Origin: Siphonodentalium dalli
Taxonomy: Eukaryota > Mollusca > Scaphopoda > Gadilida > Siphonodentaliidae
Reading direction: 5' to 3'
DNA: 64,000 nt
Assembly: GCA_032622095.1 (NCBI GenBank)
Contig: CP136069.1
Span: 9,502,036 to 9,566,035 of the forward strand
The position numbers were made by a program, and so were the translations under genes. The notes beneath the pieces are model-generated. The model ran no database searches. It saw only the letters and a list, made by a program, of their open reading frames with translations, and was not told the origin of the DNA. Positions 1 through 64,000 of this stretch are shown here, in pieces (the stretch's first letter is position 1; each line of letters opens with the position of its first letter).

Positions 1-208
1 ACTGTATTACTGTCTCATCATTAGGAGGTATAGGTATAGAGTAGATAAATACACTGTATTACTGTCTCATCATTGGGAGTTATACGTATAGAGTAGATAA
101 ATACACTGTATTACTGTCACATCATTGGGAGTTATAGGTATAGAGTAGATAAACACACTGTATTACTGTCACATCATTGGGAGTTATACGTATAGAGTAG
201 ATAAATAC

Positions 209-260
209 ACTGTATTACTGTCTCATCATTGGGAGTTATAGGTATAGAGTAGATAAACAC
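209..260 (+). repeat. Reference 52-bp unit and its internal structure
   Basis: This copy carries the commonest states (T15, T28, C50). Inside the unit, ACTGT occurs twice (1-5 and 9-13, 8 bp apart) and TATAG occurs twice (29-33 and 35-39, 6 bp apart), so the unit has small internal direct repeats that can slip. The unit has no CpG, no ATG on the + strand, 18 G+C of 52, and more G than C (11 versus 7). Stops on the + strand lie at unit positions 31, 37, 42 (TAG) and 46 (TAA). The - strand has an ATGATG at 21-16, closed four codons later by TAA. The next unit (261) has the rare ACTATATT start (G4 to A). Confidence 0.95.
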
Positions 261-832
261 ACTATATTACTGTCTCATCATTGGGAGTTATAGGTATAGA
301 GTAGATAAACACACTGTATTACTGTCTCATCATTGGGAGGTATAGGTATAGCATAGATAAACACACTGTATTACTGTCACATCATTGGGAGTTATAGGTA
401 TAGAGTAGATAAACACACTGTATTACTGTCTCATCATTGGGAGTTATAGGTATAGAGTAGATAAACACACTGTATTACTGTCTCATCATTGGGAGGTATA
501 GGTATAGAGTAGATAAACACACTGTATTACTGTCTCATCATTGGGAGTTATAGGTATAGAGTAGATAAACACACTGTATTACTGTCTCATCATTGGGAGT
601 TATAGGTATAGAGTAGATAAACACACTGTATTACTGTCTCATCATTGGGAGGTATAGGTATAGAGTAGATAAATACACTGTATTACTGTCTCATCATTGG
701 GAGTTATAGGTATAGAGTAGATAAACACACTGTATTACTGTCACATCATTGGGAGGTATAGGTATAGAGTAGATAAATACACTGTATTACTGTCACATCA
801 TTGGGAGTTATAGGTATAGAGTAGATAAATAC

Positions 833-883
833 ACTGTATTACTGTCTCATCATTGGGAGTTATAGGTATAGAGTAGTGTACAC
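833..883 (+). repeat. 51-bp unit variant with GTGTACAC palindrome (1 of 4)
   Basis: Bases 45-50 (normally ATAAAC/T) are replaced by TGTAC, one base shorter, giving GAGTAGTGTACACACTG across the junction. This creates an 8-bp perfect palindrome, GTGTACAC. It is one of only four such units seen in the window, all in the first 3.4 kb, so they probably share one founder. Confidence 0.9.
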
Positions 884-1871
884 ACTGTATTACTGTCTCA
901 TCATTGGGAGTTATAGGTATAGAGTAGATAAATACACTGTATTACTGTCTCATCATTGGGAGTTATAGGTATAGAGTAGATAAATACACTGTATTACTGT
1001 CTCATCATTGGGAGTTATAGGTATAGAGTAGATAAACACACTGTATTACTGTCACATCATTGGGAGTTATAGGTATAGAGTAGATAAATACACTGTATTA
1101 CTGTCTCATCATTGGGAGTTATAGGTATAGAGTAGATAAATACACTGTATTACTGTCACATCATTGGGAGTTATAGGTATAGAGTAGATAAATACACTGT
1201 ATTACTGTCTCATCATTGGGAGTTATAGGTATAGAGTAGATAAATACACTGTATTACTGTCTCATCATTGGGAGTTATAGGTATAGAGTAGATAAACACA
1301 CTGTATTACTGTCTCATCATTGGGAGTTATAGGTATAGAGTAGATAAACACACTGTATTACTGTCTCATCATTGGGAGTTATAGGTATAGAGTAGATAAA
1401 CACACTGTATTACTGTCTCATCATTGGGTGGTATAGGTATAGAGTAGATAAACACACTGTATTACTGTCACATCATTGGGAGGTATAGGTATAGAGTAGA
1501 TAAATACACTGTATTACTGTCTCATCATTGGGAGTTATAGGTATAGAGTAGATAAATACACTGTATTACTGTCACATCATTGGGAGTTATAGGTATAGAG
1601 TAGATAAACACACTGTATTACTGTCACATCATTGGGAGTTATAGGTATAGAGTAGATAAACACACTGTATTACTGTCACATCATTGGGAGGTATAGGTAT
1701 AGAGTAGATAAACACACTGTATTACTGTCTCATCATTGGGAGGTATAGGTATAGAGTAGATAAACACACTGTATTACTGTCTCATCATTGGGAGGTATAG
1801 GTATAGAGTAGATAAACACACTGTATTACTGTCACATCATTGGGAGTTATAGGTATAGAGTAGATAAACAC

Positions 1872-1922
1872 ACTGTATTACTGTCACATCATTGGGAGGT
1901 ATAGGTATAGAGTAGTGTACAC
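1872..1922 (+). repeat. 51-bp unit variant with GTGTACAC palindrome (2 of 4)
   Basis: Same TGTAC replacement at unit 45-50 as the unit at 833, here with A15 and G28. It lies 1039 bp from the first copy, which is 20 units minus the single missing base. Confidence 0.9.
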
Positions 1923-2442
1923 ACTGTATTACTGTCTCATCATTGGGAGTTATAGGTATAGAGTAGATAAATACACTGTATTACTGTCTCATCATTGGGA
2001 GGTATAGGTATAGAGTAGATAAATACACTGTATTACTGTCTCATCATTGGGAGGTATAGGTATAGAGTAGATAAATACACTGTATTACTGTCTCATCATT
2101 GGGAGTTATAGGTATAGAGTAGATACACACACTGTATTACTGTCTCATCATTGGGAGTTATAGGTATAGAGTAGATAAACACACTGTATTACTGTCACAT
2201 CATTGGGAGGTATAGGTATAGAGTAGATAAATACACTGTATTACTGTCTCATCATTGGGAGGTATAGGTATAGAGTAGATAAATACACTGTATTACTGTC
2301 TCATCATTGGGAGTTATAGGTATAGAGTAGATAAACACACTGTATTACTGTCTCATCATTGGCAGTTATAGGTATAGAGTAGATAAACACACTGTATTAC
2401 TGTCACATCATTGGGAGGTATAGGTATAGAGTAGATAAATAC

Positions 2443-2493
2443 ACTGTATTACTGTCACATCATTGGGAGGTATAGGTATAGAGTAGTGTACAC
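2443..2493 (+). repeat. 51-bp unit variant with GTGTACAC palindrome (3 of 4)
   Basis: Same TGTAC replacement, with A15 and G28 as in the copy at 1872. It lies 571 bp further on (11 units minus 1 base). The two A15/G28 copies may be one duplicated haplotype. Confidence 0.9.
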
Positions 2494-3273
2494 ACTGTAT
2501 TACTGTCTCATCATTAGGAGTTATAGGTATAGAGTAGATAAACACACTGTATTACTGTCTCATCATTGGGAGTTATAGGTATAGTGTAGATAAATACACT
2601 GTATTACTGTCTCATCATTGGGAGTTATAGGTATAGAGTAGATAAACACACTGTATTACTGTCACATCATTGGGAGGTATAGGTATAGAGTAGATAAACA
2701 CACTGTATTACTGTCACATCATTGGGAGGTATAGGTATAGAGTAGATAAATACACTGTATTACTGTCTCATCATTGGGAGGTATAGGTATAGAGTAGATA
2801 AATACACTGTATTACTGTCTCATCATTGGGAGGTATAGGTATAGAGTAGATAAATACACTGTATTACTGTCTCATCATTGGGAGTTATAGGTATAGAGTA
2901 GATAAATACACTGTATTACTGTCTCATCATTGGGAGGTATAGGTATAGAGTAGATAAACACACTGTATTACTGTCACATCATTGGGAGGTATAGGTATAG
3001 AGTAGATAAACACACTGTATTACTGTCACATCATTGGGAGGTATAGGTATAGAGTAGATAAATACACTGTATTACTGTCTCATCATTGGGAGTTATAGGT
3101 ATAGAGTAGATAAATACACTGTATTACTGTCACATCATTGGGAGTTATAGGTATAGAGTAGATAAACACACTGTATTACTGTCTCATCATTGGGAGGTAT
3201 AGGTATAGAGTAGATAAACACACTGTATTACTGTCTCATCATTGGGAGTTATAGGTATAGAGTAGATAAATAC

Positions 3274-3324
3274 ACTGTATTACTGTCACATCATTGGGAG
3301 TTATAGGTATAGAGTAGTGTACAC
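3274..3324 (+). repeat. 51-bp unit variant with GTGTACAC palindrome (4 of 4)
   Basis: Last TGTAC-type unit found in the window, with A15 and T28. It is 831 bp after the third (16 units minus 1 base). After this point the variant is absent for 60.7 kb. Confidence 0.9.
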
Positions 3325-4104
3325 ACTGTATTACTGTCTCATCATTGGGAGTTATAGGTATAGAGTAGATAAACACACTGTATTACTGTCTCATCATTGG
3401 GAGTTATAGGTATAGAGTAGATAAACACACTGTATTACTGTCACATCATTGGGAGTTATAGGTATAGAGTAGATAAACACACTGTATTACTGTCACATCA
3501 TTGGGAGTTATAGGTATAGAGTAGATAAACACACTGTATTACTGTCTCATCATTGGGAGGTATAGGTATAGCGTAGATAAATACACTGTATTACTGTCAC
3601 ATCATTGGGAGTTATAGGTATAGAGTAGATAAATACACTGTATTACTGTCTCATCATTGGGAGGTATAGGTATAGAGTAGATAAACACACTGTATTACTG
3701 TCACATCATTGGGAGTTATAGGTATAGAGTAGATAAACACACTGTATTACTGTCTCATCATTGGGAGTTATAGGTATAGAGTAGATAAATACACTGTATT
3801 ACTGTCACATCATTGGGAGTTATAGGTATAGAGTAGATAAATACACTGTATTACTGTCTCATCATTGGGAGTTATAGGTATAGAGTAGATAAACACACTG
3901 TATTACTGTCACATCATTGGGAGGTATAGGTATAGAGTAGATAAATACACTGTATTACTGTCTCATCATTGGGAGTTATAGGTATAGAGTAGATAAATAC
4001 ACTGTATTACTGTCACATCATTGGGAGTTATAGGTATAGAGTAGATAAATACACTGTATTACTGTCTCATCATTGGGAGTTATAGGTATAGAGTAGATAA
4101 ACAC

Positions 4105-4150
4105 ACTGTATTACTGTCACATCATTGGGAGTTATAGCATAGATAAATAC
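4105..4150 (+). repeat. First 46-bp short unit (CATAG type)
   Basis: One TATAGG hexamer (unit 29-39 contains TATAGGTATAG) is missing and unit 40-41 reads CA instead of AG. This is the first of 54 short units. By my count 22 have AGTAG, 17 CATAG and 15 CGTAG after the deletion, and 45 of 54 have G at site 28. An equivalent unit in a similar setting (A15, T28, CATAG) occurs at 23885-23930. Other isolated short units lie at 9975, 16133, 29755, 36085, 37899, 39805, 42451, 43069, 44467, 48389, 52023, 53837, 54663, 55229, 55899, 60283, 61629, 61727, 61825 and 62701. Adjacent short pairs lie at 44981 and 45027, and at 46269 and 46315. Confidence 0.9.
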
Positions 4151-6830
4151 ACTGTATTACTGTCTCATCATTGGGAGTTATAGGTATAGAGTAGATAAAC
4201 ACACTGTATTACTGTCTCATCATTGGGAGTTATAGGTATAGAGTAGATAAATACACTGTATTACTGTCACATCATTGGGAGTTATAGGTATAGAGTAGAT
4301 AAATACACTGTATTACTGTCTCATCATTGGGAGGTATAGGTATAGAGTAGATAAATACACTGTATTACTGTCACATCATTGGGAGGTATAGGTATAGAGT
4401 AGATAAATACACTGTATTACTGTCTCATCATTGGGAGTTATAGGTATAGAGTAGATAAATACACTGTATTACTGTCTCATCATTGGGAGTTATAGGTATA
4501 GAGTAGATAAACACACTGTATTACTGTCACATCATTGGGAGGTATAGGTATAGAGTAGATAAATACACTGTATTACTGTCACATCATTAGGAGTTATAGG
4601 TATAGAGTAGATAAATACACTGTATTACTGTCACATCATTGGGAGTTATAGGTATAGAGTAGATAAACACACTGTATTACTGTCTCATCATTGGGAGTTA
4701 TAGGTATAGAGTAGATAAACACACTGTATTACTGTCTCATCATTGGGAGTTATAGGTATAGAGTAGATAAATACACTGTATTACTGTCTCATCATTAGGA
4801 GTTATAGGTATAGAGTAGATAAATACACTGTATTACTGTCTCATCATTGGGAGTTATAGGTATAGAGTAGATAAATACACTGTATTACTGTCACATCATT
4901 GGGAGTTATAGGTATAGAGTAGATAAACACACTGTATTACTGTCTCATCATTGGGAGTTATAGGTATAGAGTAGATAAACACACTGTATTACTGTCTCAT
5001 CATTAGGAGTTATAGGTATAGAGTAGATAAACACACTGTATTACTGTCTCATCATTGGGAGTTATAGGTATAGAGTAGATAAACACACTGTATTACTGTC
5101 TCATCATTGGGAGGTATAGGTATAGAGTAGATAAATACACTGTATTACTGTCTCATCATTGGGAGTTATAGGTATAGAGTAGATAAATACACTGTATTAC
5201 TGTCACATCATTGGGAGTTATAGGTATAGAGTAGATAAACACACTGTATTACTGTCTCATCATTGGGAGTTATAGGTATAGAGTAGATAAACACACTGTA
5301 TTACTGTCTCATCATTGGGAGTTATAGGTATAGAGTAGATAAACACACTGTATTACTGTCACATCATTGGGAGTTATAGGTATAGAGTAGATAAACACAC
5401 TGTATTACTGTCTCATCATTGGGAGTTATAGGTATAGAGTAGATAAACACACTGTATTACTGTCTCATCATTGGGAGTTATAGGTATAGAGTAGATAAAT
5501 ACACTGTATTACTGTCACATCATTGGGAGGTATAGGTATAGAGTAGATAAATACACTGTATTACTGTCTCATCATTGGGAGTTATAGGTATAGAGTAGAT
5601 AAACACACTGTATTACTGTCTCATCATTGGGAGTTATAGGTATAGAGTAGATAAACACACTGTATTACTGTCTCATCATTGGGAGTTATAGGTATAGAGT
5701 AGATAAACACACTGTATTACTGTCTCATCATTGGGAGTTATAGGTATAGAGTAGATAAACACACTGTATTACTGTCTCATCATTAGGAGGTATAGGTATA
5801 GAGTAGATAAATACACTGTATTACTGTCTCATCATTGGGAGGTATAGGTATAGAGTAGATAAATACACTGTATTACTGTCTCATCATTGGGAGGTATAGG
5901 TATAGAGTAGATAAACACACTGTATTACTGTCTCATCATTGGGAGGTATAGGTATAGAGTAGATAAACACACTGTATTACTGTCTCATCATTGGGAGGTA
6001 TAGGTATAGAGTAGATAAACACACTGTATTACTGTCTCATCATTGGGAGTTATAGGTATAGAGTAGATAAACACACTGTATTACTGTCTCATCATTGGGA
6101 GGTATAGGTATAGAGTAGATAAACACACTGTATTACTGTCACATCATTGGGAGTTATAGGTATAGAGTAGATAAACACACTGTATTACTGTCTCATCATT
6201 GGGAGTTATAGGTATAGAGTAGATAAACACACTGTATTACTGTCACATCATTGGGAGGTATAGGTATAGAGTAGATAAATACACTGTATTACTGTCTCAT
6301 CATTGGGAGGTATAGGTATAGAGTAGATAAACACACTGTATTACTGTCACATCATTGGGAGTTATAGGTATAGAGTAGATACATACACTGTATTACTGTC
6401 TCATCATTGGGAGTTATAGGTATAGAGTAGATACACACACTGTATTACTGTCACATCATTGGGAGTTATAGGTATAGAGTAGATAAATACACTGTATTAC
6501 TGTCACATCATTGGGAGTTATAGGTATAGAGTAGATAAATACACTGTATTACTGTCTCATCATTGGGAGTTATAGGTATAGAGTAGATAAATACACTGTA
6601 TTACTGTCTCATCATTGGGAGGTATAGGTATAGCGTAGATAAACACACTGTATTACTGTCACATCATTGGGAGTTATAGGTATAGCGTAGATAAACACAC
6701 TGTATTACTGTCTCATCATTGGGAGTTATAGGTATAGAGTAGATAAATACACTGTATTACTGTCTCATCATTGGGAGTTATAGGTATAGAGTAGATAAAT
6801 ACACTGTATTACTGTCTCATCATTGGGAGT

Positions 6831-7475
6831 TATAGGTATAGAGTAGATAAATACACTGTATTACTGTCTCATCATTGGGAGTTATAGGTATAGAGTAGAT
6901 AAACACACTGTATTACTGTCACATCATTGGGAGTTATAGGTATAGAGTAGATAAACACACTGTATTACTGTCACATCATTGGGAGTTATAGGTATAGAGT
7001 AGATAAATACACTGTATTACTGTCACATCATTGGGAGTTATAGGTATAGAGTAGATAAATACACTGTATTACTGTCTCATCATTGGGAGGTATACGTATA
7101 GAGTAGATAAATACACTGTATTACTGTCACATCATTGGGAGGTATAGGTATAGAGTAGATAAATACACTGTATTACTGTCTCATCATTGGGAGTTATAGG
7201 TATAGAGTAGATAAACACACTGTATTACTGTCACATCATTGGGAGTTATAGGTATAGAGTAGATAAACACACTGTATTACTGTCACATCATTGGGAGTTA
7301 TAGGTATAGAGTAGATAAATACACTGTATTACTGTCACATCATTGGGAGTTATAGGTATAGAGTAGATAAATACACTGTATTACTGTCTCATCATTGGGA
7401 GGTATACGTATAGAGTAGATAAATACACTGTATTACTGTCACATCATTGGGAGGTATAGGTATAGAGTAGATAAA
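6831..7475 (+). repeat. 312-bp higher-order duplication (6 units)
   Basis: Bases 6831-7163 match 7143-7475 exactly by eye (333 bp at offset 312). The six-unit pattern at sites 15/28/50 is TTC, ATC, ATT, ATT, TGT, AG. The fifth unit in each copy also carries the rare TACGTA variant (C at site 33, at 7095 and 7407). The copies part at site 50 of the last unit (T at 7164, C at 7476). Confidence 0.85.
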
Positions 7476-9608
7476 CACACTGTATTACTGTCTCATCATT
7501 GGGAGTTATAGGTATAGAGTAGATAAATACACTGTATTACTGTCTCATCATTGGGAGTTATAGGTATAGAGTAGATAAACACACTGTATTACTGTCACAT
7601 CATTGGGAGTTATAGGTATAGAGTAGATAAACACACTGTATTACTGTCTCATCATTGGGAGTTATAGGTATAGAGTAGATAAATACACTGTATTACTGTC
7701 TCATCATTGGGAGTTATAGGTATAGAGTAGATAAATACACTGTATTACTGTCACATCATTGGGAGGTATAGGTATAGAGTAGATAAATACACTGTATTAC
7801 TGTCTCATCATTGGGAGTTATAGGTATAGAGTAGATAAATACACTGTATTACTGTCTCATCATTGGGAGTTATAGGTATAGAGTAGATAAATACACTGTA
7901 TTACTGTCTCATCATTGGGAGTTATAGGTATAGAGTAGATAAACACACTGTATTACTGTCTCATCATTGGGAGTTATAGGTATAGAGTAGATAAATACAC
8001 TGTATTACTGTCTCATCATTGGGAGTTATAGGTATAGAGTAGATAAACACACTGTATTACTGTCACATCATTGGGAGTTATAGGTATAGAGTAGATAAAT
8101 ACACTGTATTACTGTCTCATCATTGGGAGTTATAGGTATAGAGTAGATAAATACACTGTATTACTGTCACATCATTGGGAGGTATAGGTATAGAGTAGAT
8201 AAATACACTGTATTACTGTCTCATCATTGGGAGTTATAGGTATAGAGTAGATAAATACACTGTATTACTGTCTCATCATTGGGAGTTATAGGTATAGAGT
8301 AGATAAATACACTGTATTACTGTCTCATCATTGGGAGGTATAGGTATAGAGTAGATACACACACTGTATTACTGTCTCATCATTGGGAGTTATAGGTATA
8401 GAGTAGATAAATACACTGTATTACTGTCACATCATTGGGAGGTATAGGTATAGAGTAGATAAATACACTGTATTACTGTCTCATCATTGGGAGTTATAGG
8501 TATAGAGTAGATAAATACACTGTATTACTGTCACATCATTGGGAGGTATAGGTATAGAGTAGATAAATACACTGTATTACTGTCTCATCATTGGGAGTTA
8601 TAGGTATAGAGTAGATAAATACACTGTATTACTGTCACATCATTGGGAGGTATAGGTATAGAGTAGATAAATACACTGTATTACTGTCTCATCATTGGGA
8701 GTTATAGGTATAGAGTAGATAAACACACTGTATTACTGTCTCATCATTGGGAGGTATAGGTATAGAGTAGATAAATACACTGTATTACTGTCTCATCATT
8801 GGGAGTTATAGGTATAGAGTAGATAAATACACTGTATTACTGTCTCATCATTGGGAGTTATAGGTATAGAGTAGATAAATACACTGTATTACTGTCACAT
8901 CATTGGGAGGTATAGGTATAGAGTAGATAAATACACTGTATTACTGTCTCATCATTGGGAGTTATAGGTATAGAGTAGATAAACACACTGTATTACTGTC
9001 TCATCATTGGGAGGTATAGGTATAGAGTAGATAAATACACTGTATTACTGTCTCATCATTGGGAGTTATAGGTATAGAGTAGATAAACACACTGTATTAC
9101 TGTCTCATCATTGGGAGTTATAGGTATAGAGTAGATAAACACACTGTATTACTGTCTCATCATTGGGAGTTATAGGTATAGAGTAGATAAACACACTGTA
9201 TTACTGTCTCATCATTGGGAGGTATAGGTATAGAGTAGATACATACACTGTATTACTGTCTCATCATTGGGAGTTATAGGTATAGAGTAGATACACACAC
9301 TGTATTACTGTCACATCATTGGGAGTTATAGGTATAGAGTAGATAAATACACTGTATTACTGTCTCATCATTGGGAGTTATAGGTATAGAGTAGATAAAC
9401 ACACTGTATTACTGTCTCATCATTAGGAGTTATAGGTATAGAGTAGATAAATACACTGTATTACTGTCTCATCATTGGGAGGTATAGGTATAGCGTAGAT
9501 AAACACACTGTATTACTGTCACATCATTGGGAGTTATAGGTATAGCGTAGATAAACACACTGTATTACTGTCTCATCATTGGGAGTTATAGGTATAGAGT
9601 AGATAAAT

Positions 9609-9971
9609 ACACTGTATTACTGTCACATCATTGGGAGTTATAGGTATAGAGTAGATAAACACACTGTATTACTGTCTCATCATTGGGAGTTATAGGTATA
9701 GAGTAGATAAACACACTGTATTACTGTCTCATCATTGGGAGTTATAGGTATAGAGTAGATAAATACACTGTATTACTGTCACATCATTGGGAGTTATAGG
9801 TATAGAGTAGATAAACACACTGTATTACTGTCTCATCATTGGGAGGTATAGGTATAGAGTAGATACACACACTGTATTACTGTCTCATCATTGGGAGGTA
9901 TAGGTATAGAGTAGATAAATACACTGTATTACTGTCACATCATTGGGAGTTATAGGTATAGAGTAGATAAA
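9609..9971 (+). repeat. 7-unit block shared with 13.66 kb
   Basis: By eye these 363 bp are identical to 13659-14021, offset 4050 (78 units minus one 6-bp deletion at 9975). The match includes a unit with the uncommon site-48 C (AGATACACAC at 9861 and 13911). It ends at a C/T difference at site 50. With only three common binary sites per unit, a 7-unit match somewhere in the array is expected about once by chance, so the rare site-48 marker is what makes this pair worth noting. Confidence 0.7.
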
Positions 9972-12900
9972 TACACTGTATTACTGTCACATCATTGGGA
10001 GGTATAGCATAGATAAATACACTGTATTACTGTCTCATCATTGGGAGTTATAGGTATAGAGTAGATAAACACACTGTATTACTGTCTCATCATTGGGAGT
10101 TATAGGTATAGAGTAGATAAACACACTGTATTACTGTCTCATCATTGGGAGGTATAGGTATAGAGTAGATACATACACTGTATTACTGTCTCATCATTGG
10201 GAGGTATAGGTATAGAGTAGATAAACACACTGTATTACTGTCACATCATTGGGAGTTATAGGTATAGAGTAGATAAACACACTGTATTACTGTCTCATCA
10301 TTGGGAGGTATAGGTATAGAGTAGATAAACACACTGTATTACTGTCTCATCATTGGGAGGTATAGGTATAGAGTAGATAAACACACTGTATTACTGTCAC
10401 ATCATTGGGAGGTATATGTATAGAGTAGATAAATACACTGTATTACTGTCACATCATTGGGAGTTATAGGTATAGAGTAGATAAACACACTGTATTACTG
10501 TCTCATCATTGGGAGTTATAGGTATAGAGTAGATAAACACACTGTATTACTGTCACATCATTGGGAGTTATAGGTATAGAGTAGATAAACACACTGTATT
10601 ACTGTCTCATCATTGGGAGTTATAGGTATAGAGTAGATAAATACACTGTATTACTGTCTCATCATTGGGAGTTATAGGTATAGAGTAGATAAATACACTG
10701 TATTACTGTCACATCATTGGGAGGTATAGGTATAGAGTAGATAAACACACTGTATTACTGTCACATCATTGGGAGTTATAGGTATAGAGTAGATAAACAC
10801 ACTGTATTACTGTCTCATCATTGGGAGGTATAGGTATAGAGTAGATAAACACACTGTATTACTGTCTCATCATTGGGAGTTATAGGTATAGAGTAGATAA
10901 ATACACTGTATTACTGTCTCATCATTGGGAGGTATAGGTATAGCGTAGATAAACACACTGTATTACTGTCACATCATTGGGAGTTATAGGTATAGAGTAG
11001 ATAAACACACTGTATTACTGTCTCATCATTGGGAGGTATAGGTATAGAGTAGATAAACACACTGTATTACTGTCTCATCATTGGGAGGTATAGGTATAGA
11101 GTAGATAAACACACTGTATTACTGTCACATCATTGGGAGTTATAGGTATAGAGTAGATAAACACACTGTATTACTGTCACATCATTGGGAGTTATAGGTA
11201 TAGAGTAGATAAACACACTGTATTACTGTCTCATCATTGGGAGGTATAGGTATAGAGTAGATAAATACACTGTATTACTGTCTCATCATTGGGAGTTATA
11301 GGTATAGAGTAGATAAACACACTGTATTACTGTCTCATCATTGGGAGTTATAGGTATAGAGTAGATAAATACACTGTATTACTGTCTCATCATTGGGAGT
11401 TATAGGTATAGAGTAGATATATACACTGTATTACTGTCTCATCATTGGGAGTTATAGGTATAGAGTAGATAAATACACTGTATTACTGTCTCATCATTGG
11501 GAGTTATAGGTATAGAGTAGATACACACACTGTATTACTGTCACATCATTGGGAGGTATAGGTATAGAGTAGATAAATACACTGTATTACTGTCTCATCA
11601 TTGGGAGTTATAGGTATAGAGTAGATAAACACACTGTATTACTGTCACATCATTGGGAGTTATAGGTATAGAGTAGATAAATACACTGTATTACTGTCTC
11701 ATCATTGGGAGGTATAGGTATAGAGTAGATAAATACACTGTATTACTGTCTCATCATTGGGAGTTATAGGTATAGAGTAGATAAACACACTGTATTACTG
11801 TCTCATCATTGGGAGTTATAGGTATAGAGTAGATAAATACACTGTATTACTGTCTCATCATTGGGAGGTATAGGTATAGAGTAGATAAATACACTGTATT
11901 ACTGTCTCATCATTGGGAGTTATAGGTATAGAGTAGATAAACACACTGTATTACTGTCTCATCATTGGGAGTTATAGGTATAGAGTAGATAAATACACTG
12001 TATTACTGTCTCATCATTGGGAGTTATAGGTATAGAGTAGATAAACACACTGTATTACTGTCTCATCATTGGGAGGTATAGGTATAGAGTAGATAAATAC
12101 ACTGTATTACTGTCTCATCATTGGGAGTTATAGGTATAGAGTAGATAAATACACTGTATTACTGTCTCATCATTGGGAGTTATAGGTATAGAGTAGATAA
12201 ATACACTGTATTACTGTCTCATCATTGGGAGTTATAGGTATAGAGTAGATAAATACACTGTATTACTGTCTCATCATTGGGAGGTATAGGTATAGAGTAG
12301 ATAAACACACTGTATTACTGTCTCATCATTGGGAGGTATAGGTATAGAGTAGATAAATACACTGTATTACTGTCACATCATTGGGAGTTATAGGTATAGA
12401 GTAGATAAACACACTGTATTACTGTCTCATCATTGGGAGGTATAGGTATAGAGTAGATAAATACACTGTATTACTGTCTCATCATTGGGAGTTATAGGTA
12501 TAGAGTAGATAAACACACTGTATTACTGTCTCATCATTGGGAGTTATAGGTATAGAGTAGATAAATACACTGTATTACTGTCACATCATTGGGAGTTATA
12601 GGTATAGCATAGATAAACACACTGTATTACTGTCACATCATTGGGAGGTATAGGTATAGAGTAGATAAATACACTGTATTACTGTCTCATCATTGGGAGT
12701 TATAGGTATAGAGTAGATAAATACACTGTATTACTGTCTCATCATTGGGAGTTATAGGTATAGAGTAGATACACACACTGTATTACTGTCACATCATTGG
12801 GAGTTATAGGTATAGAGTAGATACACACACTGTATTACTGTCTCATCATTGGGAGGTATAGGTATAGAGTAGATAAACACACTGTATTACTGTCTCATCA

Positions 12901-14039
12901 TTGGGAGGTATAGGTATAGAGTAGATAAATACACTGTATTACTGTCTCATCATTAGGAGGTATAGGTATAGAGTAGATAAACACACTGTATTACTGTCTC
13001 ATCATTGGGAGTTATAGGTATAGAGTAGATAAATACACTGTATTACTGTCACATCATTGGGAGTTATAGGTATAGAGTAGATAAATACACTGTATTACTG
13101 TCACATCATTGGGAGTTATAGGTATAGAGTAGATAAACACACTGTATTACTGTCTCATCATTGGGAGGTATAGGTATAGAGTAGATAAATACACTGTATT
13201 ACTGTCTCATCATTGGGAGTTATAGGTATAGAGTAGATAAACACACTGTATTACTGTCTCATCATTGGGAGTTATAGGTATAGAGTAGATAAATACACTG
13301 TATTACTGTCTCATCATTGGGAGTTATAGGTATAGAGTAGATACACACACTGTATTACTGTCACATCATTGGGAGTTATAGGTATAGAGTAGATACACAC
13401 ACTGTATTACTGTCTCATCATTGGGAGTTATAGGTATAGAGTAGATAAACACACTGTATTACTGTCTCATCATTGGGAGTTATAGGTATAGAGTAGATAA
13501 ACACACTGTATTACTGTCACATCATTGGGAGTTATAGGTATAGAGTAGATAAACACACTGTATTACTGTCTCATCATTGGGAGTTATAGGTATAGAGTAG
13601 ATAAACACACTGTATTACTGTCTCATCATTGGGAGGTATAGGTATAGAGTAGATAAACACACTGTATTACTGTCACATCATTGGGAGTTATAGGTATAGA
13701 GTAGATAAACACACTGTATTACTGTCTCATCATTGGGAGTTATAGGTATAGAGTAGATAAACACACTGTATTACTGTCTCATCATTGGGAGTTATAGGTA
13801 TAGAGTAGATAAATACACTGTATTACTGTCACATCATTGGGAGTTATAGGTATAGAGTAGATAAACACACTGTATTACTGTCTCATCATTGGGAGGTATA
13901 GGTATAGAGTAGATACACACACTGTATTACTGTCTCATCATTGGGAGGTATAGGTATAGAGTAGATAAATACACTGTATTACTGTCACATCATTGGGAGT
14001 TATAGGTATAGAGTAGATAAACACACTGTATTACTGTCA

Positions 14040-14646
14040 CATCATTGGGAGTTATAGGTATAGAGTAGATACATACACTGTATTACTGTCTCATCATTGG
14101 GAGTTATAGGTATAGAGTAGATAAACACACTGTATTACTGTCACATCATTGGGAGTTATAGGTATAGAGTAGATAAACACACTGTATTACTGTCACATCA
14201 TTGGGAGGTATAGGTATAGAGTAGATAAACACACTGTATTACTGTCACATCATTGGGAGGTATAGAGTAGATAAATACACTGTATTACTGTCTCATCATT
14301 GGGAGGTATAGCATAGATAAACACACTGTATTACTGTCTCATCATTGGGAGTTATAGGTATAGAGTAGATACATACACTGTATTACTGTCTCATCATTGG
14401 GAGTTATAGGTATAGAGTAGATAAACACACTGTATTACTGTCACATCATTGGGAGTTATAGGTATAGAGTAGATAAACACACTGTATTACTGTCACATCA
14501 TTGGGAGGTATAGGTATAGAGTAGATAAACACACTGTATTACTGTCACATCATTGGGAGGTATAGAGTAGATAAATACACTGTATTACTGTCACATCATT
14601 GGGAGGTATAGCATAGATAAACACACTGTATTACTGTCTCATCATT
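14040..14646 (+). repeat. 300-bp higher-order duplication with paired short units
   Basis: Bases 14040-14346 match 14340-14646 with a single difference (T at 14293, A at 14593). Each 300-bp copy is four 52-bp units plus two consecutive 46-bp units: an AGTAG type at 14233 or 14533, then a CATAG type at 14279 or 14579. Each also begins with a unit carrying GATACATAC (C at site 48). The shared rare variants make an independent origin very unlikely. The next unit diverges (TTAGGAG at 14646). Confidence 0.92.
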
Positions 14647-15529
14647 AGGAGTTATAGGTATAGAGTAGATAAATACACTGTATTACTGTCTCATCATTGG
14701 GAGGTATAGGTATAGAGTAGATACATACACTGTATTACTGTCACATCATTGGGAGTTATAGGTATAGAGTAGATAAACACACTGTATTACTGTCTCATCA
14801 TTGGGAGGTATAGGTATAGAGTAGATACATACACTGTATTACTGTCTCATCATTGGGAGTTATAGGTATAGAGTAGATAAACACACTGTATTACTGTCTC
14901 ATCATTGGGAGTTATAGGTATAGAGTAGATAAATACACTGTATTACTGTCACATCATTGGGAGTTATAGGTATAGAGTAGATAAATACACTGTATTACTG
15001 TCACATCATTGGGAGGTATAGGTATAGAGTAGATAAATACACTGTATTACTGTCTCATCATTGGGAGTTATAGGTATAGAGTAGATAAACACACTGTATT
15101 ACTGTCTCATCATTGGGAGTTATAGGTATAGAGTAGATACATACACTGTATTACTGTCTCATCATTGGGAGTTATAGGTATAGAGTAGATAAACACACTG
15201 TATTACTGTCTCATCATTGGGAGGTATAGGTATAGAGTAGATACATACACTGTATTACTGTCTCATCATTGGGAGTTATAGGTATAGAGTAGATAAATAC
15301 ACTGTATTACTGTCTCATCATTGGGAGGTATAGGTATAGAGTAGATAAATACACTGTATTACTGTCTCATCATTGGGAGGTATAGGTATAGAGTAGATAA
15401 ATACACTGTATTACTGTCTCATCATTGGGAGTTATAGGTATAGAGTAGATAAACACACTGTATTACTGTCTCATCATTGGGAGTTATAGGTATAGAGTAG
15501 ATAAATACACTGTATTACTGTCTCATCAT

Positions 15530-16800
15530 TGGGAGTTATAGGTATAGTGTAGATAAACACACTGTATTACTGTCTCATCATTGGGAGTTATAGGTATAGA
15601 GTAGATAAATACACTGTATTACTGTCTCATCATTGGGAGGTATAGGTATAGAGTAGATAAATACACTGTATTACTGTCTCATCATTGGGAGGTATAGGTA
15701 TAGAGTAGATAAACACACTGTATTACTGTCTCATCATTGGGAGTTATAGGTATAGAGTAGATAAATACACTGTATTACTGTCTCATCATTGGGAGGTATA
15801 GGTATAGAGTAGATAAACACACTGTATTACTGTCTCATCATTGGGAGTTATAGGTATAGAGTAGATAAACACACTGTATTACTGTCTCATCATTGGGAGT
15901 TATAGGTATAGAGTAGATAAATACACTGTATTACTGTCTCATCATTGGGAGTTATAGGTATAGAGTAGATAAACACACTGTATTACTGTCTCATCATTGG
16001 GAGGTATAGGTATAGAGTAGATAAATACACTGTATTACTGTCTCATCATTGGGAGTTATAGGTATAGTGTAGATAAATACACTGTATTACTGTCTCATCA
16101 TTGGGAGTTATAGGTATAGAGTAGATAAATACACTGTATTACTGTCTCATCATTGGGAGGTATAGCGTAGATAAACACACTGTATTACTGTCTCATCATT
16201 GGGAGTTATAGGTATAGAGTAGATAAATACACTGTATTACTGTCACATCATTGGGAGTTATAGGTATAGAGTAGATACACACACTGTATTACTGTCTCAT
16301 CATTGGGAGTTATAGGTATAGTGTAGATAAATACACTGTATTACTGTCTCATCATTGGGAGGTATAGGTATAGAGTAGATAAATACACTGTATTACTGTC
16401 TCATCATTGGGAGTTATAGGTATAGAGTAGATAAATACACTGTATTACTGTCTCATCATTGGGAGGTATAGGTATAGAGTAGATAAATACACTGTATTAC
16501 TGTCTCATCATTGGGAGGTATAGGTATAGAGTAGATAAACACACTGTATTACTGTCTCATCATTGGGAGTTATAGGTATAGAGTAGATAAATACACTGTA
16601 TTACTGTCTCATCATTGGGAGGTATAGGTATAGAGTAGATAAACACACTGTATTACTGTCTCATCATTGGGAGTTATAGGTATAGAGTAGATAAATACAC
16701 TGTATTACTGTCTCATCATTGGGAGTTATAGGTATAGAGTAGATAAACACACTGTATTACTGTCTCATCATTGGGAGTTATAGGTATAGTGTAGATAAAT
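15530..16800 (+). repeat. Cluster of GTGTAG units (T at site 40)
   Basis: Four units have TATAGTGTAG instead of TATAGAGTAG, at bases 15548, 16068, 16322 and 16790. They are 10, 5 and 9 units apart, with one short unit at 16133-16178 in the second interval. Elsewhere I saw the variant only near 2585, 42231 and 47595. The cluster suggests block copying of a founder unit, but the flanking patterns only partly agree, so later exchange must have occurred. Confidence 0.75.
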
Positions 16801-19800
16801 ACACTGTATTACTGTCACATCATTGGGAGTTATAGGTATAGAGTAGATAAATACACTGTATTACTGTCTCATCATTGGGAGGTATAGGTATAGAGTAGAT
16901 AAATACACTGTATTACTGTCTCATCATTGGGAGTTATAGGTATAGAGTAGATAAATACACTGTATTACTGTCTCATCATTGGGAGGTATAGGTATAGAGT
17001 AGATAAATACACTGTATTACTGTCACATCATTGGGAGTTATAGGTATAGAGTAGATAAACACACTGTATTACTGTCACATCATTGGGAGTTATAGGTATA
17101 GAGTAGATAAATACACTGTATTACTGTCTCATCATTGGGAGGTATAGGTATAGAGTAGATAAACACACTGTATTACTGTCTCATCATTGGGAGGTATAGG
17201 TATAGCGTAGATAAACACACTGTATTACTGTCTCATCATTGGGAGGTATAGGTATAGAGTAGATAAATACACTGTATTACTGTCACATCATTGGGAGTTA
17301 TAGGTATAGAGTAGATAAATACACTGTATTACTGTCTCATCATTGGGAGTTATAGGTATAGAGTAGATAAACACACTGTATTACTGTCACATCATTGGGA
17401 GTTATAGGTATAGAGTAGATAAACACACTGTATTACTGTCACATCATTGGGAGTTATAGGTATAGAGTAGATAAACACACTGTATTACTGTCTCATCATT
17501 GGGAGGTATAGGTATAGAGTAGATAAACACACTGTATTACTGTCACATCATTGGGAGGTATAGGTATAGAGTAGATAAACACACTGTATTACTGTCTCAT
17601 CATTGGGAGGTATAGGTATAGAGTAGATAAACACACTGTATTACTGTCACATCATTGGGAGTTATAGGTATAGAGTAGATAAACACACTGTATTACTGTC
17701 TCATCATTGGGAGGTATAGGTATAGAGTAGATACATACACTGTATTACTGTCTCATCATTGGGAGTTATAGGTATAGAGTAGATAAATACACTGTATTAC
17801 TGTCTCATCATTGGGAGGTATAGGTATAGAGTAGATAAATACACTGTATTACTGTCTCATCATTGGGAGTTATAGGTATAGAGTAGATAAACACACTGTA
17901 TTACTGTCTCATCATTGGGAGTTATAGGTATAGAGTAGATAAACACACTGTATTACTGTCACATCATTGGGAGTTATAGGTATAGAGTAGATAAATACAC
18001 TGTATTACTGTCTCATCATTGGGAGTTATAGGTATAGAGTAGATAAACACACTGTATTACTGTCACATCATTGGGAGTTATAGGTATAGAGTAGATAAAT
18101 ACACTGTATTACTGTCTCATCATTGGGAGTTATAGGTATAGAGTAGATAAACACACTGTATTACTGTCACATCATTGGGAGGTATAGGTATAGAGTAGAT
18201 AAACACACTGTATTACTGTCACATCATTGGGAGTTATAGGTATAGAGTAGATAAACACACTGTATTACTGTCACATCATTGGGAGGTATAGGTATAGAGT
18301 AGATAAACACACTGTATTACTGTCACATCATTGGGAGTTATAGGTATAGAGTAGATAAACACACTGTATTACTGTCTCATCATTGGGAGTTATAGGTATA
18401 GAGTAGATAAATACACTGTATTACTGTCACATCATTGGGAGTTATAGGTATAGAGTAGATAAACACACTGTATTACTGTCTCATCATTGGGAGTTATAGG
18501 TATAGAGTAGATAAACACACTGTATTACTGTCACATCATTGGGAGGTATAGGTATAGAGTAGATAAACACACTGTATTACTGTCTCATCATTGGGAGTTA
18601 TAGGTATAGAGTAGATAAATACACTGTATTACTGTCACATCATTGGGAGTTATAGGTATAGAGTAGATAAACACACTGTATTACTGTCTCATCATTGGGA
18701 GTTATAGGTATAGAGTAGATAAACACACTGTATTACTGTCTCATCATTGGGAGTTATAGGTATAGAGTAGATAAATACACTGTATTACTGTCTCATCATT
18801 GGGAGTTATAGGTATAGAGTAGATAAACACACTGTATTACTGTCTCATCATTGGGAGGTATAGGTATAGAGTAGATAAATACACTGTATTACTGTCTCAT
18901 CATTGGGAGTTATAGGTATAGAGTAGATAAATACACTGTATTACTGTCTCATCATTGGGAGTTATAGGTATAGAGTAGATAAACACACTGTATTACTGTC
19001 ACATCATTGGGAGTTATAGGTATAGAGTAGATAAACACACTGTATTACTGTCTCATCATTGGGAGGTATAGGTATAGAGTAGATAAATACACTGTATTAC
19101 TGTCACATCATTGGGAGGTATAGGTATAGAGTAGATAAATACACTGTATTACTGTCTCATCATTGGGAGTTATAGGTATAGAGTAGATAAACACACTGTA
19201 TTACTGTCTCATCATTAGGAGGTATAGGTATAGAGTAGATAAACACACTGTATTACTGTCTCATCATTGGGAGTTATAGGTATAGAGTAGATAAACACAC
19301 TGTATTACTGTCTCATCATTGGGAGGTATAGGTATAGAGTAGATAAACACACTGTATTACTGTCTCATCATTGGGAGTTATAGGTATAGAGTAGATAAAC
19401 ACACTGTATTACTGTCTCATCATTGGGAGGTATAGGTATAGAGTAGATAAATACACTGTATTACTGTCACATCATTGGGAGGTATAGGTATAGAGTAGAT
19501 AAACACACTGTATTACTGTCACATCATTGGGAGGTATAGGTATAGAGTAGATAAACACACTGTATTACTGTCACATCATTGGGAGTTATAGGTATAGAGT
19601 AGATAAATACACTGTATTACTGTCTCATCATTGGGAGTTATAGGTATAGAGTAGATAAATACACTGTATTACTGTCTCATCATTGGGAGGTATAGGTATA
19701 GAGTAGATAAACACACTGTATTACTGTCTCATCATTGGGAGGTATAGGTATAGAGTAGATAAATACACTGTATTACTGTCTCATCATTGGGAGTTATAGG

Positions 19801-22574
19801 TATAGAGTAGATAAATACACTGTATTACTGTCACATCATTGGGAGTTATAGGTATAGAGTAGATAAACACACTGTATTACTGTCTCATCATTGGGAGTTA
19901 TAGGTATAGAGTAGATAAACACACTGTATTACTGTCACATCATTGGGAGGTATAGGTATAGAGTAGATAAATACACTGTATTACTGTCACATCATTGGGA
20001 GGTATAGGTATAGAGTAGATAAACACACTGTATTACTGTCTCATCATTGGGAGGTATAGGTATAGAGTAGATAAATACACTGTATTACTGTCACATCATT
20101 GGGAGGTATAGGTATAGAGTAGATAAACACACTGTATTACTGTCTCATCATTGGGAGGTATAGGTATAGAGTAGATAAATACACTGTATTACTGTCACAT
20201 CATTGGGAGTTATAGGTATAGAGTAGATAAACACACTGTATTACTGTCACATCATTGGGAGGTATAGGTATAGAGTAGATAAACACACTGTATTACTGTC
20301 ACATCATTGGGAGTTATAGGTATAGAGTAGATAAACACACTGTATTACTGTCTCATCATTGGGAGGTATAGGTATAGAGTAGATAAATACACTGTATTAC
20401 TGTCTCATCATTGGGAGTTATAGGTATAGAGTAGATAAATACACTGTATTACTGTCTCATCATTGGGAGGTATAGGTATAGAGTAGATAAACACACTGTA
20501 TTACTGTCTCATCATTGGGAGGTATAGGTATAGAGTAGATAAATACACTGTATTACTGTCTCATCATTGGGAGGTATAGGTATAGCGTAGATAAACACAC
20601 TGTATTACTGTCTCATCATTGGGAGGTATAGGTATAGAGTAGATAAACACACTGTATTACTGTCACATCATTAGGAGGTATAGGTATAGAGTAGATAAAC
20701 ACACTGTATTACTGTCACATCATTGGGAGTTATAGGTATAGAGTAGATAAACACACTGTATTACTGTCACATCATTGGGAGTTATAGGTATAGAGTAGAT
20801 AAACACACTGTATTACTGTCTCATCATTGGGAGTTATAGGTATAGAGTAGATAAACACACTGTATTACTGTCTCATCATTGGGAGTTATAGGTATAGAGT
20901 AGATAAACACACTGTATTACTGTCTCATCATTGGGAGGTATAGGTATAGAGTAGATAAATACACTGTATTACTGTCACATCATTGGGAGGTATAGGTATA
21001 GAGTAGATAAACACACTGTATTACTGTCTCATCATTGGGAGGTATAGGTATAGAGTAGATAAATACACTGTATTACTGTCACATCATTGGGAGTTATAGG
21101 TATAGAGTAGATAAATACACTGTATTACTGTCTCATCATTGGGAGGTATAGGTATAGAGTAGATAAATACACTGTATTACTGTCTCATCATTGGGAGGTA
21201 TAGGTATAGAGTAGATAAATACACTGTATTACTGTCACATCATTGGGAGTTATAGGTATAGAGTAGATAAACACACTGTATTACTGTCTCATCATTGGGA
21301 GGTATAGGTATAGAGTAGATAAACACACTGTATTACTGTCTCATCATTGGGAGGTATAGGTATAGAGTAGATAAATACACTGTATTACTGTCTCATCATT
21401 GGGAGTTATAGGTATAGAGTAGATAAACACACTGTATTACTGTCTCATCATTGGGAGTTATAGGTATAGAGTAGATAAATACACTGTATTACTGTCACAT
21501 CATTGGGAGTTATAGGTATAGAGTAGATAAACACACTGTATTACTGTCTCATCATTGGGAGGTATAGGTATAGAGTAGATAAACACACTGTATTACTGTC
21601 TCATCATTGGGAGTTATAGGTATAGAGTAGATAAACACACTGTATTACTGTCACATCATTAGGAGGTATAGGTATAGAGTAGATAAACACACTGTATTAC
21701 TGTCTCATCATTGGGAGGTATAGGTATAGAGTAGATAAACACACTGTATTACTGTCACATCATTAGGAGGTATAGGTATAGCGTAGATAAACACACTGTA
21801 TTACTGTCTCATCATTGGGAGGTATAGGTATAGAGTAGATAAACACACTGTATTACTGTCTCATCATTGGGAGGTATAGGTATAGAGTAGATAAACACAC
21901 TGTATTACTGTCTCATCATTGGGAGTTATAGGTATAGAGTAGATAAATACACTGTATTACTGTCTCATCATTGGGAGTTATAGGTATAGAGTAGATAAAT
22001 ACACTGTATTACTGTCACATCATTGGGAGGTATAGGTATAGAGTAGATAAATACACTGTATTACTGTCACATCATTGGGAGTTATAGGTATAGAGTAGAT
22101 AAACACACTGTATTACTGTCACATCATTGGGAGTTATAGGTATAGAGTAGATAAACACACTGTATTACTGTCACATCATTGGGAGTTATAGGTATAGAGT
22201 AGATAAATACACTGTATTACTGTCTCATCATTGGGAGTTATAGGTATAGAGTAGATAAACACACTGTATTACTGTCTCATCATTGGGAGTTATAGGTATA
22301 GAGTAGATAAACACACTGTATTACTGTCTCATCATTGGGAGTTATAGGTATAGAGTAGATAAACACACTGTATTACTGTCACATCATTGGGAGTTATAGG
22401 TATAGAGTAGATAAATACACTGTATTACTGTCTCATCATTGGGAGTTATAGGTATAGAGTAGATAAACACACTGTATTACTGTCTCATCATTGGGAGGTA
22501 TAGGTATAGAGTAGATAAATACACTGTATTACTGTCTCATCATTGGGAGTTATAGGTATAGAGTAGATAAATAC

Positions 22575-23257
22575 ACTGTATTACTGTCACATCATTGGGA
22601 GTTATAGCGTAGATAAATACACTGTATTACTGTCACATCATTGGGAGGTATAGCGTAGATAAATACACTGTATTACTGTCACATCATTGGGAGTTATAGC
22701 GTAGATAAATACACTGTATTACTGTCTCATCATTGGGAGGTATAGCGTAGATAAATACACTGTATTACTGTCACATCATTGGGAGTTATAGGTATAGCAT
22801 AGATAAACACACTGTATTACTGTCTCATCATTGGGAGTTATAGGTATAGAGTAGATAAACACACTGTATTACTGTCTCATCATTGGGAGTTATAGGTATA
22901 GAGTAGATAAATACACTGTATTACTGTCACATCATTGGGAGTTATAGCGTAGATAAACACACTGTATTACTGTCTCATCATTGGGAGTTATAGGTATAGC
23001 GTAGATAAATACACTGTATTACTGTCACATCATTGGGAGTTATAGCGTAGATAAATACACTGTATTACTGTCTCATCATTGGGAGGTATAGCGTAGATAA
23101 ATACACTGTATTACTGTCACATCATTGGGAGTTATAGGTATAGCATAGATAAACACACTGTATTACTGTCTCATCATTGGGAGTTATAGGTATAGAGTAG
23201 ATAAACACACTGTATTACTGTCTCATCATTGGGAGTTATAGGTATAGAGTAGATAAA
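22575..23257 (+). repeat. 346-bp higher-order duplication rich in short CGTAG units
   Basis: Four consecutive 46-bp CGTAG units (22575, 22621, 22667, 22713) are followed by a full unit with GCATAG. The pattern then recurs with short CGTAG units at 22915, 23013 and 23059 and again a full GCATAG unit at 23105. Bases 22646-22911 match 22992-23257 exactly by eye (266 bp, offset 346, i.e. 7 units with three deletions). In the second copy, the unit at 22961-23012 is a full-length CGTAG unit where the first copy has a short one. This shows that deletion status and the CGTAG substitution can be reassorted. Confidence 0.9.
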
Positions 23258-25140
23258 CACACTGTATTACTGTCACATCATTGGGAGTTATAGGTATAGA
23301 GTAGATAAATACACTGTATTACTGTCTCATCATTGGGAGTTATAGGTATAGAGTAGATAAACACACTGTATTACTGTCTCATCATTGGGAGGTATAGGTA
23401 TAGAGTAGATAAATACACTGTATTACTGTCTCATCATTGGGAGTTATAGGTATAGAGTAGATAAATACACTGTATTACTGTCACATCATTGGGAGTTATA
23501 GGTATAGAGTAGATAAACACACTGTATTACTGTCTCATCATTGGGAGGTATAGGTATAGAGTAGATAAATACACTGTATTACTGTCTCATCATTGGGAGG
23601 TATAGGTATAGAGTAGATAAATACACTGTATTACTGTCACATCATAGGGAGGTATAGGTATAGAGTAGATAAATACACTGTATTACTGTCACATCATTGG
23701 GAGTTATAGGTATAGAGTAGATAAACACACTGTATTACTGTCACATCATTGGTAGTTATAGGTATAGAGTAGATAAATACACTGTATTACTGTCACATCA
23801 TTGGGAGTTATAGGTATAGAGTAGATAAATACACTGTATTACTGTCACATCATTGGGAGTTATAGGTATAGAGTAGATAAACACACTGTATTACTGTCAC
23901 ATCATTGGGAGTTATAGCATAGATAAATACACTGTATTACTGTCTCATCATTGGGAGTTATAGGTATAGAGTAGATAAATACACTGTATTACTGTCTCAT
24001 CATTGGGAGTTATAGGTATAGAGTAGATAAACACACTGTATTACTGTCTCATCATTGGGAGTTATAGGTATAGAGTAGATACACACACTGTATTACTGTC
24101 ACATCATTGGGAGTTATAGGTATAGAGTAGATACACACACTGTATTACTGTCACATCATTGGGAGTTATAGGTATAGAGTAGATAAACACACTGTATTAC
24201 TGTCTCATCATTGGGAGTTATAGGTATAGAGTAGATAAACACACTGTATTACTGTCTCATCATTGGGAGGTATAGGTATAGAGTAGATAAATACACTGTA
24301 TTACTGTCACATCATTGGGAGGTATAGGTATAGAGTAGATAAACACACTGTATTACTGTCACATCATTGGGAGGTATAGGTATAGAGTAGATAAATACAC
24401 TGTATTACTGTCTCATCATTGGGAGTTATAGGTATAGAGTAGATAAATACACTGTATTACTGTCACATCATTGGGAGGTATAGGTATAGAGTAGATAAAC
24501 ACACTGTATTACTGTCTCATCATTGGGAGTTATAGGTATAGAGTAGATAAACACACTGTATTACTGTCACATCATTAGGAGGTATAGGTATAGAGTAGAT
24601 AAACACACTGTATTACTGTCTCATCATTGGGAGTTATAGGTATAGAGTAGATAAACACACTGTATTACTGTCACATCATTGGGAGTTATAGGTATAGAGT
24701 AGATAAACACACTGTATTACTGTCTCATCATTGGGAGTTATAGGTATAGAGTAGATAAATACACTGTATTACTGTCACATCATTGGGAGGTATAGGTATA
24801 GAGTAGATAAACACACTGTATTACTGTCTCATCATTGGGAGTTATAGGTATAGAGTAGATAAACACACTGTATTACTGTCTCATCATTGGGAGTTATAGG
24901 TATAGAGTAGATAAACACACTGTATTACTGTCTCATCATTGGGAGTTATAGGTATAGAGTAGATAAATACACTGTATTACTGTCACATCATTGGGAGGTA
25001 TAGGTATAGAGTAGATAAACACACTGTATTACTGTCTCATCATTGGGAGGTATAGGTATAGAGTAGATAAACACACTGTATTACTGTCACATCATTGGGA
25101 GTTATAGGTATAGAGTAGATAAACACACTGTATTACTGTC

Positions 25141-25200
25141 ACATCATTGGGAGGTATAGGTATAGCGTAGATAAACACACTATATTACTGTCTCATCATT
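25141..25200 (+). repeat. Linked rare pair: CGTAG unit followed by ACTATATT unit
   Basis: A G28 unit with CGTAG (C at site 40) is directly followed by a unit beginning ACTATATT (site 4 G to A). The same pair recurs at 54931-54990, 29790 bp away, which is 576 units once the 27 intervening short units are allowed for. ACTATATT occurs only one other time, at 261. Confidence 0.85.
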
Positions 25201-28200
25201 GGGAGGTATAGGTATAGAGTAGATAAATACACTGTATTACTGTCTCATCATTGGGAGTTATAGGTATAGAGTAGATAAACACACTGTATTACTGTCACAT
25301 CATTGGGAGTTATACGTATAGAGTAGATAAACACACTGTATTACTGTCTCATCATTGGGAGTTATAGGTATAGAGTAGATAAACACACTGTATTACTGTC
25401 TCATCATTGGGAGGTATAGGTATAGAGTAGATAAACACACTGTATTACTGTCACATCATTGGGAGTTATAGGTATAGAGTAGATAAATACACTGTATTAC
25501 TGTCTCATCATTGGGAGGTATAGGTATAGAGTAGATAAATACACTGTATTACTGTCACATCATTGGGAGGTATAGGTATAGAGTAGATAAATACACTGTA
25601 TTACTGTCTCATCATTGGGAGTTATAGGTATAGAGTAGATAAATACACTGTATTACTGTCTCATCATTGGGAGGTATAGGTATAGAGTAGATAAACACAC
25701 TGTATTACTGTCACATCATTAGGAGGTATAGGTATAGAGTAGATAAATACACTGTATTACTGTCTCATCATTGGGAGGTATAGGTATAGAGTAGATAAAT
25801 ACACTGTATTACTGTCTCATCATTGGGAGGTATAGGTATAGAGTAGATAAATACACTGTATTACTGTCACATCATTGGGAGTTATAGGTATAGAGTAGAT
25901 AAACACACTGTATTACTGTCTCATCATTGGGAGTTATAGGTATAGAGTAGATAAACACACTGTATTACTGTCTCATCATTGGGAGGTATAGGTATAGAGT
26001 AGATAAACACACTGTATTACTGTCACATCATTGGGAGTTATAGGTATAGAGTAGATAAACACACTGTATTACTGTCTCATCATTGGGAGTTATAGGTATA
26101 GAGTAGATAAATACACTGTATTACTGTCTCATCATTGGGAGTTATACGTATAGAGTAGATAAATACACTGTATTACTGTCTCATCATTGGGAGTTATAGG
26201 TATAGAGTAGATAAATACACTGTATTACTGTCACATCATTGGGAGGTATAGGTATAGCATAGATAAATACACTGTATTACTGTCTCATCATTAGGAGGTA
26301 TAGGTATAGAGTAGATAAACACACTGTATTACTGTCTCATCATTGGGAGTTATAGGTATAGAGTAGATAAACACACTGTATTACTGTCTCATCATTGGGA
26401 GGTATAGGTATAGAGTAGATAAACACACTGTATTACTGTCACATCATTGGGAGTTATAGGTATAGAGTAGATAAATACACTGTATTACTGTCACATCATT
26501 GGGAGTTATAGGTATAGAGTAGATAAATACACTGTATTACTGTCACATCATTAGGAGGTATAGGTATAGAGTAGATAAACACACTGTATTACTGTCTCAT
26601 CATTGGGAGTTATAGGTATAGAGTAGATAAATACACTGTATTACTGTCTCATCATTGGGAGTTATAGGTATAGAGTAGATAAACACACTGTATTACTGTC
26701 TCATCATTGGGAGTTATAGGTATAGAGTAGATAAACACACTGTATTACTGTCACATCATTGGGAGTTATAGGTATAGAGTAGATAAACACACTGTATTAC
26801 TGTCACATCATTGGGAGTTATAGGTATAGAGTAGATAAATACACTGTATTACTGTCACATCATTGGGAGTTATAGGTATAGAGTAGATAAACACACTGTA
26901 TTACTGTCTCATCATTGGGAGTTATAGGTATAGAGTAGATAAATACACTGTATTACTGTCACATCATTGGGAGTTATAGGTATAGAGTAGATAAACACAC
27001 TGTATTACTGTCTCATCATTGGGAGTTATAGGTATAGAGTAGATAAACACACTGTATTACTGTCTCATCATTGGGAGTTATAGGTATAGAGTAGATAAAT
27101 ACACTGTATTACTGTCTCATCATTGGGAGGTATAGGTATAGAGTAGATAAACACACTGTATTACTGTCTCATCATTGGGAGGTATAGGTATAGAGTAGAT
27201 AAACACACTGTATTACTGTCTCATCATTAGGAGGTATAGGTATAGAGTAGATAAATACACTGTATTACTGTCTCATCATTAGGAGTTATAGGTATAGAGT
27301 AGATAAATACACTGTATTACTGTCTCATCATTGGGAGTTATAGGTATAGAGTAGATAAACACACTGTATTACTGTCACATCATTGGGAGGTATAGGTATA
27401 GAGTAGATAAACACACTGTATTACTGTCTCATCATTGGGAGTTATAGGTATAGAGTAGATAAACACACTGTATTACTGTCTCATCATTGGGAGGTATAGG
27501 TATAGAGTAGATAAATACACTGTATTACTGTCACATCATTGGGAGTTATAGGTATAGAGTAGATAAATACACTGTATTACTGTCTCATCATTGGGAGTTA
27601 TAGGTATAGAGTAGATAAATACACTGTATTACTGTCTCATCATTGGGAGTTATAGGTATAGAGTAGATAAACACACTGTATTACTGTCTCATCATTGGGA
27701 GTTATAGGTATAGAGTAGATAAATACACTGTATTACTGTCTCATCATTGGGAGTTATAGGTATAGAGTAGATAAACACACTGTATTACTGTCACATCATT
27801 GGGAGTTATAGGTATAGAGTAGATAAATACACTGTATTACTGTCACATCATTAGGAGGTATAGGTATAGAGTAGATAAACACACTGTATTACTGTCTCAT
27901 CATTGGGAGGTATAGGTATAGAGTAGATAAATACACTGTATTACTGTCTCATCATAGGGAGTTATAGGTATAGAGTAGATAAACACACTGTATTACTGTC
28001 TCATCATTGGGAGTTATAGGTATAGAGTAGATAAACACACTGTATTACTGTCTCATCATTGGGAGTTATAGGTATAGAGTAGATAAATACACTGTATTAC
28101 TGTCTCATCATTGGGAGTTATAGGTATAGAGTAGATAAACACACTGTATTACTGTCTCATCATTGGGAGTTATAGGTATAGAGTAGATAAATACACTGTA

Positions 28201-28309
28201 TTACTGTCACATCATTGGGAGTTATAGGTATAGAGTAGATAAACACACTGTATTACTGTCTCATCATTAGGAGTTATAGGTATAGAGTAGATAAACACAC
28301 TGTATTACT

Positions 28310-28800
28310 GTCACATCATAGGGAGTTATAGGTATAGAGTAGATAAACACACTGTATTACTGTCACATCATTGGGAGTTATAGGTATAGAGTAGATAAAT
28401 ACACTGTATTACTGTCACATCATAGGGAGTTATAGGTATAGAGTAGATAAACACACTGTATTACTGTCTCATCATTGGGAGTTATAGGTATAGAGTAGAT
28501 AAACACACTGTATTACTGTCACATCATAGGGAGTTATAGGTATAGAGTAGATAAATACACTGTATTACTGTCTCATCATTAGGAGTTATAGGTATAGAGT
28601 AGATAAATACACTGTATTACTGTCTCATCATAGGGAGTTATAGGTATAGAGTAGATAAATACACTGTATTACTGTCACATCATTAGGAGGTATAGGTATA
28701 GAGTAGATAAACACACTGTATTACTGTCTCATCATTGGGAGGTATAGGTATAGAGTAGATAAATACACTGTATTACTGTCTCATCATAGGGAGGTATAGG
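28310..28800 (+). repeat. 104-bp alternating (dimeric) sub-array with CATAGGG
   Basis: The variant CATAGGG (site 22 T to A) is at 28320, 28424, 28528 and 28632, exactly 104 bp (two units) apart, then at 28788 (three units on). A further copy is at 27956, seven units before. Outside this stretch I saw it only at 23646 and 42004. The intervening units have TTGGG or TTAGG, so a dimer was probably amplified as a block. Confidence 0.85.
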
Positions 28801-29879
28801 TATAGCGTAGATAAACACACTGTATTACTGTCACATCATTGGGAGTTATAGGTATAGAGTAGATAAACACACTGTATTACTGTCTCATCATTGGGAGTTA
28901 TAGGTATAGAGTAGATAAATACACTGTATTACTGTCTCATCATTAGGAGTTATAGGTATAGAGTAGATAAACACACTGTATTACTGTCTCATCATTGGGA
29001 GGTATAGGTATAGAGTAGATAAATACACTGTATTACTGTCTCATCATTGGGAGTTATAGGTATAGAGTAGATAAACACACTGTATTACTGTCACATCATT
29101 GGGAGTTATAGGTATAGAGTAGATAAACACACTGTATTACTGTCTCATCATTGGGAGTTATAGGTATAGAGTAGATAAACACACTGTATTACTGTCTCAT
29201 CATTGGGAGTTATAGGTATAGAGTAGATAAATACACTGTATTACTGTCTCATCATTGGGAGTTATAGGTATAGAGTAGATAAACACACTGTATTACTGTC
29301 TCATCATTGGGAGTTATAGGTATAGAGTAGATAAATACACTGTATTACTGTCTCATCATTGGGAGTTATAGGTATAGAGTAGATAAACACACTGTATTAC
29401 TGTCACATCATTGGGAGGTATAGGTATAGCGTAGATAAATACACTGTATTACTGTCACATCATTGGGAGGTATAGGTATAGAGTAGATAAACACACTGTA
29501 TTACTGTCTCATCATTGGGAGTTATAGGTATAGAGTAGATAAACACACTGTATTACTGTCACATCATTGGGAGTTATAGGTATAGAGTAGATAAACACAC
29601 TGTATTACTGTCTCATCATTGGGAGTTATAGGTATAGAGTAGATAAACACACTGTATTACTGTCACATCATTGGGAGGTATAGGTATAGAGTAGATAAAC
29701 ACACTGTATTACTGTCACATCATTGGGAGTTATAGGTATAGAGTAGATAAATACACTGTATTACTGTCTCATCATTGGGAGGTATAGCATAGATAAATAC
29801 ACTGTATTACTGTCTCATCATTGGGAGTTATAGGTATAGAGTAGATAAACACACTGTATTACTGTCTCATCATTGGGAG

Positions 29880-30600
29880 GTATAGGTATAGAGTAGATAC
29901 ATACACTGTATTACTGTCTCATCATTGGGAGGTATAGGTATAGAGTAGATAAACACACTGTATTACTGTCTCATCATTGGGAGGTATAGGTATAGAGTAG
30001 ATAAATACACTGTATTACTGTCACATCATTGGGAGGTATAGGTATAGAGTAGATACATACACTGTATTACTGTCTCATCATTGGGAGTTATAGGTATAGA
30101 GTAGATACATACACTGTATTACTGTCTCATCATTGGGAGGTATAGGTATAGAGTAGATAAACACACTGTATTACTGTCTCATCATTGGGAGGTATAGGTA
30201 TAGAGTAGATAAATACACTGTATTACTGTCACATCATTGGGAGTTATAGGTATAGAGTAGATACATACACTGTATTACTGTCTCATCATTGGGAGGTATA
30301 GGTATAGAGTAGATAAATACACTGTATTACTGTCTCATCATTGGGAGTTATAGGTATAGAGTAGATAAATACACTGTATTACTGTCTCATCATTGGGAGG
30401 TATAGGTATAGAGTAGATAAATACACTGTATTACTGTCTCATCATTGGGAGTTATAGGTATAGAGTAGATAAATACACTGTATTACTGTCTCATCATTGG
30501 GAGTTATAGGTATAGAGTAGATAAATACACTGTATTACTGTCACATCATTGGGAGTTATAGGTATAGAGTAGATACATACACTGTATTACTGTCTCATCA
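29880..30600 (+). repeat. Cluster of GATACATAC units (C at site 48)
   Basis: Five units with GATACATAC lie near 29897, 30043, 30106, 30253 and 30573. This is the last group carrying site-48 C until 61.72 kb. Earlier groups are at 6.4, 9.2-10.2, 12.8-15.3 and 24.1 kb. Confidence 0.75.
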
Positions 30601-31932
30601 TTGGGAGGTATAGGTATAGAGTAGATAAATACACTGTATTACTGTCACATCATTGGGAGGTATAGGTATAGAGTAGATAAATACACTGTATTACTGTCTC
30701 ATCATTGGGAGTTATAGGTATAGAGTAGATAAATACACTGTATTACTGTCTCATCATTGGGAGGTATAGGTATAGAGTATATAAACACACTGTATTACTG
30801 TCTCATCATTGGGAGTTATAGGTATAGAGTAGATAAACACACTGTATTACTGTCACATCATTGGGAGTTATAGGTATAGAGTAGATAAACACACTGTATT
30901 ACTGTCTCATCATTGGGAGGTATAGGTATAGAGTAGATAAACACACTGTATTACTGTCACATCATTGGGAGGTATAGGTATAGAGTAGATAAACACACTG
31001 TATTACTGTCACATCATTGGGAGGTATAGGTATAGAGTAGATAAATACACTGTATTACTGTCTCATCATTGGGAGGTATAGGTATAGAGTAGATAAATAC
31101 ACTGTATTACTGTCTCATCATTGGGAGTTATAGGTATAGAGTAGATAAATACACTGTATTACTGTCTCATCATTGGGAGGTATAGGTATAGAGTAGATAA
31201 ACACACTGTATTACTGTCACATCATTGGGAGGTATAGGTATAGAGTAGATAAACACACTGTATTACTGTCTCATCATTGGGAGGTATAGGTATAGAGTAG
31301 ATAAATACACTGTATTACTGTCTCATCATTGGGAGTTATAGGTATAGAGTAGATAAATACACTGTATTACTGTCACATCATTGGGAGGTATAGGTATAGA
31401 GTAGATAAATACACTGTATTACTGTCACATCATTGGGAGTTATACGTATAGAGTAGATAAATACACTGTATTACTGTCTCATCATTGGGAGGTATAGGTA
31501 TAGAGTAGATAAACACACTGTATTACTGTCTCATCATTGGGAGGTATAGGTATAGAGTAGATAAACACACTGTATTACTGTCACATCATTGGGAGTTATA
31601 GGTATAGAGTAGATAAACACACTGTATTACTGTCTCATCATTGGGAGCTATAGGTATAGAGTAGATAAATACACTGTATTACTGTCACATCATTGGGAGT
31701 TATAGGTATAGAGTAGATAAACACACTGTATTACTGTCACATCATTGGGAGTTATAGGTATAGAGTAGATAAACACACTGTATTACTGTCACATCATTGG
31801 GAGGTATAGGTATAGAGTAGATAAATACACTGTATTACTGTCACATCATTGGGAGTTATAGGTATAGAGTAGATAAATACACTGTATTACTGTCTCATCA
31901 TTGGGAGTTATAGGTATAGAGTAGATAAACAC

Positions 31933-32814
31933 ACTGTATTACTGTCACATCATTGGGAGGTATAGAGTAGATAAATACACTGTATTACTGTCACATCATT
32001 GGGAGGTATAGAGTAGATAAATACACTGTATTACTGTCACATCATTGGGAGGTATAGAGTAGATAAATACACTGTATTACTGTCTCATCATTGGGAGTTA
32101 TAGGTATAGAGTAGATAAATACACTGTATTACTGTCACATCATTGGGAGTTATAGGTATAGAGTAGATAAATACACTGTATTACTGTCACATCATTGGGA
32201 GTTATAGGTATAGAGTAGATAAACACACTGTATTACTGTCACATCATTGGGAGGTATAGGTATAGAGTAGATAAACACACTGTATTACTGTCTCATCATT
32301 GGGAGTTATAGGTATAGAGTAGATAAATACACTGTATTACTGTCTCATCATTGGGAGGTATAGGTATAGAGTATATAAACACACTGTATTACTGTCACAT
32401 CATTGGGAGTTATAGGTATAGAGTAGATAAACACACTGTATTACTGTCTCATCATTGGGAGTTATAGGTATAGAGTAGATAAACACACTGTATTACTGTC
32501 ACATCATTGGGAGGTATAGAGTAGATAAATACACTGTATTACTGTCACATCATTGGGAGGTATAGAGTAGATAAATACACTGTATTACTGTCACATCATT
32601 GGGAGGTATAGAGTAGATAAATACACTGTATTACTGTCTCATCATTGGGAGTTATAGGTATAGAGTAGATAAACACACTGTATTACTGTCACATCATTGG
32701 GAGGTATAGAGTAGATAAACACACTGTATTACTGTCACATCATTGGGAGGTATAGAGTAGATAAATACACTGTATTACTGTCACATCATTGGGAGGTATA
32801 GAGTAGATAAACAC
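31933..32814 (+). repeat. Three trimers of 46-bp short units
   Basis: Three consecutive short units form a 138-bp block at 31933-32070, again at 32487-32624, and again at 32677-32814. A single further copy is at 33023-33068. All ten have the same haplotype: A15, G28, hexamer deleted, AGTAG. They differ only at site 50. The second and third blocks are separated by a single full unit (32625-32676). This is the densest short-unit cluster in the window and looks like repeated copying of one trimer. Confidence 0.92.
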
Positions 32815-33060
32815 ACTGTATTACTGTCTCATCATTGGGAGGTATAGGTATAGAGTAGATAAACACACTGTATTACTGTCTCATCATTGGGAGGTATAGG
32901 TATAGAGTAGATAAACACACTGTATTACTGTCTCATCATTGGGAGGTATAGGTATAGAGTAGATAAACACACTGTATTACTGTCTCATCATTGGGAGGTA
33001 TAGGTATAGAGTAGATAAATACACTGTATTACTGTCACATCATTGGGAGGTATAGAGTAG

Positions 33061-34040
33061 ATAAACACACTGTATTACTGTCTCATCATTGGGAGGTATA
33101 GGTATAGAGTAGATAAACACACTGTATTACTGTCTCATCATTGGGAGGTATAGGTATAGAGTAGATAAACACACTGTATTACTGTCACATCATTGGGAGT
33201 TATAGGTATAGAGTAGATAAACACACTGTATTACTGTCTCATCATTGGGAGGTATAGGTATAGAGTAGATAAACACACTGTATTACTGTCACATCATTGG
33301 GAGTTATAGGTATAGAGTAGATAAACACACTGTATTACTGTCTCATCATTGGGAGGTATAGGTATAGAGTAGATAAACACACTGTATTACTGTCACATCA
33401 TTGGGAGTTATAGGTATAGAGTAGATAAACACACTGTATTACTGTCACATCATTGGGAGGTATAGGTATAGAGTAGATAAACACACTGTATTACTGTCAC
33501 ATCATTGGGAGGTATAGGTATAGAGTAGATAAACACACTGTATTACTGTCACATCATTGGGAGTTATAGGTATAGAGTAGATAAACACACTGTATTACTG
33601 TCACATCATTGGGAGGTATAGGTATAGAGTAGATAAACACACTGTATTACTGTCTCATCATTGGGAGGTATAGGTATAGAGTAGATAAACACACTGTATT
33701 ACTGTCACATCATTGGGAGTTATAGGTATAGAGTAGATAAACACACTGTATTACTGTCTCATCATTGGGAGGTATAGGTATAGAGTAGATAAACACACTG
33801 TATTACTGTCACATCATTGGGAGTTATAGGTATAGAGTAGATAAACACACTGTATTACTGTCACATCATTGGGAGTTATAGGTATAGAGTAGATAAACAC
33901 ACTGTATTACTGTCACATCATTGGGAGGTATAGGTATAGAGTAGATAAACACACTGTATTACTGTCACATCATTGGGAGTTATAGGTATAGAGTAGATAA
34001 ACACACTGTATTACTGTCACATCATTGGGAGGTATAGGTA
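33061..34040 (+). repeat. Run of units all with C at site 50 (first)
   Basis: About 19 consecutive units read AAACAC, with no AAATAC, although T is present at about 40% in a 35-unit sample I scored near 57-58.7 kb. Sites 15 and 28 still vary here, so the run is not simply one duplicated unit. Confidence 0.75.
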
Positions 34041-35160
34041 TAGAGTAGATAAATACACTGTATTACTGTCACATCATTGGGAGTTATAGGTATAGAGTAG
34101 ATAAACACACTGTATTACTGTCTCATCATTGGGAGTTATAGGTATAGAGTAGATAAATACACTGTATTACTGTCACATCATTGGGAGTTATAGGTATAGA
34201 GTAGATAAACACACTGTATTACTGTCACATCATTGGGAGTTATAGGTATAGAGTAGATAAACACACTGTATTACTGTCACATCATTGGGAGGTATAGGTA
34301 TAGAGTAGATAAATACACTGTATTACTGTCACATCATTGGGAGTTATAGGTATAGAGTAGATAAATACACTGTATTACTGTCTCATCATTGGGAGTTATA
34401 GGTATAGAGTAGATAAACACACTGTATTACTGTCACATCATTGGGAGTTATAGGTATAGAGTAGATAAATACACTGTATTACTGTCTCATCATTGGGAGT
34501 TATAGGTATAGAGTAGATAAACACACTGTATTACTGTCTCATCATTGGGAGTTATAGGTATAGAGTAGATAAATACACTGTATTACTGTCTCATCATTGG
34601 GAGTTATAGGTATAGAGTAGATAAATACACTGTATTACTGTCACATCATTGGGAGGTATAGGTATAGAGTAGATAAATACACTGTATTACTGTCACATCA
34701 TTGGGAGTTATAGGTATAGAGTAGATAAACACACTGTATTACTGTCTCATCATTGGGAGGTATAGGTATAGCATAGATAAATACACTGTATTACTGTCTC
34801 ATCATTGGGAGTTATAGGTATAGAGTAGATAAACACACTGTATTACTGTCACATCATTGGGAGTTATAGGTATAGAGTAGATAAATACACTGTATTACTG
34901 TCTCATCATTGGGAGTTATAGGTATAGAGTAGATAAACACACTGTATTACTGTCTCATCATTGGGAGTTATAGGTATAGAGTAGATAAATACACTGTATT
35001 ACTGTCTCATCATTGGGAGTTATAGGTATAGAGTAGATAAACACACTGTATTACTGTCACATCATTGGGAGTTATAGGTATAGCGTAGATAAACACACTG
35101 TATTACTGTCTCATCATTGGGAGGTATAGGTATAGAGTAGATAAACACACTGTATTACTG

Positions 35161-35690
35161 TCTCATCATTGGGAGTTATAGGTATAGAGTAGATAAACAC
35201 ACTGTATTACTGTCTCATCATTGGGAGTTATAGGTATAGAGTAGATAAACACACTGTATTACTGTCTCATCATTGGGAGGTATAGGTATAGAGTAGATAA
35301 ACACACTGTATTACTGTCTCATCATTGGGAGTTATAGGTATAGAGTAGATAAACACACTGTATTACTGTCACATCATTGGGAGTTATAGGTATAGAGTAG
35401 ATAAATACACTGTATTACTGTCTCATCATTGGGAGTTATAGGTATAGAGTAGATAAACACACTGTATTACTGTCTCATCATTGGGAGTTATAGGTATAGA
35501 GTAGATAAACACACTGTATTACTGTCTCATCATTGGGAGGTATAGGTATAGAGTAGATAAACACACTGTATTACTGTCTCATCATTGGGAGTTATAGGTA
35601 TAGAGTAGATAAACACACTGTATTACTGTCACATCATTGGGAGTTATAGGTATAGAGTAGATAAACACACTGTATTACTGTCTCATCATT
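35161..35690 (+). repeat. Possible 260-bp (5-unit) tandem duplication
   Basis: The five-unit pattern TTC, TTC, TGC, TTC, AT at sites 15/28/50 occurs twice back to back at offset 260; the copies differ at site 50 of the fifth unit (T, then C). It carries no rare marker, so adjacency is the only support beyond chance. Confidence 0.55.
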
Positions 35691-36640
35691 AGGAGTTATA
35701 GGTATAGAGTAGATAAACACACTGTATTACTGTCACATCATTGGGAGGTATAGGTATAGAGTAGATAAATACACTGTATTACTGTCTCATCATTGGGAGG
35801 TATAGGTATAGAGTAGATAAATACACTGTATTACTGTCTCATCATTGGGAGTTATAGGTATAGCGTAGATAAATACACTGTATTACTGTCACATCATTGG
35901 GAGTTATAGGTATAGAGTAGATAAATACACTGTATTACTGTCACATCATTGGGAGTTATAGGTATAGAGTAGATAAATACACTGTATTACTGTCTCATCA
36001 TTGGGAGGTATAGGTATAGAGTAGATAAACACACTGTATTACTGTCACATCATTGGGAGGTATAGGTATAGAGTAGATAAACACACTGTATTACTGTCAC
36101 ATCATTGGGAGGTATAGAGTAGATAAATACACTGTATTACTGTCTCATCATTGGGAGTTATAGGTATAGAGTAGATAAACACACTGTATTACTGTCACAT
36201 CATTGGGAGTTATAGGTATAGAGTAGATAAACACACTGTATTACTGTCTCATCATTAGGAGTTATAGGTATAGAGTAGATAAACACACTGTATTACTGTC
36301 ACATCATTGGGAGGTATAGGTATAGAGTAGATAAATACACTGTATTACTGTCTCATCATTGGGAGTTATAGGTATAGAGTAGATAAACACACTGTATTAC
36401 TGTCACATCATTGGGAGTTATAGGTATAGAGTAGATAAACACACTGTATTACTGTCTCATCATTGGGAGTTATAGGTATAGAGTAGATAAACACACTGTA
36501 TTACTGTCACATCATTGGGAGTTATAGGTATAGAGTAGATAAACACACTGTATTACTGTCTCATCATTGGGAGTTATAGGTATAGAGTAGATAAATACAC
36601 TGTATTACTGTCACATCATTGGGAGTTATAGGTATAGAGT

Positions 36641-37740
36641 AGATAAACACACTGTATTACTGTCTCATCATTGGGAGGTATAGGTATAGAGTAGATAAAC
36701 ACACTGTATTACTGTCTCATCATTGGGAGTTATAGGTATAGAGTAGATAAACACACTGTATTACTGTCACATCATTGGGAGTTATAGGTATAGAGTAGAT
36801 AAACACACTGTATTACTGTCACATCATTGGGAGTTATAGGTATAGAGTAGATAAACACACTGTATTACTGTCACATCATTGGGAGTTATAGGTATAGAGT
36901 AGATAAACACACTGTATTACTGTCTCATCATTGGGAGGTATAGGTATAGAGTAGATAAACACACTGTATTACTGTCACATCATTGGGAGGTATAGGTATA
37001 GAGTAGATAAACACACTGTATTACTGTCACATCATTGGGAGGTATAGGTATAGAGTAGATAAACACACTGTATTACTGTCTCATCATTGGGAGGTATAGG
37101 TATAGAGTAGATAAACACACTGTATTACTGTCACATCATTGGGAGGTATAGGTATAGAGTAGATAAACACACTGTATTACTGTCACATCATTGGGAGGTA
37201 TAGGTATAGAGTAGATAAACACACTGTATTACTGTCACATCATTGGGAGGTATAGGTATAGAGTAGATAAACACACTGTATTACTGTCTCATCATTGGGA
37301 GGTATAGGTATAGAGTAGATAAACACACTGTATTACTGTCACATCATTGGGAGTTATAGGTATAGAGTAGATAAACACACTGTATTACTGTCACATCATT
37401 GGGAGTTATAGGTATAGAGTAGATAAACACACTGTATTACTGTCTCATCATTGGGAGGTATAGGTATAGAGTAGATAAACACACTGTATTACTGTCTCAT
37501 CATTGGGAGGTATAGGTATAGAGTAGATAAACACACTGTATTACTGTCACATCATTGGGAGGTATAGGTATAGAGTAGATAAACACACTGTATTACTGTC
37601 TCATCATTGGGAGTTATAGGTATAGAGTAGATAAACACACTGTATTACTGTCACATCATTGGGAGTTATAGGTATAGAGTAGATAAACACACTGTATTAC
37701 TGTCTCATCATTGGGAGTTATAGGTATAGAGTAGATAAAC
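36641..37740 (+). repeat. Run of units all with C at site 50 (second, longest)
   Basis: About 22 consecutive units read AAACAC. The run is ended by a unit with GCATAGATAAATAC at 37781. Together with the run at 33.1-34.0 kb and a shorter one at 39.48-40.25 kb it marks a C50-rich domain from about 33 to 41 kb. Confidence 0.75.
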
Positions 37741-38179
37741 ACACTGTATTACTGTCTCATCATTGGGAGGTATAGGTATAGCATAGATAAATACACTGTA
37801 TTACTGTCTCATCATTGGGAGTTATAGGTATAGCGTAGATAAACACACTGTATTACTGTCTCATCATTGGGAGGTATAGGTATAGAGTAGATAAATACAC
37901 TGTATTACTGTCTCATCATTGGGAGGTATAGCATAGATAAACACACTGTATTACTGTCTCATCATTGGGAGTTATAGGTATAGAGTAGATAAACACACTG
38001 TATTACTGTCTCATCATTGGGAGTTATAGGTATAGAGTAGATAAACACACTGTATTACTGTCTCATCATTGGGAGGTATAGGTATAGCATAGATAAATAC
38101 ACTGTATTACTGTCTCATCATTGGGAGTTATAGGTATAGCGTAGATAAACACACTGTATTACTGTCTCATCATTGGGAG
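37654..38179 (+). repeat. 306-bp higher-order duplication (6 units)
   Basis: Bases 37654-37873 match 37960-38179 exactly by eye (220 bp, offset 306: six units with one 46-bp unit at 37899). Each copy has a GCATAG full-length unit followed directly by a GCGTAG full-length unit, two uncommon variants in the same order. Confidence 0.88.
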
Positions 38180-38443
38180 TTATAGGTATAGAGTAGATAA
38201 ACACACTGTATTACTGTCTCATCATTGGGAGGTATAGGTATAGAGTAGATAAATACACTGTATTACTGTCACATCATTGGGAGTTATAGGTATAGAGTAG
38301 ATAAACACACTGTATTACTGTCACATCATTGGGAGGTATAGGTATAGAGTAGATAAACACACTGTATTACTGTCACATCATTGGGAGGTATAGGTATAGA
38401 GTAGATATATACACTGTATTACTGTCTCATCATTGGGAGTTAT

Positions 38444-39311
38444 AGGTATAGAGTAGATAAACACACTGTATTACTGTCACATCATTGGGAGTTATAGGTA
38501 TAGAGTAGATAAACACACTGTATTACTGTCACATCATTGGGAGTTATAGGTATAGAGTAGATAAACACACTGTATTACTGTCACATCATTGGGAGGTATA
38601 GGTATAGAGTAGATAAACACACTGTATTACTGTCACATCATTGGGAGGTATAGGTATAGAGTAGATATATACACTGTATTACTGTCTCATCATTGGGAGT
38701 TATAGGTATAGAGTAGATAAACACACTGTATTACTGTCTCATCATTGGGAGTTATAGGTATAGAGTAGATAAACACACTGTATTACTGTCTCATCATTGG
38801 GAGGTATAGAGTAGATAAACACACTGTATTACTGTCACATCATTGGGAGTTATAGGTATAGAGTAGATAAACACACTGTATTACTGTCACATCATTGGGA
38901 GTTATAGGTATAGAGTAGATAAACACACTGTATTACTGTCACATCATTGGGAGGTATAGGTATAGAGTAGATAAACACACTGTATTACTGTCACATCATT
39001 GGGAGGTATAGGTATAGAGTAGATATATACACTGTATTACTGTCTCATCATTGGGAGTTATAGGTATAGAGTAGATAAACACACTGTATTACTGTCTCAT
39101 CATTGGGAGTTATAGGTATAGAGTAGATAAACACACTGTATTACTGTCTCATCATTGGGAGGTATAGAGTAGATAAACACACTGTATTACTGTCACATCA
39201 TTGGGAGTTATAGGTATAGAGTAGATAAACACACTGTATTACTGTCACATCATTGGGAGTTATAGGTATAGAGTAGATAAACACACTGTATTACTGTCAC
39301 ATCATTGGGAG
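38444..39311 (+). repeat. 358-bp higher-order repeat marked by GATATATAC
   Basis: Bases 38444-38953 match 38802-39311 exactly by eye (510 bp at offset 358, i.e. six 52-bp units plus one 46-bp unit). The rare GATATATAC (site 48 T) is at about 38405, 38665 and 39023. The first two are 5 units apart, the last two 7 units apart. Short AGTAG units at 38777 and 39135 are the second shared marker. The third block loses the pattern after five units. Outside this region GATATATAC was seen only near 11419. Confidence 0.92.
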
Positions 39312-42300
39312 TTATAGGTATAGAGTAGATAAACACACTGTATTACTGTCACATCATTGGGAGTTATAGGTATAGAGTAGATAAATACACTGTATTACTG
39401 TCACATCATTGGGAGTTATAGGTATAGAGTAGATAAATACACTGTATTACTGTCTCATCATTGGGAGGTATAGGTATAGAGTAGATAAACACACTGTATT
39501 ACTGTCACATCATTGGGAGGTATAGGTATAGAGTAGATAAACACACTGTATTACTGTCTCATCATTGGGAGTTATAGGTATAGAGTAGATAAACACACTG
39601 TATTACTGTCTCATCATTGGGAGTTATAGGTATAGAGTAGATAAACACACTGTATTACTGTCACATCATTGGGATTTATAGGTATAGAGTAGATAAACAC
39701 ACTGTATTACTGTCTCATCATTGGGAGTTATAGGTATAGAGTAGATAAACACACTGTATTACTGTCTCATCATTGGGAGTTATAGGTATAGAGTAGATAA
39801 ACACACTGTATTACTGTCTCATCATTGGGAGTTATAGCATAGATAAACACACTGTATTACTGTCTCATCATTGGGAGTTATAGGTATAGAGTAGATAAAC
39901 ACACTGTATTACTGTCACATCATTGGGAGTTATAGGTATAGAGTAGATAAACACACTGTATTACTGTCTCATCATTGGGAGTTATAGGTATAGAGTAGAT
40001 AAACACACTGTATTACTGTCTCATCATTGGGAGTTATAGGTATAGAGTAGATAAACACACTGTATTACTGTCACATCATTGGGAGTTATAGGTATAGAGT
40101 AGATAAACACACTGTATTACTGTCTCATCATTGGGAGTTATAGGTATAGAGTAGATAAACACACTGTATTACTGTCACATCATTGGGAGTTATAGGTATA
40201 GAGTAGATAAACACACTGTATTACTGTCTCATCATTGGGAGTTATAGGTATAGAGTAGATAAATACACTGTATTACTGTCTCATCATTGGGAGGTATAGG
40301 TATAGAGTAGATAAACACACTGTATTACTGTCACATCATTGGGAGGTATAGGTATAGAGTAGATAAACACACTGTATTACTGTCTCATCATTGGGAGGTA
40401 TAGGTATAGAGTAGATAAACACACTGTATTACTGTCACATCATTGGGAGTTATAGGTATAGAGTAGATAAACACACTGTATTACTGTCTCATCATTGGGA
40501 GGTATAGGTATAGAGTAGATAAACACACTGTATTACTGTCTCATCATTGGGAGGTATAGGTATAGAGTAGATAAACACACTGTATTACTGTCTCATCATT
40601 GGGAGGTATAGGTATAGAGTAGATAAACACACTGTATTACTGTCACATCATTGGGAGGTATAGGTATAGAGTAGATAAACACACTGTATTACTGTCTCAT
40701 CATTGGGAGGTATAGGTATAGAGTAGATAAACACACTGTATTACTGTCTCATCATTGGGAGGTATAGGTATAGAGTAGATAAATACACTGTATTACTGTC
40801 TCATCATTGGGAGTTATAGGTATAGAGTAGATAAACACACTGTATTACTGTCACATCATTGGGAGTTATAGGTATAGAGTAGATAAACACACTGTATTAC
40901 TGTCTCATCATTGGGAGTTATAGGTATAGAGTAGATAAATACACTGTATTACTGTCTCATCATTGGGAGGTATAGGTATAGAGTAGATAAACACACTGTA
41001 TTACTGTCTCATCATTGGGAGTTATAGGTATAGAGTAGATAAACACACTGTATTACTGTCTCATCATTGGGAGTTATAGGTATAGAGTAGATAAACACAC
41101 TGTATTACTGTCTCATCATTGGGAGGTATAGGTATAGAGTAGATAAATACACTGTATTACTGTCTCATCATTGGGAGGTATAGGTATAGAGTAGATAAAT
41201 ACACTGTATTACTGTCTCATCATTGGGAGTTATAGGTATAGAGTAGATAAACACACTGTATTACTGTCTCATCATTGGGAGTTATAGGTATAGAGTAGAT
41301 AAACACACTGTATTACTGTCTCATCATTGGGAGGTATAGGTATAGAGTAGATAAACACACTGTATTACTGTCTCATCATTGGGAGTTATAGGTATAGAGT
41401 AGATAAACACACTGTATTACTGTCTCATCATTGGGAGTTATAGGTATAGAGTAGATAAATACACTGTATTACTGTCTCATCATTGGGAGGTATAGGTATA
41501 GAGTAGATAAATACACTGTATTACTGTCTCATCATTGGGAGTTATAGGTATAGAGTAGATAAACACACTGTATTACTGTCTCATCATTAGGAGTTATAGG
41601 TATAGAGTAGATAAATACACTGTATTACTGTCTCATCATTGGGAGGTATAGGTATAGAGTAGATAAACACACTGTATTACTGTCTCATCATTGGGAGGTA
41701 TAGGTATAGAGTAGATAAACACACTGTATTACTGTCTCATCATTGGGAGTTATAGGTATAGAGTAGATAAACACACTGTATTACTGTCACATCATTGGGA
41801 GGTATAGGTATAGAGTAGATAAATACACTGTATTACTGTCTCATCATTGGGAGTTATAGGTATAGAGTAGATAAACACACTGTATTACTGTCTCATCATT
41901 GGGAGTTATAGGTATAGAGTAGATAAACACACTGTATTACTGTCTCATCATTGGGAGTTATAGGTATAGAGTAGATAAATACACTGTATTACTGTCACAT
42001 CATAGGGAGTTATAGGTATAGAGTAGATAAATACACTGTATTACTGTCTCATCATTGGGAGTTATAGGTATAGAGTAGATAAACACACTGTATTACTGTC
42101 TCATCATTGGGAGGTATAGGTATAGAGTAGATAAACACACTGTATTACTGTCTCATCATTGGGAGTTATACGTATAGAGTAGATAAATACACTGTATTAC
42201 TGTCTCATCATTGGGAGTTATAGGTATAGTGTAGATAAATACACTGTATTACTGTCTCATCATTGGGAGGTATAGGTATAGCGTAGATAAACACACTGTA

Positions 42301-45300
42301 TTACTGTCTCATCATTGGGAGTTATAGGTATAGAGTAGATAAACACACTGTATTACTGTCTCATCATTGGGAGGTATAGGTATAGAGTAGATAAACACAC
42401 TGTATTACTGTCTCATCATTGGGAGTTATAGGTATAGAGTAGATAAATACACTGTATTACTGTCACATCATTGGGAGGTATGGCGTAGATAAATACACTG
42501 TATTACTGTCTCATCATTGGGAGTTATAGGTATAGAGTAGATAAATACACTGTATTACTGTCTCATCATTGGGAGTTATAGGTATAGAGTAGATAAACAC
42601 ACTGTATTACTGTCTCATCATTGGGAGTTATAGGTATAGAGTAGATAAACACACTGTATTACTGTCTCATCATTGGGAGTTATAGGTATAGAGTAGATAA
42701 ATACACTGTATTACTGTCTCATCATTGGGAGTTATAGGTATAGAGTAGATAAACACACTGTATTACTGTCTCATCATTGGGAGTTATAGGTATAGAGTAG
42801 ATAAACACACTGTATTACTGTCTCATCATTGGGAGGTATAGGTATAGAGTAGATAAATACACTGTATTACTGTCTCATCATTAGGAGTTATAGGTATAGA
42901 GTAGATAAATACACTGTATTACTGTCTCATCATTGGGAGTTATAGGTATAGAGTAGATAAATACACTGTATTACTGTCTCATCATTAGGAGGTATAGGTA
43001 TAGAGTAGATAAATACACTGTATTACTGTCTCATCATTGGGAGTTATAGGTATAGAGTAGATAAACACACTGTATTACTGTCACATCATTGGGAGGTATA
43101 GCGTAGATAAACACACTGTATTACTGTCACATCATTGGGAGTTATAGGTATAGAGTAGATAAACACACTGTATTACTGTCTCATCATTGGGAGTTATAGG
43201 TATAGAGTAGATAAACACACTGTATTACTGTCACATCATTGGGAGGTATAGGTATAGAGTAGATAAACACACTGTATTACTGTCACATCATTGGGAGTTA
43301 TAGGTATAGAGTAGATAAACACACTGTATTACTGTCACATCATTGGGAGTTATAGGTATAGAGTAGATAAATACACTGTATTACTGTCTCATCATTGGGA
43401 GGTATAGGTATAGAGTAGATAAACACACTGTATTACTGTCACATCATTGGGAGGTATAGGTATAGAGTAGATAAATACACTGTATTACTGTCTCATCATT
43501 GGGAGGTATAGGTATAGAGTAGATAAACACACTGTATTACTGTCTCATCATTGGGAGTTATAGGTATAGAGTAGATAAACACACTGTATTACCGTCACAT
43601 CATTGGGAGTTATAGGTATAGAGTAGATAAATACACTGTATTACTGTCTCATCATTGGGAGTTATAGGTATAGAGTAGATAAACACACTGTATTACTGTC
43701 ACATCATTGGGAGTTATAGGTATAGAGTAGATAAATACACTGTATTACTGTCTCATCATTGGGAGTTATAGGTATAGAGTAGATAAACACACTGTATTAC
43801 TGTCTCATCATTGGGAGGTATAGGTATAGAGTAGATAAATACACTGTATTACTGTCTCATCATTGGGAGTTATAGGTATAGAGTAGATAAATACACTGTA
43901 TTACTGTCTCATCATTGGGAGTTATAGGTATAGAGTAGATAAACACACTGTATTACTGTCTCATCATTGGGAGGTATAGGTATAGAGTAGATAAACACAC
44001 TGTATTACTGTCTCATCATTGGGAGTTATAGGTATAGAGTAGATAAACACACTGTATTACTGTCTCATCATTGGGAGTTATAGGTATAGAGTAGATAAAC
44101 ACACTGTATTACTGTCACATCATTGGGAGTTATAGGTATAGAGTAGATAAACACACTGTATTACTGTCACATCATTGGGAGTTATAGGTATAGAGTAGAT
44201 AAACACACTGTATTACTGTCACATCATTGGGAGTTATAGGTATAGAGTAGATAAACACACTGTATTACTGTCTCATCATTGGGAGTTATAGGTATAGAGT
44301 AGATAAACACACTGTATTACTGTCACATCATTGGGAGTTATAGGTATAGAGTAGATAAACACACTGTATTACTGTCACATCATTGGGAGGTATAGGTATA
44401 GAGTAGATAAACACACTGTATTACTGTCACATCATTGGGAGTTATAGGTATAGAGTAGATAAACACACTGTATTACTGTCACATCATTGGGAGTTATAGC
44501 GTAGATAAATACACTGTATTACTGTCACATCATTGGGAGGTATAGGTATAGAGTAGATAAACACACTGTATTACTGTCACATCATTGGGAGTTATAGGTA
44601 TAGAGTAGATAAACACACTGTATTACTGTCACATCATTGGGAGTTATAGGTATAGAGTAGATAAACACACTGTATTACTGTCTCATCATTGGGAGTTATA
44701 GGTATAGCGTAGATAAACACACTGTATTACTGTCTCATCATTGGGAGGTATAGGTATAGAGTAGATAAACACACTGTATTACTGTCACATCATTGGGAGT
44801 TATAGGTATAGAGTAGATAAACACACTGTATTACTGTCACATCGTTGGGAGTTATAGGTATAGAGTAGATAAACACACTGTATTACTGTCTCATCATTGG
44901 GAGGTATAGGTATAGAGTAGATAAACACACTGTATTACTGTCTCATCATTGGGAGTTATAGGTATAGAGTAGATAAATACACTGTATTACTGTCACATCA
45001 TTGGGAGGTATAGCATAGATAAACACACTGTATTACTGTCACATCATTGTGAGGTATAGCGTAGATAAATACACTGTATTACTGTCTCATCATTGGGAGT
45101 TATAGGTATAGAGTAGATAAATACACTGTATTACTGTCTCATCATTGGTAGGTATAGGTATAGAGTAGATAAACACACTGTATTACTGTCTCATCATTGG
45201 GAGGTATAGGTATAGAGTAGATAAATACACTGTATTACTGTCTCATCATTGGGAGTTATAGGTATAGAGTAGATAAATACACTGTATTACTGTCACATCA

Positions 45301-48300
45301 TTGGGAGTTATAGGTATAGAGTAGATAAACACACTGTATTACTGTCACATCATTGGGAGTTATAGGTATAGAGTAGATAAACACACTGTATTACTGTCTC
45401 ATCATTGGGAGGTATAGGTATAGAGTAGATAAATACACTGTATTACTGTCTCATCATTGGGAGTTATAGGTATAGAGTAGATAAACACACTGTATTACTG
45501 TCACATCATTGGGAGGTATAGGTATAGAGTAGATAAACACACTGTATTACTGTCTCATCATTGGGAGTTATAGGTATAGAGTAGATAAACACACTGTATT
45601 ACTGTCTCATCATTGGGAGGTATAGGTATAGAGTAGATAAACACACTGTATTACTGTCACATCATTGGGAGTTATAGGTATAGAGTAGATAAACACACTG
45701 TATTACTGTCACATCATTGGGAGTTATAGGTATAGAGTAGATAAACACACTGTATTACTGTCTCATCATTGGGAGTTATAGGTATAGAGTAGATAAACAC
45801 ACTGTATTACTGTCTCATCATTGGGAGTTATAGGTATAGAGTAGATAAACACACTGTATTACTGTCACATCATTGGGAGTTATAGGTATAGAGTAGATAA
45901 ACACACTGTATTACTGTCTCATCATTGGGAGTTATAGGTATAGAGTAGATAAATACACTGTATTACTGTCTCATCATTGGGAGTTATAGGTATAGAGTAG
46001 ATAAATACACTGTATTACTGTCTCATCATTGGGAGGTATAGGTATAGCATAGATAAACACACTGTATTACTGTCTCATCATTGGGAGTTATAGGTATAGA
46101 GTAGATAAACACACTGTATTACTGTCTCATCATTGGGAGGTATAGGTATAGAGTAGATAAACACACTGTATTACTGTCACATCATTGGGAGTTATAGGTA
46201 TAGAGTAGATAAACACACTGTATTACTGTCTCATCATTGGTAGTTATAGGTATAGAGTAGATAAACACACTGTATTACTGTCACATCATTGGGAGGTATA
46301 GAGTAGATAAACACACTGTATTACTGTCTCATCATTGGGAGGTATAGCGTAGATAAATACACTGTATTACTGTCACATCATTGGGAGGTATAGGTATAGC
46401 GTAGATAAATACACTGTATTACTGTCTCATCATTGGGAGGTATAGGTATAGAGTAGATAAACACACTGTATTACTGTCTCATCATTGGGAGTTATAGGTA
46501 TAGAGTAGATAAATACACTGTATTACTGTCTCATCATTGGGAGTTATAGGTATAGAGTAGATAAATACACTGTATTACTGTCTCATCATTGGGAGTTATA
46601 GGTATAGAGTAGATAAACACACTGTATTACTGTCTCATCATTGGGAGTTATAGGTATAGAGTAGATAAACACACTGTATTACTGTCTCATCATTGGGAGG
46701 TATAGGTATAGAGTAGATAAATACACTGTATTACTGTCTCATCATTGGGAGGTATAGGTATAGAGTAGATAAATACACTGTATTACTGTCTCATCATTGG
46801 GAGGTATAGGTATAGAGTAGATAAATACACTGTATTACTGTCTCATCATTGGGAGGTATAGGTATAGAGTAGATAAACACACTGTATTACTGTCTCATCA
46901 TTGGGAGGTATAGGTATAGAGTAGATAAATACACTGTATTACTGTCTCATCATTGGGAGTTATAGGTATAGAGTAGATAAACACACTGTATTACTGTCTC
47001 ATCATTGGGAGTTATAGGTATAGAGTAGATAAACACACTGTATTACTGTCTCATCATTGGGAGTTATAGGTATAGAGTAGATAAACACACTGTATTACTG
47101 TCACATCATTGGGAGTTATAGGTATAGAGTAGATAAATACACTGTATTACTGTCTCATCATTGGGAGTTATAGGTATAGAGTAGATAAACACACTGTATT
47201 ACTGTCTCATCATTGGGAGTTATAGGTATAGAGTAGATAAATACACTGTATTACTGTCTCATCATTGGGAGGTATAGGTATAGAGTAGATAAATACACTG
47301 TATTACTGTCACATCATTGGGAGTTATAGGTATAGAGTAGATAAACACACTGTATTACTGTCTCATCATTGGGAGTTATAGGTATAGAGTAGATAAACAC
47401 ACTGTATTACTGTCTCATCATTGGGAGTTATAGGTATAGAGTAGATAAACACACTGTATTACTGTCTCATCATTGGGAGTTATAGGTATAGCGTAGATAA
47501 ACACACTGTATTACTGTCACATCATTGGGAGGTATAGGTATAGAGTAGATAAACACACTGTATTACTGTCTCATCATTGGGAGTTATAGGTATAGTGTAG
47601 ATAAATACACTGTATTACTGTCTCATCATTGGGAGGTATAGGTATAGAGTAGATAAACACACTGTATTACTGTCACATCATTGGGAGTTATACGTATAGA
47701 GTAGATAAATACACTGTATTACTGTCTCATCATTGGGAGTTATAGGTATAGAGTAGATAAATACACTGTATTACTGTCTCATCATTGGGAGTTATAGGTA
47801 TAGAGTAGATAAACACACTGTATTACTGTCTCATCATTGGGAGTTATAGGTATAGAGTAGATAAATACACTGTATTACTGTCTCATCATTGGGAGGTATA
47901 GGTATAGAGTAGATAAATACACTGTATTACTGTCACATCATTGGGAGTTATAGGTATAGAGTAGATAAACACACTGTATTACTGTCACATCATTGGGAGT
48001 TATAGGTATAGAGTAGATAAATACACTGTATTACTGTCTCATCATTGGGAGTTATAGGTATAGAGTAGATAAACACACTGTATTACTGTCACATCATTGG
48101 GAGGTATAGGTATAGAGTAGATAAATACACTGTATTACTGTCTCATCATTGGGAGTTATAGGTATAGAGTAGATAAACACACTGTATTACTGTCTCATCA
48201 TTGGGAGGTATAGGTATAGAGTAGATAAATACACTGTATTACTGTCTCATCATTGGGAGTTATAGGTATAGAGTAGATAAATACACTGTATTACTGTCTC

Positions 48301-51300
48301 ATCATTGGGAGTTATAGGTATAGAGTAGATAAATACACTGTATTACTGTCACATCATTGGGAGTTATAGGTATAGAGTAGATAAATACACTGTATTACTG
48401 TCTCATCATTGGGAGGTATAGAGTAGATAAACACACTGTATTACTGTCACATCATTGGGAGTTATAGGTATAGAGTAGATAAATACACTGTATTACTGTC
48501 TCATCATTGGGAGGTATAGGTATAGAGTAGATAAATACACTGTATTACTGTCTCATCATTGGGAGGTATAGGTATAGAGTAGATAAATACACTGTATTAC
48601 TGTCACATCATTGGGAGTTATAGGTATAGAGTAGATAAATACACTGTATTACTGTCTCATCATTGGGAGGTATAGGTATAGAGTAGATAAATACACTGTA
48701 TTACTGTCTCATCATTGGGAGGTATAGGTATAGAGTAGATAAATACACTGTATTACTGTCTCATCATTGGGAGTTATAGGTATAGAGTAGATAAATACAC
48801 TGTATTACTGTCTCATCATTGGGAGGTATAGGTATAGAGTAGATAAATACACTGTATTACTGTCTCATCATTGGGAGTTATAGGTATAGAGTAGATAAAC
48901 ACACTGTATTACTGTCTCATCATTGGGAGTTATAGGTATAGAGTAGATAAATACACTGTATTACTGTCACATCATTAGGAGTTATAGGTATAGAGTAGAT
49001 AAACACACTGTATTACTGTCACATCATTGGGAGTTATAGGTATAGAGTAGATAAATACACTGTATTACTGTCTCATCATTGGGAGTTATAGGTATAGAGT
49101 AGATAAACACACTGTATTACTGTCTCATCATTGGGAGGTATAGGTATAGCGTAGATAAATACACTGTATTACTGTCTCATCATTGGGAGTTATAGGTATA
49201 GAGTAGATAAATACACTGTATTACTGTCACATCATTGGGAGGTATAGGTATAGAGTAGATAAACACACTGTATTACTGTCTCATCATTGGGAGGTATAGG
49301 TATAGAGTAGATAAACACACTGTATTACTGTCACATCATTGGGAGTTATAGGTATAGAGTAGATAAACACACTGTATTACTGTCACATCATTAGGAGTTA
49401 TAGGTATAGAGTAGATAAACACACTGTATTACTGTCTCATCATTGGGAGGTATAGGTATAGAGTAGATAAACACACTGTATTACTGTCACATCATTGGGA
49501 GGTATAGGTATAGAGTAGATAAATACACTGTATTACTGTCACATCATTGGGAGGTATAGGTATAGAGTAGATAAATACACTGTATTACTGTCTCATCATT
49601 GGGAGGTATAGGTATAGAGTAGATAAATACACTGTATTACTGTCACATCATTAGGAGTTATAGGTATAGAGTAGATAAACACACTGTATTACTGTCACAT
49701 CATTGGGAGTTATAGGTATAGAGTAGATAAATACACTGTATTACTGTCTCATCATTGGGAGGTATAGGTATAGAGTAGATAAATACACTGTATTACTGTC
49801 ACATCATTAGGAGTTATAGGTATAGAGTAGATAAACACACTGTATTACTGTCTCATCATTGGGAGGTATAGGTATAGAGTAGATAAACACACTGTATTAC
49901 TGTCACATCATTGGGAGTTATAGGTATAGAGTAGATAAACACACTGTATTACTGTCACATCATTGGGAGTTATAGGTATAGAGTAGATAAACACACTGTA
50001 TTACTGTCTCATCATTGGGAGTTATAGGTATAGCGTAGATAAACACACTGTATTACTGTCTCATCATTGGGAGTTATAGGTATAGAGTAGATAAACACAC
50101 TGTATTACTGTCACATCATTGGGAGTTATAGGTATAGAGTAGATAAACACACTGTATTACTGTCTCATCATTGGGAGTTATAGGTATAGAGTAGATAAAC
50201 ACACTGTATTACTGTCACATCATTGGGAGGTATAGGTATAGAGTAGATAAACACACTGTATTACTGTCTCATCATTGGGAGGTATAGGTATAGAGTAGAT
50301 AAACACACTGTATTACTGTCACATCATTGGGAGTTATAGGTATAGAGTAGATAAATACACTGTATTACTGTCACATCATTGGGAGTTATAGGTATAGAGT
50401 AGATAAACACACTGTATTACTGTCACATCATTGGGAGGTATAGGTATAGAGTAGATAAACACACTGTATTACTGTCTCATCATTGGGAGGTATAGGTATA
50501 GAGTAGATAAACACACTGTATTACTGTCTCATCATTGGGAGTTATAGGTATAGAGTAGATAAACACACTGTATTACTGTCACATCATTGGGAGTTATAGG
50601 TATAGAGTAGATAAATACACTGTATTACTGTCACATCATTGGGAGTTATAGGTATAGAGTAGATAAATACACTGTATTACTGTCTCATCATTGGGAGTTA
50701 TAGGTATAGAGTAGATAAATACACTGTATTACTGTCTCATCATTGGGAGTTATAGGTATAGAGTAGATAAACACACTGTATTACTGTCTCATCATTGGGA
50801 GTTATAGGTATAGAGTAGATAAATACACTGTATTACTGTCACATCATTGGGAGGTATAGGTATAGAGTAGATAAATACACTGTATTACTGTCTCATCATT
50901 GGGAGTTATAGGTATAGAGTAGATAAACACACTGTATTACTGTCTCATCATTGGGAGGTATAGGTATAGAGTAGATAAACACACTGTATTACTGTCTCAT
51001 CATTGGGAGGTATAGGTATAGAGTAGATAAACACACTGTATTACTGTCTCATCATTGGGAGGTATAGGTATAGAGTAGATAAATACACTGTATTACTGTC
51101 TCATCATTGGGAGTTATAGGTATAGAGTAGATAAACACACTGTATTACTGTCTAATCATTAGGAGTTATAGGTATAGAGTAGATAAACACACTGTATTAC
51201 TGTCTCATCATTGGGAGGTATAGGTATAGAGTAGATAAATACACTGTATTACTGTCACATCATTGGGAGTTATAGGTATAGAGTAGATAAACACACTGTA

Positions 51301-51839
51301 TTACTGTCACATCATTGGGAGTTATAGGTATAGAGTAGATAAATACACTGTATTACTGTCACATCATTGGGAGTTATAGGTATAGAGTAGATAAACACAC
51401 TGTATTACTGTCACATCATTGGGAGTTATAGGTATAGAGTAGATAAACACACTGTATTACTGTCACATCATTGGGAGTTATAGGTATAGAGTAGATAAAC
51501 ACACTGTATTACTGTCTCATCATTGGGAGGTATAGGTATAGAGTAGATAAACACACTGTATTACTGTCACATCATTGGGAGGTATAGGTATAGAGTAGAT
51601 AAACACACTGTATTACTGTCTCATCATTGGGAGTTATAGGTATAGAGTAGATAAACACACTGTATTACTGTCTCATCATTGGGAGTTATAGGTATAGAGT
51701 AGATAAACACACTGTATTACTGTCACATCATTGGGAGGTATAGGTATAGAGTAGATAAACACACTGTATTACTGTCACATCATTGGGAGTTATAGGTATA
51801 GAGTAGATAAACACACTGTATTACTGTCTCATCATTGGG

Positions 51840-52600
51840 AGTTATAGGTATAGCGTAGATAAATACACTGTATTACTGTCTCATCATTGGGAGGTATAGG
51901 TATAGAGTAGATAAACACACTGTATTACTGTCACATCATTGGGAGGTATAGGTATAGCATAGATAAATACACTGTATTACTGTCTCATCATTGGGAGTTA
52001 TAGGTATAGAGTAGATAAATACACTGTATTACTGTCACATCATTGGGAGGTATAGAGTAGATAAATACACTGTATTACTGTCTCATCATTGGGAGTTATA
52101 GGTATAGAGTAGATAAACACACTGTATTACTGTCACATCATTGGGAGTTATAGGTATAGAGTAGATAAACACACTGTATTACTGTCTCATCATTGGGAGT
52201 TATAGGTATAGCGTAGATAAATACACTGTATTACTGTCACATCATTGGGAGGTATAGGTATAGAGTAGATAAACACACTGTATTACTGTCTCATCATTGG
52301 GAGTTATAGGTATAGAGTAGATAAATACACTGTATTACTGTCTCATCATTGGGAGTTATAGGTATAGCGTAGATAAATACACTGTATTACTGTCACATCA
52401 TTGGGAGTTATAGGTATAGAGTAGATAAACACACTGTATTACTGTCACATCATTGGGAGTTATAGGTATAGCGTAGATAAATACACTGTATTACTGTCAC
52501 ATCATTGGGAGTTATAGGTATAGAGTAGATAAATACACTGTATTACTGTCTCATCATTGGGAGTTATAGGTATAGCGTAGATAAATACACTGTATTACTG
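51840..52600 (+). repeat. Regularly spaced CGTAG units, second alternating sub-array
   Basis: Full-length units with GCGTAG have their variant base at 51854, 52212, 52368, 52472 and 52576. The last three intervals are 3, 2 and 2 units, so the end of the run alternates a CGTAG unit with an AGTAG unit in a 104-bp dimer. The first interval is 358 bp and contains the short unit at 52023. Confidence 0.75.
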
Positions 52601-53099
52601 TCACATCATTGGGAGTTATAGGTATAGAGTAGATAAATACACTGTATTACTGTCACATCATTGGGAGGTATAGGTATAGAGTAGATAAACACACTGTATT
52701 ACTGTCTCATCATTAGGAGTTATAGGTATAGAGTAGATAAACACACTGTATTACTGTCACATCATTGGGAGGTATAGGTATAGAGTAGATAAACACACTG
52801 TATTACTGTCACATCATTGGGAGTTATAGGTATAGAGTAGATAAACACACTGTATTACTGTCACATCATTGGGAGGTATAGGTATAGAGTAGATAAATAC
52901 ACTGTATTACTGTCTCATCATTGGGAGTTATAGGTATAGAGTAGATAAATACACTGTATTACTGTCTCATCATTGGGAGGTATAGGTATAGAGTAGATAA
53001 ATACACTGTATTACTGTCTCATCATTGGGAGTTATAGGTATAGAGTAGATAAACACACTGTATTACTGTCTCATCATTGGGAGGTATAGGTATAGAGTA

Positions 53100-56000
53100 G
53101 ATAAATACACTGTATTACTGTCACATCATTAGGAGTTATAGGTATAGAGTAGATAAACACACTGTATTACTGTCACATCATTGGGAGTTATAGGTATAGA
53201 GTAGATAAATACACTGTATTACTGTCTCATCATTGGGAGTTATAGGTATAGAGTAGATAAATACACTGTATTACTGTCACATCATTGGGAGTTATAGGTA
53301 TAGAGTAGATAAATACACTGTATTACTGTCACATCATTAGGAGTTATAGGTATAGAGTAGATAAATACACTGTATTACTGTCACATCATTAGGAGTTATA
53401 GGTATAGAGTAGATAAACACACTGTATTACTGTCTCATCATTGGGAGTTATAGGTATAGAGTAGATAAACACACTGTATTACTGTCACATCATTGGGAGT
53501 TATACGTATAGAGTAGATAAATACACTGTATTACTGTCTCATCATTGGGAGGTATAGGTATAGAGTAGATAAATACACTGTATTACTGTCTCATCATTGG
53601 GAGTTATAGGTATAGAGTAGATAAACACACTGTATTACTGTCTCATCATTGGGAGGTATAGGTATAGAGTAGATAAACACACTGTATTACTGTCTCATCA
53701 TTGGGAGTTATAGGTATAGAGTAGATAAATACACTGTATTACTGTCTCATCATTGGGAGTTATAGGTATAGAGTAGATAAATACACTGTATTACTGTCAC
53801 ATCATTGGGAGTTATAGGTATAGAGTAGATAAATACACTGTATTACTGTCTCATCATTGGGAGGTATAGCGTAGATAAACACACTGTATTACTGTCACAT
53901 CATTGGGAGTTATAGGTATAGAGTAGATAAATACACTGTATTACTGTCACATCATTGGGAGTTATAGGTATAGAGTAGATAAACACACTGTATTACTGTC
54001 ACATCATTGGGAGTTATAGGTATAGAGTAGATAAACACACTGTATTACTGTCACATCATTGGGAGTTATACGTATAGAGTAGATAAATACACTGTATTAC
54101 TGTCTCATCATTGGGAGGTATAGGTATAGAGTAGATAAACACACTGTATTACTGTCACATCATTGGGAGTTATAGGTATAGAGTAGATAAATACACTGTA
54201 TTACTGTCTCATCATTGGGAGTTATAGGTATAGAGTAGATAAATACACTGTATTACTGTCACATCATTAGGAGTTATAGGTATAGAGTAGATAAATACAC
54301 TGTATTACTGTCACATCATTAGGAGTTATAGGTATAGAGTAGATAAACACACTGTATTACTGTCTCATCATTGGGAGTTATACGTATAGAGTAGATAAAC
54401 ACACTGTATTACTGTCACATCATTGGGAGGTATAGGTATAGAGTAGATAAACACACTGTATTACTGTCACATCATTGGGAGGTATAGGTATAGAGTAGAT
54501 AAACACACTGTATTACTGTCACATCATTGGGAGGTATAGGTATAGAGTAGATAAATACACTGTATTACTGTCACATCATTGGGAGTTATAGGTATAGAGT
54601 AGATAAATACACTGTATTACTGTCTCATCATTGGGAGTTATAGGTATAGAGTAGATAAACACACTGTATTACTGTCTCATCATTGGGAGGTATAGCATAG
54701 ATAAATACACTGTATTACTGTCTCATCATTGGGAGTTATAGGTATAGAGTAGATAAACACACTGTATTACTGTCATATCATTGGGAGTTATAGGTATAGA
54801 GTAGATAAATACACTGTATTACTGTCTCATCATTGGGAGTTATAGGTATAGAGTAGATAAACACACTGTATTACTGTCACATCATTGGGAGGTATAGGTA
54901 TAGAGTAGATAAACACACTGTATTACTGTCACATCATTGGGAGGTATAGGTATAGCGTAGATAAACACACTATATTACTGTCTCATCATTAGGAGTTATA
55001 GGTATAGAGTAGATAAATACACTGTATTACTGTCACATCATTAGGAGTTATAGGTATAGAGTAGATAAATACACTGTATTACTGTCACATCATTAGGAGT
55101 TATAGGTATAGAGTAGATAAACACACTGTATTACTGTCACATCATTGGGAGTTATAGGTATAGAGTAGATAAATACACTGTATTACTGTCTCATCATTGG
55201 GAGTTATAGGTATAGAGTAGATAAACACACTGTATTACTGTCTCATCATTGGGAGGTATAGCATAGATAAATACACTGTATTACTGTCTCATCATTGGGA
55301 GTTATAGGTATAGAGTAGATAAATACACTGTATTACTGTCACATCATTGGGAGGTATAGGTATAGAGTAGATAAATACACTGTATTACTGTCTCATCATT
55401 GGGAGTTATAGGTATAGAGTAGATAAACACACTGTATTACTGTCACATCATTGGGAGTTATAGGTATAGCATAGATAAATACACTGTATTACTGTCTCAT
55501 CATTGGGAGTTATAGGTATAGAGTAGATAAATACACTGTATTACTGTCACATCATTGGGAGTTATAGGTATAGCATAGATAAATACACTGTATTACTGTC
55601 TCATCATTGGGAGTTATAGGTATAGAGTAGATAAACACACTGTATTACTGTCTCATCATTAGGAGTTATAGGTATAGAGTAGATAAACACACTGTATTAC
55701 TGTCTCATCATTGGGAGTTATACGTATAGAGTAGATAAATACACTGTATTACTGTCTCATCATTGGGAGTTATAGGTATAGAGTAGATAAACACACTGTA
55801 TTACTGTCTCATCATTGGGAGTTATAGGTATAGAGTAGATAAATACACTGTATTACTGTCACATCATTAGGAGTTATAGGTATAGCATAGATAAATACAC
55901 TGTATTACTGTCTCATCATTGGGAGGTATAGCATAGATAAACACACTGTATTACTGTCTCATCATTGGGAGGTATAGGTATAGAGTAGATAAACACACTG

Positions 56001-56500
56001 TATTACTGTCTCATCATTGGGAGTTATAGGTATAGAGTAGATAAATACACTGTATTACTGTCTCATCATTGGGAGTTATAGGTATAGAGTAGATAAACAC
56101 ACTGTATTACTGTCTCATCATTGGGAGTTATACGTATAGAGTAGATAAACACACTGTATTACTGTCACATCATTGGGAGGTATAGGTATAGAGTAGATAA
56201 ATACACTGTATTACTGTCACATCATTGGGAGGTATAGGTATAGAGTAGATAAACACACTGTATTACTGTCACATCATTGGGAGGTATAGGTATAGAGTAG
56301 ATAAATACACTGTATTACTGTCTCATCATTGGGAGGTATAGGTATAGAGTAGATAAATACACTGTATTACTGTCTCATCATTGGGAGTTATAGGTATAGA
56401 GTAGATAAATACACTGTATTACTGTCACATCATTAGGAGTTATAGGTATAGAGTAGATAAACACACTGTATTACTGTCACATCATTGGGAGTTATAGGTA
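53100..56500 (+). repeat. Domain enriched in TTAGG and TACGTA unit variants
   Basis: TTAGGAG (site 23 A) appears about 12 times here, including adjacent pairs at about 53339/53391 and 54269/54321 (930 bp apart: 18 units with one deletion) and a triplet at about 54991, 55041 and 55091. TACGTA (site 33 C) appears near 53505, 54071, 54383, 55723 and 56133. The pairs share the order A15-TTAGG-T50 then A15-TTAGG-C50, so the block was probably copied. Confidence 0.75.
54931..54990 (+). repeat. Distant copy of the CGTAG plus ACTATATT pair
   Basis: Second copy of the rare two-unit haplotype at 25141-25200. The match covers an A15, G28, CGTAG, C50 unit and the start of the next unit through T15; after that the copies differ (TTGGG then G28 at 25.2 kb; TTAGG then T28 here). 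Confidence 0.85.
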
Positions 56501-56596
56501 TAGAGTAGATAAATACACTGTATTACTGTCTCATCATTGGGAGTTATAGGTATAGCGTAGATAAACACACTGTATTACTGTCACATCATTGGGAGT

Positions 56597-58404
56597 TATA
56601 GGTATAGAGTAGATAAACACACTGTATTACTGTCTCATCATTGGGAGGTATAGGTATAGAGTAGATAAATACACTGTATTACTGTCACATCATTGGGAGT
56701 TATAGGTATAGAGTAGATAAACACACTGTATTACTGTCTCATCATTGGGAGGTATAGGTATAGAGTAGATAAATACACTGTATTACTGTCACATCATTGG
56801 GAGTTATAGGTATAGAGTAGATAAACACACTGTATTACTGTCACATCATTGGGAGTTATAGGTATAGAGTAGATAAATACACTGTATTACTGTCTCATCA
56901 TTGGGAGGTATAGCATAGATAAACACACTGTATTACTGTCTCATCATTGGGAGGTATAGGTATAGAGTAGATAAATACACTGTATTACTGTCACATCATT
57001 GGGAGTTATAGGTATAGAGTAGATAAACACACTGTATTACTGTCTCATCATTGGGAGGTATAGGTATAGAGTAGATAAACACACTGTATTACTGTCTCAT
57101 CATTGGGAGTTATAGGTATAGAGTAGATAAACACACTGTATTACTGTCTCATCATTGGGAGGTATAGGTATAGAGTAGATAAACACACTGTATTACTGTC
57201 TCATCATTGGGAGGTATAGGTATAGAGTAGATAAATACACTGTATTACTGTCACATCATTGGGAGTTATAGGTATAGAGTAGATAAACACACTGTATTAC
57301 TGTCACATCATTGGGAGTTATAGGTATAGAGTAGATAAACACACTGTATTACTGTCACATCATTGGGAGTTATAGGTATAGAGTAGATAAACACACTGTA
57401 TTACTGTCTCATCATTGGGAGGTATAGGTATAGAGTAGATAAACACACTGTATTACTGTCTCATCATTGGGAGGTATAGGTATAGAGTAGATAAATACAC
57501 TGTATTACTGTCACATCATTGGGAGGTATAGGTATAGAGTAGATAAACACACTGTATTACTGTCACATCATTGGGAGTTATAGGTATAGAGTAGATAAAT
57601 ACACTGTATTACTGTCACATCATTGGGAGTTATAGGTATAGAGTAGATAAACACACTGTATTACTGTCTCATCATTGGGAGTTATAGGTATAGAGTAGAT
57701 AAATACACTGTATTACTGTCTCATCATTGGGAGGTATAGGTATAGAGTAGATAAACACACTGTATTACTGTCTCATCATTGGGAGTTATAGGTATAGAGT
57801 AGATAAACACACTGTATTACTGTCTCATCATTGGGAGTTATAGGTATAGAGTAGATAAACACACTGTATTACTGTCACATCATTGGGAGGTATAGCATAG
57901 ATAAATACACTGTATTACTGTCTCATCATTGGGAGTTATAGGTATAGAGTAGATAAATACACTGTATTACTGTCTCATCATTGGGAGTTATAGGTATAGA
58001 GTAGATAAATACACTGTATTACTGTCTCATCATTGGGAGGTATAGGTATAGAGTAGATAAACACACTGTATTACTGTCTCATCATTGGGAGTTATAGGTA
58101 TAGAGTAGATAAATACACTGTATTACTGTCACATCATTGGGAGTTATAGGTATAGAGTAGATAAACACACTGTATTACTGTCACATCATTGGGAGGTATA
58201 GGTATAGAGTAGATAAATACACTGTATTACTGTCTCATCATTGGGAGTTATAGGTATAGAGTAGATAAACACACTGTATTACTGTCTCATCATTGGGAGT
58301 TATAGGTATAGAGTAGATAAATACACTGTATTACTGTCTCATCATTGGGAGGTATAGGTATAGAGTAGATAAACACACTGTATTACTGTCACATCATTGG
58401 GAGG
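56597..58404 (+). repeat. 1808-bp higher-order repeat, copy 1 (35 units)
   Basis: First copy of the largest higher-order repeat found. Bases 56597-57356 match 58405-59164 exactly by eye (760 bp, offset 1808). Bases 57601-58461 match 59253-60113 exactly by eye (861 bp, offset 1652). The offset falls by 156 bp (3 units) between 57357 and 57600. The block has short CATAG units at 56881-56926 and 57863-57908, with counterparts at 58689-58734 and 59515-59560. In a 35-unit sample spanning this block I scored T15 in 21, G28 in 16 and C50 in 21. A chance 16-unit match would then have a probability near 1e-14 per pair. Confidence 0.93.
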
Positions 58405-60113
58405 TATAGGTATAGAGTAGATAAACACACTGTATTACTGTCTCATCATTGGGAGGTATAGGTATAGAGTAGATAAATACACTGTATTACTGTCACATCA
58501 TTGGGAGTTATAGGTATAGAGTAGATAAACACACTGTATTACTGTCTCATCATTGGGAGGTATAGGTATAGAGTAGATAAATACACTGTATTACTGTCAC
58601 ATCATTGGGAGTTATAGGTATAGAGTAGATAAACACACTGTATTACTGTCACATCATTGGGAGTTATAGGTATAGAGTAGATAAATACACTGTATTACTG
58701 TCTCATCATTGGGAGGTATAGCATAGATAAACACACTGTATTACTGTCTCATCATTGGGAGGTATAGGTATAGAGTAGATAAATACACTGTATTACTGTC
58801 ACATCATTGGGAGTTATAGGTATAGAGTAGATAAACACACTGTATTACTGTCTCATCATTGGGAGGTATAGGTATAGAGTAGATAAACACACTGTATTAC
58901 TGTCTCATCATTGGGAGTTATAGGTATAGAGTAGATAAACACACTGTATTACTGTCTCATCATTGGGAGGTATAGGTATAGAGTAGATAAACACACTGTA
59001 TTACTGTCTCATCATTGGGAGGTATAGGTATAGAGTAGATAAATACACTGTATTACTGTCACATCATTGGGAGTTATAGGTATAGAGTAGATAAACACAC
59101 TGTATTACTGTCACATCATTGGGAGTTATAGGTATAGAGTAGATAAACACACTGTATTACTGTCTCATCATTGGGAGTTATAGGTATAGAGTAGATAAAT
59201 ACACTGTATTACTGTCTCATCATTGGGAGGTATAGGTATAGAGTAGATAAACACACTGTATTACTGTCACATCATTGGGAGTTATAGGTATAGAGTAGAT
59301 AAACACACTGTATTACTGTCTCATCATTGGGAGTTATAGGTATAGAGTAGATAAATACACTGTATTACTGTCTCATCATTGGGAGGTATAGGTATAGAGT
59401 AGATAAACACACTGTATTACTGTCTCATCATTGGGAGTTATAGGTATAGAGTAGATAAACACACTGTATTACTGTCTCATCATTGGGAGTTATAGGTATA
59501 GAGTAGATAAACACACTGTATTACTGTCACATCATTGGGAGGTATAGCATAGATAAATACACTGTATTACTGTCTCATCATTGGGAGTTATAGGTATAGA
59601 GTAGATAAATACACTGTATTACTGTCTCATCATTGGGAGTTATAGGTATAGAGTAGATAAATACACTGTATTACTGTCTCATCATTGGGAGGTATAGGTA
59701 TAGAGTAGATAAACACACTGTATTACTGTCTCATCATTGGGAGTTATAGGTATAGAGTAGATAAATACACTGTATTACTGTCACATCATTGGGAGTTATA
59801 GGTATAGAGTAGATAAACACACTGTATTACTGTCACATCATTGGGAGGTATAGGTATAGAGTAGATAAATACACTGTATTACTGTCTCATCATTGGGAGT
59901 TATAGGTATAGAGTAGATAAACACACTGTATTACTGTCTCATCATTGGGAGTTATAGGTATAGAGTAGATAAATACACTGTATTACTGTCTCATCATTGG
60001 GAGGTATAGGTATAGAGTAGATAAACACACTGTATTACTGTCACATCATTGGGAGGTATAGGTATAGAGTAGATAAACACACTGTATTACTGTCTCATCA
60101 TTGGGAGGTATAG
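58405..60113 (+). repeat. Higher-order repeat, copy 2 (3 units shorter)
   Basis: Near-perfect second copy of 56597-58461. It differs only in one internal stretch: about five units at 57357-57600 are replaced by about two at 59165-59252. It ends where the next unit becomes a short CGTAG unit (60081-60126) in place of a full unit. I found no third copy: the 19 units before 56881 do not repeat the pattern, although their spacing between short units (982 bp) happens to be the same. Confidence 0.93.
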
Positions 60114-62234
60114 CGTAGATAAACACACTGTATTACTGTCTCATCATTGGGAGTTATAGGTATAGAGTAGATAAATACACTGTATTACTGTCTCATCATT
60201 GGGAGGTATAGGTATAGAGTAGATAAACACACTGTATTACTGTCACATCATTGGGAGGTATAGGTATAGAGTAGATAAACACACTGTATTACTGTCTCAT
60301 CATTGGGAGGTATAGAGTAGATAAATACACTGTATTACTGTCTCATCATTGGGAGTTATAGGTATAGAGTAGATAAACACACTGTATTACTGTCTCATCA
60401 TTGGGAGGTATAGGTATAGAGTAGATAAATACACTGTATTACTGTCACATCATTAGGAGTTATAGGTATAGAGTAGATAAACACACTGTATTACTGTCTC
60501 ATCATTGGGAGGTATAGGTATAGAGTAGATAAACACACTGTATTACTGTCACATCATTAGGAGTTATAGGTATAGAGTAGATAAACACACTGTATTACTG
60601 TCACATCATTGGGAGTTATAGGTATAGAGTAGATAAACACACTGTATTACTGTCTCATCATTGGGAGTTATAGGTATAGAGTAGATAAACACACTGTATT
60701 ACTGTCTCATCATTGGGAGTTATAGGTATAGAGTAGATAAACACACTGTATTACTGTCTCATCATTGGGAGGTATAGGTATAGAGTAGATAAATACACTG
60801 TATTACTGTCTCATCATTGGGAGTTATAGGTATAGAGTAGATAAATACACTGTATTACTGTCTCATCATTGGGAGGTATAGGTATAGAGTAGATAAACAC
60901 ACTGTATTACTGTCTCATCATTGGGAGGTATAGGTATAGAGTAGATAAATACACTGTATTACTGTCTCATCATTGGGAGTTATAGGTATAGAGTAGATAA
61001 ACACACTGTATTACTGTCACATCATTGGGAGTTATAGGTATAGAGTAGATAAACACACTGTATTACTGTCACATCATTGGGAGTTATAGGTATAGAGTAG
61101 ATAAACACACTGTATTACTGTCTCATCATTGGGAGTTATAGGTATAGAGTAGATAAACACACTGTATTACTGTCTCATCATTGGGAGTTATAGGTATAGA
61201 GTAGATAAACACACTGTATTACTGTCTCATCATTGGGAGGTATAGGTATAGAGTAGATAAATACACTGTATTACTGTCTCATCATTGGGAGTTATAGGTA
61301 TAGAGTAGATAAATACACTGTATTACTGTCTCATCATTGGGAGGTATAGGTATAGAGTAGATAAACACACTGTATTACTGTCTCATCATTGGGAGGTATA
61401 GGTATAGAGTAGATAAATACACTGTATTACTGTCTCATCATTGGGAGGTATAGGTATAGAGTAGATAAACACACTGTATTACTGTCTCATCATTGGGAGT
61501 TATAGGTATAGAGTAGATAAATACACTGTATTACTGTCTCATCATTGGGAGGTATAGGTATAGAGTAGATAAATACACTGTATTACTGTCACATCATTGG
61601 GAGGTATAGGTATAGAGTAGATAAATACACTGTATTACTGTCTCATCATTGGGAGGTATAGAGTAGATAAATACACTGTATTACTGTCTCATCATTGGGA
61701 GTTATACGTATAGAGTAGATACACACACTGTATTACTGTCTCATCATTGGGAGTTATAGAGTAGATAAACACACTGTATTACTGTCACATCATTGGGAGT
61801 TATAGGTATAGAGTAGATAAATACACTGTATTACTGTCTCATCATTGGGAGGTATAGAGTAGATAAATACACTGTATTACTGTCACATCATTGGGAGTTA
61901 TAGGTATAGAGTAGATAAATACACTGTATTACTGTCTCATCATTGGGAGTTATAGGTATAGAGTAGATAAACACACTGTATTACTGTCTCATCATTGGGA
62001 GTTATAGGTATAGAGTAGATAAACACACTGTATTACTGTCACATCATTGGGAGGTATAGGTATAGAGTAGATAAACACACTGTATTACTGTCTCATCATT
62101 GGGAGTTATAGGTATAGAGTAGATAAACACACTGTATTACTGTCTCATCATTGGGAGTTATAGGTATAGAGTAGATAAACACACTGTATTACTGTCACAT
62201 CATTAGGAGTTATAGGTATAGAGTAGATAAATAC

Positions 62235-62284
62235 ACTGTATTACTGTCTCATCATTGGGAGTTATAGGTAGAGTAGATAAACAC
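62235..62284 (+). repeat. 50-bp unit with a 2-bp deletion
   Basis: The only unit of this length: GGTAGAGTAG replaces GGTATAGAGTAG, losing TA. It is a private mutation, or a base-calling error, in a TA-rich part of the unit. Confidence 0.88.
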
Positions 62285-64000
62285 ACTGTATTACTGTCAC
62301 ATCATTGGGAGTTATACGTATAGAGTAGATAAACACACTGTATTACTGTCTCATCATTGGGAGTTATAGGTATAGAGTAGATAAATACACTGTATTACTG
62401 TCACATCATTGGGAGGTATAGGTATAGAGTAGATAAACACACTGTATTACTGTCACATCATTGGGAGTTATAGGTATAGAGTAGATAAATACACTGTATT
62501 ACTGTCACATCATTGGGAGTTATAGGTATAGAGTAGATAAACACACTGTATTACTGTCTCATCATTGGGAGGTATAGGTATAGAGTAGATAAATACACTG
62601 TATTACTGTCACATCATTGGGAGGTATAGGTATAGAGTAGATAAATACACTGTATTACTGTCTCATCATTGGGAGTTATAGGTATAGAGTAGATAAATAC
62701 ACTGTATTACTGTCTCATCATTGGGAGGTATAGCATAGATAAACACACTGTATTACTGTCTCATCATTGGGAGGTATAGGTATAGAGTAGATAAACACAC
62801 TGTATTACTGTCTCATCATTGGGAGGTATAGGTATAGAGTAGATACATACACTGTATTACTGTCTCATCATTGGGAGTTATAGGTATAGAGTAGATAAAT
62901 ACACTGTATTACTGTCACATCATTGGGAGGTATAGGTATAGAGTAGATAAACACACTGTATTACTGTCACATCATTGGGAGGTATAGGTATAGAGTAGAT
63001 AAACACACTGTATTACTGTCACATCATTGGGAGTTATAGGTATAGAGTAGATAAATACACTGTATTACTGTCTCATCATTGGGAGGTATAGGTATAGAGT
63101 AGATAAATACACTGTATTACTGTCTCATCATTGGGAGTTATAGGTATAGAGTAGATAAATACACTGTATTACTGTCTCATCATTGGGAGTTATAGGTATA
63201 GAGTAGATAAACACACTGTATTACTGTCACATCATTGGGAGTTATAGGTATAGAGTAGATAAACACACTGTATTACTGTCTCATCATTGGGAGTTATAGG
63301 TATAGAGTAGATAAACACACTGTATTACTGTCTCATCATTGGGAGTTATAGGTATAGAGTAGATAAACACACTGTATTACTGTCTCATCATTGGGAGTTA
63401 TAGGTATAGCATAGATAAACACACTGTATTACTGTCTCATCATTGGGAGGTATAGGTATAGAGTAGATAAACACACTGTATTACTGTCTCATCATTGGGA
63501 GTTATAGGTATAGAGTAGATAAATACACTGTATTACTGTCACATCATTGGGAGTTATACGTATAGAGTAGATAAACACACTGTATTACTGTCTCATCATT
63601 GGGAGTTATAGGTATAGAGTAGATAAATACACTGTATTACTGTCACATCATTGGGAGGTATAGGTATAGAGTAGATAAACACACTGTATTACTGTCACAT
63701 CATTAGGAGTTATAGGTATAGAGTAGATAAATACACTGTATTACTGTCTCATCATTGGGAGGTATAGGTATAGAGTAGATAAATACACTGTATTACTGTC
63801 ACATCATTGGGAGGTATAGGTATAGAGTAGATAAACACACTGTATTACTGTCACATCATTGGGAGTTATAGGTATAGAGTAGATAAACACACTGTATTAC
63901 TGTCTCATCATTGGGAGTTATAGGTATAGAGTAGATAAATACACTGTATTACTGTCTCATCATTGGGAGTTATAGGTATAGAGTAGATAAACACACTGTA

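Follow-up and report, generated by a model that had tools for sequence, protein, structure and literature searches.

A duplicated 1.8-kb block with an internal size change in a 52-bp satellite array of Siphonodentalium dalli

The window, that is the whole stretch of 64,000 nucleotides analysed here, is filled by a single type of tandem repeat:

Positions 1 to 64000, no strand assigned: 52-bp satellite array, units head-to-tail, filling the whole window

TRF run on the window returned a single array at 1-64000 with a period of 52 and 95% matches, and both ends of the array lie outside the window. Most of the 1236 complete units are 52 bp long (1177 units), the others measuring 46 bp (54 units), 51 bp (four units) or 50 bp (one unit), and the A+T content of the array is about 65%. 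Near-identical units following one another head-to-tail over kilobases, without a long coding frame, identify the locus as a satellite or minisatellite tandem array; indeed, no stop-to-stop frame of at least 100 amino acids occurs in the window. Positions 50001-64000, the sole part searched against Rfam, gave no match, and six stretches of the 52-bp unit sought in the text of published papers were not found there. The array had no match among phage and plasmid records, whose descriptions indicate collections without eukaryote nuclear genomes, nor among viral contigs (searched with two exact patterns) or prokaryote genome contigs (one exact pattern). Because these collections apparently hold no eukaryote nuclear genomes, absence from them says little. 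Both the CENP-B box and its looser core gave 0 exact matches on the two strands, so that the array does not qualify as a CENP-B-binding satellite.

The bulk of the variation between units is carried by three two-state positions. In the 1169 units of 52 bp that were counted, position 15 is T in 736 and A in 433, position 28 is T in 756, G in 412 and C in one, and position 50 is C in 678 and T in 491; the next commonest variant, 23A, is found in 49 units. Each unit was given a letter according to its bases at sites 15/28/50, with A for TTC, B for TTT, C for ATC, D for ATT, E for TGC, F for TGT, G for AGC and H for AGT. Since every unit carries these three common two-state sites, the array becomes a readable string, and individual repair events can be traced with a resolution of one unit.

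Outside its duplicated blocks, the array comes close to a random sequence of these letters. Linkage between the three common sites within a unit is nearly nil (r = -0.03, 0.08 and -0.05), and autocorrelation averages 0.038 over lags 1-10. Weak structure exists within units, where sites 28-50 gave p = 0.005 in one test and sites 28-50 and 15-50 gave p of about 0.015 in another, as well as between units, where 4 of 27 tests at lags 1-3 gave p < 0.05, the strongest being site 50 against site 50 at lag 2 (r = 0.10, p = 0.0005). Both speak against perfect mixing.

The window was compared with itself at all offsets, for direct repeats only. This yielded 12 exact repeats of at least 300 bp, the longest two measuring 861 and 760 bp and the following two 510 and 420 bp. 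The longest two delimit a duplicated block with the following features:

Positions 56597 to 58404, forward strand: copy 1 of the duplicated block, 1808 bp, 35 units
Positions 57357 to 57600, forward strand: remainder of copy 1 unmatched in copy 2, 244 bp, units C E F G D
Positions 58405 to 60056, forward strand: copy 2 of the duplicated block, 1652 bp, 32 units
Positions 58405 to 58461, forward strand: junction stretch common to both exact matches, 57 bp, in match coordinates
Positions 59075 to 59424, forward strand: exact local repeat, 3-unit string C B E twice, at an offset of 156
Positions 59165 to 59252, forward strand: remainder of copy 2 unmatched at that place in copy 1, 88 bp, units B E

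The 760-bp match pairs 56597-57356 with 58405-59164 at an offset of 1808, corresponding to 35 units, and the 861-bp match pairs 57601-58461 with 59253-60113 at an offset of 1652, corresponding to 32 units; each offset includes two 46-bp short units. The junction stretch recurs exactly at 56597-56653 (offset 1808) and at 60057-60113 (offset 1652). Within the two matches, every one of the 30 complete pairs of units is identical, in runs of 16 and 14 consecutive units. When the 1236 units were permuted 100 times, the longest identical-unit run was 5, 6, 7 or 8 units in 50, 43, 6 and 1 permutations, respectively. The locus contains two adjacent, in-register and near-identical copies, alike beyond chance, which makes it a tandem block duplication, presumably by out-of-register exchange. 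By definition the 1621 exactly matching bp hold no difference, and the rough 95% upper limit is 0.0018 per site. Since the copies show no differences within the matches, the duplication is recent relative to the array's own variation, a statement from which no date follows. An earlier note on this DNA had described the two matches and had proposed the recent duplication of a 1.8-kb block: the matches prove correct to the base by self-alignment, and the duplication is supported by their length, far beyond the permutation runs, and by the lack of differences within them. A two-copy tandem duplication of a 1.8-kb block is thus present, and is real unless the assembly is wrong.

The block had also been called a higher-order repeat, a name that does not apply in the iterated sense, as it is present only twice, plus the shared junction stretch of 57 bp. 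Over lags 1-399, unit identity exceeds z 3.5 only at lags 2, 6, 78 and 142; lags 32 and 35 do not stand out, and an array-wide period of 32 or 35 units was rejected. With two copies only, the structure is not a higher-order repeat array of the alpha-satellite type, in which a block is iterated many times. Likewise, the size of the block had been taken to indicate crossover or conversion tracts of kilobase length. This inference is not supported, because the 1808-bp offset measures how far the molecules, or the template and the nascent strand, were misaligned, that is the misregister and not the length of a tract. One crossover or template jump at an offset of 1808 bp, in the 52-bp register, is sufficient without any long tract.

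The view that the rearrangement took place at two scales stands, with a block duplication and an internal change. Written in unit letters, the part of copy 1 concerned is ...F C C C E F G D C B E A A..., and the corresponding part of copy 2 is ...F C C B E C B E A A.... The copies have a common prefix of 760 bp and a common suffix of 804 bp, which leave over 244 bp in copy 1 and 88 bp in copy 2; for this reason neither one deletion nor one tandem duplication by itself can link them. The loss or gain of 3 units put forward earlier is right as a net change of 3 units and wrong as a single clean step, as 88 bp replaces 244 bp. Because B E in copy 2 stands opposite C E F G D in copy 1, either two events or one compound repair event is needed.

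The 244 bp particular to copy 1 has no other exact occurrence on the forward strand of the window. The 88 bp of copy 2 is found at 20 other places in the window, and the differing units could thus derive from a distant donor elsewhere in the array; among these other occurrences, the longest flanking agreement is at 40229, with 220 bp in all. The same 88 bp is enclosed in the exact local repeat listed above, in which 59075-59268 is identical to 59231-59424. Across the array, 1.3% of 88-bp windows lie inside an exact local repeat at a lag of 3 units and 6.7% inside one at any lag up to 6, figures that are weak and that were computed after the case was seen.

An exhaustive test was made of one deletion combined with one tandem duplication (duplications from 46 bp), in both directions between the copies. 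From copy 1 to copy 2 there is exactly one solution, a 312-bp deletion (6 units) with a 156-bp duplication (3 units, C B E), and from copy 2 to copy 1 there is none, a polarity that holds only if just local deletion and duplication are allowed. The duplication in this sequence, its exact limits, the rejection of a single clean indel and this unique fit are shown directly. When the copies are aligned base by base, they are separated only by a 156-bp gap and two substitutions, each at a site that commonly varies in the array; a plain 3-unit deletion (F G D) and the separate conversion of a nearby unit from C to B, at two sites 35 bp apart, could also give this result. This path needs no more steps, which counts against the loss of six and gain of three units, and short exchange may be frequent in the array. 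However, it calls for two independent changes at neighbouring places, although the block is otherwise without differences, and leaves the exact 3-unit local repeat of copy 2 to a coincidence seen in few windows of that length. The compound history is modestly favoured, after the fact, over deletion with conversion, which is nearly as good an account of the copies and which we regard as the less probable course of events.

Another alternative is that the difference predates the duplication, two homologues that already differed having exchanged unequally, so that each of the two copies stems from a different allele. This fits all the sequence facts, and unequal homologue exchange would give just such a structure, but a patch event is still required in one of the alleles. 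It is a question of timing, which overlaps with both histories given above, and we hold such an earlier origin of the difference to be rather unlikely.

Our best explanation, to which we assign a probability of about 0.6, is that repair out of register by 35 units duplicated the block and that a compound rearrangement, with six units lost and three gained, took place in copy 2 or in the donor allele. Homologous repair 35 units out of register would have generated the tandem duplication of the 1.8-kb block, by unequal sister or homologue exchange or by break-induced re-replication. A loss of 312 bp (6 units) and a recopying of 156 bp (3 units) would then have affected copy 2, or would have affected the donor allele ahead of the duplication, to give C B E C B E, the string expected when synthesis-dependent repair jumps from the template of one unit to that of an adjacent one. 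The whole-unit offsets, the identity of every complete unit pair and the matches longer than in any permutation support an out-of-register duplication. The unique fit from copy 1 to copy 2, with none in reverse, and the position of the 88 new bases wholly inside the exact 3-unit local repeat support the path with six units lost and three gained. Which repair pathway acted, in what order the events took place and that the assembly is correct are our inferences.

Further support for the out-of-register explanation comes from other blocks at short lags, one of them with 5- and 7-unit versions:

Positions 22252 to 23501, forward strand: probable nested local duplications at 7 and 18 units, from exact matches and permutations
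Positions 38255 to 39311, forward strand: second size-changed block, a 5-unit copy and then two 7-unit copies, from exact matches
Positions 60560 to 61447, forward strand: local duplication of 9 units, 420-bp exact match at an offset of 468

The second size-changed block comprises a 224-bp exact match at an offset of 260 and a 510-bp match at an offset of 358. In the nested case, the 7-unit duplication (266 bp) is just above the best of 12 permutations, and the 18-unit duplication (356 bp) is, on its own, within the permutation range. The highest score in 12 permutations was 20.3. Apart from the runs of the 1.8-kb block itself, five segments exceed this value, one of them with 9 units at lag 7 at 38.4-39.3 kb (32.5) and the other four by a narrow margin: 7 units at lag 9 at 60.6-61.4 kb (20.8), 6 units at lag 78 (20.5), and two strings of 4 units, at lags 11 and 7 (20.4 each). 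Moreover, 26 runs of at least 4 identical units are observed at lags 5-39, the two of the 1.8-kb block included, versus 3.9 in permutations. These blocks, together with the excess of runs, make block duplication at about 0.3-2 kb look like a repeated process in the array, of which the 1.8-kb block is the largest and cleanest case in the window.

These local blocks also bear on the possibility of an assembly artefact, in which two haplotypes of one 1.8-kb block would have been set in tandem. Such an error would yield exact matches with one allelic difference, whereas it would not be expected to place local blocks at other lags across the array. Furthermore, the whole structure extends over only 3.5 kb, and typical long reads exceed this length; we find the artefact improbable. 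Replication slippage, as simple polymerase stutter, is a still more remote source of the block. Exact runs of at least 194 bp are found at every lag of 2-10 units (1-4 each), so that short-range events do occur, but a jump of 1.8 kb is much larger than stutter, and repair-type template switching would fit better. Simple slippage, which the earlier note had set aside in favour of larger exchanges, is unlikely at such a size, although slippage and template switching would look alike in the sequence alone. The likelihoods given to the different alternatives overlap: timing, patch history and assembly are separate questions.

The process is a known one, with unequal exchange or break-induced replication acting on blocks and repair changing single units at minisatellites, and the duplication is an expected event of a long satellite array, in an unusually legible record. 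A review (PMC8997354, citing Smith 1976) describes how out-of-register exchange or re-replication duplicates multi-unit satellite blocks in tandem, and how, in the break-induced replication model, re-initiation ahead of the fork deletes units and re-initiation behind it duplicates them. The present structure is alike in being a tandem multi-unit block, and differs in having two copies instead of an amplified higher-order repeat and in showing no sign of a centromeric role. The human minisatellite MSY1, which can likewise be read as a string of variant units, undergoes gains and losses of 1-3 units as well as unit conversions, attributed there to gene conversion by synthesis-dependent strand annealing (PMC2599865). 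For MSY1, a 77-unit allele was measured in single molecules, whereas here the events are deduced from one sequence of 1236 units. The legible string would allow a test of the shares that block duplication and short-patch exchange take in satellite homogenisation.

Two satellites described in vertebrates have a unit of the same length. In Xenopus tropicalis, a 52-bp minisatellite derived from SINE/tRNA-V tails has expanded in the subtelomeres, which is ascribed to recombination (PMC10794172). Two of the tetramers named for it, TGGG and ACAG (as CTGT on the forward strand), are present in our unit, and the third, AGGG, is nearly absent, with 8 occurrences in 64 kb on either strand. Kinship with the SINE/tRNA-V minisatellite is the best lead, unproved and drawn from unit length and tetramers. 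The other is CharSat01-52 of characiform fish, also with a 52-bp unit, whose A+T content of 59.3-71.5% encompasses that of the present array (PMC8210747). Its within-species divergences are about 15-22% in the rows shown, versus a homogeneous array here; it is a further possible lead, by unit length and composition.

Turnover of the array was simulated with a fixed array size and the three sites only; nothing was fitted, and snapshots of one run are not independent. In the first set, mutations were applied in bursts and the highest mutation settings are invalid; in the second set, 8 of 12 settings yielded no snapshot that could be used, and 3 snapshots each came from three of the remaining four; in the third set, 3 of 16 settings gave none and three gave 2-3. 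For comparison, the array has 4 runs of at least 8 identical units and 2 of at least 12, with a maximum of 16. Block exchange alone gave median values of 225 (third set) and 291 (second set) runs of at least 8 with a mean block of 30 units (3 snapshots each), and 465 with a mean block of 100 units (second set, 198 snapshots). With mean blocks of 3 or 10 and no short exchange (second and third sets), the sites lost variation and no snapshot was usable. Recurrent mutation at theta 3 in the first set gave 6677 runs of at least 8 for a mean block of 2 and 124 for a mean block of 10. Block exchange alone with rare or no mutation thus leaves far too many long runs, and was rejected only for the settings that yielded data. 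In simulation, small-step block exchange with rare mutation is also unlike the near linkage equilibrium of sites 15, 28 and 50 and the near lack of correlation between adjacent units (first set).

In the third set, adding short exchanges of about one unit lowers the number of long runs, to an extent that depends on block size. For a mean block of 10, 30 short exchanges per block event gave medians of 9.5 runs of at least 8, 2 of at least 12 and a maximum of 17.5 (22 snapshots), with a short-lag excess of 2.4 and an autocorrelation of 0.012, below the observed 3.8 and 0.038. For a mean block of 30, 30 short exchanges (28 runs of at least 8, 21 snapshots) or 100 exchanges of 17 bp (26.5 runs, 16 snapshots) are too few, and 300 short exchanges come close (3.5 runs, only 2 snapshots). 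For a mean block of 100, 100 short exchanges are too few (23.5 runs) and 300 give 10 (6 snapshots). No setting matched the short-lag autocorrelation of the array and the remaining statistics at once. Most of these statistics are also bracketed when the three sites mutate recurrently (third set, mean block 30, theta between 10 and 50), a source of mixing that is disfavoured only because each site has just two letters among the 1169 units counted, bar one C at site 28, and because 41A is always accompanied by the adjoining 40C (14 of 14).

The simulations suggest, as a plausible reading and without proving it, that the array undergoes many more short exchanges than block duplications. The near absence of linkage between variant sites separated by a few to 35 bp inside one unit, and of correlation between adjacent units, would point to frequent short-patch exchange. 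A tentative view, possible and below even odds, is that the array is a freely recombining population of units in which short-patch exchanges would be 10-100 times as frequent as block duplications, the 1.8-kb block being a rare fresh event. If true, short-patch exchange would outweigh the block duplications stressed by standard unequal-exchange models.

The rarer variants are scattered over the unit types, 23A and 40C each on 8 of 8 haplotypes, and 40T occurs on one background in 6 of 7 units. Local clustering is seen for 3 of the 16 variants with at least 3 copies, namely 48C, the most frequent 46-bp type and the 51-bp units. All four 51-bp units, with an identical altered end, lie within 2.5 kb of each other (833-3324) on three backgrounds. 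Between 28299 and 28818, the variant 22A is seen at every second unit, at 28299, 28403, 28507 and 28611, and again at 28767; sites 15, 28 and 50 change along this series, the first two units being alike, which suggests local spread followed by very short-range reshuffling. Ten 46-bp units between 31933 and 33068, in three clusters of three (starting at 31933, 32487 and 32677) with one more at 33023, represent the local spread of a 6-bp deletion variant.
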